From: Paragorgia papillata
Taxonomy: Eukaryota; Cnidaria; Anthozoa; Scleralcyonacea; Coralliidae
DNA length: 64,000 nucleotides
NCBI GenBank assembly: GCA_035771165.1
Contig: JAWNZC010000314.1
Coordinates: 2,281,501 to 2,345,500, forward strand
Reading direction: 5' to 3'
The position numbers were made by a program, and so were the translations under genes. Every line of letters begins with the position of its first letter. Within the stretch, counting starts at the first letter, position 1. The notes beneath the pieces are model-generated. The model worked only from the letters and a program-made list of their open reading frames with translations. It did not search any database and had not been told where the DNA came from. Positions 1-64,000 of the stretch are shown here, in pieces.

Positions 1-400
1 CAATGCGACTGTAAATGAGCACAATGTGCACTCAATAAGCAACATGCGAATGTGAATGAGCACAATGCGAATGTAAATGAGCACAATGCGCACTCAATGA
101 GCATAATGCGAATGTGAATGAGCACAATGCGAATGTGAATGAGCACAATGCGAATGTGAATGAGCACAATGCGAATGTGAATGAGCACAATGCGAATGTA
201 AATGAGCACAATGCGCACTCAATGAGCATAATGCGCACGTAATGAGCAAAGTACCCGAGTGTAATGAGCAAAATGCGAATAGAGCATAATGCGAATATGA
301 ATGAGCAAAATGCGCACGCAATGAGCATAATGCGAATGTAACTGAGCAAAATGCGCAAGCATGATGAGAAAAATGAGAACATAATGAGCAAAATTCGCAT
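1..400. repeat. 21-bp minisatellite
   Basis: A tandem array whose best-preserved unit is about 21 bp (core aatgagcacaatgcgaatgt), near perfect at 40-200 and decaying to about 400 with units of altered length. It probably continues left of the window. Because 21 is a multiple of three, the opposite strand has repetitive open frames made of an His-Ser-His-Cys-Ala type heptad; I regard these as by-products, because there is no start context, splice site or non-repetitive coding sequence. Confidence 0.9.
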
Positions 401-568
401 ATGGATTTTGTTCGGAGATCTATATAATATTGCCTGTTATAAAAAAAAAAAGAGAGTGTGCATGTCCAATCAAACAATGCATCACGATTCACGGCAACGT
501 TTTTATACCACATGTTAACTAGGCAATAGATCGTAATATATAGTAATTTCTCTCTGCATGGTGGTAGT
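401..568. other. short spacer upstream of zinc-finger ORF
   Basis: AT-rich spacer with a run of A at 442-452 and a TATA-like stretch near 533-541, about 30 bp before the ATG at 569. It could hold the promoter of the following ORF, but nothing confirms this. Confidence 0.3.
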
Positions 569-1369
569 ATGGGTAATTGTTATCAGTGTAGCCAGTGTAT
601 GAAGCGTTTTTCGTCTGCGTATAACGTAAGACGACATCAAGCCATCTGTTTTGATTATCCACTTCTGGTGGAACAAGGTGACATTTCAGATATTTCAGAG
701 GGAGGATACGATAGAGATAAGCATAACGATGTAGTGATGGAGAATGAAAGTACGGATGCATACAGCGATGAAGAAAATAGCAATGAGTCGGAGGAAGATG
801 GAGAAGACGACTCTTCTACAGACGAAGAAAACAGCATATTGTCGGCGGAAGAAGAAAACAGCATATCGCCGACGGAAGACAACTTGTCCATCGATGAGGA
901 AAGTACTAGCGAACATTCTGAAGAGTCCGAATGCGAGGAAGATGAAGAAAACGACACACTCTGGGAATATATATTAAATGAAGTTTTTGAAAAGGTGGAT
1001 CCTAAACGAAATGCTTTGGTCGAAAAAACAATGCAAGAAAACAACATTACTGTTGACGAAGCTATGAAACATGACTACGCTACGTTGGTTCCAGAATATA
1101 CCAGAGAAATGGCAAAAATATACAAAAAGTACATTCGATTAGTAAAGGAGCTTCAACGTGACAGTATCCACAAGAAAATCATGAAAACAATGAAACGTTT
1201 AATGGATGAAGAAGGCTACGATGAAGATGAAAGTATAAATGCGGCTATATATAAATCAAAGAAAATTCCTTCTACAACGAATGTTAGGATACAAAACCGT
1301 TATGGGTTACATGAACACCGGGACAGAATAATAATTATTTGTGCATTCATAAGTCAATCTACAAAATAA
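569..1369 (+). CDS. Intronless zinc-finger / acidic protein, 266 aa, function unknown
   Basis: Single open frame. Residues 4-27 form one zinc-finger-like knuckle: Cys7-x2-Cys10, 12 residues, His23-x3-Cys27, a C2HC variant of the C2H2 finger with the aromatic and hydrophobic positions present. Residues about 55-130 are extremely acidic and Ser-rich with Glu/Asp runs, like an activation or histone-binding segment. Residues about 130-225 are charged and probably helical (starts near WEYIL, then KIYKKYIRLVKEL), ending in a basic tail. The last A of the TAA stop lies inside an AATAAA at 1365-1370, so the 3' UTR would be very short; compact intronless genes like this are often mobile-element or virus-derived. 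No homologue is recognised and no partner gene is adjacent. A single-exon cellular gene or domesticated cargo is equally possible. Confidence 0.55.
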   Translation: MGNCYQCSQCMKRFSSAYNVRRHQAICFDYPLLVEQGDISDISEGGYDRDKHNDVVMENESTDAYSDEENSNESEEDGEDDSSTDEENSILSAEEENSISPTEDNLSIDEESTSEHSEESECEEDEENDTLWEYILNEVFEKVDPKRNALVEKTMQENNITVDEAMKHDYATLVPEYTREMAKIYKKYIRLVKELQRDSIHKKIMKTMKRLMDEEGYDEDESINAAIYKSKKIPSTTNVRIQNRYGLHEHRDRIIIICAFISQSTK

Positions 1370-1370
1370 A
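1365..1370 (+). terminator. AATAAA overlapping the stop codon
   Basis: The hexamer overlaps the TAA stop of the zinc-finger ORF. A T/G-rich stretch (gttgtgttatttaat) follows at about 1387 and could serve as a downstream element. Confidence 0.45.
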
Positions 1371-1506
1371 TCCATTTTAAAAGACAAGTTGTGTTATTTA
1401 ATCATTTAAATTTTAATTAAACAGTTTAATTATTAGTACGATTTTTTAGTTATCCTAACGAGTTTTTTAGATTTTTTAGTTATCCCTTACAGCATACGTT
1501 GACTTA
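1370..1506. other. intergenic, nothing recognised
   Basis: AT-rich sequence with a short duplicated phrase (ttttttagttatcc at about 1444 and 1474). No gene or element seen. It ends at the TA that flanks the foldback element. Confidence 0.5.
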
Positions 1507-3422
1507 GACTGAAAGCCAGCCGCCGATCGCATCTCGTTCCCACTCGCTGAGAGAGGCGTCTGAATTCAATAGGCGATAATGCCGTCCAGTGACGTCACCA
1601 CCAAGAAACCTGGTAGTGAAATCTGATTGGTTGACAAGTTTCTAATTTGGGATAATTATAAAATTATAGAATATAATAAACAATCTGAATTCCTTCCATC
1701 TTGTCAAATATACGGCGGCTGGTTTTCAGACTGCCCAATACTCTCAACTTGTTAGCTATTTAATGCAGGGCTGTGATATTTTGGACTCCGATGCCTATGG
1801 ACTTTAATTTCATGTTCACGACTTTTGAATGGTTTCGAGGGGAAAAGCGGTGAGTATATCAAGTGGCATGGCATATTGCGCGTGGCATCTTGTCAGTTGT
1901 GGAACAAGATGGCTAGTAATTTCAGAACTACTCATTGTTAAAATATATTGTGTACGTATGTTATTAGATGTTGAATAAACTTTCAATCCATGCATAGTTC
2001 AAGTTTCCCGGTTATGTGAAACTTGTTAAAATGTCAAAAATGTGCGAACCGTTGTTTGAAATAATATCACAAACAGACAGGAAATTGACTTCTCACAAGT
2101 GTTAATACAGAATTTTCGATTTTTTTTAAATACTTAACGCGCAACATCGCGAGATATATGTCAAACAGAAGCTATTGAAAAATGCTATTTGGGGTAGAAA
2201 TTTCTAGTTTTTAGCTAAACGGAAAATATTTTTAAAATGGGGAAACGTCTGTCATTTGATTCATTGCGTGAATGTATTGTTGACTTCGAATTATTACAGT
2301 GTAAACCTTCTGAACGCTACAATCCACTTTATTCTGTATTTTAGTATTTCACTCTGGCTATATTATTACACTGTAACGGCAAACCATTCTAGTCGTTAGG
2401 CCACTAAAGTTAAAGAGTTACGGTTATACCAAAATGGCAAAACCTACTCTGACCGCTGGGGCTTTTTTTTATACTCTGGCCTACACCAGGCGATTTTACG
2501 CGTTCCTGCCTGGGAGGCCGATGGATTGAAAGGGTTAAATAAAAGCTATAAATTCAATTTTGTTTTGGCTAGAAAGCCGCAAATGTTTCAAACCCTTCAT
2601 AATGGTATTAAGATCATGATGCATTCCAAGTAAACAATATTATTGATTTCATGTACATTCACGCAATGAATCAAATGAAGACGATTCCCCATTTTAAAAC
2701 TATTTTCCATTTAGCTACAAACTAGAAATTTCTACCCCAAATAGCATTTTTCAATAGCTTCTGTTTGATATATATCTTGATGTTGCGCGTTCAGTATTTT
2801 TAAAAATATCTAAAATTCTGTATTAACACTTGAGAAGTCAATTTCCTGTCTATTTGTACAATATTATTTCGAAGAACGGTTCGCACATTTTTGACGTTTT
2901 AACAAGTTTCACATAGCGGAGAAACTTGACTATACATCGAATGAAAGCTTATTCAACATCTGATAACATACGTACACAATATATTTTAACAATGAGTAGT
3001 TCTAAAATCACTAGACATCGTGTTCCACAACTGACAAGATGCCGCGCTCAATTAATATGCAATGCCACTTGATATACTCACCGCTTCTCCTCTCGGAACC
3101 ATTCAAAAGCCGTCAACATGAAAGTCCAAAGGCACCGGGAACCAAAATATCACAGCCCTGCATTAAATATCTACCAAGTTGAGAGTATTCTGTAGTCTGA
3201 AAACCAGCCGCCGTATATTTGACAAGATGGAAGGAATTCAGATTGTTTATTATTCTATAATTATATAATTATCCCAAATTAGAAACATGTCAACCAATCA
3301 GACTTCACTATCAGGTTTCTTTGGTAGTACGTGACGTCACTGGACGGCATTATCGCCTATTGAATTCAGACGCCTCTCTCAGCGAGTGGGAACGAGATGC
3401 GATCGGCGGCTGGCTTTCAGTC
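1507..3422. mobile_element. Foldback DNA transposon, 1.9 kb, non-autonomous
   Basis: The first about 780 bp (1507-2290) are repeated in inverted orientation at about 2645-3422; both ends read GACTGAAAGCCAGCCGCCG inward. Flanking bases are TA on both sides (1505-1506 and 3423-3424), consistent with a TA target duplication. The 350-bp centre has no open frame of note, so the element must be mobilised in trans. Arm differences are scattered single bases and small indels, so it is not very recent. Its right end coincides with the left edge of the large inverted duplication. The same outer sequence (tagactgaaagccagc) recurs at 16548. Confidence 0.8.
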
Positions 3423-3459
3423 TAGTCACTGACCTCAATGACAAATTTGGAGTACCAAG

Positions 3460-3819
3460 ATGACCGCTGCCACAAAACTTCCGATCATGCAATATAGGAA
3501 CCATAGTAACGTCGAAATAAAAAGTTTTGAAATGAGAGAACAACAGTCGATCATATATGCATGCACGCATGGTCTTTACATAAATTGGTTTACTCTGTGT
3601 GAACGAATATACAGAAGCAAGGAAAAGAATACGATTTTACTTGTAAACTCACTAATATATATATTTACTTTTATGGTAAATGGGTCGTTGGAAACCTTAT
3701 TGGTTTTTGAAATTTCGTATAAAAATGTACATAGTTTGCTTTTGTTATGTGTATCGCAAAGTGTTCTGTTTTTATGGACCAGTTTTCTCTTTTCTAATTT
3801 ACGATGCATGGTTTCCTGA
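3460..3819 (+). CDS. Conserved ORF of 119 codons, doubtful gene
   Basis: The open frame starts with ATG in a gatgaccgctgccac context and is intact in three copies here (also on the minus strand at 58505-58864 and 62986-63345). A hydrophobic C-terminal half (about residues 58-112) could form membrane segments. Against a gene: the differences between copies are mostly replacements, the third copy has a different C-terminus, the antisense strand is also open, and there is no recognisable domain. It may be a 5' exon or chance. Confidence 0.2.
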   Translation: MTAATKLPIMQYRNHSNVEIKSFEMREQQSIIYACTHGLYINWFTLCERIYRSKEKNTILLVNSLIYIFTFMVNGSLETLLVFEISYKNVHSLLLLCVSQSVLFLWTSFLFSNLRCMVS

Positions 3820-3983
3820 AGTTTCGTTTATTCCAATATAAGACCCATTAAGAAGTAATATACGGTATTAAAATTATTTTTTACTAACAAGGGTGTGCTT
3901 GACTTGGGACCAATATATTTAGAAACTTTCATTTCCCAAAAAATTCAGCAAAAAGTTTCCAATGCAGAGCACACACTCGATTA

Positions 3984-4257
3984 ATCCTGCCACTTGCAAG
4001 CGACCGTTAGGCGAGCGATTTTTTTCATGTTTGTTTACGTTTGAAAGTTGTATGTTTCACACGAAAACGTTGAACGTTTAAAAACAAATAAATCAACTTG
4101 CGGCGTCAGTTCAAAGAAACCTGTCAAAATGACGCTGCAAGTTGATTGATTTGTTTTTAAACGTTCAACGTTTTCTGGTGAAACGTGCAACTTTCAAACG
4201 TAAACAAACATGAAAAAAATCGCTCGCCTAACGGTCGCTTAATTGCAAATGGCAGTA
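3984..4257. mobile_element. Hairpin MITE, copy 1
   Basis: Inverted arms of about 120 bp reading cttgcaagcgaccgttaggc inward, joined by a short loop around 4100-4130. Two more copies lie at 58072-58340 and 62532-62800, where the ends are TACTGCCATTTGC / GCAAATGGCAGTA. TA-type ends suggest mobilisation by a Tc1/mariner-like transposase. No coding capacity. Confidence 0.85.
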
Positions 4258-4259
4258 TA

Positions 4260-5392
4260 GATGATTATAATCAAAATTATATTTACAGTCGGTGTTGATA
4301 AATAAGCCAAACAAAGGACAAAAAAACAGGAAATACAAGACAAAGAAAGCGCAAACTTGGTTTCGTTGGGGCGATGCTTGAATTACTTATACACTTTGAT
4401 TAGCAATTCAAGTGTTGAATTCATGCACCCAAGAAATTTAATCGAATTTAATTGAAATTTAAAATAAAATCGAATGGAAAGTAATAATTGAAACTTAAAT
4501 CAAACTCACTAATACAATACTACAATAATAATAACAGATTATACAATATGTAATTACAAAAAGAGAAAGGTTAGATTGATAAAGAGGCTATAGAGAACAG
4601 ACACGAGTCGATGTCCCAACTAGGCAAACCCCGTTGCTAATAAAACGGATACAAAATAAATAATGGTCTGCTATATTTACTACTACAATACAGAACGCGC
4701 CACTCTTCGCACCTGACGCCAAACTCAGCCCTCTTCACGAATTCATTTATCATATAATTATAAAGAATTACAAAGTTTCGGTAGGGTGCATGAAAGCTAG
4801 ACTAGCAGTATGATATTATCGAAGCTATAAGCTGCATAATTGATACCAACATAGTTATGATATATGAAAATTCAAAATGATCACATACAACAGGCCAATT
4901 ATAGATATTCAAACTTAGTCAAATATATTCACGAACAGATAATATAAGCATTTTAGTCATGCTTATGTATATATATTACAAAACCTTTAACCCTAATCAG
5001 TAAACGGGTTTTCCATCTTGCTTATATTATGCTAACCGCTAACCTGCATGCACCTACAGTATAGGCTATATAATATACGGCGGGACAGTACAACAGAGCT
5101 ATGTTACAATTTAAGTACACCCTTATTACAACAAATAAGAAAATACAATACATAAAATGATGAAAGTCAGAGCAGCAGGGTTTAGAAGAGAGTAGCAGGA
5201 AGAGCATTTGGCAAACAGATAGATTTCCAGGTTCAAAACTTATCGACGTCGTAAGCATTAATTACAGCATTAGTATAATTATAGTAATTAGAAAGTTGAG
5301 TTTTAAACTGATTAACTGAAGTAGAAACTCGTATTGAGCACGGTAGATTATTCCAAAGTAAAGATATACGGTTAAAGTACAGTAACTATAGA
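4260..5392 (-). mobile_element. 5'-truncated LINE 3' end (left arm)
   Basis: On the minus strand, 5380-5233 encodes the typical C-terminus of a non-LTR retrotransposon ORF2 (pattern LLWNNLPCSIR, then VNQFKTQLSN) ending in TGA at 5235-5233. About 0.97 kb of 3' UTR-like sequence follows towards 4260. The mirror copy starts at 56944; there an in-frame TAA replaces a Leu codon, so it is dead. Everything upstream of the last about 50 codons is missing, as expected of 5'-truncated LINE insertions. Confidence 0.65.
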
Positions 5393-6054
5393 TAGACCCC
5401 GTTCACACGAGTCCGGAGCGAGTTGAAAACGGCGCTAAAAAGTCGCAAAACGCCGTTGCGTTCACACGGCACCGGATCGAAATTGTGTGAAAACGGCGCT
5501 CTAACCGGAGCGTTTTTAAAACGATTTCTAGACGGAGCGAGATGAAAACGGAACCCGTGTGAAGATCCGGCACTTTTGCGCTCCGCTTTAGTACCCAGTT
5601 CCTAAATTTTCAGCTCCGAACCAAACGGCTGGCGTATTTTTCAGCAATGGAAATCTTTACTTCTCTTCTCGACTTCGGAAAGGTTGTGCTAAGAACTTGT
5701 GCTGCTGTTTGAACAATTATAACATTATTACAACAATGACTAGCCAAATACGAGAAGATTATTAATAGTCAATAAAGAGAGTTCCTAACAGAAAGACAAA
5801 ATTTGTAAACCTAGAATGAACTATATACACTTTGGTGGGATAATATTCTTTGAATTGCTCCTCGTTTCCATTTACTTTTGACGAAATATTGCTATTTAAA
5901 CAGTGCACAGCATTGAAATACTGGATGTACACCAGAAGGTTCTGGAGTCGTGTGAACATTATCAAAGAGTCGTTAAATTATGACGGGATTCGTGTGAACA
6001 TAACCATATGTTACCGATTATTTTCTATATGGGACTCGTGTGAACGCAGTCTTA
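5393..6054. mobile_element. MITE-like element with GTTCACACGAG ends
   Basis: Left end reads agaccccgttcacacgag and right end ctcgtgtgaacgcagtct, an imperfect terminal inverted repeat; internal phrases repeat gtgtgaacat. The right arm has only the promoter-proximal part (about 56640-56935); the 5393-5750 portion is absent there. The element ends about 200 bp upstream of the TATA box of gene A and is therefore part of its upstream region. Confidence 0.6.
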
Positions 6055-6136
6055 GAAACTATATACTACATCTAGTTCTGGACCGTTTCTAATGATTCTG
6101 ACTAAATTATTATAGTAGATTTAATCCACTATAATG

Positions 6137-6222
6137 CCAACGAACTTCCGAGGACGTGGGAGTTTGATTAAGTGTTTACCGTTGTGATCGCTCAACGGAT
6201 TTTAACGGAAAATAACGGCCTG
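6137..6222 (+). promoter_or_regulatory. Conserved upstream block of gene A
   Basis: The block runs from gccaacgaacttccgagg through gattaagtgtttaccg to gattttaacggaaaataacg. It is mirrored exactly upstream of gene B (56495-56560) and occurs in diverged form at about 59930-60035 and partly at 60720-60790. Conservation among family promoters suggests it is cis-regulatory, though inheritance by duplication alone could explain it. Confidence 0.5.
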
Positions 6223-6251
6223 ACATGCGCACTTCGAGCTTCGAGATTAAG

Positions 6252-6287
6252 CATAAAAAGAGAGAACTTTCAAACAGTTTGTCATTC
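6252..6287 (+). promoter_or_regulatory. Core promoter of gene A: TATA-like box and initiator
   Basis: cataaaaag at 6252-6260 is followed by tcattc at 6282-6287, which fits the TCA(G/T)T(C/T) initiator consensus. The A of the initiator (6284) lies 30 bp from the T of the TATA box, the canonical spacing. This gives a predicted 5' UTR of about 88 bases. The arrangement is identical in gene B at 56404-56439. Confidence 0.55.
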
Positions 6288-6371
6288 GTTGGAGAATATT
6301 CAACTAAGAAGTATCTGCGGGTCTGAAGAAATCAAGTTTGGCTCAACTGGTTGTAGTCTTGGATGCTAACG

Positions 6372-6456
6372 ATGCAATTCCTGATTGTTCTGACGCTGTT
6401 TGCAGTGCAAAGTCTTGCTAAGCCAAGTATCTACAAAGATTTTGTAGACTACGCAG
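6372..6456 (+). CDS. Gene A exon 1: signal peptide
   Basis: The ATG at 6372 opens a 28-codon exon. The peptide has a short polar start, a hydrophobic core (FLIVLTLFAV) and a good cleavage site after QSLA. It ends gcag|gtttgt, phase 1. The sequence is identical in gene B. The intron that follows is about 9.2 kb and full of repeats. Confidence 0.8.
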
Positions 6457-9400
6457 GTTTGTTATTCTTAAATTGACATATATGAGCGTTGAAGTTTAAT
6501 AAGGTTTTTTCTAAACCTTGCAATGCTTCGTGTGAATTGTCGATTACATTTTGCCTTTGTATATGTGCGCACGCCTATATCTATAATGCAGTCGGAACTT
6601 ATTGGGAAGTAAAACGTTAGGCCATGTGAATACCGTAGCTAGCACCACCCGGTTTCTTTCGTGATTAGCGCTCATCATGCACTTGCTGTTATACTTTCTG
6701 GAAATCCGTTATTTTTGGGTGGCTGTGTAGCGGCCCGCGCTTTCTAAGGAGGTGAAAGAGAGCCTGCAACTGAACACACCGTATTTTTTTTTGTCTAAAC
6801 GGTCTAATTAATTTTCCAAAATTCCGCCAATCAGAATTAATCAGACAACAGACTTTACATAAGCTATAAGAGGACTAAGACCCTGTTAATTTTAAGTCAA
6901 ATCTCGCAAGTTGTTTCCAGTTTCTTGTTGCGTTGATGAAGAAGATTGAAAGTTTTCGATATGATCGAAACGAATGGCTGAAGTCAATCCACGCAGTGGA
7001 GTGGATCGACTTGAAGGATCGACTTGAATGTCTCCAATCTCATTCATGTAAACACGGTTTGACTTGAAAATGACTTAATTGATACGCATGAGTGAAGTTG
7101 GTGCGTGTCGTGCTAACTAGGGACCTTAAGATGCTAGGACGACGACGGCGGTTAAAAAGCAATTCAAATTTTAGTATTAAAAAGAAGTCACGGTTAACTC
7201 ACTACCGTATTCATTACTTGAAGCTTGTTTTATAATTTTCAAAGTTTTAAAACGGTTGCAGTGTCTGTGTTAAGGCAATCTCAGACAACAGTTCTCATCA
7301 CCCCACGAGTCAACGTCGTCCTGAAGACGTGAAAATGCTCTGAGTGGCGTTGTATACAGAGCGAGGACGCTGTTCAGATTACACTTGGGACTAGAAATTA
7401 TTCATCATCTTTGTTTTGCAAGAAGAATGCTTTTGTTTGAAGGATGTCGTCCTCGAAGTTGCCGTCGTAGATCTTAAGGTCCCTAATGACGGACATTGAG
7501 GGAAACACAGAAAATAGTGTTCCAAAACCAAAACCAATCTTCCAAGCAGATCGGATTCTCCATGTAAACATGTGCCCGGATTGACTTCACTCGCGTTTTT
7601 CGATTTGATTGGACTGAATCCGCTTCATAGGGCTTCATGCGTCGATTCTGTTTTATGTGTCGCGGTTATTATATATGTTACCTTGCATAATAAATAACCT
7701 ATACTATGTTGCTCTACAACTACGTCTAGAATACTATATTTTTTTGTTAAATAACGACGGATATAATCTGTATCAGGAATGAACTCCTTTCATTCGCGTG
7801 GAACAACTTTATCTTTTTACTCTGTCTAACGCCAGACGATTTCACTTGTCAAAGGAAACGTCTCAGAAAACCATACATGAAACGTTAAAGTCTAGGCAAC
7901 TAACCTATACTTAAAAGAATCCTTAGAAGATTTAATAACTATAATACTGCATGTAAAGTTTGTAGTTTGGCACGCTTTACCTATTGATCATGCAACCTAT
8001 TCAAATTACCCCGCGAGCAGAGCCTTCTTTTCCTTATTTCTTCGCTGAGAGAGAGGAAGAAAAGTAGGCTCTGCTGTATTCGTGACTGGTTTCCATTGCG
8101 CATGCATGTCAGTTGCTTGGTTACAATCTCGAACCCAGTCCCAATCAGAGCAGAAAACAAAACGAGAACCGTTAAATGGGTCTTAAACGGGTTACTTCGT
8201 CCTAAATCTTGGACGAAGCCAAACACGAATACAGCAGAGCCTACTTTTCTTCCTCTCTCTCAGCGAAGAAATAAGGAAAAGAAGGCTCTGCTCGCAAGGT
8301 AATTCAAATTATCTCAAAGAGGAATCATTCATTGCAGACTTGTGGTTTTGGGTTTTTTTTTACTTAAAGAATCCTTGGAGAATTTAATAACTATATAATA
8401 CTGTAAAGTTTGAAAAAAAATGTAGTTTAGCACGCTTTACCTCGATCAAAACTTATTCAAAACATCTCAGAGAGGAGTAATTCAATTCAGACTTGTACTT
8501 TCTGAATCTCATACCATCGATGCTTCCTCGGCCCTAAAAGATATTTGAATCATCCTTAGAATTTGTTTACATCTATAAACTAATAAACCAATTATTCTTG
8601 GTAAATTTAGTTTATGCGAGTTTTAGAACCACAGTATAAACACTTCAGTAATGGCGATTAATTTGAATATTCTCTTATGTGCATCTTAATAAGGGGGTAT
8701 TTATACGGAGGAGCGCCACCACTTGGTAGGGCTGACCCTCTTTGCCGGGATCCCGCATCTCAACGTAATTCCTTGTAATTGTTTGCGTTCACATGATAAG
8801 TGGGCGAGCCCTCCTATAGGCGAGATCTGGCTATTGACAACCCGAGATCTCGCCTAGGAGGGCTGGAATTTCCCATGTAAACGCACTTAATTAAGAGAGA
8901 TGGCCTTCTTAGGAGGCCTAGCAAATCGAAGCTCAGTATTCGCGATAAAATTTGCCTTTTTTTGCTTCTGACCAATTTTTGATGATCAACTTTTTATTTT
9001 ACAAGTTGCGTTTGTTCATATGTTTGTTATAAATTCAAATCGTGTTTGCGAAAATATGATTTCGAGCTTCGTGGGAAAGCTGCACAGGTCGGCAAACAAG
9101 CCAACGCGAGGTGAAATCCAGACCTCTTTCTCGAGCTAGCCCTATTAAACAGGAAGCCTAATCACTATAATTACTGACCCAACGACGTGCTATTCTCAAG
9201 TGTACACGCATTTCCATTGACAAACTTATCCAGTACAATCCATATATTGCACTCAGTTCATCAATTTATAGGCAATTTCGAATACAGAACATTATTTTTG
9301 AATGTTCTGGAAGCTTACACTCTCACAAGAGTTGGCTTATAAATAAGAAAGAGTGTGAGACCGATCTAAACGAGTGTGAGATGTATAACTAATATTTTTT

Positions 9401-12400
9401 GGTCAACTTTTTATTTTGCAAGTTGTGTTTGTTCACGTGCCAGTTTGTTATAAATTCAAATCGTGTTTGTGTAAACATGATTTCGGGTTTCGTGAGAAAA
9501 CTGCACAAGTCGGTAAACAAGCCAACGCGAGTTAAAATATAGCCCTACCAAAAAGTCTCCTGTGAACACGAGATAAAATCCACCCTTCTTACTATATAGG
9601 GCTAGCCCTACCAAGAGGGCTGGCCCTAGCTCCTCCATATAAACACCCTCTTAGTGTTTCTCGCCTCGTGATTCAAAGGAATCTTTGCTTCGCACATAAT
9701 GAGGCCATATTTTAAGTTGGTGGCTTTTATGAAAGTGGTCTATGATCAAGTTAAGCGTACCAACTCGCCTCATGTAATTGGACCTTGACTTAATGAGAGT
9801 ATTGTTTTGTGGTCAAGTTATATAATTATTTCAATTCTATCATGTTCTCATTCCTTGTACTTTAGAATTCTATTCTCTAGAATTCGAGCATGGTATATTC
9901 TGAATTGTATCAAATAACCTTTAAACCACTAATTAACGAACTGTTTACATGCATATATATGATATAGCATCTCAAACAAATCAGTATTTTGAGAGAAAAT
10001 CAAGATGAAGGTTTGCTTAATTTATGTAATTTCTTCCTTGGTATCCAAACCACCGGACACGGTACCGATTTCCTTTGTGTTTTCTTCATGAATTATTAAT
10101 GAGTTATATATATATATATATATATATAAGCAAGTCATTTCAGGCAGGCCAGAAGGAAAGCATAAAATATTTTTCTTCTGCTCTTTGTTCTTTTATTGTT
10201 TTTGCTCTATTCTCTCGTTTGTTCTTTAGTTCTTCGTGTTCGATATATCGGACACTAAAGGCTGATTTCCAGTCAGTGGAATTTTGCGAGCGGGCGGAAT
10301 TTTTCTTTGTCTTGTGAGCTCTCGAGCGGAACTAATCTAATTCGGAGCACGAAAGACAAAGAAAAATTCCGCCCGCCCGCAAAATTCCACTGACTGGAAA
10401 TCAGCCTTAAGGGGCTGTTCACATGAGGCGGCCTGGCCTGGTTACCGGGCTGATTTTATGAATTTATGTCATGAAAATATTTCTTTGACTTCAAAAAGGA
10501 ATTATAATACTCCGTGTGCTATACCTACAGAAAAACAAACCCACTTTTGCTTTATGTGATTTTGCATTTCCCAAATAGTCGTAATAAAATTTTCGTGACA
10601 TAAAATCAGCCCGCCCACCTCATATGAACGACCCCTGAACGTCAAAGGGTTATAGACATAGTGCAGAGTACGTCATTTTCCGCCGTTGACGTCATTTTCA
10701 GCGTTTTGATTTTTGAATTCTATTGAAAACATACAAAAGCTAAGACAATAAACGAAATTGAAAAGAAACTGACCTCATAGGGTAAAAATTACTTTTCTAT
10801 AGTCTATACTTATTACTAGAAGTTACTATAATCGCAAGTGAAGTGCTTCCTCAAATGGGACGAAAACCTTTAGCATACTCTGCAGGCAACTTTGTGCAGT
10901 TTGTGGCCAACGTAACATCCTCCAATTGCCCACTGCAGCTGAGTTTGCCCACTCCACCCAAGTTTGCCCACTCCACCCGAGTTTGCCCAATCCACCAGAG
11001 TTTGCCCAATCTACCCAATCCCCCCCAACCTGAGTATGCCCACTCCACCCAGGTTTGCCCACACCACCCGACTTTGCCCAATCCACCAGTTTTCCCAACC
11101 TACCAAAGTTCCCCACCGCCCACTCCACCCAAGTTTGCCCACTACAGCTGAATTTGCCCACTCCACCCAAGTTTGTACACTCCACACGAGTTTGCCCAAT
11201 CCACCAGAGTTTGCCCAATCTACCCAAGTTTCCCCCCCGACCTGAGTAATGAGTATGCCCACTCCATCCAAGTTTGCCCATACCACCCGACTTTGCCCAA
11301 TCCACTAGAGTTTCCCCAACCTACCAGAGTTCCCCCACCACCACCTGAGTATACCCATTCCACCCAAGTTTGCCCACTCCACCCGAGTTTGCCCACTACC
11401 CCGAGTTTTCCCACTCCACCCGAGTTTTACAACTCCACCAGAGTTTGCCCAATCTACCAGAGTTTTCTCCCGCCTGGCCCAGTATGCCCACTCCACCTGA
11501 GTTTACCAGACTCCACCCGAGTTTGCCCACTGCACCCGAGTTTGCCCACACCACCCAAGTTTGCCCACTCTACCCAAGTTTTTTTCACCTCTCCCAATAA
11601 GAGCCAACAACGTTGCCTGTGCAGGAGGCTGGACAGTCCAAATATTATTATTTATGAGACGACATAATGTTGATGCCTAGAACAATAGTCGGTAAATGGC
11701 TCAGCAAGAGAAATCCGTCACGCGTAATGATATCATTCTCAAAAGCATTTATGTACATATTGTTTCCTTGCAAATAAAACACACTGTCAACTGCTGATAC
11801 TGTCGTCGAGTTCCACTATAAACTCATGAAAGAGCACTGCTTTCCTCAAGAGTCAAGACTGGCCAAGATAGAAGAACACAACCGTAAAATCTCTTACCAA
11901 AATATCGAATTTTTAAACAAGATAAATCTTTCTACTCACTAAAATCAAGGTTTATCTGCAGCTCAACAATACATAGCTCGGCCAAGAGATCTGGGCACAA
12001 GACACAGCTAACCCAAGTCAAGATTAGTGTGCTGCCTCCCTTCGATCGGCAGCAAAAAGGGTCTATATATTTTTATGTCACGAAAATCTTTCTTGCAAAA
12101 AATAATTATAGAATATCCTGTTTGCTGTGCTGTGAGAAAAACGAAGCCAATTTTGCTTTGTTATGTCATTCTGTGTTTCTCAAGCGAGTTTCTGTTTAGT
12201 TATTCTTTGTTTGCACTTGACGTCATAGAGGCCATGTTGGAGGAACTTTAACAAACGAATCTCATTATAATTAGCATGCAGCTATTGCATGTATTTGTTA
12301 ACCGGGCTGGCCCGTGTCACGAAATTCTTTCCTCGGCCACAAAAAAAGATTTTAATCAACGTTAGGGTTAGTTTACATCTAAACTAAACCAATTCTTCTT

Positions 12401-15400
12401 TGTACATTTAGTTTACGCGAGTTTCAAATCCACAGTGAGATCCTAATCAATCCCTTACAAGGCGAGCTGCAGGCGAGCCGTAGTAAATCAGATGCAGATC
12501 GGCTGCGAATGCTTTATCGTATACTTATCCTGAACGGACGCATCTAAATAGCCATCGTTTCAAACTATTTTTCAAGTTGGAATGATTTTAGCTAAGTAAA
12601 TTGAGGGAAAAACTTATGTAAATCAGAACGAATCTGTATGCGATTTACAGAATCTGAATTTGAATTTTCTTCATGAATTTTTAACGAATTTGATATAACG
12701 TTACGTCATAAATACTCTAGTTTCTGAGGCTAAGGATTTGTGGCTAGAGCATCCTTTTCAGATAAAATGTTATGTTGGTTACGTTATTAGTTATACTATA
12801 TATGTGCAAGTTTCAGTTTTACAGTTCTTCAAAATAACTATGAATACTTATTTTCATTTAGCGTTCGATTATATGAATGGTCATAACCGTGAACCAAGGG
12901 AAGTAGAACCAGGTAAAAAATGCCGCGTAACATACGCACAAAAGCAATTTCTACTGATTATATCTAAATCAGTCATAATTATATATATTTTTAATTCTTT
13001 TTATTTTTTGCCGTTTCTTAAGGTCTTAGTTAAGGCCGGTTTGCAGACTTATTTCGGTAAAGCGCTCTCAATTCGTCAGAATTTATGCTACAAAAATAAA
13101 ATAGATATCGTTAGAAAGCTATTGATTTGTAGAATACAATGGTGTATTTGATTTTCCGATAGACACAAACCAATAATAGTTCTGGATTTTTAAATTAAAA
13201 CAAGAGGGCTTCACTCGGGGCGACTCATGTGAAAAGCGTTTTATTTTGTTCAATATTTTTTGGAGTTTAATTCCGAGATAAATTTCCAGAAAAACGGTGT
13301 CAGCGTTTTGGTTTTTTTCAAGTAAAAACAAGTAAAATTTTTCAAGTAAAACCAGAGGGCTTCACTTGGGGCGGACTTACAGTAAGAACAAAGCGTTTCA
13401 TTTTGTTCAAAAAATTTTTTCGCGGTTCTATTCCGAGATAAATTTCCAGCAAAACGGTGCCAGCGTGTTGTTTTTTTATTTATTGTCTGGTTTCGATTTT
13501 ATGACTTATTTTGTCCGAATGTTGGTCGAAAAACAGCATTTTCAACTTTGGTCGTCAATAAAATCAGTAAAACTCGACATATCAAAAAACGCTGACACCG
13601 TTTTGCTGGAAATTTATCTTGGAATTAAACTGCAAAAAATATTGAACAAAATAAAACGTTTTTTACTTAAGTCGCCCCGAGTGAAGCCCTATGGTTTTTA
13701 TGGTGTTTATCGCAAAATCAAAGACAATATTGTATTCTACAAATTAATAGCTTTCTAACGATATCTATTTTATTTTCGTGTCATATATTCTGACGAATTG
13801 AGAGCGCTTTACCGAAATGACTCTGCAAACCTTAACGAAGACCTTAACCCCCATATGTGTACTTAAGCAGTTTGCTGACTGTACGAGCTACACAATAATG
13901 CTAAAATAAAGAGATTTTGAGTGCTACGCCAAAAAGAAATTGTTTGAACACGAGCAAATTTTGCGTTGATTTATATTATATTGCATCGTTCAAATATGGC
14001 GGATTCAACATTTTAATTCGTGGCTTCATAATTATGATTTTTCTATTTCTTATACTATGTTTTTCAACTCCCAAATGTTCTGCATAAAAAGTTTGTTGAT
14101 TCTATAAGCTACACAATAATGCTAAATTGAGGAGGTTTGGAGTGGTACGCTACAAAGTTCTAAGGTTTTTGAGCGCTTTTCACCGAAAGTATGTGACATG
14201 AAAACAATTTCCTTCTTAAATTTAATAAAAAACATGCAGGCTCTAAGAAATCGCTAAAATCTTGCCGAAAATAATTAAAGAACTGTTAAAAAAGGTTTTG
14301 AGTTTCAATGACCCCGTGAAATCGGACCACTGTTTAATGTAGGTCTTTACTGCTCTGGAGACGGTTCGAATTCACGGACCGAAAGCTAAGAACAATTAAA
14401 AATTAAAAACATGGTGCAAACCCACAAACTATGAATTTGAATTTAATTGACATGCAAATCATTGAAATAAGCTTCAAAGAAACAATTATAAACTTTTTAC
14501 ATTTTTTGTCACTCAAATTAAGAATACTTTTTTTTAAATTAAAAGCTCACTCACACTCACACTCACCATAGTCAATCGAGATATGGTCTGGAAACTCAGC
14601 TAAAGTATTTGGTCTATCTTTTTGTTTGCCTTTATGCATTTTTGTGCACGGTGTACGGTCACTGAACACATTATATTTTAGTATAATGAACGAATTGTCC
14701 AATAGCAACTTTTCAGTTCAACCACTCAACCGTGCTATTTAAATATTAATAAACCTAAAACAAAGGATGTGCACGATGTAAAGGCCTGTCCAAACGCTTT
14801 CAACATCGCATTCAACATCATTCAACATTGGGATTTGTTGAACGATGTTAAATAATGTTGAAAGCACGAGTGGCCAAATTAATTCAACATCGTTCAACAT
14901 TCATGAATGACAATTAATTGATGCGGGCTACCACAAAAGCTGGAATCGACAATATCCCGCATGGCGCATGTCTCTGTTCAACAAAGTTGAATGAAATGTG
15001 GCCAAATGCGTTCAACACCTTTCAACATTTTGAGAACAATAGAAATGTTGAACGCGTGTTGAACGAAAATTTGAACATGTTCAAATTTCGTTCAACATCA
15101 TTCAACACCATTCAACAACGTTCAACATCATTCAACAGGGGTGGCCAAACGCTTTCGACATGTTGAATTCAACAATGTTGAACGATGTTGAATGAAATGT
15201 TGAAAGCGTTTGGCCAGGCCTTAAGGTACGGTTCAACATAAAATCACAGCTCATTATAGGCGCTATGAAGTTTGCCGAGTTTCCAGACCATATCTCGATT
15301 GACTATGCACTAACACTCAATGAGTCTCCACTCACCCTCACTGAGTATGAGACTACACTCACTCTCCAACCATTCAATTCAATGTTTAGAGTGAGTGTAG

Positions 15401-18400
15401 TCTCATACTCAAGGAGGGTACGTATTTGCTCAGTAAATTCATTGGCGTAGTAATTTTGAAAAACTACCTTGTCTAATTCAAGAAAATGAAAAAAGTTAAA
15501 GTTTATGTAAAAATAGAGGATTTTTTTATCAGATATAAAACCACGGACATGGTACTGATTCACTTTGTATTTTCCTCATGAATCATTACAAAGTTTTTGA
15601 AAATATTTTTAGAGTGTAAAATTGATCTCTTGATAATTTGGGACAATTCAAAATCTATTGGCAAAAGCGCTTTTGACAACCAAGTAAAAACCTTCTTCAG
15701 GAGTCTCATCAACAACGAGGATTTAAATGTTGGTCCGGAAGGAACACATATAGGCATAATCACCTTTAGTACCCAAAACAAAACTAAAGTGTTGCTGAAA
15801 TTTGGAGAGAAAACAACAAAAGCTGACTTACTGAAGTATATTAAAGGATTGACGTGGGAAGAGTTAGAAGGCGACGCAACAAGAACTGGGATGTCTTTAA
15901 TGCTAGCCAATCAGGTATCTTTTTCTATAGGTAGTTTTGTGAAATATTGTTTTTGTAATTAATGGTTTTTGAAAAGTAAATTAACATTTGCAATTAAGGT
16001 GCTTGGAAAAAGAAATGTTTTGAAAAGCAAACTAATGAGATAAAAGTACACTCTTGTGTGTAATTAGGCTAGATGAATTGATATAAACCAAATTAATTAC
16101 ATATAAATAAGTTTTGTGGAAACACCACGTAAAATATTTCTTTGCTAAGCTTTCGGCCTGTTGACTCTTGACAGAAGGACAGCCATTAAACAGCACGTGG
16201 TGTGCCCTATTCGGAGAACATTCTTGATTTTGTTTTCTAATTAATTAAATTAACGTGATACGCCATTGTATTCTCACGTGATTTAATTGATCAGTTGCTT
16301 AGTTTATAAATGACGTGAGCCAACAACTTGTTGTCATTGCTCTGATGAGGGCCTGAGTCAACAGGCCGAAAGCTTAGCAAAGAAATATTTTACGTGGTGT
16401 TACCACAAAACTTATTTATATTACATTATCGCCATGAAAACTTTCAAAGAATTAAATTAATTACACTTTCAAAGTTGCTACCTTAAATCTGTCTGCCATC
16501 TTCGATACATTTTTTTATGTGAATGTGACGTCACAGCTACGTCGACCCTAGACTGAAAGCCAGCTGTCCTACTGACGTAATAAATTCGTAGTAGCCGCTT
16601 ATTTCAGTACGAGATTTTCCTTGAAACTCGTACTCATTCTCGTTCCCAGATCCCCTACTTTTCTTAGCACGGCCACACGAAAATTCTTGAGGTTCAGGAG
16701 ACATGGATATTGCGTAATGCGTGATTGGTTGATTAAATTACCGACCGGAAGTAACATTGTGACATTGAAGCTCATGTAGAGATCACAAAATTTATTTATT
16801 TATTTATTATGCTTTGCCACTAACGGTATATATGAGAAATATTCACACCTACAATTAAATTATTAATAAATATTCATACCTACAACCTAAATTATTACTG
16901 AGGATGGATGAAAACAACATAAACAATTCTTCAACACTCTGTCTTCAACCAAACCGGTTATCAGCTGCAAAAATGCTAACAAATATCTTATCATGAAAAA
17001 TCATCCTGTGTTGATATTTGAAATTAAAGTTACTGTGAAATTGCGAAAAATCATCAAATTTTTACATAGCAGTACGATCAGACCTGACAATGTTTTCCCA
17101 AAGAAAATATGCCAGCCATGCTACAGCCTACAGGGCTTTACAAAAAATGGTAGAATCTCACTGAATGTGCCAGGAAACAACAATAGCTGCACAAGTGATA
17201 TTAGTATATGTTGGTTTTCACAAAGCGTTGCGGGTTTTGACGACTTGACAACTTCGCGTGTCAACCTGGCATCTGTTTTGATAGGACCTCGTCGGGATGC
17301 GAAAACAACGTTTCCGTCTATGTATTGTTTATTCAAGGACGAACAGGAACAAAGCTTTACCCAATTCCGACCAATTTTGCCTCGTATGCCACCTTCTAAA
17401 ACGAGATGTCTTTTAATATAATTTTTGAACACGAACGAGGACGAACAGCCCGACAAACCTTTGGCCTCAATGAAGAGAAATGGAGAACCTGCCGTCCGTA
17501 ACCTCTAAACAAGAACAACTCCATAAAACTTTATTCTATATGGAATATGTTTGTTGGTTTGTTTATGGTTATATAAACAAATTTTTCTTTGCTTCTGACA
17601 CGTCCAGGTTGACAAATATGTTGACGACAACAGTGGAAAAGACAATTTATTTTTCAGCCGAAAACCATTTAAAACAAGCAAATAGCCAACACAAAACTCG
17701 AACTATTTTTATTACATGAAACATTTATTGAAATATACAACTTGAAAGATTAAAGATAGCGAGAATAAACAAAACAGGGTTTTCAAAATTTCACTCGTCA
17801 GTTCATGGACCTACAGCTCGACGAGCATCATACAATACCGTTTTATACATAAGTTTGAACATGGTCTTGGCATCTTGCAGCTTTTACACTCCTTCCCAAA
17901 AAACTATGTTACAAAAGCGTCCATTTCGCACGATAATGTTTATGTTTTAGGCACAAGGCGATGAAAAATCAATAAAACTAATCAAATTACTTCCACAAAA
18001 AGTCAAAAACTGTTTTGACATATCCAAGCGTGCAAAGGGACAAGGTATAGATAACTTTGACTTTGCAAACACCGCGGATGTCCTAAAATCTAGGACATCC
18101 GGAATCCATGTCTCCAGAGCCCCAAGAATTTTCCTGCGGCCGCGCTAAGAAAAGTAGGGGATCTGGGAACGAGAATGACTCGTGCTAAGATAAAACGCTA
18201 CTACAAGTTCATCACGTCAGTACGAGATAGCGCGTACAATGGCGAATCTCGTACGGTAGTCGCAATCAAATCTAAAGCTCCCTATATTGCCTCAACGGTC
18301 ACGTCGACCTTATTTGAAATACATCTCTATACCCACTGCGCGTTAGTATAAAAGCCAGGAGGCTCAGCCACATCAATTTTCAATTTTATGTTTAACTTTT

Positions 18401-21400
18401 CATTTTTAAAGGTGCTGTCCAGTTCGTGCAGCGCATGTACGAAACTAATGTTTACTTCTTTATTTACAAAAAATATACTGATACCTTATTCAAGATTGTA
18501 AGCTTTTCTTGCTTTCTCTTCATTACTTGTACCCGAAAACTAAACATTTTTATAAGAAATCCGAAGAGATATCCTCGTTGAATCGCTTAATTTTCTGCCA
18601 TGTTGCTTCGAACGGTTTACATTTAGCTGAGTACTTCATGTAATTATCTACGAATGTTATGTTTTGAGGTGCTCAAAACAAAGATGGCGGATCATGCGCA
18701 GAACGCGCTGGATATGATATCACCTTTAACTTTCAACATTTTATTTTTACGTTTTCACTTTCTATTTTTGCGTTTCAACTACTCATTTTTAACTTTATAT
18801 TTTCAAATTTTAACTTTTTATTTTAAACTTTTATTAACTCTCTATTTTTAACTTTTAACCTTTTGCTTTCAACTTTTTACTTTCTAATTTTTAACTTTAA
18901 ACTTTTTATTTTGTCATATTTTTATAAAATTGAAAAGTTGAAACGTAAAAATGAAAAGTTGAAACGCAAAAATTAAAAAGTTAAAACGTAAAAATAAAAT
19001 TATAAAAGTTAAAAATAAAATGTTAGTATAGGAAATAACACGGTTCGAGAAGAATTAATGAAAAATCGCACGCGTGTTTGGCGAAATTTTAATAATACTT
19101 CGCCAAACGAATATTTCGCCAAACTAACCTTTACTTAACTTTCTTCGTGACTAACTTCTTGAACGCTCGGCAAAAGCAAGTAAACCAGGACTCGTGTCTG
19201 ACTTGTTTACTGTCAGCAATTGTTTCCATCTGTCAAACTGACATGATCTCATTTTAGGTCGTATCAAACGTTGCGGTATCAAGTCAGTTTGGCAGGTGGA
19301 AACAAGTATTTACTGCAAACACCCGGATGTATGGTATTTAAAAAATACCACATGTGGTATTTTTTTAAATACCCCTAGTAAAACAATTTAAATTCAATAC
19401 AGATGTCATTAGCCAATCAGGAATAAGTAAAATTGATTGGAATGTTATTAAAAGTTAAAAATAGAAAGTGAAAAGGTGAAAATATGTTAAAACATAAAAA
19501 AGAAAAGTTGATGAAATCTCCTGGGCTTCTATACGTAAATAGATACTAATCAGAAACATCAGAGTTTTCTAAAACTTTTTGAAATTGTTTTTCTTGTTAT
19601 AGATTTTTGATCAAAAGAATCCTTTGAACGGGGGTGAGGGGAGAAGGAACGTGGAAGACGTGGTGATGATTGTCACTGACGGCGAACCAATGAGAGCTAA
19701 AGGCGACACAACGTACGGCTATTATGATTACGATAAACCCGAAAAATTTGCCAGAGGACGACACCCGCAGGGAGAAACAAAAATGGCCAACGCTTACTCA
19801 GCGAAACTGCACAAAAAGGAAATTCGGGTTGTTGGTGTTTACATTGGTAGCAACGGCGACCCAGGTTTGCTGAAAAAGTGGACAACTACACCGTTGGACA
19901 CGATCCACACAAAAAAAAGTGAATTTGACAAGGTTGCTTCGACAATGGTAGGCAAATCGTGCAACAAAACAGGTGAGAATAAATTACTGACACTAATTCA
20001 TAAATTATAGTTAATGCAAAAAACATGGTTTGAAAGCTCGACAAAAGTCATATTGTTTTATGTTTCTGTTCAGGTTTATGGAAATTTGTGCACTTTCACG
20101 GTTACTGAACATATTGGTTTCTGCATGTATAAAAAATAAATCATCCAATCGCGGCGTTTGGGTTCACCTACTCAATCGTACTGTTCAAATATTGATAAAG
20201 CTAAAACAAAAGATTTGTGCACCTTCAGGTACCTTTCAACACTGAATCGTTGTTCGATTGTTAACCGCTTTGAAGTTTTCTGGGTTTCCAAACCATGTTT
20301 ATTTTCTATATATATTACATACAAGAAAGACAAAACTGTTCCATGAATGTAAAACAAAAAAAAACCTGTCACAATGAAAACTCAAAACAGCCATATATAC
20401 AATTATTATCACGCGCGCATACAGTATAGCAATAAAAGTTGATTGATCCAAGGGCTTGTTTATATCGTCCCAATAAGCGGTCACTCCGGCGGTCACTCCG
20501 TTGCGTTCATATAAGAAACTGGGTTCGCGCACGCTTGCCGAGATCTCAGTAAGCGGGATGAAATTTTCCCCGTATGTATGAACACTTAATTCGTCCCAGT
20601 TATACCGGATGAAGTCTCTGGCAAGGACAAAAAGTTGGGTTTTTCTTCGATGAGATTTAAGGATAGTTGAAGATTTTATTCTTTATTAGAATATAAATCA
20701 CAATTGTATAAAAGGATTGATTTTGAAGCAAACAAACCTGTGCAGCAGTATGTCTTGTCACCGATTATCGGACAAGCTATTTTTTTTTAAACGGGTAAAT
20801 CGTTAGTATTATTTGAGTGGATAATTCGCCCATATCGCTTTACAAAATTAGAAACATGAGCGTAATTATACACGCAAACACATACATACACATACGCACA
20901 TTTATACAACACACATACATATACACATATATACATATATACATATATAGAGGTCTATATGAAACCATAATAGGTTTTTAAAGACCCGCAAGTCTTACAA
21001 TTAAACATATATACATATATAGAGGTCTATAGGAAACTTTAATAGGTTTTTTTAAGACCCGCAAGTCTTACAATTAAACAGTAACTATATATAAAGTGCA
21101 TGACTATCATATATATGTTACAGAGAAATTTGGTTAATAAAATTAGGAAGATTGATTTCATTTATGACTTCTCCGCGTTAGTCGAGATAAAAACTACCAT
21201 ATAAACGGCACAAGACAGACTTAGTTTCGCTTACCGGGACAATATATGAACTGGTCCAAACTTGAAACAAATTGACCCAAAATACAAAGTTTATACCTAC
21301 TACGACATAAATGTCTAACGAAAATATTTATTTTTATCCCCAGACTGTAAGAAAAACCCTACGAATGCAGAATGCATCAGACAAGGTAAGAAACTCAGCC

Positions 21401-24400
21401 AACTTGGTGTTTCTCAGTGATCTTGTTGGTATGGGTTAATTGATGATCACGAGAGTGATATGGGATTTAACATCGTGAGTGAAGCTTAACAGCCACGAGA
21501 GGCCGCAAACCATTTTACCTCATGACTCTCTCGCAGTGAAATCATTTTGTTTTTTATTTAACTTACCGAGAAAGAAACAAGAGTTAGAAAGGAAGATACT
21601 CATTAGCATGCGAGAAGCAGTCAAAACAATGAGATAACTAGTTATCCAAGTGGGATAATTAACATTTATACCATGAGCTCGAGTTGTATACGAGCTCATA
21701 GCCAACGAGGCGCTTCGCCGAGTTGGCTATTAGTTCGTATACAACGAGAGCGAATGGTATAACTGTAGTGTTTTATTATATAGCCAAGCACTGTACAAGA
21801 GACAAAATTACAGCGAAATGTTTGAAACAACAAACGTCCGGCATAGGCAACTAATACTTCCGCCATGCGTAATGATGCATTCACATAGAGTTTTTCGCTG
21901 AGCTGTTCGGTAAACAGCTTCGAAATGTTGTATACATGTAAATGTTGCTCGAGAGGCAAAAAATGTGTTAAGCAGATCAACAAAAAAGATTAAAAGGTAC
22001 CTTTATGAAGTCAAAAGGTGGGCCAGTTGTTTATATTAGCGTTGCATGGTGTCGTGAAAAAGGGTTTGATTTCATGCAAAAATGAAACTGAAACACCTTC
22101 GGCAGTGAAACTAAATTACTTAGTTGGTTGTTTTTGAAAAAGAGCATGCTTTTTACTACTCCAAATGCTTTTCTAAATCAAAAAAGTCTCTTTACTGGTG
22201 ATCTCCAACGAAATGTGTGTTGTAAGCTTGATTTTAACCGTGAGTTTCTTCGTTTCGCAACAAATTAATATCCACCCGTTAATTTAGTCGGGTTTTTTGA
22301 AGTAAAAAGACGTAATTTTTAGATGAATTTTACCATTTAACATGCTAAATTGTGTATTTGTTAATGTATTTTTACACAATGTTGTTTTTTTATACATTGG
22401 TTTGAGGGTGTTGATGTTAAACTGTATAAAAATCCGTCAATTTCAACTCTTTTCGGCAGTTTAAAAAAGACATGCCGCCATCTTGTTTTTTCTCTACCAG
22501 CAGGATATGAGCTGATAGCCTGGTAGTAGGGAACCAATCAGATTACGCAAAAGCTCATATCCGATAGCATGCTGTATAATAAGTATAGTTATCCCACTAT
22601 GCATACTCATCTGCATGCTATATAATCAGTAATGAGTAACTGACTCAGCAATCGATGATTGCCATGGTGCAGATCGGTCAAAAAGCCCAAAATCAACGCG
22701 ACAGCCAATCAGGTTTGAGGCAAATCGGTCAAAAAAGTGGTTGCCATGGTGCAGATCGGTCAAATTGGTCAAACACCAATCAGATCTCTCCGCAAACCGG
22801 TCAAAACTCTCAAAGCGAACGCTGACCACCGGTCATCCCTGCCCGTTGTTTGCTGACTCGCAAATTACAATAAAAGCGAATTTGAAACCTAATCAGTCTG
22901 CCAAGCTTTGGCAGTCACGGCATAACATTTTCTAGAAGACTGTTGAGATTAAAATATTGCGTGATCGCGCAATTATTCTGGTGATATTTTACGTCAGTCG
23001 CGTGACCGGTCTGATGTATGATAAATCCGCCCCTGAGACGATTTTATTCAGCACAGGGAGAGGTCCAGGCCTCAAAGTGTTAAGCTTTAGAAGTGATGTC
23101 TAATTGCATCTGATGTACAACCTGAAAACTCTGGCAAAAACTACACTTTATACGACCTAATTGGCGTCTGCGAGGTACACAAATATGGCGGCCAAAAAAC
23201 GAATGCTCATATAAAGTGTAGTTTCAACCAGAATCTGTAGATTGTACATCAGATATGATTAGACATCTCTTCTAAAGCTCAACCAAGCATTGTATGGTCA
23301 ACTGTGTGTACAAAGTGGCTTTTAACGACATTTGAAAATTATGCTGACGTCAGCAATAATATAATTCAAAACTCTGTAACTCGAGAAGGAATGGTTGTAT
23401 CAACTTAAAATTTTTCAGGAAAACTCGTAATAACCATCTACAAAATATATAAAACAACCAACTTTGTAGATTTAATAATAAACATTTTAGAATTTTGTGA
23501 CGTCACAGTGAAAACCACCTATTGCCAGGGCCATTTTTAAAAGGTATTGGCAATAAAAATTAAGTCGTTTATCATTTGAAAGAACTCGTCAAATGGTATA
23601 AGAAGACCTTTTACAATTTTTCCGTATCTGTTTTGGTTTTGGAAATATTTCGACCAAAGACAGCGTGCTGTCCGCCATCTTGGAATTATTTTCGATATGC
23701 AAAATTAAAGTGAAATTTTTAATAAGCAGGGTAAAGTGAAATTTTTATCTTACCGACCTTATGACATTATGAGCTAGAAACTCGATTTTGTTGCACTATT
23801 TCCATTTTAAATTGACCCACAACATTTAAAAAGCCTTCTGTGGAAATTTGGTCACCCACGGAGTAGTTTCATCAGGTTTACCCTGCTTGTGACGTCACCA
23901 ATTTCATAGTTAATTAGACCCAATATTACAACAAGATGGCCGACAGCACGCTGTCTTTAGTTGAAATATTTCAAAACACAAGAAAGATACAAAAAATTAC
24001 AAAAGGTCTTCTTATACCATTTGACGAGTTCTTTCAAATGGGTCAAATTTAATTTTTATTGCCAATACCCTTTAAGAATTGTTTCGTGGGGGGAGGGGGC
24101 ATTGACTAAAAGGGACTGTCCTAGAGGGGTCTGGGGCATGTCCCCTGAAAAAAGTCTCGAAAATGCTATTTCATACATTCTGAAGGCTGATTTTTAGGAA
24201 CATAAAAACCAGTTAAAGTACAACACATCTCTGACTATACTTTGCTGTCAGAACTCATCAGCGTATTAATGCTGTTGTTACAGTACTGCCTGGTGACTTA
24301 GGATTGTTTCATGAAAATAATGATTAGGTACATTAATTTTAGTGAAAGAGCAGTTAATTTCATCGATAGAAATACTGGACACTTATTTAAGCATTTTAAT

Positions 24401-27400
24401 TTCAAATGTTTCCAACAAAAAAGGCGGTGGGTTAATTATATAGTTATTCCTTCTTCAAAGCTGGCAATAGAAGTGTTCTTATAATATCGTTGCAATTCGT
24501 TTGCTCGTCTTGGCCAATCCATTTCATGAATTCCTGTTTTGAATTTCATTGGTTTTTCATTCTTGACATGCAGACAAGAAAAGGGAGTCATCGCTCGGAG
24601 CAGCCAATAGGAATCACGAAATTCAAAACAGGAACTTAAGCAGCTTTTCCACTAGGCGATTTTTTTCGCGCGAAGCGACTTTCTTTTGTTCGAATTCAAT
24701 AGATTTCTGATTAGTTACAGCTCAGAGCTCACGAGACAAAAGAAAAAGTCGCCTAGTGGAAAACCGGCTTAAGGTGGTGATTACATGGAGACTTTCAGCC
24801 CGGTTTAGGAGGGCTTAGTTTTTATTGCGATTACATGAGCGATTTCAAACCGGGCTGAAACCAAAATTTGAATCAATAACTCGTAGGAACTCGAAGAATC
24901 TTTGTTTTGCGGCTGCGTAATGAACGATCGACACTGTTCACACGCTTAGTTCAGCCCGGGTTGAAAATTTTGAGCGATTACATGGGCGATTTCAGCCCAG
25001 TTGACCGGTCTGAAAATTCCATCCCGGGTAACGCGAACCGGGCTGAACTTTCAACCTGGGCTAAACTTTCAGCCAGGGTTGAAATTTTTCCATATATGTA
25101 TTCGCTATGTTCGTATTACAAATATTTAATAAGAAGACCGGGCCCGGGCTGAAAATCTCCATGTACTCGGCCCCTTAATTGTCCAACGAGTTTCAAAAAA
25201 ACTTGTCAGACAGAGCAAATGAATTGCAACAAGATTTTAGGAACACTTCTAATTAAATATGAATCAGGAAAATAGGAAATCAGTAAAATAATTTATCGAG
25301 ATAAAGACATTAAAGTGTCAATGAAGCGATTTTAGCAGTTTTGAACAGATATAAGCATGACATGTGCAGAGCTACACACACTCAAAGTTTGCCATGGCTT
25401 AATTATTCATTTTTGAAAACAATTATCGCTCGGTCAGAGCGCTTGATGGCGTACATGCAGTTGGATAACGATGCACAACGATAATATATTTTAATATTTA
25501 TAATCCAACGGCATACGTCAATCCTATATGTAGATTCAATCCCAGTCTTCCTTATATTTTGTAACATCAGAAAGGCAACTTTAGCACATATAATATCTCG
25601 AAAAGTATACATGCCACATTTCTTTCATTTTTTCGATATTGGCTATTTAGATTATGACCTTCAAATTTGTTCTATTGGAAATTTTCACTTCATGGTCACT
25701 TTAATACTTTGAAAGTTAGCGTCGCAATATTATAAAGTTTTGCCGGTAGTCAAGTCTAGTTCCACGTCTTGAATTTGTTGTAGTGCGTATTAATTTTTAA
25801 TAGCAATATTCTAGCTTATAGTATACTGAACACGCTATAACAAAAAATTATAATAGAAATTGCTTTTTAAAATTAACTAAAAAATATGCTCAGTAGAACT
25901 CGAACACTTGCATTTCTAGAACTCAAGATTTTTATTGTCTAGATTTCTTTGCCTGATGACTACTTCACGGTAGTAACTTATACCTACTTTTTAGGCAAGT
26001 GCGAGTGTTCTGCTATCGCATCATCAGATATGTACCTTGAGCATGGCAAAGACACCGTGAAGTTCATCTGGAAAAAGCCAGAAATCCGTTGTGAACCCAA
26101 TAATAAACCGCCAAAAAATGTAAAGGAAGTGGTAACGCCTGAAGGCACAGAATCTCCCAAGAACTTTAAAGCTGGTTCCCATCCTATTACTTATAAATTC
26201 ATATACCAGAATGGTAATAAGCAGCTAGCTACACTGGAATGTCCCGTAAAACTCAAGGTCGAAAGTAAGTATATACTGAATATTAATATACAATAAAAAC
26301 TCACCTGCAAGAATTAACCTTCAATTTTCTCAAGTCAGTCTGAAAAGGTTATTTTTTCAAGATTTTATTTCATGTTGTATAAGTTCAATTATATGAGTCC
26401 CAGTAGCTTAATAGTTCGAGTGTTTCACTGGCAATCAGAAGGCCCTTGTAGGTTGTACTTATATTCAATCTACGTTCAACCATCTGAGCCCCAGTAGCTC
26501 AATGGTTAGAGTGTTTCAGTGTCTCACTGGTGACCAAAAGGTTGTGGGTTGTACACACATTCAACCTACATTATAATCATCTGTCTTCTAGTATGGTTAG
26601 AGTGGCTCTGCAGTGTCTCACTGGCAATCAGAAAGTTGTGGGTTTGATTCCCAGTTCAAAAACTCGTTAATAATTCATGAGGAAAACACAAAGGAAAATC
26701 ATGACCGTGACGCGTCTCTATATATGTGATAGAGACACGCTCGCTATTTTCGATGAACTTTTTCTCCGATTTTACGGCTCAGATAACTTCAATTTTCAAA
26801 ATTGATTTCTATATGAGCTTATCATAGGGGTAGTTTTTGAAGCCATTTAAAACATTCGCAGTACGTGTTTTATCAGATCTAAAACACTCGGCTATCGCCT
26901 TAAATCTGATAAAACACTGCTGCTCATGTTTTAAATAGTACTTGGAAACTCAGTAAATATTTCGAGCGTGCATCTTGTTTTCTTATATACTATATCTATT
27001 ATTTAAGAGTGCAGCTGTCCAAGTCGAGACCTAGGTGTACAGTACGCTAAACCCGGAGAAAAAGCCTACGTTGATTGGAAAGTACCAAAAGCAAGTTGCA
27101 CAGGTGGTACAGTCGATCTTATTGAGAAAACTGGCATAACCACTAGTGGATATTATAATGTTGGTCCCCAAACAGAATTGTACGTCTACGGTTTGGCTAA
27201 AAACATCCAGAAGACCGTGGCCAAGTGCAGTGTCAAATTTGAAGTGAAAGGTTGGTAATATATCTAGAAAGATGGAACGCATCATGGGCGATCGTGCTCG
27301 AGCGAGCGACTCTCTATGCCATCCCAATGTGTCCACCATTACAATTCAGTATTATCTTGAATAGCGAAGCGGACAGTTACTATTTATAGACCAAAACTCA

Positions 27401-29860
27401 GACAAACAAACCGAAATTGAATCTCGAGGGATTTCTAATGATCATTTTCTATTGTTGGAAATGCAACAATAAATTATAAACTCACACAAACATGAATGCG
27501 ATGTCATCTGTGCGCTTCGCTATAGAGCGTTTTCACTCACGTGATCGGTGGCCCCATTGGGGTGGTGAAACAATACGAAATATTTGAATAAGAAAGAGCT
27601 AATTCCCATACCGTACACCAATATGGCCGCCATTTCATTGTTTTGGTACACCAATATGGCCGCCGTGACGTCAGATGAAAACGCTCTATTGTCAAGGTAC
27701 GTGCCTAGAATTCAAGATTATCAAATTGAATCCTAGAGAACTTGTTTGTCCCACATGCGCTGTGTCAAACTGAAAAGCGTATATAGCTAAAGATCCAGTA
27801 AGGTTATTGTGGGCGGGTCTAAGAGATTGGGACTTTCTTTCCGGAGGGTTGTAATTAGGTTTGGGTTGCTGGGGGGTTGGAGTTAAGAATTAGGGTAGAG
27901 GGGGTTATGATTAGGTTTAAGGTCAGGATTAGAGGTAAGAATCAGATAACTGCTGAGAGCAGGAATTTAACCCGGGTCGCAGAGGTGAAAGGCACGTGCG
28001 CTAACCACTGTGCCACCAACACCCCAGCTAGACCTTCTATTTTCTATCTAGGGGCTCAGGGGTTTAGGCGTGAGATATATTTGACTAGAGAGAGAGAGAG
28101 AGAGAGAGAGAGAGGTGAGAAACAACGGGGGAAATAGAAAGCTAAGTATAGTGTTGCCAACGAAGTGCTCAAAACTGCCCCACTCTAAATTCCGTACTGC
28201 ATTGCTCTTCCTCGTGAGAACTTAACTAATGTTGCTCAAGTCAGTTTTTATACCACTTTTTCGAATCAGTACAAGCAAGCAACCCGCACAATTTCAAAAA
28301 GGTCCTGGGAACGAGGTTGTACAAGCAGGTGCGGACATTGAAATGGTGCATACTGCTCACTTGCACGATACTCGTCAAACGATTCCGTCATAATGGTTTG
28401 GAAATTCTACGTCCACTGAACTTTATATATACCTTGAAGGCTGACTGCCAATCAAATAGTGAGGCATAAACAGACATGAGGTATTTTTTAACGTCAGTTC
28501 CAGGCGCCTACGCGGCGATATAGGCAAATTTTGTTTACGAAAAGCCAAGAACCACCACAACAACAGCCGAATTCCTATTTTTATACAGAATACGGAAAAT
28601 AACAAGTGTTTCATATGGTATAACATAAAGCCTACATCTTACCAGCTACATTAAACTGTCGAAAACATGCTTCAAATGGGTAACAAAAACATATCCGGTT
28701 TCATGTTGTTTAAAAACTGACGTTTTTAAATCGCGATTTTGGCTATGTTTAGTGAGGTCTCCCCACTCGTTTTCTTCAAATTACTTTCTTTTATAAAGCT
28801 TCTCGAAATGCTTGAAGTATTAAACTAACTTGTATTACCACTCCTATTTTTCGTGGAGTTTTATCTTCAAGTAGTACGGAAGATAAAGCATCCAAAATAC
28901 TACTACGAAAGAAGTGCAAAGGCACTCGACTATCGCTTCGTGCCTCTACTCAACTTCTTTCGTGTTCAAATGACGTCAAACGTGCCTTTATAAGAGTACA
29001 TATATCCACGGAGCTTTATGCTTTATTTGCTAAATAGGCAACGCCAAAATGGAATCTATTTGTTAAATACATCACTGTTTCTCATAATTCCATTTTCAGT
29101 TTGCAGCTGTCCATCTAAAGACCTAGGTGTTTTTCACATGAGCCCCCAGAGTGACATGGGATGCAAGCAGTCATGGGCAAGACCCAAGCCAAATTGTCCC
29201 GGATTGGACTACTCTCGAACGAGTCCCACAATAGGGGGCGCCGGCGAAAAGGAATCCTATGCGATTGGAAAGCATACAGTGACGTACACCTACTCCATGT
29301 CAAATGGTCTGCAAGTGAAATGTCATGTCAAGCTGGAAATGAAAGGTTTGTAAAAAAGCTCGGTTAGATTGCAGTTTGGCGGACACCATACATCCGCTGA
29401 CCGTCTGGGAAGGTGGCTAGACTAAAGATTTATGTTGGGGTTGAGCCTACAGACTTAGTGCTTGACATCATGCATTCTCGTCCCCAAAGCCCTTTTAAAA
29501 AAGGGCGCTTATGTAAGGCGCGTCCTGTGTCGTCTCTTTAATATGTGCTCGCGTATATAAACGGCCCTGTTATTTTCCGTTGTGAAATTAACACTTCTCT
29601 CTAATATGTTTATTTGTTTTCCTATAGCTGAATGTGGTGGTGAGGAATACGATCCTGATAAAAAACAATGCTGTTATGGAAAACTGCACGATAAGCAAAA
29701 TCCACTGTGGATGTGTTGCGGAATAGCATATTACAATCCAAAGTTACACAAATGTTGTGATCTGAAAAACGCTAACATCGTCTCAATATCCGGTGGGGAA
29801 TGTCCAAATGAATGCGGACAACATCAATTTAACGTAGAGAAAAATGACTATAGGACATAA
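6372..29860 (+). CDS. Gene A: secreted VWA-HYR-galaxin-like protein (8 exons)
   Basis: Predicted join: 6372-6456, 15613-15914, 19603-19972, 21344-21385, 25995-26264, 27008-27250, 29100-29345, 29628-29860. Lengths sum to 1791 bases, 596 codons plus stop, with all phases compatible (phase 1 throughout except phase 0 between exons 2 and 3). Order of parts: signal peptide; VWA domain with complete MIDAS (DxSxS, Thr, Asp); a two-Cys linker; three HYR-like modules; galaxin-like tail with three CC doublets. HYR modules are immunoglobulin-like adhesion folds in extracellular proteins, VWA MIDAS sites bind ligands through a metal, and galaxins are secreted matrix proteins, so an extracellular adhesive or recognition role is inferred. 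No transmembrane segment is seen. The paralogue is gene B. Exon choice rests on splice motifs, phase and paralogue conservation, not on transcripts. Confidence 0.75.
6457..7116. other. Intron 1 of gene A, 5' part; nothing coding
   Basis: Repetitive non-coding sequence. 6930-7080 holds phrases such as tcgacttgaaggatcgact and catgtaaacacggtttgac, which recur inverted near 7560-7630 (catgtaaacatgtgcccgg, gattgactt). It is therefore probably a MITE of the GTTTACATG type interrupted by the next element. Confidence 0.4.
7117..7483. mobile_element. MITE with TAA duplication, left arm only
   Basis: The ends read CTAGGGACCTTAAGAT and ATCTTAAGGTCCC with inverted repeats (gacgacgacggcgg / ttgccgtcgta). 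It is flanked by TAA at 7114-7116 and 7484-7486. The mirror position in the right arm (about 55546-55552) has the uninterrupted target (gtcatttagaacgac), that is an empty site. A three-base TAA/TTA duplication is typical of PIF/Harbinger-type MITEs. Confidence 0.75.
8009..8299. mobile_element. MITE with 75-bp inverted repeats (gagcagagcc family)
   Basis: The arms read gcgagcagagccttcttttc inward from both sides and run about 75 bp, around a 120-bp centre. They are flanked by TA. A copy occupies 54701-54990 in the right arm. A 68-codon frame through it is an accident of the palindrome. Confidence 0.8.
8693..9657. mobile_element. Composite MITE-like element, about 0.96 kb
   Basis: The left end aagggggtatttatacggag and right end ctccatataaacaccctctta form a degenerate inverted repeat. 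Inside, a phrase starting gatttcgagcttcgtggg (about 9060) is directly repeated at about 9480, and there is a small palindrome around the agatctcgcctag sites (8817-8865). The right arm carries the same element at 53340-54310. Confidence 0.6.
9658..10104. other. Intron 1 stretch, nothing recognised
   Basis: AT-rich non-coding sequence, also present in the right arm. It ends in a phrase (ggtaccgatttcctttgtg, then cttcatgaattattaat) that recurs near 15550 and 26680 and looks like the 3' tail of a SINE. Confidence 0.4.
10105..10130. repeat. (TA)n microsatellite, left arm
   Basis: About 13 TA units. The mirror locus at 52827-52890 has about 32 units, so the tract length differs strongly between the arms. 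Confidence 0.9.
10259..10407. mobile_element. 149-bp MITE with TAA duplication, left arm only
   Basis: The ends are AGGCTGATTTCCAGTCAGTG and its complement; the element is nearly a full palindrome. TAA flanks it at 10256-10258 and 10408-10410. The right arm is empty at this position (about 52697: agctccttagtgtccg). It is a PIF/Harbinger-type MITE by target-site length. Confidence 0.8.
10411..10637. mobile_element. MITE with GTTCACATGAG ends
   Basis: The left end gggctgttcacatgaggcgg and right end ctcatatgaacgacccc form inverted repeats; both continue inward into agcccggta/atcagcccg and gtcatgaaaat/attttcgtgac. The copy in the right arm is at about 52467-52694. It belongs to the group of elements with GTTTACA or GTTCACA near the ends. 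Confidence 0.7.
10930..11590. repeat. 19-bp minisatellite, left arm
   Basis: More than 30 units of about 19 bp (gagtttgcccactccaccc). The unit lacks stop codons in all frames and 19 is not a multiple of three, so several overlapping open frames appear with a 57-bp (19-residue) period on both strands. I do not regard these as genes. The right-arm array (51665-52185) is shorter and has a different order of variant units. Confidence 0.95.
11600..13017. other. Intron 1 stretch with degenerate repeats
   Basis: No exon seen. 12050-12240 resembles the interior of the element at 10411 (tatgtcacgaaaatc, then cattctgtgtttc) and 12295-12330 has the ttaaccgggctggccc end of that family. The right arm has about 150 bp more here (50790-50950), including an intact gctcatgtaaacagccc end. 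The open frames at 12027 and 12738, found in both arms, have no domain and I treat them as chance. Confidence 0.45.
13018..13847. mobile_element. Foldback element, 0.83 kb
   Basis: The ends read TTAAGGTCTTAGTTAAGG and CCTTAACGAAGACCTTAA. Long inverted arms contain ttcggtaaagcgctctcaat and agatatcgttagaaagct. The centre has three alternating copies of a block with gctgacaccgttttgctgg and aaatttatc. The right-arm copy is at 49220-50074. Short frames inside follow the repeat and are not genes. Confidence 0.75.
13848..14781. other. Intron 1 stretch, nothing recognised
   Basis: AT-rich sequence with the phrase agctacacaataatgctaaa repeated directly at about 13886 and 14106 together with its neighbourhood, which may be an old duplication. 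No exon signal was found. Confidence 0.4.
14782..15221. mobile_element. TTCAAC-rich palindromic MITE with TAA duplication
   Basis: The ends are AGGCCTGTCCAAACGCTTTC and GAAAGCGTTTGGCCAGGCCT, flanked by TAA (14779-14781, 15222-15224). The interior is built of dozens of ttcaac / gttgaa words, often spaced 11-12 bp as ttcaacatcg, in both orientations, with internal subterminal copies of the end sequence (ggccaaacgctttc at 15143). The right-arm copy is at 47846-48285 with the same target duplication. Size, TSD and ends suggest PIF/Harbinger mobilisation. Confidence 0.8.
15222..15612. other. End of intron 1: palindrome and SINE-tail phrase
   Basis: A palindrome at about 15326-15412 (actcactgagtatgagacta / tagtctcatactcaag). 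The phrase atggtactgattcac, then ttcctcatgaatcattac at 15550-15590 resembles the SINE tail also seen near 10065 and 26680; it sits 20-60 bp before the exon 2 acceptor. Confidence 0.5.
15613..15914 (+). CDS. Gene A exon 2: first half of VWA domain
   Basis: The acceptor is atatttttag and the donor cag|gtatct; entry is phase 1 and exit phase 0. It carries the VWA beta-strand and MIDAS motif IIWDNSKSIG (DxSxS) and later ATRTG with the MIDAS threonine. It ends in the helix SLMLANQ, which continues directly in exon 3. Gene B differs by two replacements (Ile/Val, Asp/Gly). A SINE-like tail phrase sits just upstream of the acceptor. Confidence 0.85.
16111..16427. mobile_element. MITE with aagttttgtgg ends and hammerhead-like motif
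   Basis: Inverted arms of about 65 bp read aagttttgtggaaacacc and continue through gctaagctttcggcctg. The right-arm copy is at about 46645-46965. The inner end of the right arm reads CTGATGA, gggcctg, loop, caggcc, GAAA (16342-16371), close to a hammerhead ribozyme core but with one bulged G next to stem II. Confidence 0.7.
16549..18310. mobile_element. Large inverted-repeat element with an internal conserved ORF
   Basis: The inverted arms include ctcgttcccagatcccctac (16645-16664) and its complement at 18149-18168, extending through aaaattcttg and ggagacatgg. The left end carries the tagactgaaagccagc word shared with the 1507 foldback; the right end is degraded. The interior (16960-17460) has open frames on both strands that are kept in the right-arm copy (about 44790-46520). 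Confidence 0.6.
16993..17421 (+). CDS. ORF inside inverted-repeat element, 142 codons, unknown
   Basis: Contains a Cys-x2-Cys (KKICQPCYS) segment and a Lys/Arg-rich start, with no family recognised. In the right-arm copy (minus strand, 46093-45665) one A is missing from a run of A (gcgaaaaatc versus gcgaaaatc), which shifts the frame of the first part; the last 84 codons stay open from an internal ATG. The opposite strand (17456-17121) is open too, in both arms, so the coding strand is uncertain. Could be a relic of a transposon-borne gene. Confidence 0.3.
   Translation: MKNHPVLIFEIKVTVKLRKIIKFLHSSTIRPDNVFPKKICQPCYSLQGFTKNGRISLNVPGNNNSCTSDISICWFSQSVAGFDDLTTSRVNLASVLIGPRRDAKTTFPSMYCLFKDEQEQSFTQFRPILPRMPPSKTRCLLI
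18735..19025. repeat. Degenerate T-rich/A-rich minisatellite, left arm
   Basis: Repeats of a 10-22 bp theme (aacttttaatttttacgttt) switch orientation near 18920, so the tract can fold on itself. The right-arm counterpart (43930-44415) is much longer, with several orientation blocks. A short satellite trace recurs at 19445-19505. Confidence 0.75.
19026..19602. other. End of intron 2: nested small palindromes
   Basis: One half of the ggaaataacac palindrome (complete at 43794-43936 in the right arm); a palindrome at 19196-19320 (gcaattgtttccatctgtca and partner); and a short hairpin at 19332-19372 (aaataccacatgtggtattt). No exon. Confidence 0.55.
19603..19972 (+). CDS. Gene A exon 3: second half of VWA domain
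   Basis: The acceptor is ttcttgttatag and the donor acag|gtgaga; phase 0 in, phase 1 out. It contains the VWA strand VVMIVTDGEP with the third MIDAS Asp and the strand IRVVGVYIG, and ends at a Cys-containing helix. Compared with gene B, about 35 of 123 residues differ plus one inserted Asp codon in B, while only four codons differ silently. The introns on both sides differ by about 3-6 percent. Confidence 0.85.
20440..20600. mobile_element. MITE-like remnant (gtttatatcg / gttcatataag)
   Basis: Contains agcggtcactccggcggtca and gttgcgttcatataag, followed by cccgtatgtatgaacactta. The layout resembles the GTTTACATG-type elements. It is also present at about 42110-42260 in the right arm. Confidence 0.4.
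20840..21085. repeat. Simple repeats and duplicated 70-bp unit
   Basis: A CA/TA-rich microsatellite (20875-20940) is followed by two direct copies of a 70-bp segment (acatatatagaggtctata, then gacccgcaagtcttac) at about 20940-21007 and 21008-21080. The right arm has a single copy at about 41680-41745. Confidence 0.8.
21344..21385 (+). CDS. Gene A exon 4: 14-residue two-cysteine linker
   Basis: A 42-bp exon between ttatccccag and acaag|gtaaga, phase 1 on both sides. The residues read DCKKNPTNAECIRQ across the junctions. The two cysteines are conserved in gene B (41072-41113), while four other residues differ with no silent change. It probably forms a small disulphide loop between the VWA and HYR parts. 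Confidence 0.7.
21660..22575. mobile_element. Left-arm-only insertion, about 0.9 kb
   Basis: The right arm reads continuously from tatcctagtgggataagtat into the cccactatgcatactcat context (reverse strand of 40770-40810). In the left arm the two sides are separated by this stretch. It starts with a palindrome around gctcatagccaac / gttggctattag (21695-21735). No open frame of note. Insertion here or deletion in the other arm are both possible. Confidence 0.6.
22655..22935. repeat. Direct repeats (ttgccatggtgcagatcggt)
   Basis: The phrase ttgccatggtgcagatcggt occurs at about 22659 and 22740 with a similar caatcag context after it, apparently two copies of an 80-bp unit. The left arm loses alignment to the right arm just before this point. 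Confidence 0.6.
23085..23290. mobile_element. Palindromic MITE, 0.2 kb
   Basis: aagctttagaagtgatgtct at about 23082 pairs with agacatctcttctaaagctc at about 23262, and aactacactttat pairs with ataaagtgtagtt near the centre. Confidence 0.65.
23536..24075. mobile_element. Foldback element, 0.54 kb
   Basis: Ends: aaaggtattggcaataaaaa and ttttattgccaatacccttt. The inner arms share catttgaaagaactcgtcaa and gacagcgtgctgtc. One end of the same family lies at about 39860-39965 directly beside HYR-like exon 1 of gene B. Confidence 0.7.
24527..24771. mobile_element. Two adjacent palindromic MITEs
   Basis: 24527-24636 is a palindrome with gaattcctgttttgaatttc ends. 24637-24771 has ends agcagcttttccactaggcg and cgcctagtggaaaaccggct next to TTAA. 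Both lack coding capacity. Confidence 0.65.
24772..25178. mobile_element. MITE of the GATTACATGGAGA type
   Basis: The ends read AAGGTGGTGATTACATGGAG and CTCCATGTACTCGGCCCCTT with agcccgg / ccgggct just inside. Internal direct repeats of gcgattacatg and ttcagcccgg. This is the clearest member of the group of elements with T/CACATG near their ends. Confidence 0.75.
25179..25994. other. End of intron 4, nothing recognised
   Basis: AT-rich non-coding sequence without repeats I can identify; it ends in the exon 5 acceptor. Confidence 0.4.
25995..26264 (+). CDS. Gene A exon 5: HYR-like module 1
   Basis: The acceptor is acctactttttag and the donor gaaa|gtaagt, phase 1-1. The module has the HYR pattern: paired Cys near the start (KCECS), FIWKKPEIRC, GSHPITYKF near the end, then a Cys strand (LECPVKLKV). 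The equivalent exon in gene B (39563-39823) is clearly homologous but only about half identical, and the flanking introns do not align. Confidence 0.75.
26396..26715 (+). mobile_element. Tandem tRNA-like SINE units (three)
   Basis: Three units of about 90 bp: 26396-26485, 26486-26577 and 26578-26655. Unit 2 has an A-box-like agtagctcaatggttagag; unit 3 has a B-box-like gggtttgattccc. The tail (aattcatgaggaaaacacaa) at 26672-26692 matches phrases near 15575 and 10085. None folds as a proper tRNA by eye, so this is a SINE rather than tRNA genes. It lies in intron 5 of gene A. Confidence 0.65.
27008..27250 (+). CDS. Gene A exon 6: HYR-like module 2 (A only)
   Basis: The acceptor is tattatttaag and the donor aaag|gttggt, phase 1-1, 243 bp. 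It shows CSCPSRDLGV, VDWKVPKASC and a terminal KCSVKFEVKG strand. I find no counterpart in gene B between 36903 and 39563. The donor (gttggt) is weaker than the others. Because its introns share a phase, presence or absence does not shift the frame. Confidence 0.7.
27522..27690. mobile_element. MITE with ATAGAGCGTTTTCA ends
   Basis: The ends read atagagcgttttcactcacg and cgtcagatgaaaacgctcta. It contains two copies of acaccaatatggccgcc. Located in intron 6 of gene A. Confidence 0.7.
27780..28030 (-). mobile_element. tRNA-derived SINE
   Basis: On the minus strand, 28024-27955 has a tRNA-like head with A-box-like ggcacagtggttagcgc and B-box-like gggttaaattcc. It is followed by a tail of degenerate ccctaa-like repeats towards 27830. 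The head diverges from a functional tRNA. Confidence 0.65.
28086..28114. repeat. (AG)n microsatellite
   Basis: Fourteen AG units, next to the SINE. Confidence 0.9.
28120..29099. other. Rest of intron 6, nothing coding
   Basis: A weak palindrome around 28870-28990 (gaaagaagtgcaaaggcac / gaagcacggag-like). No exon with HYR pattern seen beyond those listed. Confidence 0.35.
29100..29345 (+). CDS. Gene A exon 7: HYR-like module 3
   Basis: The acceptor is ttccattttcag and the donor aaag|gtttgt, phase 1-1. The module starts VCSCPSKDLGVF and contains RPKPNCPG, then IGKHTVTYTYSMSNG and CHVKLEMKG. It matches the last HYR-like exon of gene B (36673-36903), which starts VCDCPSKDLGVF. Confidence 0.8.
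29628..29860 (+). CDS. Gene A exon 8: galaxin-like C-terminus
   Basis: The acceptor is tgttttcctatag; the exon ends in TAA at 29858-29860. Cysteine spacing is galaxin-like: YDPDKKQCCYG, WMCCGIAYYNP, HKCCD and ECPNEC. Classical galaxins repeat this motif many times; here there is a single repeat unit serving as a tail. Gene B has the same layout with a shorter end. Confidence 0.8.
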
Positions 29861-29908
29861 AACACATCTAGAGTTTCAGTCAAAGCATCAAGGTCATTTA
29901 TTCACTAG

Positions 29909-29990
29909 AATAAACAAAGAAAACGACGTATAGAAAAATAAATGTCACATGATCGTGTTGTCAGTGTAATGTTTATTACAAAGGAATAAA
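29909..29990 (+). terminator. Poly(A) signals of gene A
   Basis: AATAAA hexamers at 29909-29914, 29937-29942 and 29985-29990, 50-130 bp past the stop. A T/G-rich stretch (tttgtttcagttttttgtag) follows at about 30010. This gives a 3' UTR of roughly 150 bases. Confidence 0.65.
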
Positions 29991-30147
29991 GACATAACGT
30001 TATCGAAAAATTTGTTTCAGTTTTTTGTAGTATTTTTTTGCAGTGACATCGAAGTGGAATAACTTGTCGTGAAAATATGATACTGCTGGTTGCAGGTGAG
30101 CGCGCCGAATTTTGATCGTTTGACCGTCTATACGAATAAACTTCTGT

Positions 30148-32135
30148 TAGCGTTTACACGATAGCCGGGTCAACCCGTCTTGCCGGGTGACCCTTTTCAA
30201 GACCCAGGTTGGAGAGGTGCGAACGTGGGAAAATTTGGTCAATTTCTTCATGTAAACACGGGTTGACTTGCTCCGGGCTCGTATAAAGTGTCGGAAATAT
30301 GATAATTTGTGTCCAATCTCGTACCCAGGCGCTTACAAACGTGTCTTTGGCGCCAATTTTGTTAGGTGTCAAATCAGACTCCTGTGTAAACATGGCAAGT
30401 CCGAGCGCTCGCAAAGAAAATAATTCTCAACTTTCATGAATCATGGCAGTGGTCTAGTGACAAGATCGAATATTTGACAGTCTGCCTCAGAAGGACTACA
30501 AAACTGAGATGGACTACAAAAATGTCGACTTCAATTCAAATGTCGTTGCCTTGTTTTCTCGCTTACGCGAACGAATAGACGAGAATACAAGGCAACGACA
30601 ACTGAAACAATCGAAATTTGCTTACGACGTTTTTCAATATCACTAGCCGTGTTGTTTGCCATGTTGTTTAGTGAATAATAATCGACCACATGTCTTGACA
30701 CCAGAGTTCTGTTCGGACAAAAAAACACATTCCCAACCCGGTGTCGCAGTAAATTTGATCGCCCCCCCCCCCCCCAAAATATGTCCCCCAGGGACACATT
30801 TCCTAGGAAATATGTCCCCCTCTTCGGAAATTTGTGCCCCCCCCCCTCAGAATGATTCCTTGCAGGATAATAACGGAAGTATTTATTATGGATAGTAGAC
30901 GCCTTAATTTTTCAATGAGCGATGACTCTCAAAAGCGATCCGTATTGGTTATACTGGTGTAGTAGCTGGGGGATAGGTGATGCTGCTGTCCGCCTAGGGT
31001 GAATTTTCGTCGACAAATAGTAACTTTTAGCTAACTAAACACTAATTTGCGGCCAATACGCTGCCAATACGCTACAAACTATTTATAAAGCCTTGGTTCA
31101 ACCTTATTTTGACTACTGTTCCCCTCTTTGGGATTACTGTGGCAAAATACTCAAGGATAGACTTCAAAAAATTTCAGTCTCGTGCTGCAAGGGTTATTAC
31201 AGGAGCCAGTTACGATATCAGGTCAATCGATGTTTTTGACACTCTGTCGTGGGAGACACTTACAGTAAATCAGTTCTCATGTACAAAATATTGAATGACC
31301 ACACTGCTCCAAATCTAAAAGATTCCTTCCTTAAAAGAATTGTTTTTCAGAACACTTATAATCTTAGAAACAATGATACAGACCTAGCACTACTAAAGCC
31401 CAAAAGAGAATTCTTGAAAAGAAGCTTTAAATATAGCGGTGCCATGCTGTGGAATAACTTATCCTCAGAAGCCAAATCGTCTGAGACGCTTCAATCTTTT
31501 AAAAGGCTTATACGCCCACTTTAGGCCACGATGCTGGGTCACGCCTAAGAATTTGTATTTATGTATATATATTAGTAAGAACATATAAAACCCTGTATAC
31601 TATAATGTACAGTTACATCTTTTTCTCCTTTTTTAATCATTCTTTGTATCTATACTTTTCATTTGTTTTTAAAATTTCCAAAAATCTATTTATATTTAGT
31701 GTGACGCCGCCCCTCATTGAAATCAGCTTTTGTTATTGAGGCCAGCGTGTTTAAATAAAGTTTTACATACATACATACAGGTAATTAAGATACGTCAGTT
31801 TTAAGATACGTCGTTTTTGTAAATATATATTTAGCTGTTATAATTTATCATTCAGAAATACATATTTCTTTACTTTTATATAAAACGTTTTGTCCACATT
31901 ACACGTATATCAATTATCCTGTAAGGAATCATTCTGAGGGGGGGGGCACATTTCCTAGGAAATCTGTCCCGGGGGGACACATTTTTGGGGTGGACATATT
32001 TCCTGTGACATCGGCTATCCGGTTTGAGAAAAGCTGACCTGACCCAGGTTGGGAGAAAAAGCAGCCAACCCACGGGTTGGCGATCTGACCGGGCTGGCTT
32101 TCAACCCGGGCTCGTGTAAAGTCCCCTCTAGTATA
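30148..32135. mobile_element. Nested elements between the two genes
   Basis: Outer layer: ttagcgtttacacgatagcc (30148) and ggctcgtgtaaagtccc (32109-32125), with acccaggttgg / acccaggttggg just inside. Middle layer: a C/G-run repeat with catttcctaggaaatatgt at 30795-30817 and an inverted partner cctaggaaatctgtccc at 31953-31970, extending to gaatgattccttgcaggata / tatcctgtaaggaatcattc. Inner layer: a LINE fragment at about 31040-31789. The insertion order is therefore outer, then C-run element, then LINE. Confidence 0.6.
31040..31789 (+). pseudogene. LINE ORF2 C-terminus with 3' tail, frameshifted
   Basis: Encodes the characteristic end of a non-LTR retrotransposon RT protein: QPYFDYCSPLWDYCG, FQSRAARVITGASYD, VLMYKILNDH and MLWNNLSSEAK, stop TAG at 31522-31524. 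At least two frame shifts: near 31171 (LQK / FQSRA) and near 31262 (WETL / YSKSV). It ends in aataaagttttacatacata with TACA repeats at about 31755-31789. It is 5' truncated and cannot retrotranspose. Confidence 0.85.
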
Positions 32136-33110
32136 TATATTATCAAACCTATACTGTGAATAGGTTTGACAATGGATTTGAAACTCAAAATATCATCTTA
32201 TTCACTTGAATCTTGAGTTTACAAGATGTTATATTTCGACATTTGTTTAATTTTTTACGAAAAATTCGAAACGCTGCCAGACTGGCAAACGTTTATCGAA
32301 CGTTGTCAACTGCCTGGAAGTTTTCCACTCAGGATTAACTTATAAACAAAGCCGACGAACACGTCGAACAGCGCGCTGTAAATATTCTCGGCGCTAACTT
32401 TCTACGACATAATGGTAAGATCTATGTTTACAACAGTTTGTCCTTTGAGATCAATGATAAACTTTCTCATGTAGCGTTTGTTTTATACTTTTACGCATTT
32501 GTAAAGCATGTACGCGCATTTAATTGTGAAATATTTCTAAAATGTTGCATTTTAGTGAGTTAGCAGTATCACACCAGGCTTACCTCATTAAACGTTGATA
32601 TATCCAAAGAACTTTTACAGTAAAATAGATAATTTGCATTGTGCTTTGATGAATGTAAATAACTTATATTTTTATTATTTTTTACTCACTCTTTGCTCAC
32701 CCACCCACTCAATCAACTAGCCACTTACCCACCCAGCCACTGTTCAAATCAATAATCGTGTGAAGCACTTCTTATATCTTAAAAAGTTGTTTTTTGTATC
32801 TACTGCGCATGCGCGAGTAGATACATTGCTGTCGTGCGTGTATTGTAAGTTAATTAAGTTAACAAAAGAATGCCTTCGTAGCCAATCAAAACAGAGAATT
32901 ATACGATTGACCGCCGACAAACCGCCGAAGTCAAAATTGTAAACCAAGTACTTCATGTAGTCAATGCTATGGCAACATAGAGCGAGAATTCAAGCCAGTG
33001 GGATACCGAGATATTTATTTCAAGAATAGAAGTTTTTTATACAAGCTTAGTATGAATCGTTGCCAATTTTTAAATGTGATGTTCTATAGACGTTTTTGGA
33101 GTGATGGTAA
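32136..33110 (+). other. Possible non-coding or 5' exon signals between the genes
   Basis: Two strong donor-like sites follow ATG triplets: cataATG|gtaaga at 32412-32419 and gtgATG|gtaagt at 33105-33111. A 5' exon with the start codon at its edge, or a non-coding RNA, is conceivable. I could not find a matching downstream coding exon. 32697-32745 is a cactca/cacccac-rich simple repeat. Confidence 0.2.
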
Positions 33111-33814
33111 GTTTTTGAATGCCTCTTAAATCTTAATAGTCTTTGGACAATTTCATATTCAGACGAGCCAACATGTTTACATGTATTCAGCAGTCTGATC
33201 GAGCTTTGTAAACTGACAAGGCTGTGCATTGCTGGACGAAAATGAAATTTTCTTCTAAGAAAACAAAACTAGCTTCATGATCAAGCAACAATGTGCAAAG
33301 CCAGTGGTAGTCCACGAGCGAAATTATTATGCTATTAAATAACATATGTACAATAGTCAAATGTCAGTGACAGGCTATGTAGAGAGTGTGAAACGGCAAG
33401 TCTTTATATTTATAATGGGGTAATTAAATTGTATGCTGCTGTTGTCAATCTCATGCAAAAGTCATGCATGCCAAACATTTATTCTACCTTTTACTGCATG
33501 TATGCATATACAGTATATGTCTACTCTTGAAGAACAATTAATTGGAGATCTTCGTACACAACTTGATTATTTCTAAACTTTACAGCAGTCATACTTCAGA
33601 TGCTTGTTATCTCAAACGATTTTCCTTTATCTACCCACTGGATTGCATTATTATTTGACAAATTGTTGCAACAAAGTTATTTAAATACTTTAGTCAAATT
33701 TTGTGAGTTATTGGTGTACTGTATTAAAATTTGATTGGCCTACTAAACAATAACCATACTTTATTACCATAGGTTTTAAATGGTACCATAGCTTTAATAG
33801 TCAAGCTATTATCA

Positions 33815-33960
33815 CACTGCGTCTCACCACGAGGACCTAAGTGAAGCCCAATTTGATTGAGTTAATACTTGAATGGGTGACCATGCACATATCTGCATGT
33901 GCTTGGGACTCATGCTTCTGTGCCGGATATGAGTAGAGTTGTTAGTGCTCAGCCTCATGT
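33815..33960 (+). mobile_element. 5S rRNA-derived SINE head fragment
   Basis: gttaatacttgaatgggtgacc at 33861-33882 matches the highly conserved internal promoter/C-box region of animal 5S rRNA (ttagtacttggatgggtgacc), and gcttgggact follows near where 5S has tgggaa. Upstream caccacgaggacctaagtga is too degraded for a functional 5S gene. Best read as a SINE3-type (5S-derived) retroposon remnant. Confidence 0.6.
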
Positions 33961-35427
33961 GCTTTGATGGCTTTACTCTGAGTTCCTTTCTTAAGGTAAA
34001 AACACAGCATGGCTAGCATCGACAAAAATCTTGTTCACCTCTGAATACAAGATCACTACAAGTACATACAGTAATTACAACATTGTTTTTACCATAGTAG
34101 CTATAGGCATGATTGAACGCAGTAGATACATGCATGTCTGGACATGCCTATTTTTAATAAATACGGCAAAAGTGCTTTCGATTTCCGTGGATATACTCTG
34201 ATCCTGTTCGGTTATTAACCAATCAGAGCTTGCGTAGTATAAATGTTATTTTATAATAGTGGGTCTCGGTCTTGGACTAATGGCTCTCGGATAAGCCATG
34301 GCAAACTTTAAGAGTTTGTAGCTCAAAGACGATATATGCAGCAGATTTGCTTCTCAGTGAATGCTCCTGTAATGCTGATCTTTTCAAAACCGCTAAAAGG
34401 TTTTTCGCTTTGTAGACCTGACTTTGAGTACACGAAACATTCTCACGACAACTCAACTTCTTGCACTTCGATCAGTAAAATTCCAAAAGGAAAATACGAC
34501 AAAAGACTGAAAAATATGTTGATGACGTTTTGTCTTTATTTCCTTGACATGAACATTACATTGACTACACGATTAATGCCATGTTATGACAATTATTTTA
34601 CTATATGTTGTTTTCGTGGGATTACTTATGAATAAGTGAGTTTTTGGAGCAATATAGTGAGATTAAAATTGCCAAAATATAAAAAAAGAATTTTGAGGAA
34701 CATGAACTTTTTATCATGCGCATGCAGATATTCAGTTTAAATTTGTAAAAAATAAATAATTGTCTATCAGTGCAAAACAAATCAAGAAACTTTTTTTACC
34801 GATCAAAATAGTGTTTTTTAACATTAACTACATACTTTCTTACCAAAACGCGTGTGGGCGATTTTTGAAATTTAGACTCATCGTAGTTTAATTTACATCA
34901 AAACGTGATAACTGAGTAAAAAATGTCTAACTTGTCCAAAATTTGCCGACACTATTTGTAGATAGTTAGCAACTCACCGAAAATTTCAGCAAAAAAATAT
35001 TAAAACATTGCAGAGTTGTAGTTTTTCAAAACACTATTTTGGTAAAAACCTTAGAAATAACTACCTGAGAATTTTCATGCGATGGTATGTTTAGGTGGGG
35101 TGGTGTGTGTCTGTGTGTGGGGGGGGGGGTGTGAATAGGGGAACAAAAATCCGACAATCCGCTACTGCATGTTTTTGGTCAAATCCGACGCACGATTTAC
35201 GCAAATTTTATTTCATGACGCTGACAATTACTTGAATTTGTCCCCACATCGCTTTACTATTTGTCTCGCAAAAATCTTATTTTTTACGTTATTGTTTTTG
35301 CACTGACAGTCACTGCAGAAAATTATTGATTTGTTCAAACTTGAGAATTCTTTTTTCTTCATATTTTGGTATTTCTCCGCTATTCCTACCTTAATGCCTT
35401 GACTAAATATCTAGATCTATACCTGTG
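33961..35427. other. Intergenic, nothing recognised
   Basis: AT-rich. A G/T simple repeat with a G run lies at 35098-35132. A 99-codon frame at 34336-34635 shows no domain and no paralogue; I do not call it. Confidence 0.4.
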
Positions 35428-35445
35428 TTTATTTAAACGTTTATT
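35428..35445 (-). terminator. Poly(A) signals of gene B
   Basis: On the minus strand, AATAAA at 35445-35440 and at 35433-35428, about 105-120 bp past the TGA of gene B. Confidence 0.55.
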
Positions 35446-35549
35446 TTTGTTTACTAATATGATGTATTAAATGGCTTCAATGCCTTAACAAAAGCTACAT
35501 GTTTTTTTTTATGTTTTTTGTTATTTTTCTCCACGATGGTTTTAGTGTT

Positions 35550-35743
35550 TCAACCTTTTTGGCAGGCATTTGGACATTCTTCGGTGTCCGAAACGACGTT
35601 ACCATACTCAGAACAACATTTGTGATCTGCCTTGTTGAAATAATTCATTCCGCAACACTCCCATTGACTTTGCTTGGTGTGCCGTTGTCCTTCACAGCAT
35701 ACTTCTTTGTCAGGATTGTAGTTTTTCCAACTGCATGGAATAA
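35550..35743 (-). CDS. Gene B exon 7: galaxin-like C-terminus
   Basis: The acceptor (minus strand) is tatctgttttcttag; the stop TGA is at 35552-35550. Galaxin pattern: YNPDKEVCCEG, WECCGMNYFN, HKCCS and ECPNAC. About 13 residues shorter than in gene A, mostly at the tail. A plus-strand open frame over the same bases is a shadow. Confidence 0.75.
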
Positions 35744-38700
35744 CTAAGAAAACAGATAAACACGTATTATTACAACACTTTAAAAAAAAGTAGGGATTAT
35801 CTTAAGAAAAATAAAGAACTGCCCATTTTGTAAAATATTTTGCAGTTTTTCGTTTTCTTGCTTCGTTGTTGAGATTTTCAGTTTGCTTGATATGCAAATT
35901 ACACATCTTGACGTCACACGTGCATATGATGCGTTTTTTGGAGAAGGTTAAATCTTTGCTATTATCAAAAATTAATTTGGTTTCATATTAGCAACGATAT
36001 ATAATTTCTATATGATAAGACATTATGCACATGTGACATTAAGATGTTGAATTTGCATATCAAACAAATCTGAATTATCTCAACAACGAAGCAAGGAAAC
36101 GGACTAAACTGCAAAAAAATGTTATGTTATCATTTTAAGTGTGTTTTTTTTTTTAAATATAGAATACTCCGGTTAACCCTTTAGCGCCCAAATAAACTTG
36201 ACAAACAATTCAAAATCATTTGCTGAAGTTCACGTCGTGAGTAAGTTGGCTAAGAATGAATGGTTAGATTTAAAACAAGCTTTTTCTAGTGCAAAATTTA
36301 ACGTAGACTCCAACCATGTCACAATCGGACGTCCTGGGGTCGTTTTGGCCGGCGTTCGTAGCCAAAGGGTTAAGGTCAAGGGCAAGCTGCATGCAGCTCC
36401 GTCTATATAATGTTGCTTTTAAAAAGTCTTCTGCATTCAGACAAAGCCTTCTCCACACCCTATTTAATCTTTTTTATCGAATCAGACTGCGAATACACAT
36501 ATATTCCGTTACCTTTTATCAAACCATTTCATTGTCTTACACGAAACATCAACCACATTTTAAAACTGCGCATGGGCTCGACTATGCTCACCGCTCTTAC
36601 GCATAAGCAAGGCCGCGTGCAGACGTGAAAACCAGTCTGGTCGCAGAATAGTGATGAGAGTTTTTCACAAACCTTTGACTTCAAAGTTGAGATGACAATC
36701 CACCTTCCTACCATTCGACATAACGTAGCTATACGTTGGTGTATGTTTACCAATCTGATAGGAATCATGTACGCCGCTTGTAGACATACTGGCGTGTTTT
36801 AATCCTGGACAGTTTGGTTTTGGTACTTCAAAATCAGCAGGGCAAGTTGGATCATTGGGTCTGGTGTAAAAAACACCTAGATCTTTAGATGGACAGTCGC
36901 AAACTGAAAATGAAATTGTGACAATATAAATAATGATATTAGGTGCTACGTCGAGTGACGAACCATACCGTGGGTATAAGTATAGAGAAAAATTCAACTC
37001 GACCGCGGCTGGAATTCGAGCCCGCGACCTTCGGTCTACTAGTCCGACGCTCTACCGACTGAGCTACATGGTCAAGTTGGGAGCAGGTCGTGGAATGATG
37101 GTTCTAATATTTAATATTTGAACAATAGACACTTCCCGAATTCGCTGCAATGTCCACGAAACAATGGCTCGAAGTTGAGGTTGGCAATGAGATCGTAATG
37201 CATTTACGACATCAGCTACAGACCCTATTCAAAAATGGCCACCGAATTAGAATTCTTTTATATACATATAAATTAGCCCTTTGATTTGAGCATGTTAACA
37301 GGTCGTCCACGCCTAGGAATTCAGGTATGTTGACGGATTATAAAAAAAAAGATTATAATTGTGTGGTTATATCTTAAAGTTTTCATAAAAATTGGACTTG
37401 ATTATTTGGAGATATAGTGTTCGGATGTTAGGTATTTTTATGGGTTAACTCTTGCCTGTTTAGTTCCTCAATTGCTGCAAGAGAAGTAAACAAAACTTAT
37501 AGTTTTGCCATGTTACGACTCTTAGTGATTATATCAAAAACTTTATCGGGTTTTTGAAGCATTGGATTAGAATAACGGTAAGCTGAAAACAAATTTTACC
37601 CTCCGATCAATTTATCAAAATACGACTTGCTGGGACGCATGCCGAGCGCATTGTGATAAACTTTCGTCCACACCTTGTAATTTTGTCATCAGTTAGCCAA
37701 GATAACTACTTGTTAGGTTTCATTGAAAAATTGCAAATTTGAGTTGATTATTTAACAATTCTTCGCCGAAGGCGAGGTGAATATCGGTGTATAATAACCG
37801 AGACGAAGTCGAGGTTATTATTCACCGATATTCACTGAGCCTGAGGCGAATAATTGTTTTAGTATAAACACACATTTTCATACTTTTAGGAGCAGCGTTT
37901 TCTTTAAAATTGTTAATTTCCTCTTCTCTCATTGACAAACCGACTGGCGGCCATTTTGAATAAACCCTGCAGGTGATTATCGAGAATTAATCCGAGGTAG
38001 GTCGACCAATCATCGCACGAGATTTTCTATAATCACCTGCGTATTTATACTAATTCTTGATATTCAATTGGAAAGATGACATACCAGCTAAAATTCAATA
38101 CAAGATGTTGTCTTCTTTCGAACATGGCCGAATGATAACGTGCACAAACAAAGATTTCCAAATCCTTCTCGCCTCATTTCTCTTGCGAAAGCAATGGTTC
38201 ATATTTTTCAGCGACATATTTGTTCATATTTCAGCAACGACTCCAAATTTTTGGTAGTAACACCAGAGAATATATAGTAGTTGAATCCACTGATTTATCG
38301 TATGGCTCGGCAATTTTATCCACGTCCTCTTCTAAACTCAACTCAGAGATTTCCACATCAAGCGTATTTTACCCGCCATATTTTTGTTTTGGATTTTCCG
38401 TGGCTTAGCGTTCGTCGCTATGGTGACAGGGATTGGCTCGTTACCAGTCCTCTGCATCACACATCGATCAGCGCGCCCATTGCCGTTTCACCGCCCCCTA
38501 TATAACCGCCCTGCTTCTGATCGCCGGTGAGACGCTCCAACCATATTGAGCTACTGGGACTCAGATGATTTCAACGTAGGTTGAGTTCGATATATGACAT
38601 TATATTTACTATTATCTTTCATACCCAGACTCGATTTCAAGCGTTGTTCGTGGCTTCGTGCCTACTGAAGCAAATTCGGGAAGTATCTTTTGTTTTAATA

Positions 38701-41700
38701 TCGAGAGACTCAGACTATATATGTGAATACGGTAACGTTTCCGGGTGTTTTCATATTGTTTCAAGTAGTGAGCTGATTGTTCTTTAATGTTTGGAATAAT
38801 TATTGCGAACTCAGAAGTTTTTGCGCACCTTATCCTACTAATGATATACATGGAAAAAGAATTTCTGAATTTTGATTGGTAGTGCAGTTTTAAGGAAATA
38901 CAGTGCAGAAAAAAGGAAATACAATGCGAATTTTGAAGCCAATGAACCAATCAAAAACACTAAAAACTGTAAAGAGCCAATCACGTTCCACAACGGATTT
39001 TTGAGGCATGGCATTTTCCAACCTCGTGCCCAGGCCTCTGCACAAAATAAACAAATATGGCGGCCAAGATTTGAAATGGAGGAGAACAATTCGTTCAAAT
39101 TTGAAGCTAATTTAATAATGATTATTCCTTATTCTTGTGAAGTAAAGTACCTGCAAGAAAACTAGAAGATTCTTAGTGCTTTAAGTAAACTTTATCGAGT
39201 AATGGTAGAAGAAGCAGAGCGTTTTTAAACAACCAAATATACGAGGAGTTGATACTGCCGAAAGGGAACTGTAATGTAAGTACAGTTGACTTGGACATTT
39301 TTTCATGTATATTATTAATAAGTAATAGCATGGTTTTTTGTGCAATTTGGAAAAACATGCACTTGTGAGTTTTTCAAAGACCTCAAATAGCACTCGTCCT
39401 TCGGACTTGTGCCATTTTGATAGTTTTTGAAAAACTCACTCTGACTCGTGCATGTTTTTTTTTTCCCAAATTGCACTCAAAACCATGCTATTACTTATAC
39501 ATAACGCTCATTATATTTTAAATTATGCAACTATAATATAAAGTTTATTGTAGCGCACTTACCTTTCACTTGCACGCTCAGATAACATGTGTGTCTTAGA
39601 TAACTATTACGACCATTCTGGTATTTGTATATATAACTAATAACATGATTGCCAACGTCAAAATCCTTCGGAGATTCTGTGCGTGGAGGGTTAACCACTA
39701 CCTCTTTGATTACTGGTGGGTTGGCTGAACAGGTAAGAGATGGTTTTTCCCAGTAGACTTTGCCACTGCTTTCACCAGACTTGACATACTTAACTGCTGT
39801 AGTGCTAGCACATTCACAGTCCCCTAAAGAATAATAAAGAACATTGCTAAACGTTGGACATTGGCAATAAAAATGAAGTTTGTCAAATTTGAAAGAACTC
39901 GTAAAATTGTAATAGAAGATATTTTGCAATTTTTTTGTATCTTTCTTCGTTTTTTAAATATTTCAGTAACAATATTGAACATTCCCATCTGTAGGTAGTT
40001 CTTTATGTAAACCTTGTGTCTGGCTATGATGACTAGGTCCTAGTGTGACATTTGACATTGTAACTATGACGTTATCTGTAGTAAACACTTTGACTGGCTA
40101 ACATTTGCTGGGTGGTCACTTCCAACCTGTCTCATTGTAGTCACTTAGACATGAAATATTTTCTATTTGGCTGAGCAAAGGGAAATAGAATAGAATTTCC
40201 TTTCATTCTTATTTCTGAGACATATCCAGTTCATGATCAAAAACTTGGCTGGCTTTCACTTTGAACTTAGCACTATACACAATGTCTTACGTATAATGTA
40301 GTCTATGAGAATGATTTGCAGAAAATTTAATTGGGCATATGGCCTATCAAAACCCCTTTCATGTTGTTTCTAGCCTGGTGTCTGTATATGTAACTTAAAC
40401 ATATGTATATGTAGTTGGTAAATGTGTCTGTTTTGCTTGAATTTTATTTGGGACCACAGTAGTGGGCCAAAAGCTGTTGTGGTTACCCTGCCACCATCTT
40501 ATTTTATTGTTTATTGTAGAATTTTTGTCCAGTTCATGTTTGTAATAGGTAGAATTAGTAAAGCTTATAAATTAAATAGATAAAATATAAAATAATTCCC
40601 ATAGGAGAAAAATGTGACATCAATATAATGGCTTCGGTATACTGTATACACCAATATGACCACTTGTTGCCATGCATTAACCTATGATTATCTCATGACA
40701 CACCCACATTTCATTGTTCTAACAGACCGGTTAAATCCTTTATTCAACTGATTATATAGCATGCAGATGAGTATGCATAGTGGGGTAACTATACTTATCC
40801 CACTAGGATAACTAGTTATCTCATTGTTTTGACTGCTTATCGCATGCTAATGAGTATCTTCCTTTCTAACTCTTGTTTCTTTCTCGGTAAGTTAAAAAAA
40901 AAACACGAAATGATTTCACTGCGAGAGAGTCATGAGATAAAATGGTTTGCGGCCTCTCGTGGCTGTTAAGCTTCACTCACGATGTTAAATCCCATATCAC
41001 ACTCGTGACCATCAATTAACCCATATACCAACAAGATCACTGAGAAACACCAAGTTGGCTGAGTTTCTTACCTGGTCTGATGCAGTCTGCATTCATAGGG
41101 TCTTTCTTACAGTCTGGGGATAAAAATAAACATTTTCGTTAGATATTTATGTCGTAGTAGGTATAAACTTTGTATTTTGGGTCAATCTGTTTCAAGTTTG
41201 GGCCAGTTCATATTGTCCCGGTAAGCGAGACTAAGTCTGTCTTGTGCCATTTATATGGTAGTTTTCATCTCGACTAACGCGGAGAAGTCATAAATGAAAT
41301 CAATCTTCCTAATTTTATTAACCAAATTTCTCTGTAACATATATACGATAGTCACTTTATGTAATAGATAAAGCATGAGCAGCCGATCTGTATGGGGATT
41401 TACAAGGCGAGCCGAAGTAAATCCACATACAGATCGGACGCGAATGCTTTATCGTATTTGTGAAATGAAACAATAGAATGAAGCTAATTAGTATTCATAA
41501 CTTTTGATAAAGATCACCAAGACGGCTAAGTAGTATTCTTAACTTTTGATACAGATCACTTTGTCCAAAAGATGATCTTTATTGGGATTTACAGACGTAT
41601 ACATGTGACTTGAATGCTACGTTTTGATTGCTTCTTAACCTCATTAATTATTCATGAATTTCACAAATATAGTTTTAATTGTAAGACTTGCGGGTCTTAA

Positions 41701-44700
41701 AAAAACCTATTAAGGTTTCCTATAGACCTCTATATATGTATATATGTATATATGTGTATATGTATGTGTATTGTATAAATGTGCGTATGTGTTTGCGTGT
41801 ATAAATACGCTCATGTTTCTAATTTTGTAAAGCGATATGGGCGAATTATCCACTCAAATAATACTAACGATTTACCCGTTTTAAAAAAAAATAGCTTGTC
41901 CGATAATCCGTGACAAGACATACTGCTAGACATTAACCATCAAAGATAACAATTTTGTTGTATTAGTAATTACACAGGTTTGTTTGCTTCAAAATCAATC
42001 CTTTTATTATACAATTGTGATTTATATTCTAATAAAGAATAAAATCTTCAACTATCCTAAAATATCATCGAAGAAAAACCCAACTTTTTGTCCTTGCCAG
42101 AGACTTCATCCGGTATAACCGGGACGAATTAAGTGTTCATACGGGGAAAATTTCATCCGCTTACTGAGATCTCGGCAAGCGTGCGCGAACCCAGTTTCTT
42201 ATATGAACGCAACGGAGTGACCGCGGGAGTGACCGCTTATCGGGACCATATAAACAAGCCCTTGGATCAATCAACTTTTATTGCTATACTGTATGCGCGC
42301 GTGATAATAATTGTATATATGGCTGTTTTGAGTTTTCAGTGTGACAGGTTTTTTTTTTGTTTTTCATGCATGGACCAGTTTTGTCTTTCTTGTATGTAAT
42401 ATATATAGAAAATAAACATGGTTTGGAAACCCAGAAAACTTCAAAGCGGTTAACAATCGAACTACGATTCAGTGTTGAAAGGTACCTGAAGGTGCACAAA
42501 TCTTTTGTTTTAGCTTTATCAATATTTGAACAGTACGATTGAGTAGGTGAACCCAAACGCCGCTATTGGATGATTTCATTTTTATATATGCAGAAACCAA
42601 TATGTTCAGTAACCGTGAAAGTGCACAAATTTCCATAAACCTGAACAGAAACAGAAAACAATATGACTTCTGTCGAGCTTTCAAACCATGTTTTTTTCAT
42701 TAACTATAATTTATGAATTAGTGTCAGTAATTTCTTCTCACCTGTTTTTTTGCACGATTTGTCTACCATTGTAGAAACAACCTTGTCAAATTGTGCTTTG
42801 TTTGTTTGGATCGCGTCGGACGGTGTAGTTGTCCACTTTTCCAGCAATTTTGGGTCGCCGTTGTTACCAATGTAAACACCAACAACCCGAATTTCCTTTT
42901 CGCGCAGTTTCACCGAGAAAGCGTTGGCCATTTTTGTCTCTCCTTTCCGGAGTCGTTTACTGGCATATACTTCGGGTTTATCATCGTAATCATAATAGCC
43001 GTACGTTGTGCCGCCTCTAGCTCTGATTGGTCTGCCGTCAGTGAGAATCATCACTACGTCTTTCACGTTCCCTCTCTCCACACCCCCGTTCAAAGGACTC
43101 TCTTGATGAAAAATCTATAAGACGAAAAACAATTTCAAAAAGTTTTAGAAAACTCTGATGTTTCTGATTAGAATCTATTAACGTATAGAAGCCCAGGAGA
43201 TCACATCAACTTTTCTTTTTTATGTTTTAACATATTTTCACCTCTTAACTTTCTATTTTTAACTTTTAACTCTGTATTTTTAACTTTTAATAACATTTCA
43301 ATCAATTTTACTCATTCCTGATTGGCTAATGACATCTGTATTAAATTTAAATTGTTTTACTAGAGGTATTTGAAAAAAATACCACATGTGGTATTTTTTT
43401 AAATACCATACATCCGGGTGTTTGCAGTAAATACTTGTTTCCATCTGCCAAACTGACTTGATACCGCAACGTTTGATACGACCTAAAATGACGTCATGTC
43501 AGTTTGGCAGATGGAAACAATTGCTGACAGTAAACAAGTCAGTTCAACCACACGAGTCCTGGTTTACTTGCTTTTGCCGAGCGTTCAAGAAGTTAGTCAC
43601 GAAGAAAGTTAAGTAAAGGTTAACTTAAAACAATTGAAAATTAGATGAAGACATTACTCAAAGATGCTGTTTATATCAATGTCACGCTGTGAAAGAACTC
43701 GCCGTCCTTTTCATATGCTGAGTTTGATGTTTATAGTTTCGCCGTTTTGTCAAGCTTTGAGAAAAGGTAAAATTGATTGAAATGTTATTAAAAGGAAATA
43801 ACACTTGTTCTCGAAGAATTAATGAAAAATCGCACTTGTGTTTGGCGAAATATTCGTTTGGCGAAGTACTATGAAGATTTCGCCAAACACGCGTGCGATT
43901 TTTCATTAATTCTTCTCGAACCGTGTTATTTCCTATACTAACATTTTATTTTTAACTTTTATAATTTTATTTTTACGTTTTAACTTTTTAATTTTTGCGT
44001 TTCAACTTTTCATTTTTACGTTTCAACTTTTCAATTTTATAAAAATATGACAAAATAAAAAGTTTAAAGTTAAAAATTAGAAACTAAAAAGTTGAAAGCA
44101 AAAGGTTAAAAGTTAAAAATAGAGAGTTAAAAGTTAAAAATGAAAAGTTAAAAGTTGAAAACAAAAAGCTAAAAGTTTAATAAAAATGAAAAGTTGAAAC
44201 GCAAAAATAGAAAGTTAAAACGTAAAAATAGAATGTTGAAAATTAAAAATAAATAATAAAACATAAAAGTAAAAGTTTAAAACGTGAAAACAAAAAGTTA
44301 TATAATTAAAAAATAAAAAGTTAGAATTTGAAAATATAAAGTTAAAAATGAGTAGTTGAAACGCAAAAATGGAAAGTTAAAACGTAAAAATAAAATGTTG
44401 AAAGTTAAAGGTGATATCCAGCGCGTTCTGCGCATGATCCGCCATCTTTGTTTTGAGCACCTCAAAACATAACATTCGTAGATAATTACATGAAGTACTC
44501 AGCTCAGTGTAAACCATTCGAAGCAACATATCTCTTCGGATTTCTTCTAAAAATGTTTAGTTTCGGGTACAGTAATGAAGAGCAAGCAAGAAAAGCTTAC
44601 AACCTCGAATAAGGTATCAGTATATTTTTGGTAAATAAAGAAGTAAACATTAGTTTCGTACATGCGAAGAACGAACTGGACAGCACCTTTAAAAATAAAA

Positions 44701-47700
44701 AGTTAAACATAAAATGGAAAAGTTGATGTGGCTGAGCCTTTTATACTAACGTGCAGTGTGTATAGAGATGCATTTCAAATAAGGTCGACGTGACCCTTGA
44801 GGCAATAGGGAGCTTTAGATTTGATTGCGACTACCGTACGAGATTCGCCATTGTACGCGCCATCTCGTACTGACGTGATGAACTTGTGGTAGCGTTTTAT
44901 CTTAGCACGAGTCATTCTCGTTCCCAGATCCCCAACCTTTCTTAGCGCGGCCGCAGGAAAATTCTTGGGGCTCTGGAGACATGGGTTCCGGATGTCCTAG
45001 ATTTTAGGACATCTGGTGTTTGCAAAGTCAAAGTTATCTATACCTTGTCCCTTTGCACGCTTGGATATGTCAAAACAGTTTTTGACTTTTTGTGGAAGTA
45101 ATTTGATTAGTTTTATTGATTTTTCATCGCCTTGTGCCTAAAACGTAAACATTGTGGTGCGAAATGGACGCTTTTGTAACATAGTTTTTTGGGAAGGAGT
45201 GTAAAAGCTGCAAGATGCCAAGATCATGTTCAAACTTATGTATAAAACGGTATTGTATGATGCACGTCGAGCTGTAGGTCCATGAACTGACGAGTGAAAT
45301 TTTGAAAACCCTGTTTTGTTTATTCTCGTTATCTTTAATCTTTCAAGTTGTATATTTCAATAAATGTTTCATCTAACAAAAATAGTTCGAGTTTTGTGTT
45401 GGCTATTTGCTTGTTTTAAATGGTTTTCGGCTGAAAAATAAATTGTCTTTTCCACTGTTGTCGTCAACATATTTATCAACCTGGACGTGTCAGAAGCAAA
45501 GAAAAATTTGTTTATATCACCAGAAACAAATCAACAAACATATTCCATATAAAATAAACGTTTTATGGAGTTCTTGTTTAGAGGTTACGGACGGCAGGTT
45601 CTCCATTTCTCTTCATTGAGGCCAAAGGTTTGTCGGGCTGTTCGTCCTCGTTCGTGTTCAAAAATTATATTGAAAGACATCTCGTTTTAGAAGGTGGCAT
45701 ACGAGGCAAAATTGGTCGGAATTGGGTAAAGCTTTGTTCCTGTTCGTCCTTGAATAAACAATACATAGACGGAAACGTTGTGTTCCCATCCCGACGAGGT
45801 CGTATCAAAACAGATGCCAGGCTGACACGCGAAGTTGTCAAGTCGTCAAAACCGTCAACGCTTTGTGAAAACCAACATATACTAATATCACTTGTGCAGC
45901 TATTGTTGTTTCCTGGCACATTCAGTGAGATTCTACCATTTTTTGTAAAGCCCTGTAGGTTATAGCATGGCTGGCATATTTTCTTTGGGAAAACATTGTC
46001 AGGTCTGATCGTACTGCTATGTAAAAATTTGATGATTTTCGCAATTTCACAGTAACTTTAATTTCAAATATCAACACAGGATGATTTTTCATGATAAGAT
46101 ATTTGTTAACCGCTTTGGTTGAAGACGGAGGGTTGAAGAATTGTTTATGTTGTTTTCATCCATCCTCAGTAATAATTTAGGTTGTAGGTATGAATATTTA
46201 TTAATAATTTAATTGTAGGTGTGAATATTTCTCATATATACCGTTAGTGGCAAAGCATAATAAATAAATAAATAAATTTTGTGATCTCTACATGAGCTTC
46301 AATGTCACAATGTTACTTCCGGTCGGTAATTTAATCAACCAATCACGCATTACGCAATATCCATGTCTCCTGAACCTCAAGAATTTTCGTGTGGCCGTGC
46401 TAAGAAAAGTAGGGGATCTGGGAACGAGAATGAGTACGAGTTTCAAGGAAAATCTCGTACTGAAATAAGCGGCTACTACGAATTTATTACGTCAGTAGGA
46501 CAGCTGGCTTTCACTCTAGGGTCGACGTAGCTGTGACGTCACATTCACATAAAAAAATGTATCCAAGATGGCAGACAGATTTAAGGTAGCAACTTTGAAA
46601 GTGTAATTAATTTAATTCTTTGAAAGTTTTCATGGCGATAATGTAATATAAATAAGTTTTGTGGTAACACCACGTAAAATATTTCTTTGCTAAGCTTTCG
46701 GCCTGTTGACTCAGGCCCTCGTCAGAGCAATGACAACAAGTTGTTGGCTCACGTCATTTATAAACTAAGCAACTGATCAATTAAATCACGTGAGAATACA
46801 ATGGCGTATCACGTTAATTTTATTAATTAGAAAACAAAATCAAGAATGTTCTCCGAATAGAGCACACCACGTGCTGTTTAATGGCTGTCCTTCTGTCAAG
46901 AGTCAACAGGCCGAAAGCTTAGCAAAGAAATATTTTACGTGGTGTTTCCACAAAACTTATTTATATGTAATTAATTTGGTTTATATCAATTCATCTAGCC
47001 TAATTACACACAAGAGTGTACTTTTATCTCATTAGTTTGCTTTTCAAAACATTTCTTTTTCCAAGCACCTTAATTGCAAATGTTAATTTACTTTTCAAAA
47101 ACCATTAATTACAAAAACAATATTTCACAAAACTACCTATAGAAAAAGATACCTGATTGGCTAGCATTAAAGACATCCCAGTTCTTGTTGCGCCGCCTTC
47201 TAACTCTTCCCACGTCAATCCTTTAATATACTTCAGTAAGTCAGCTTTTGTTGTTTTCTCTCCAAATTTCAGCAACACTTTAGTTTTGTTTTGGGTACTA
47301 AAGGTGATTATGCCTATATGTGTTCCTTCCGGACCAACATTTAAATCTTCGTTGTTGATGAGACTCCTGAAGAAGGTTTTTACTTGGTTGTCAAAAGCGC
47401 TTTTGCCAATAGATTTTGAATTGTCCCAAATTATCAAGAGATCAACTTTACACTCTAAAAATATTTTCAAAAACTTTGTAATGATTCATGAGGAAAATAC
47501 AAAGTGAATCAGTACCATGTCCGTGGTTTTATATCTGATAAAAAAATCCTCTATTTTTACATAAACTTTAACTTTTTTCATTTTCTTGAATTAGACAAGG
47601 TAGTTTTTCAAAATTACTACGCCAATGAATTTACTGAGCAAATACGTACCCTCCCTGAGTATGAGACTACACTCACTCTAAACATTCAGTTGAATGGTTG

Positions 47701-50700
47701 GAGAGTGAGTGTTATCTCATACTCAGTGAGGGTGAGTGGAGATTCATTGAGTGTTAGTGCATAGTCAATCGAGATATGGTCTGGAAACTCGGCAAACTTC
47801 ATAGCGCCTATAATGAGCTGTGATTTTATGTTGAACCGTACCTTAAGGCCTGGCCAAACGCTTTCAACATTTCATTCAACATCGTTCAACATTGTTGAAT
47901 TCAACATGTCGAAAGCGTTTGGCCACCCCTGTTGAATGATGTTGAACGTTGTTGAATGGTGTTGAATGATGTTGAACGAAATTTGAACATGTTCAAATTT
48001 TCGTTCAACACGCGTTCAACATTTCTATTGTTCTCAAAATGTTGAAAGGTGTTGAACGCATTTGGCCACATTTCATTCAACTTTGTTGAACAGAGACATG
48101 CGCCATGCGGGATATTGTCGATTCCAGCTTTTGTGGTAGCCCGCATCAATTAATTGTCATTCATGAATGTTGAACGATGTTGAATTAATTTGGCCACTCG
48201 TGCTTTCAACATTATTTAACATCGTTCAACAAATCCCAATGTTGAATGATGTTGAATGCGATGTTGAAAGCGTTTGGCCAGGCCTTTACATCGTGCACAT
48301 CCTTTGTTTTAGGTTTATTAATATTTAAATAGCACGGTTGAGTGGTTGAACTGAAAAGTTGCTATTGGACAATTCGTTCATTATACTAAAATATAATGTG
48401 TTCAGTGACCGTACACCGTGCACAAAAATGCATAAAAGCAAACAAAAAGATAGACCAAATACTTTAGCTGAGTTTCCAGACCATATCTCGATTGACTATG
48501 GTGAGTGTGAGTGTGAGTGAGCTTTTAATTTTAAAAAATGTATTCTTAGTATGAGTGACAAAAAATGTAAAAAGTTTATAATTGTTTCTTTGAAGCTTAT
48601 TTCAATGATTTGCATGTCAATTAAATTCAAATTCATAGTTTGTGGGTTTGCACCATGTTTTTAATTTTTAATTGTTCTTAGCTTTCGGTCCGTGAATTCG
48701 AACCGTCTCCAGAGCAGTAAAGACCTACATTAAACAGTGGTCCGATTTCACGGGGTCATTGAAACTCAAAACCTTTTTTAACAGTTCTTTAATTATTTTC
48801 GGCAAGATTTTAGCGATTTCTTAGAGCCTGCATGTTTTTTATTAAATTTAAGAGGGAAATTGTTTTCATGTCACATACTTTCGGTGAAAAGCGCTCAAAA
48901 CCTTAGAACTTTGTAGCGTACCACTCCAAACCTCCTCAATTTAGCATTATTGTGTAGCTTATAGAATCAACAAACTTTTTATGCAGAACATTTGGGAGTT
49001 GAAAAACATAGTATAAGAAATAGAAAAATCATAATTATGAAGCCACGAATTAAAATGTTGAATCCGCCATATTTGAACGATACAATATAATATAAATCAA
49101 CGCAAAATTTGCTCGTGTTCAAACAATTTCTTTTTGGCGTAGCACTCAAAATCTCTTTATTTTAGCATTATTGTGTAGCTCGTACAGTCAGCAAAACTGC
49201 TTAAGTACACATATGGGGGTTAAGGTCTTCGTTAAGGTTTGCAGAGTCATTTCGGTAAAGCGCTCTCAATTCGTCAGAATTTATGCCACGAAAATAAAAT
49301 AGATATCGTTAGAAAGCTATTAATTTGTAGAATACAATATTGTCTTTGATTTTGCGATAAACACAAACCAATAATAGTTCTGGATTTTTAAATTAAAACC
49401 ATAGGGCTTCACTCGGGGCGACTCAAGTAAAAAACGTTTTATTTTGTTCAATATTTTTTGCAGTTTAATTCCAAGATAAATTTCCAGCAAAACGGTGTCA
49501 GCGTTTTTTGATATGTCGAGTTTTACTGATTTTATTGACGACCAAAGTTGAAAATGCTGTTTTTCGACCAACATTCGGACAAAATAAGTCATAAAATCGA
49601 AACCAGACAATAAATAAAAAAACAACACGCTGGCACCGTTTTGCTGGAAATTTATCTCGGAATAGAACCGCGAAAAAATGTTTTGAACAAAATGAAACGC
49701 TTTGTTCTTACTGTAAGTCCGCCCCAAGTGAAGCCCTCTGGTTTTCCTTGAAAAATTTTACTTGTTTTTACTTGAAAAAAAACAAAACGCTGACACCGTT
49801 TTGCTGGAAATTTATCTCGGAATTAAACTCCAAAAAATATTGAACAAAATAAAACGCTTTTTACATGAGTCGCCCCGAGTGAAGCCCTCTTGTTTTAATT
49901 TAAAAATCCAGAACTATTATTGGTTTGTGTCTATCGGAAAATCAAAGACACATTGTATTCTACAAATCAATAGCTTTCTAACGATATCTATTTTATTTTT
50001 GTAGCATAAATTCTGACGAATTGAGAGCGCTTTACCGAAATAAGTCTGCAAACCGGCCTTAACTAAGACCTTAAGAAACGGCAAAAAATGAAAATAATTA
50101 AAAATATATATAATTATGACTGATGTAGATATAATCAGTAGAAATTGCTTTTGTGCGTATGTTACGCGGCATTTTTTACCTGGTTCTACTTCCCTTGGTT
50201 CACGGTTATGATCATTCATATAATCGAACGCTAAATGAAAATAAGTATTCATAGTTATTTTGAAGAACTGTAAAACTGAAACTTGCACATATATAGTATA
50301 ACTAATAACGTAACCAACATAACATTTTATCTGAAAAGGATGCTCTAGCCACAAATCCTTAGCCTCAGAAACTAGAGTATTTATGACGTAACGTTATATC
50401 AAATTCGTTAAAAATTCATGAAGAAAATTCAAATTCAGATTCTGTAAATCGCATACAGATTCGTTCTGATTTACATAAGTTTTTCCCTCAATTTACTTAG
50501 CTAAAATCATTCCAACTTGAAAAATAGTTTGAAACGATGGCTATTTAGATGCGTCCGTTCAGGATAAGTATACGATAAAGCATTCGCAGCCGTCTGCATC
50601 TGATTTACTACGGCTCGCTTGCAGCTCGCCTTGTAAGGGATTGATTAGGATCTCACTGTGGATTTGAAACTCGCGTAAACTAAATGTACAAAGAAGAATT

Positions 50701-52824
50701 GGTTTAGTTTAGATGTAAACTAACCCTAACGTTGATTAAAATCTTTTTTTGTGGCCGAGGAAAGAATTTCGTGACACGGGCCAGCCCGGTTAACCGGGCT
50801 AGCCCGGCTCATGTAAACAGCCCCTAAATCAGATACAGATCGCTGCTCATGTAAGGTTTACAGTTGAAATATGTGCATATCCTTGTATTGATGTGTGCAA
50901 TCAATCCCTTGAGATTTAGGAGACAAGGATACGGCGGCCATGTTGGTGGAAAACATACTTCAAATACATGCAATAGCTGCATGCTAATTATAATGAGATT
51001 CGTTTGTTAAAGTTCCTCCAACATGGCCTCTATGACGTCAAGTGCAAACAAAGAATAACTAAACAGAAACTCGCTTGAGAAACACAGAATGACATAACAA
51101 AGCAAAATTGGCTTCGTTTTTCTCACAGCACAGCAAACAGGATATTCTATAATTATTTTTTGCAAGAAAGATTTTCGTGACATAAAAATATATAGACCCT
51201 TTTTGCTGCCGACCGAAGGGAGGCAGCACACTAATCTTGACTTGGGTTAGCTGTGTCTTGTGCCCAGATCTCTTGGCCGAGCTATGTATTGTTGAGCTGC
51301 AGATAAACCTTGATTTCAGTGAGTAGAAAGATTTATCTTGTTTAAAAATTCTATATTTTGGTAAGAGATTTTACGGTTGTGTTCTTCTATCTTGGCCAGT
51401 CTTGACTCTTGAGGAAAGCAGTGCTCTTTCATGAGTTTATAGTGGAACTCGACGACAGTATCAGCAGTTGACAGTGTGTTTTATTTGCAAGGAAACAATA
51501 TGTACATAAATGCTTTTGAGAATGATATCATTACGCGCGACGGATTTCTCTTGCTGAGCCATTTACCGACTATTGTTCTAGGCATAAACATTATGTCGTC
51601 TCATAAATAATAATATTTGGACTGTCCAGCCTCCTGCACAGGCAACGTTGTTGGCTCTTATTGGGAGAGGTGAAAAAAACTTGGGTAGAGTGGGCAAACT
51701 TGGGTGGTGTGGGCAAACCCGGGTGCAGTGGGCAAATTTGTGTGGAGTGGGCAAATTCGGGTGGAGTCTGGTAAACTCAGGTGGAGTGGGCATACTGGGC
51801 CAGGGGGGAGAAAACTCTGGTAGATTGGGCAAACTCTGGTGGAGTTGTAAAACTCGGGTGGAGTGGGAAAACTCGGGGTAGTGGGCAAACTCGGGTGGAG
51901 TGGGCAAACTTGGGTGGAATGGGTATACTCAGGTGGTGGTGGGGGAACTCTGGTAGGTTGGGAAAACTCTAGTGGATTGGGCAAAGTCGGGTGGTGTGGG
52001 CAAACTTGGATGGAGTGGGCATACTCATTACTCAGGTCGGGGGGGAAACTTGGGTAGATTGGGCAAACTCGGGTGGATTGGGCAAACTCGTGTGGAGTGT
52101 GCAAACTTGGGTGGAGTGGGCAAATTCAGCTGTAGTGGGCAAACTTGGGTGGAGTGGGCAAACTCAGCTGCAGTGGGCAATTGGGGGATGTTACGTTGGC
52201 CACAAACTGCACAAAGTTGCCTGCAGAGTATGCTAAAGGTTTTCGTCCCATTTAAGGAAGCACTTCACTTGCGATTATAGTAACTTCTAGTAATAAGTAT
52301 AGACTATAGAATAAGTAATTTTTACCCTATGAGGTCAGTTTCTTTTCAATTTCGTTTATTGTCTTAGCTTTTGTATGTTTTCAATAGAATTCAAAAATCA
52401 AAACGCTGAAAATGACGTCAACGGCGGAAAATGACATACTCTGCACTATGTCTATAACCCTTTGACGTTCAGGGGTCGTTCATATGAGGTGGGCGGGCTG
52501 ATTTTATGTCACGAAAATTTTATTACGACTATTTGGGAAATGCAAAATCACATAAAGCAAAAGTGGGTTTGTTTTTCTGTAGGTATAGCACACGGAGTAT
52601 TATAATTCCTTTTTGAAGTCAAAGAAATATTTTCATGACATAAATTCATAAAATCAGCCCGGTAACCAGGCCAGGCCGCCTCATGTGAACAGCTCCTTAG
52701 TGTCCGATATATCGGACACGAAGAACTAAAGAACAAACGAGAGAATAGAGCAAAAACAATGAAAGAACAAAGAGCAGAAGAAAAATATTTTATGCTTTCC
52801 TTCTGGCCTGCCTGAAATGACTTG

Positions 52825-52891
<67 letters not shown>

Positions 52892-55800
52892 CTCATTAAT
52901 AATTCATGAAGAAAACACAAAGGAAATCGGTACCGTGTCCGTTGGTTTGGATATCCGAGGAAGAAATTACATAAATTAAGCAAACTTTCATCTTGATTTT
53001 CTCTCAAAATACTGATTTGTTTGAGATGCTATATCATATATATGCATGTAAACAGTTCGTTAATTAGTGGTTTAAAGGTTATTTGATACAATTCAGAATA
53101 TACCATGCTCGAATTCTAGAGAATAGAATTCTAAACTACAAGGAATGAGAACATAATAGAATTGAAATAATTATATAACTTGATCACAAAACAATACTCT
53201 CATTAAGTCAAGGTCCAATTACATGAGGCGAGTTGGTACGCCTAACTTGATCATAGACCACTTTCATAAAACCCACCAACTTAAAATATGGCCTCATTAT
53301 GTGCGAAGCAAAGATTCCTTTGAATCACGAGGCGAGAAACACTAAGGTGGTGTTTATATGGAGGAGCTAGGGCCAGCCCTCTTGGTATAGGGCTAGCCCT
53401 ATATAGTAAGAAGGGTGGATTTTATCTCGTGTTCACAGGAGCTTTTTTGGTAGGGCTATATTTTGACTCGCGTTGGCTTGTTTACCGACTTGTGCAGTTT
53501 TCTCACGAAACCCGAAATCATGTTTACACAAACACGATTTGAATTTATAACAAACTGGCACGTGAACAAACACAACTTGCAAAATAAAAAGTTGACCAAA
53601 AAATATTAGTTATACATCTCACACTCGTTTAGATCGGTCTTACACTCTTTCTTATTTATAAGCCAACTCTTGTGAGAGTGTAAGCTTCCAGAACATTCAA
53701 AAATAATGTTCTGTATTTGAAATTGCCTATAAATTGATGAACTGAGTGCAATATATGGATTGTACTGGATAAGTTTGTCAATGGAAATGCGTGTACACTT
53801 GAGAATAGCACGTCGTTGGGTCAGTAATTAGTGATTAGGCTTCCTGTTTAATAGGGCTAGCTCGAGAAAGAGGTCTGGATTTCACCTCGCGTTGGCTTGT
53901 TTGCCGACCTGTGCAGCTTTCCCACGAAGCTCGAAATCATATTTTCGCAAACACGATTTGAATTTATAACAAACATATGAACAAACGCAACTTGTAAAAT
54001 AAAAAGTTGATCATCAAAAATTGGTCAGAAGCAAAAAAAGGCAAATTTTATCGCGAATACTGAGCTTCGATTTGCTAGGCCTCCTAAGAAGGCCATCTCT
54101 CTTAATTAAGTGCGTTTACATGGGGAAATTCCAGCCCTCCTAGGCGAGATCTCGGGTTGTCAATAGCCAGATCTCGCCTATAGGAGGGCTCGCCCACTTA
54201 TCATGTGAACGCAAACAATTACAAGGAATTACGTTGAGATGCGGGATCCCGGCAAAGAGGGTCAGCCCTACCAAGTGGTGGCGCTCCTCCGTATAAATAC
54301 CCCCTTATTAAGATGCACATAAGAGAATATTCAAATTAATCGTCATTACTGAAGTGTTTATACTGTGGTTCTAAAACTCGCATAAACTAAATTTACCAAG
54401 AATAATTGGTTTATTAGTTTATAGATGTAAACAAATTCTAAGGATGATTCAAATATCTTTTAGGGCCGAGGAAGCATCGATGGTATGAGATTCAGAAAGT
54501 ACAAGTCTGAAATGAATTATTCCTCTCTGAGATGTTTTGAATAAGTTTTGATCGAGGTAAAGCGTGCTAAACTACATTTTTTTTCAAACTTTACAGTATT
54601 ATATAGTTATTAAATTCTCCAAGGATTCTTTAAGTAAAAAAACCCCCAAAACCACAAGTCTGCAATGAATGATTCCTCTTTGAGATAATTTGAATTACCT
54701 TGCGAGCAGAGCCTTCTTTTCCTTATTTCTTCGCTGAGAGAGAGGAAGAAAAGTAGGCTCTGCTGTATTCGTGTTTGGCTTCGTCCAAGATTTAGGACGA
54801 AGTAACCCGTTTAAGACCCATTTAACGGTTCTCGTTTTGTTTTCTGCTCTGATTGGGACTGGGTTCGAGATTGTAACCAAGCAACTGACATGCATGCGCA
54901 ATGGAAACCAGTCACGAATACAGCAGAGCCTACTTTTCTTCCTCTCTCTCAGCGAAGAAATAAGGAAAAGAAGGCTCTGCTCGCGGGGTAATTTGAATAG
55001 GTTGCATGATCAATAGGTAAAGCGTGCCAAACTACAAACTTTACATGCAGTATTATAGTTATTAAATCTTCTAAGGATTCTTTTAAGTATAGGTTAGTTG
55101 CCTAGACTTTAACGTTTCATGTATGGTTTTCTGAGACGTTTCCTTTGACAAGTGAAATCGTCTGGCGTTAGACAGAGTAAAAAGATAAAGTTGTTCCACG
55201 CGAATGAAAGGAGTAAGCATAGGTAGTTACCTAGTTCATTCCTGATACAGATTATATCCGTCGTTATTTAACAAAAAAATATAGTATTCTAGACGTAGTT
55301 GTAGAGCAACATAGTATAGGTTATTTATTATGCAAGGTAACATATATAATAACCGCGGCACATCAAACAGAATCGATGCATGAATGAGCTGAAATGCATT
55401 AGGCCCTATGAAGCGGATTCAGTCCAATCAAATCGAAAAACGCGAGTGAAGTCAATCCGGGCACATGTTTACATGGAGAATCCGATCTGCTTGGAACATT
55501 GTTTTTGGTTTTGGAACACTATTTTCTGTGTTTCCCTAAATGTCCGTCATTTAGAACGACACGCACCAACTTCACTCATGCGTATCAATTAAGTCATTTT
55601 CAAATCAAACCGTGTTTACATGAATGAGATTGGAGACATTCAAGTCGATCCTTCAAGTCGATCCTTCAAGTCGATCCACTCCACTGCGTGGATTGACTTC
55701 AGCCATTCGTTTCGATCATATCGAAAACTTTCAATCTTCTTCATCAACGCAACAAGAAGCTGGAAACAACTTGCGAGATTTGACTTAAAATTAACAGGGT

Positions 55801-56319
55801 CTTAGTCCTCTTATAGCTTATGTAAAGTCTGTTGTCTGATTAATTCTGATTGGCGGAATTTTGGAAAATTAATTAGACCGTTTAGACAAAAAAAAAACAA
55901 CGGTGTGTTCAGTTGCTGGCTCTCTTTCACCTCCTTAGAAAGCGCGGGCCGCTACACAGCCACCCAAAAATAACGGATTTCCAGAAAGTATAACGGCGAC
56001 TGCATGCTGGGCGCTAATCACGAAAGAAACCGGGTGGTGCTAGCTGGGAATTCTACGGTATTCACATGGCCTAACGTTTTACTTCCCAATAAGTTCCGAC
56101 TGCATTATAGATATAGGCGTGCGCACATATACAAAGGCAAAGTGTAATCGACAATTCACACGAAGCATTGCAACGTTTAGAAAAAACCTTATTAAACTTC
56201 AACGCTCATATATGTCAATTTAAGAATAACAAACCTGCGTAGTCTACAAAATCTTTGTAGATACTTGGCTTAGCAAGACTTTGCACTGCAAACAGCGTCA
56301 GAACAATCAGGAATTGCAT
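35550..56319 (-). CDS. Gene B: secreted VWA-HYR-galaxin-like protein (7 exons)
   Basis: Predicted join on the minus strand: 56319-56235, 47454-47153, 43114-42742, 41113-41072, 39823-39563, 36903-36673, 35743-35550. Lengths sum to 1488 bases, 495 codons plus stop, with intron phases as in gene A. Same order of parts but only two HYR-like modules and a shorter tail. The 5' half lies in the inverted repeat and is nearly identical outside exons 3 and 4; the 3' half is clearly paralogous but old. The ends of A and B face each other 5.7 kb apart. The complete MIDAS set (DxSxS, Thr, Asp) is kept, arguing that B is functional. Confidence 0.75.
36673..36903 (-). CDS. Gene B exon 6: HYR-like module (counterpart of A exon 7)
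   Basis: The acceptor is tttcattttcag and the donor aaag|gtttgt, phase 1-1. Starts VCDCPSKDLGVF, then VPKPNCPG, IGKHTPTYSYVMSNG and CHLNFEVKG. Five codons shorter than A exon 7. Confidence 0.8.
36995..37080 (-). mobile_element. tRNA-like SINE next to gene B exon 6
   Basis: On the minus strand, 37073-37000 has tagctcagtcggtagagcg (A-box) and gggctcgaattcc (B-box), with an anticodon-arm-like tcgg / ccga around a loop reading ctagtag (AGT in the anticodon place). The acceptor pairing is poor. It lies about 95 bp upstream of the exon acceptor. Confidence 0.6.
37081..38600. other. Intron 5 of gene B: MITE debris
   Basis: A palindrome at about 37755-37850 (gtgaatatcggtg / caccgatattcac) inside an element ending near taaacacac. 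A block with gcaggtgattatcgag / ctataatcacctgcg at 37970-38041. A tRNA-like SINE head on the minus strand at about 38585-38530 (gagtcccagtagctcaa), same family as the units in intron 5 of gene A. Confidence 0.45.
39318..39499. mobile_element. Palindromic MITE in gene B
   Basis: The ends read taagtaatagcatggttttt/ aaccatgctattactta with gtgcaatttggaaaaacatg and gagtttttcaaa just inside. Its right end lies about 65 bp from the donor of HYR-like exon 5. Confidence 0.75.
39563..39823 (-). CDS. Gene B exon 5: HYR-like module 1
   Basis: The acceptor is attattctttag and the donor aaag|gtaagt, phase 1-1. Pattern DCECAST, VYWEKPSLTC, TESPKDFDVGNHVISYIY, ending in a Cys strand and VQVKG. Homologous to A exon 5 (shared TESPK motif). 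Confidence 0.75.
39830..41071. other. Intron 4 of gene B
   Basis: Contains the end of the element described at 23536 (about 39860-39965), then unrecognised sequence. Alignment to the left arm resumes near 40735 (the atagcatgcagatgagtatg region) and continues to exon 4. Confidence 0.5.
41072..41113 (-). CDS. Gene B exon 4: 14-residue two-cysteine linker
   Basis: The acceptor is ttatccccag and the donor ccag|gtaaga. Residues DCKKDPMNADCIRP. Four replacements relative to gene A, no silent difference. Confidence 0.7.
41370..41675. mobile_element. Right-arm-only insertion (gcagccgatctg element)
   Basis: Absent from the left arm between the tgatagtcat and ttaattgtaagacttg contexts. Contains gagcagccgatctgtatg, tacaaggcgagccg and cgaatgctttatcgta, also seen in degraded form at 12455-12520. 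A GATC-rich MITE-like element. Confidence 0.5.
42742..43114 (-). CDS. Gene B exon 3: second half of VWA domain
   Basis: The acceptor is gtcttatag and the donor acag|gtgaga. Contains VVMILTDGRP (MIDAS Asp) and IRVVGVYIG. One codon longer than in gene A (an extra Asp in YYDYDDKPE). Replacements cluster before VYIG (around KPEVYASKRLRKG) and in the C-terminal helix. Confidence 0.85.
43794..43936. mobile_element. Palindromic MITE (ggaaataacac ends)
   Basis: The ends ggaaataacacttgttctcg and cgaaccgtgttatttcc enclose inverted copies of gaattaatgaaaaatcgcac and tttggcgaaa. Only one half is present in the left arm (19030-19110). Confidence 0.75.
43937..44415. repeat. Degenerate A/T-rich minisatellite, right arm
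   Basis: Counterpart of 18735-19025, expanded to about 480 bp; units such as gaaaagttgaaacgcaaaaa and gttaaaacgtaaaaat alternate in orientation. Confidence 0.75.
44790..46520. mobile_element. Right-arm copy of the large inverted-repeat element
   Basis: Same structure as 16549-18310, including the arms with cccagatccc and the internal open frames (45630-45965 on plus; minus-strand partner shifted by a one-base deletion near 46035). Confidence 0.6.
46645..46965. mobile_element. Right-arm copy of aagttttgtgg MITE
   Basis: Mirror of 16111-16427. On the minus strand the hammerhead-like core reads CTGACGA, gggcctg, loop, caggcc, GAAA (about 46727-46698). Confidence 0.65.
47153..47454 (-). CDS. 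Gene B exon 2: first half of VWA domain
   Basis: The acceptor is atatttttag and the donor cag|gtatct. MIDAS DNSKS intact; Thr in GGATRTG. Two replacements and no silent change seen relative to gene A over 100 codons. Confidence 0.85.
47846..48285. mobile_element. Right-arm copy of TTCAAC MITE
   Basis: Same ends and TTA/TAA target duplication as the left copy, so it was present before the duplication or was copied with it. Confidence 0.8.
49220..50074. mobile_element. Right-arm copy of foldback element
   Basis: Mirror of 13018-13847, with the same three alternating internal blocks and small differences such as an additional phrase around 49750-49780. Confidence 0.7.
51665..52185. repeat. 19-bp minisatellite, right arm
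   Basis: Mirror array of 10930-11590, about 130 bp shorter (about 27 units), with the same unit on the opposite strand (gggtggagtgggcaaactc). Confidence 0.95.
52467..52694. mobile_element. Right-arm copy of GTTCACATGAG MITE
   Basis: Mirror of 10411-10637; here it is not joined to the 149-bp MITE, giving the empty-site sequence. Confidence 0.65.
52827..52890. repeat. (TA)32 microsatellite
   Basis: Uninterrupted 64 bp of TA, against 26 bp at the mirror locus 10105-10130. Self-complementary and likely unstable. Confidence 0.95.
53340..54310. mobile_element. Right-arm copy of composite MITE-like element
   Basis: Mirror of 8693-9657, with the same end sequences and internal direct repeat. Confidence 0.6.
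54701..54990. mobile_element. Right-arm copy of gagcagagcc MITE
   Basis: Mirror of 8009-8299, about 75-bp arms, TA flanks. Confidence 0.8.
56235..56319 (-). CDS. Gene B exon 1: signal peptide
   Basis: The ATG is at 56319-56317; the 28 codons are identical in protein to gene A exon 1. Donor gcag|gtttgt. The following intron is about 8.8 kb. Confidence 0.8.
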
Positions 56320-56403
56320 CGTTAGCATCCAAGACTACAACCAGTTGAGCCAAACTTGATTTCTTCAGACCCGCAGATACTTCTTAGTTGAATATTCTCC
56401 AAC

Positions 56404-56439
56404 GAATGACAAACTGTTTGAAAGTTCTCTCTTTTTATG
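56404..56439 (-). promoter_or_regulatory. Core promoter of gene B
   Basis: Minus strand: cataaaaag at 56439-56431 and tcattc at 56409-56404, same 30-bp spacing as in gene A; conserved upstream block at about 56495-56560. Confidence 0.5.
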
Positions 56440-56943
56440 CTTAATCTCGAAGCTCGAAGTGCGCATGTCAGGCCGTTATTTTCCGTTAAAATCCGTTGAG
56501 CGATCACAACGGTAAACACTTAATCAAAATCCCACGTCCTTGGAAGTTCGTTGGCATTATAGTGGATTAAATCTACTATAATAATTTAGTCAGAATCATT
56601 AGAAACGGTCTAGAACTAGATGTACTATATAGTTTCTAAGACTGCGTTCACACGAGTGCCATATAGAAAATAGTCGGTAACATATGGTTATGTTCACACG
56701 AATCCGTCATAATTTAACGACGCTTTGATAATGTTCACACGACTCCGGAACATTCTGGTGTACATCCAGTATTTCCATTTTGTGCACTGTTTAAATAGCC
56801 ATATTTCGTCAAAAGTAAATGGAAACGAGGAGCAATTCAAAGAATATTATCCCACCAAAGTGTATATAGTTCATTCTAGGTTTACAAATTTTGTCTTTCT
56901 GTTAGGAACTCTCTTTATTGACTATTAATAAACTTTTTCAAGC

Positions 56944-58060
56944 TATAGTTACTTTAACCGTATATCTTAACTTTGGAATAATCTACCGTGCTCAATACGA
57001 GTTTCTACTTCAGTTAATCAGTTTAAAACTCAACTTTCTAATCACTATAATTATACTAATGCTGTAATTAATGCTTACGACGTCGATAAGTTTTGAACCT
57101 GGAAATCTATCTGTTTGCCAAATGCTCTTCCTGCTACTCTCTTCTAAACCCTGCTGCTCTGACCTTCATCATTTTATGTATTGTATTTTCTTTTTTGTTG
57201 TAATAAGGGTGTACTTAAATTGGAACCTAGCTCTGTTGTACTGTCCCACAGTATATTATATAGCCTATACTGTAGGTGCATGCAGGTTATCGGTTAGCAT
57301 AATATAAGCAAGATGGAAAACCCGTTTACTGATTAGGGTTAAAGGTTTTCTAATATATATACGTAAGCATGACTAAAATGCTTATATTATCTGTTCGTGA
57401 ATATATTTGACTAAGTTTGAATATCTATAATTGGCCTGTTGTATGTGATCATTTTGAATTTTCATATATCATAACTATGTTGGTATCAATTATGCAGCTT
57501 ATAGCTTCGATAATATCATACTGCTAGTCTAGCTTTCATGCACCCTACCGAAACTTTGTAATTCTTTATTATTATATGATAAATGAATTCGTGAAGAGGG
57601 CTGAGTTTGGCGTCAGGTGCGAAGAGTGGCGCGTTCTGTATTGTAGTAGTAAATATAGCAGACCATTATTTATTTTGTATCCGTTTTATTAGCAACGGGG
57701 TTTGTCTAGTTGGGACTTCGACTCGTGTCTGTTCTCTATAGCCTCTTTATCAATCTAACCTTTCTCTTTTTGTAATTACGTATTGTATAATCTGTTATTA
57801 TTATTGTAGTATTGTATTAGTGAGTTTGATTTAAGTTTCAATTATTACTTTCCATTCGATTTTATTTTAAATTTCAATTAAATTCGATTAAATTTCTTGG
57901 CTGCATGAATTCAACACTTAAATTGCTAATCAAAGTGTATAAGTAATTTAAGCATCGCCCCAACGAAACCAAGTTTGCGCTTTCTGTGTCTTGTATTTCC
58001 TGTTTTTTTGTCCTTTGTTTGGCTTATTTATCAACACCGACTATAAATATAATTTTGATT
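56944..58060 (+). mobile_element. 5'-truncated LINE 3' end (right arm)
   Basis: Mirror of the left copy; the C-terminal frame ends in TGA at 57094-57096 with a premature TAA near 56965. The 3' UTR part (57555 onward) is the start of the direct duplication with 62009. Confidence 0.65.
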
Positions 58061-58071
58061 ATAATCATCTA

Positions 58072-58340
58072 TACTGCCATTTGCAAGCGACCGTTAGGCG
58101 AGCGATTTTTTTCGTGTTTGTTTACGTTTGAAAGTTGCACGTTTCACCAGAAAACGTTGAACGTTTAAAAACAAATCAATCAACTTGCAGCGTCATTTTG
58201 ACAGGTTTCTTTGAACTGACGCCGCAAGTTGATTTATTTGTTTTTAAACGTTCAACGTTTTCGTGTGAAACATACAACTTTCAAACGTAAACAAACATGA
58301 AAAAAATCGCTCGCCTAACGGTCGCTTCCAAATGGCAGTA
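58072..58340. mobile_element. Hairpin MITE, copy 2
   Basis: Ends TACTGCCATTTGCAAGC / GCTTCCAAATGGCAGTA; about 120-bp arms around a short gtttctttgaactgacg loop. Confidence 0.85.
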
Positions 58341-58504
58341 TTAATCGAGTGTGTGCTCTGCATTGGAAACTTTTGCTGAAATTTTTGGGAAATGAAAGTT
58401 TCTAAATATATTGGTCCCAAGTCAAGCACACCCTTGTTGGTAAAAAATAATTTTAGTACCGTATATTACTTCTTAATGGGTCTTATATTGGAATAAACGA
58501 AACT

Positions 58505-58864
58505 TCAGGAAAACATGCATCGTAAATTAGAAAAGAGAAAACTGGTCCATAAAAACAGAACACTTTGCGATATACATAACAAAAGCAAACTATGTACATT
58601 TTTATACGAAATTTCAAAAACCAATAAGGTTTCCAACGACCCATTTACCATAAAAGTAAATATATATATTAGTGAGTTTACAAGTAAAATCGTATTCTTT
58701 TCCTTGCTTCTGTATATCCGTTCACACAGAGTAAACCAATTTATGTAAAGACCATGCGTGCATGCATATATGATCGAATGTTGTTCTCTCATTTCAAAAC
58801 TTATTATTTCGACGTTACTATGGTTCCTATATTGCATGACCGGAAGTTTTGTGGCGGCGGTCAT
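58505..58864 (-). CDS. Conserved 119-codon ORF, copy 2, doubtful gene
   Basis: Counterpart of 3460-3819 with several replacements (for example Lys to Ile in EIISFEM). See copy 1 for arguments for and against. Confidence 0.2.
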   Translation of the reverse strand: MTAATKLPVMQYRNHSNVEIISFEMREQHSIIYACTHGLYINWFTLCERIYRSKEKNTILLVNSLIYIFTFMVNGSLETLLVFEISYKNVHSLLLLCISQSVLFLWTSFLFSNLRCMFS

Positions 58865-58901
58865 CTTGGTACTCCAAATTTGTCATTGAGGTCAGTGACC
58901 C

Positions 58902-59275
58902 AATCTCGTTCCCAGAGCCCACTTTCCCCACCCGGGAAACGAGAGACTCTGGGATAATCCGTTTCAAATCGTTACGTTATTGGCTGAATAGTGAGCATGA
59001 GTTGGTCTGAAGTGACCAGAAGTAGAATTAATAAAACCAAAATAACAAAGATGTCGGACGACAAGACTCCAGTGAAGACGTTACCGCGATAGATATCTTC
59101 GCCGTATGTGTGTAGATGCTGTAATTCGAGCTGCGCCGCAACCCATTGACTTGTTTGGGTGAAAAGTCAAACAAGGAGAACATACTATCCAGATTCCGCT
59201 CGGATATATTTACGCATGCGTACCTCAATCGTTTCCCGGGTGGGGAACGTGGGCTCTGCGAACGAGATTGGTCAG
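58902..59275. mobile_element. MITE with 9-bp target duplication
   Basis: The ends read CAATCTCGTTCCCAGAGCCC and GGGCTCTGCGAACGAGATTG. Flanked by tcagtgacc on both sides (58893-58901, about 59277-59285). An 8-10 bp duplication fits hAT or Mutator-type transposases. It sits exactly where homology between the arms of the inverted duplication ends. Confidence 0.8.
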
Positions 59276-59525
59276 TGACCATGCAACGCTGATAAGGATC
59301 AGTGGTTGCTGATACGATATTGTGCATATCCGCTTCTAATTTGCTGTTAATGCATGCAAACGGTCAAGGTCTAAACCCTCGATGGCCTTGATTGTGGTAG
59401 AACTTTCGAATTTCACATTCCATGCAACTACGAATTTCACATCTCAGCTTACAACATAAAATTGTCAGCCTTAAAGAGTTCTTATGATGTTATGTGTAGG
59501 CTATTAAATAAGGCTATTTAGGATA

Positions 59526-59874
59526 AAAAATCGGGTTCACTTATTATATATTTTAAGTTGGAAAGTGCTTGTTAACTTGTTATAAAGTAGCTATTAAGTA
59601 ATTCATTATAAACCTCAGTATCGCTCCATTCGCTCTATATTATAGTTCTTTAGTAGAATTTCCGAAGGAGTTTCAATAAATGACCCGAATCGATTCTAAC
59701 GTTTCGAGCGAATTAGGCCCTTCGTCAGAGAGAAACGTGAGACGTTATGTGTATGTAAGGCGTAAGTAGACAACTTGCATGATTTCTTATGAGATAATAA
59801 TAATAATAATCTGTATTTATACAGGTTAACTCTGTCAGCTGCCACAGCTGTTATAAATAGAGGACCTGAAAATT
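59526..59874. other. Spacer with Penelope-like hammerhead motif
   Basis: 59697-59735 on the minus strand reads CTGACGA, then gggcctaattcgctc, then GAAAC, the arrangement of minimal hammerhead ribozymes found in Penelope-like retroelements. An (ATA)n tract lies at 59793-59810. No reverse transcriptase is encoded nearby. Confidence 0.5.
59697..59735 (-). ncRNA. Hammerhead ribozyme-like motif
   Basis: Core CUGACGA (59728-59722) and GAAA (59705-59702) separated by a stem-loop that can pair GGGC with GCUC; the flanks (ctct before, cgttagaatcgattcg after) would have to form stems I and III. Type and activity cannot be settled by eye. Confidence 0.35.
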
Positions 59875-60035
59875 CTCCAGTCATGGCAAACAGTATGAAA
59901 GTCCACTCCTCATGCTATATTCCTGAGCTCGGCGGTTATTTTTTCGATAAAGTTCGTTAAACAATTAATTAATCAGTAGTACAGTGGTAAACACTCAATC
60001 AAAAACTGACGTTCTCAAAATTCCGTTGGCAAACA
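59875..60035 (-). pseudogene. Relic of a third family promoter / 5' UTR
   Basis: On the minus strand the order of words matches gene A 6137-6312: gccaacgg, gattgagtgtttacc, cgaactttatcgaaaaaata, agcatgagg, gactttcatactgtttgcc and tggagaattttca. It breaks off before the exon 1 ATG, where the Penelope-like sequence begins. No signal peptide remains. Confidence 0.6.
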
Positions 60036-60502
60036 GTTGTATATGAAGTTACTCGTTTTAGACGCAGCGTCTTCTATACTCTCGCGTTTATTTTATATTC
60101 ATTAAGTTTACTATTTGAATCAATGCCACTCCACAATCGCTTTAATGGTGAACCTATATAATCAGTATATATAGGGAGAGAAAGGGAAGGGCAAGGAAGA
60201 AGATACATTCATAAAGGCTGATTTCTCAAATGTACCTGTATAAAAGTACATATGCACAGGAGCGGTATGTTTTATTTGTTTTATAAAATATGAAGGAAAA
60301 AGAAACAAACTAAAAGTGGGATAGTTTGGAAGGTCTGCTAGCTTTTCCCGCCAAGTGACGCCATCCTACGTCATTTTACGTCATTCATGATCTTCGTACT
60401 CCTATAAATGCACTTGGCACAGCCAATCAGAGCGTGCGTAGAGGACACCTTATTTTACAAAAATTGGATAAATATTTACGCACATTCCTTGCTGTTATAT
60501 GT

Positions 60503-60680
60503 TGGAGCAAAGTGAAAAGGTGCTAAAACTGCTGAGATTAGCTTTGATAACGAAGTACTGACGTTTCAAGCGGGGCTCTTCAACAGAGTTATGTGATGAA
60601 TAGCTCCGCTTGGAACGTCAGTATTTTGTTATCAAAACTAATCTCGGCAGTTTACCATCTTTTCACTTTGCTCTATCTAA
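60503..60680. mobile_element. Palindromic element
   Basis: agcaaagtgaaaaggtgct and gatgctttt-type partner: gagcaaagtgaaaagg pairs with tcttttcactttgctc, ctgctgagattag with ctaatctcggcag, and actgacgtttcaagcgg with ccgcttggaacgtcagt. Confidence 0.7.
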
Positions 60681-60719
60681 AACACTGCTTATACGCAGCG
60701 CTCTGGTTTTTCACATCAT

Positions 60720-60790
60720 TATCTGTCGGTTATTTTTCGTTAAAGTTCGCTGAACAAGAGCTAGTGCCGGACAGAATCAACGAGTGACAC
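60720..60790 (-). pseudogene. Shorter relic of the family upstream block
   Basis: Minus strand reads gttcagcgaactttaacgaa then aaataaccgacag, like the conserved block of genes A and B, followed by a TATA-like gcgtataagcag (about 60690). Only the upstream part is recognisable. Confidence 0.35.
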
Positions 60791-62008
60791 TGACCTCTTA
60801 AGTGAAGCATGCACTAAAACTCTAGACTTGGGTAAGTGTCTGACTCAACACTCCATTAAAAGTCTCATGGACAAGATTAGAAGAATATTTCGTTAATGTG
60901 TGAAGGTAAAACCGCACTTTATATAGTGACTAAATTCATGGTATAGTGAGTATGCCATCTATACCTATTTGGCGTTTACCGTGTTTTTGCTCTCCATTAC
61001 GTTTACCGTGTTTTTGTTCTCCAATACTTTACAAAATTTACGATGAATGGTATTATCAATATGTTCTTGCTGGTCGTGTAAATGGATCTGCATGTGCGAA
61101 AAGCTTTATTTAAAAAAGCTACAAGCGTAGGCGAAATGTATCTAGCAGATAATATTTTTTTACCGGGATGTCTGGCCATGTCTGGGTAGCAACCTCGATG
61201 ATGTTTCTCAGCTTCATCATTTATTTATTTATTTATTTGGTTTTCGTGTTTACGCACACGAGGCAAGACACAACAGGGATGTTCAGCCCTAGTCATGGTG
61301 TCTTGCATATATCATGCATATATTCCAGGCAGTGACGCTTTAACTGTTTTTTGTGTGTTTTTCATGTACATGTATTCGTATCGCGATTCACAGTTACAAC
61401 ATCGTCTTATTGATTCTATTTACACAAACTTTTTCTAAACTATATAGTCTTCGAAATATTGGTTAAAACGGTCAGCTCAAGCCTCAAGGTCGGAGTCCGA
61501 GGTCAGGTTTCCAGAATCTGGAAGCCTCGCTGTGATTGGTCAGTTTAAGGGAATGGCATGTGTGGTCGCTCGTTTTGGGGAATGTGAGCCGGAGCGAACT
61601 TTGAAAATTTAACTTCCAATACGAACTGAACAATGCACGCTCCAAGAAGAGCGGACGTAATGGAAAACAGCTTTAAAGTGCTTATCAACTCAAATAAGAT
61701 ATTACTGATATGAATTCTATGTAACGTGAATAGTTGAATGCCAAAATATTTTTGGATTCGAACTTTTATTTGTTGTTATATTGACTATTGAGGTTTCTAT
61801 TTCCAAAATGGTAATAAGAATGACGTCTATGTTGGCATAATTTGCATACACAATATTCTGCTACAAGAGAAATATTACCCAATTCACCTGTTAATGGCAT
61901 ATTTGAATATTATATTCTATATTTTATCATTTTGTCACTCAAATCTTTATACAAATCTTTATGTCACTCAAAGCATTATACGAAAAGGAAGAAAGAAATA
62001 GAAATGCC
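60791..62008. other. Non-coding, mostly unrecognised
   Basis: A (TTTA)n tract at about 61219-61240; a direct repeat of gtttaccgtgtttttg at 60974-61018. No gene seen. Confidence 0.4.
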
Positions 62009-62531
62009 TACTTTGTAATTCTTTATAATTATATGATAAATGAATTCGTGAAGAGGGCGGAGTTTGGCGTCAGGTGCGAAGAGTGGCGCGTTCTGTATTG
62101 TAGTAGTAAATATATAGCAGACCATTATTTATTTTGTATCCGTTTTATTAGCAACGGGGATTTGCCTAGTTGGGACTTCGACTCGTGTCTGTTCTCTATA
62201 GCCTCTTTATCAATCTAGCCTTTCTCTTTTTGTAATTACGTATTGTATAATCTGTTATTATTATTGTAGTATTGTATTAGTGAGTTTGATTTAAGTTTCA
62301 ATTATTACTTTCCATTCGATTTTATTTTAAATTTCAATTAAATTCGATTAAATTTCTTGGGTGCATGAATTCAACACTTAAATTGCTAATCAAAGTGTAT
62401 AAGTAATTCAAGCATCGCCCCAACGAAAACAAGTTTGCGCTTTCTTTGTCTTGTATTTCCTATTTTTTTGTCCTTTGTTTGGCTTATTTATCAACACCGA
62501 CTATAAATATAATTTTGATTATAGTCATCTA

Positions 62532-62800
62532 TACTGCCATTTGCAAGCGACCGTTAGGCGAGCGATTTTTTTCATGTTTGTTTACGTTTGAAAGTTGCAC
62601 GTTTCACCAGAAAACGTTGAACGTTTAAAAACAAATCAATCAACTTGCGGCGTCATTTTGACAGGTTTCTTTGAACTGACGCCGCAAGTTGATTTATTTG
62701 TTTTTAAACGTTCAACGTTTTCGTGTGAAACATACAACTTTCAAACGTAAACAAACATGAAAAAAATCGCTCGCCTAACGGTCGCTTGCAAATGGCAGTA
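62532..62800. mobile_element. Hairpin MITE, copy 3
   Basis: As copy 2, with both ends reading TTGCAAATGGCAGTA-type and a better-preserved right arm. Confidence 0.85.
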
Positions 62801-62985
62801 TTATTCGAGTGTGTGCTCTGCATTGGAAACTTTTTGCTGAAATTTTTTGGAAATGAAAGTTTCTAAATATATTGGTCCCAAGTCAAGCACACCCTTGTTG
62901 GTAAAAAATAATTTTAATACCGTATATTACTTCTTAATGGGTCTTATATTGGAATAAACGAAACTTCAGGAAAACATGCATGGTA

Positions 62986-63345
62986 TTACATTCTATATGT
63001 TCGTAAATTAGAAAAGAGAAAACTGGTCCATAACAACAGAACACTTTGCGATATACATAACAAAAGCAAACTATGTACATTTTTATACGAAATTTCAAAA
63101 ACCAATAAGGTTTCCAACGACCCATTTACCATAAAAGTAAATATATATATTAGTGAGTTTACAAGTGAAATCGTATTCTTTTCCTTGCTTCTGTATATCC
63201 GTTCACACAGAGTAATCCAATTTATGTAAAGACCATGCGTGCATGCATATATGATCGAATGTTGTTCTCTCATTTCAAAACTTATTATTTCGACGTTACT
63301 ATGGTTCCTATATTGCACGACCGGAAGTTTTGTGGCGGCGGTCAT
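62986..63345 (-). CDS. Conserved 119-codon ORF, copy 3, doubtful gene
   Basis: Third copy. The C-terminus is altered by a 20-bp insertion-like difference (ends RTYRM instead of RCMFS), arguing against strong constraint. Confidence 0.15.
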   Translation of the reverse strand: MTAATKLPVVQYRNHSNVEIISFEMREQHSIIYACTHGLYINWITLCERIYRSKEKNTISLVNSLIYIFTFMVNGSLETLLVFEISYKNVHSLLLLCISQSVLLLWTSFLFSNLRTYRM

Positions 63346-63382
63346 CTTGGTACTCCAAATTTGTCATTGAGGTCAGTGACCC

Positions 63383-63746
63383 AATCTCGTTCCCAGAACC
63401 CACGTTCCCCAACCGGGAAACGAGAGACTCTGGGATAATCCGTTTCAAATCGTTACGTTATTGGCTGAATAGTGAGCATGAGTTGGTCTGAAGTGACCGC
63501 AAGAAGAATTAATAAAACCAAAATAACAAAGATGTCGGACGACAAGACTCCAGTGAAGACGTTACCGCGATCGATAACTTCGCCGTATGTGTGTAGATGC
63601 TGTAATTCGAGCTTCGCCAGCAACCCCATTGACTTGTTTGGGGAAAAGTCAAACAAGGAGAATATACTATCCAGATTCCGCTCAGATATTTACGCATGCG
63701 TACCTCAATCGTTTCCCGGGTGGGGAACGTGGGCTCTGTGAACGAG
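63383..63746. mobile_element. MITE with 9-bp target duplication, copy in second duplicate
   Basis: Same ends and tcagtgacc flanks as 58902-59275; differs by small indels. Confidence 0.8.
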
Positions 63747-64000
63747 ATTGGTCAGTGACCATGCAACGCTGATAAGGATCAGTGGTTGCTGATACGATAT
63801 TGTGCATACCCGCTTCTAATTTGCTGTTAATGCATGGAAACAGTCAACGTCTAAACCCCCGATGGCCTTGAATGTGGTAGAACTTTCGAATTTCACATTC
63901 CATGCAACTTATACGAATTTCACATCTCAGCTTACAACATAAAATTGTCAGCCTTAAAGAGCTCTTATGATGTTATGTATAGGCTATTAAATAAGGCTAT

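Follow-up and report, generated by a model that had tools for sequence, protein, structure and literature searches.

The VWA exons of an octocoral gene array whose members exchange sequence are probably under diversifying selection, with the selected residues over-represented around the MIDAS and the metal-binding residues fixed. As far as DNA sequence can establish them, the array itself, a chimeric gene, an excess of replacement changes, a constant MIDAS and an overlap of the selected sites with the equivalents of integrin contact positions are all demonstrated.

Architecture of genes A and B

Two members of the array, gene A on the forward strand and gene B on the reverse strand, face each other in the window (the whole 64,000-nucleotide stretch analysed). 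In each gene exons 2 and 3 together encode the VWA domain; next come a linker exon of 14 residues, exons of HYR type and a repeat resembling galaxin. The segments referred to below are:

3425..21661 (no strand), block of about 18 kb that A has in common with B, where it is inverted (58899-40792); the pieces are 87-98% identical
15613..15914 (+), gene A exon 2, N-terminal VWA half with MIDAS DxSxS and T, group II type
16503..17102 (no strand), switch region of the A chimera; diagnostic sites 65/66 group II upstream, 59/59 group I downstream
19603..19972 (+), gene A exon 3, C-terminal VWA half, group I type; open frame, AG/GT borders, 370 bases, recognised by Pfam as VWA when joined to exon 2
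21344..21385 (+), gene A exon 4, short linker DCKKNPTNAECIRQ
25995..26264 (+), HYR1 exon of gene A, of type I, serving as the control exon; HYR 20.5 bits, below the Pfam cut-off of 21.7
27008..27250 (+), gene A second HYR-like exon, from position and Cys pattern, without Pfam match
29100..29345 (+), gene A third HYR-like exon; weak HYR match, E 0.035, below cut-off
29628..29860 (+), last gene A exon found, galaxin-like repeat and stop; Galaxin_repeat E 1.4e-7
35550..35801 (-), ORF with gene B galaxin-like exon (ORF limits); Galaxin_repeat 26.9 bits, below the cut-off of 28
36665..37051 (-), ORF containing a HYR-like exon of gene B (coordinates are those of the ORF, the exon borders being unfixed); its DNA matches A 29079-29357 at 68%
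39563..39823 (-), gene B HYR1 exon, type II, 38% identical to that of A; HYR 25.8 bits
41072..41113 (-), gene B exon 4, by eye
42742..43114 (-), gene B exon 3, group II type, 373 bases
47153..47454 (-), gene B exon 2, converted to window coordinates from 2660-2961 of copy L019

The Pfam match of gene A (PF00092, E 1.1e-20) and the DxSxS..T..D metal motif identify a MIDAS-type VWA domain. Some HYR and galaxin modules score slightly below the Pfam cut-offs: the VWA-HYR-galaxin order is seen in gene A with VWA and galaxin above the cut-off and HYR1 just under it, and in gene B with HYR1 above and galaxin just under. The exons after the VWA domain being HYR- or galaxin-like, neither gene encodes an integrin alpha subunit. 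A motif search revealed no signal-peptide exon or exon 1 within the window. No Ig family appears among the Pfam matches (E <=0.1) of seven peptides (five from A and two from B; exon 1 unseen), nor in the precomputed Pfam annotation of the five full-length relatives found (P0001-P0005; best match P0001).

Within the inverted duplication (3425-21661 / 40792-63380), two matches to A 3425-4776 lie on the B side, one near 58899 and one near 63380, so the B side holds an extra local copy. By eye, the stretches on either side of about 0.9 kb of A (21662-22585) adjoin each other in B near 40790, and the common block seems to extend to about 22630 in A. ORFs at 31039-31524 resemble what is presumably the tail of a retroelement reverse transcriptase.

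A gene array with two groups of copies

The genome (617.86 Mb, 473 contigs) contains at least 15 matches to exon 3 by DNA and at least 15 by protein (E <=0.001). All exon-3 copies found sit on one 10-Mb contig (C314), between 1.66 and 3.13 Mb, and exon 2 gives 16 match rows within the same array. The frame of exon 3 is open in 13 of 15 copies; the broken copies are L013 (stop), L015 (frameshift) and L010 (2-base indel in exon 2). Introns beside exon 3 can be aligned in twelve copies. Group I comprises L009 (gene A), L010, L011 and L012, and group II comprises L013 to L020, with L019 being gene B. The HYR1 exon likewise comes in two types, with identities of 38-41% between them. A HYR1 exon 93-100% identical to that of B occurs in six gene copies of group II and in one orphan, and L016 and L017 give no HYR1 match at the expected position.

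Several irregularities were observed along the array. HYR1 exons of both types lie at C314:1974856, 2087625 and 2514356 (L037, L038, L029) without an exon-3 copy at the expected position, the one at 2087625 carrying a TGA; these orphans are perhaps partial genes. At L025 (C314:1665850-1666500) an exon-2 copy is closely followed by a second, partial exon-2-like stretch, either a duplicated exon or a remnant. In L015, small insertions occur several times, both within exon 2 and in its flanking introns, as in a decayed copy or low-quality sequence. L018 and L019, 280 kb apart, show no difference in exon 3 or in the 369 flanking bases compared and align differently to A farther upstream; their identity reflects recent conversion or an assembly effect.

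Gene A as a chimera

At sites diagnostic of groups I and II, gene A is in the group II state up to about 16.8 kb (65 of 66 sites) and in the group I state at all 59 sites beyond, group I being mostly represented by one copy only in the upstream bins. By these sites, gene A is a chimera in which a group-II exon 2 is joined to a group-I exon 3, with the switch near 16.8 kb. This is why A and B are alike in exon 2 (3 mismatches in 341 bases) and unlike in exon 3. With HYR1 types only 38% alike, the two are not a young pair of simple duplicates. The distinctness of these types suggests that the groups are probably old and that the likeness of their 5′ blocks probably reflects recent exchange. The 5′ block (about 18 kb with the VWA exons) was probably exchanged between two older gene types, which would explain why the introns stay alike. 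L012 and L017 show mixed states within exon 3; mosaic patches inside the exon are not claimed, a PHI-like test being not significant (p = 0.17).

Replacement changes in exon 3

The earlier note had counted about 35 replaced codons, four silent ones and one inserted codon between exon 3 of A (19603-19972) and of B (43114-42742), and our counts match, at exactly 35, four and one. The silent pairs (A/B) are GTG/GTA, GAA/GAG, TCA/TCG and TCG/TCT, and the extra codon, GAT, is in B. The low divergence reported for the flanking introns was likewise recovered, at 4-5% (8/155 upstream and 8/193 downstream, within 200 alignment columns). In the sliding-window check suggested at the time (150-base windows over 9.4 kb), both windows inside exon 3 differ at 13.3% of positions and the others at 0-8%, the 8% window overlapping the start of exon 3; an outlier of 31% (20997-21146) lies on a 224-column gap and is probably misaligned. 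Divergence climbs from about 1% upstream (30/3301) to 3-4% beside exon 3. Low flanks, a peak over the exon and signs of exchange are thus found together, as in a peak of divergence.

By the NG86 method, exon 3 of A and B differs at 41.5 of 288 replacement sites and 6.5 of 81 silent sites (dN 0.160, dS 0.085), a whole-exon dN/dS of 1.9. Replacements exceed the intron differences (one-sided Fisher p = 1.1e-5; p = 0.005 without codons changed at 2-3 bases). Compared with the silent sites of the exon itself, the excess gives a Fisher p of 0.06, which makes the whole-exon test on A and B alone too weak to serve as proof of selection.

A wider sample was provided by the other copies. Replacements lie above introns in four of eight copy pairs tested, the other four being close pairs with p of 0.16 or more. 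Over the copies, the ratio of replacement to intron divergence (pN/pI) is 3.34 (95% range 2.06-6.03), silent divergence is itself 2.14-fold that of introns (1.02-4.33), and bootstrap pN/pS is 1.57, with a 95% range (0.95-2.92) that reaches 1. Inside group I, pS (.044) equals pN (.043) and both are above introns (.007); the corresponding values inside group II are.035,.065 and.020.

Codon models were fitted with our own numpy code, with naive posteriors, not with a published package. Twelve of the 15 exon-3 copies were used, leaving out L013 (stop), L015 (frameshift) and L019 (identical to L018) and keeping L010 despite its broken exon 2. Under M0, omega is 1.57 and omega = 1 is rejected (2d 4.45). 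Site models allowing a selected class are strongly favoured (2d 46.9 for M1a/M2a and 46.7 for M8a/M8), M2a placing codons 3, 24, 28, 49, 55, 56, 84, 89 and 107 in that class. Codons 1-88 alone give 2d 35.9 and codons 89-124 alone 16.6; a run on eight core copies without L010 gives 2d 35.4 and an M0 omega of 2.14. Null simulations lacking positive selection, half of them run with a recombination point, never exceeded 2d 5.7 (46 of 60 planned completed, using a faster fit that kept relative branch lengths). For groups I and II as a core, omega is 2.03, with omega = 1 rejected (2d 6.51), compared with 1.10 in the outgroup part of the tree; neither the stem of group I (omega 3.6, 2d 2.98) nor its clade (omega 1.75, 2d 2.06) is significantly above 1. 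A class of exon-3 codons with omega above 1 is favoured by the multi-copy site models; the A/B ratio of 1.9 has p 0.06.

Exon 2 and the HYR1 control exon

The HYR1 control exon evolves at the intron rate: type II has pS.0185, pN.0256 and flanks.0208 (seven copies, one an orphan), and type I has pS.036, pN.037 and flanks.044 (six copies, two of them orphans, one of which has a stop). Within both types (L026-L038) pN is close to pS, which suggests weak constraint on the HYR module. Together with the site models and the intron comparison, this control supports the proposal of diversifying selection in exon 3.

The proposal that fast change is restricted to exon 3 fails. The restriction stems from the choice of A and B, the exon 2 of A being nearly that of group II; other copies behave similarly in exon 2. 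L009 and L012 differ there at N 26/238, S 3/62 and introns 8/400, and L011 and L012 at N 19.5/237, S 0.5/63 and introns 15/398 (the 0.5 silent change was rounded down to 0 in the Fisher test). These contrasts rule out selection confined to exon 3. Codon models of exon 2 are modest in support: M2a gives 2d 10.3 with 10 copies and 8.5 with 11, M0 omega (1.10-1.21) did not test as above 1, and the M2a class takes up 39-44% of sites, so the selected sites of exon 2 are poorly resolved. Of the 15 copies, these models left out the two broken ones, L010 and L015, as well as L018, which does not differ from L009, and that of L021; the copy of L014 entered the 11-copy model only, and L013 was kept despite its exon-3 stop.

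Position of the selected residues

The MIDAS Asp (TDG) is unchanged between A and B, as the earlier note stated; the core strands, held there to be unchanged too, are nearly so, codon 24 (V/L) being the sole replacement in exon-3 codons 19-27 and 74-82, a rough stand-in for strands b4 and b5. The metal residues (D10, S12, S14 and T89 of exon 2, D26 of exon 3) have selection posteriors of at most 0.19 and are constant in open-frame copies.

The integrin alpha2 I domain with a collagen peptide (1dzi) gave a weak sequence match (E 8.7e-5) covering only query residues 3-129. A table in PMC4237329 lists the alpha2-I residues within 4.2 A of the peptide, contacts of N154, Q215, D219 and E256 are described in PMC3726769, and D219 is stated in PMC4237329 to largely determine collagen preference in these integrins. 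N154, N189, Q215, D219 and E256 align with exon-2 codons 13, 55, 83 and 87 and exon-3 codon 28, respectively, the equivalence of N189, which adjoins an alignment gap, being the least certain. All five codons are in the selected class (posteriors 0.88-1.00). With the contacts tabulated in PMC4237329, 5 of 11 non-MIDAS contact equivalents are selected, against 24 of 208 other codons (p = 0.008; p 0.03-0.06, depending on threshold, against the aligned part only).

Loop order was taken from a structure prediction for P0002, made from three sequences, whose low confidence (mean pLDDT 60) restricted it to that use. On this order, beta-to-alpha loops hold seven of the nine exon-3 codons in the selected class (p = 0.02); the full set of 35 A/B replacements shows no loop enrichment (17/35, p 0.17).

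Alternative explanations

Part of the pattern could come from an island of older divergence, in which conversion homogenised the 5′ block of two old types and selection merely retained an old difference in exon 3, as in the model known from human opsin exon 5 (PMC3924837). The low likeness of HYR exons between types, the excess of silent over intron divergence in exon 3 and the climb in divergence towards that exon are all in its favour. However, the silent distance between groups I and II (.084) is slightly less than that between II and outgroup (.10-.16), a small margin, and well less than that between I and outgroup (.17-.22), while their replacement distance (.13) exceeds that between II and outgroup (.09-.12; three copies against three outgroup copies). 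In addition, the presence of several amino acids at codons 28, 84 and 89 suggests repeated change. We therefore hold this an unlikely account of the whole, the process probably contributing but not acting alone. A related objection had been raised beforehand, that exon 3 of one copy might have been converted from another paralogue. The exon 3 of A does lie in a tract of the other subgroup; the tract, however, includes introns only 4-5% different, so distant origin alone fails to explain the excess.

Two further alternatives appear very improbable. Relaxation of constraint as a tandem family decays would accord with the broken copies L013, L015 and L010 and with the near equality of pN and pS in HYR1, but not with omega above 1 in the core copies, constant MIDAS residues and an open exon 3 in 13 of 15 copies. 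An origin in the mutation process, through biased gene conversion, CpG decay or changes of several bases at once, draws some credit from the codons changed at 2-3 bases, whose removal weakens the contrast with introns to p = 0.005 for A/B and to 0.13 for L014/L018, from the GC content of the exon (.46, against.29 in the flanks) and from the changes private to core copies, of which 11 run from A/T to G/C and 6 the other way. Yet such an effect would be expected to act on silent and replacement sites alike; 9 of the 48 differences between A and B involve a CpG, and the group-I branch has three changes in either direction.

Proposed mechanism and function

The encoded protein would most likely be secreted, since the relatives P0001-P0003 start with a signal-peptide-like stretch (by eye). 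HYR and galaxin modules may anchor or multimerise it, and the VWA face would grip an acidic group of the ligand via the metal ion, so that altered rim residues would alter the ligand. Exchange would reshuffle VWA halves between genes, and selection would both drive replacements and shield them from erasure by conversion. The silent excess of exon 3, the pN/pS range reaching 1, the equality of pS and pN in group I, the non-significant stem and clade of that group and the results for copy pairs fit this combination of selection and conversion, which has been described for opsins (PMC3924837).

We infer that the copies make up a recognition repertoire, diversified in the germline, whose VWA face would bind variable ligands. 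By our weighting, a role in microbe defence or in telling self from non-self is likelier than one in building the skeleton, and gamete recognition is a possible driver; a purely structural, skeletal matrix role of these predicted proteins agrees least with a variable face. Tentatively, one may imagine a metal-dependent repertoire in the germline, where selection re-tools the MIDAS rim and conversion swaps VWA halves, yielding combinatorial specificities for microbes or self/non-self. Diversified recognition families of invertebrates are mostly known from other scaffolds (Ig, fibrinogen, LRR). The scaffold here is an integrin-like metal-binding domain with coordinating residues frozen and contact rim variable, a combination that makes candidate specificity residues readable from sequence.

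Comparison with known systems

The named relatives, Dendronephthya gigantea LOC114527012 (P0002) and LOC114534632 (P0003) and Paramuricea clavata P0005, are all octocoral and uncharacterised. Like A and B, P0001-P0005 have a VWA domain with MIDAS motif followed by HYR; the galaxin repeat is identified by Pfam in P0001 and P0003 and by eye in the others, and identity to the gene A model is 32-33% for P0001-P0003. VWA and galaxin proteins occur in octocoral skeletons according to PMC11959691 and PMC7853314, which keeps a matrix role conceivable; nothing there was seen to connect them with the present genes. The open PMC literature yielded no paper combining galaxin, von Willebrand and HYR domain, and the array was undescribed among the matches listed for open PMC titles on octocoral genomes or duplication, allorecognition, and VWA selection or conversion.

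The integrin alpha2 I domain shares with A and B the VWA fold and the D-x-S-x-S / T / D MIDAS, and its contact positions overlap the sites selected here, but A and B are not integrins. Cnidarian allorecognition of the Hydractinia Alr type uses Ig-like ectodomains, whereas no Ig family is among the Pfam matches of the peptides scanned. Plasmodium TRAP is an adhesion protein with a VWA domain. Its gene is reported to be under balancing selection (PMC9319867, PMC4204863); TRAP is a single polymorphic gene of a parasite, however, and the coral genes are paralogues of an animal.

Accelerated exons have been described in snake-venom genes (PMC2711939), which like the array show fast coding-exon change in a multigene family, although the proteins differ. 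Islands of divergence are reported for copepod GOT1 paralogues (PMC3728101). Exon 5 of the human red and green opsins, presented in PMC3924837 as a peak of divergence kept by selection under gene conversion, resembles exon 3 in being diverged between paralogues amid converted introns. The opsins involve two genes and few functional sites; the coral has an array and many selected codons, one animal in which paralogue exchange and diversifying selection visibly oppose each other.
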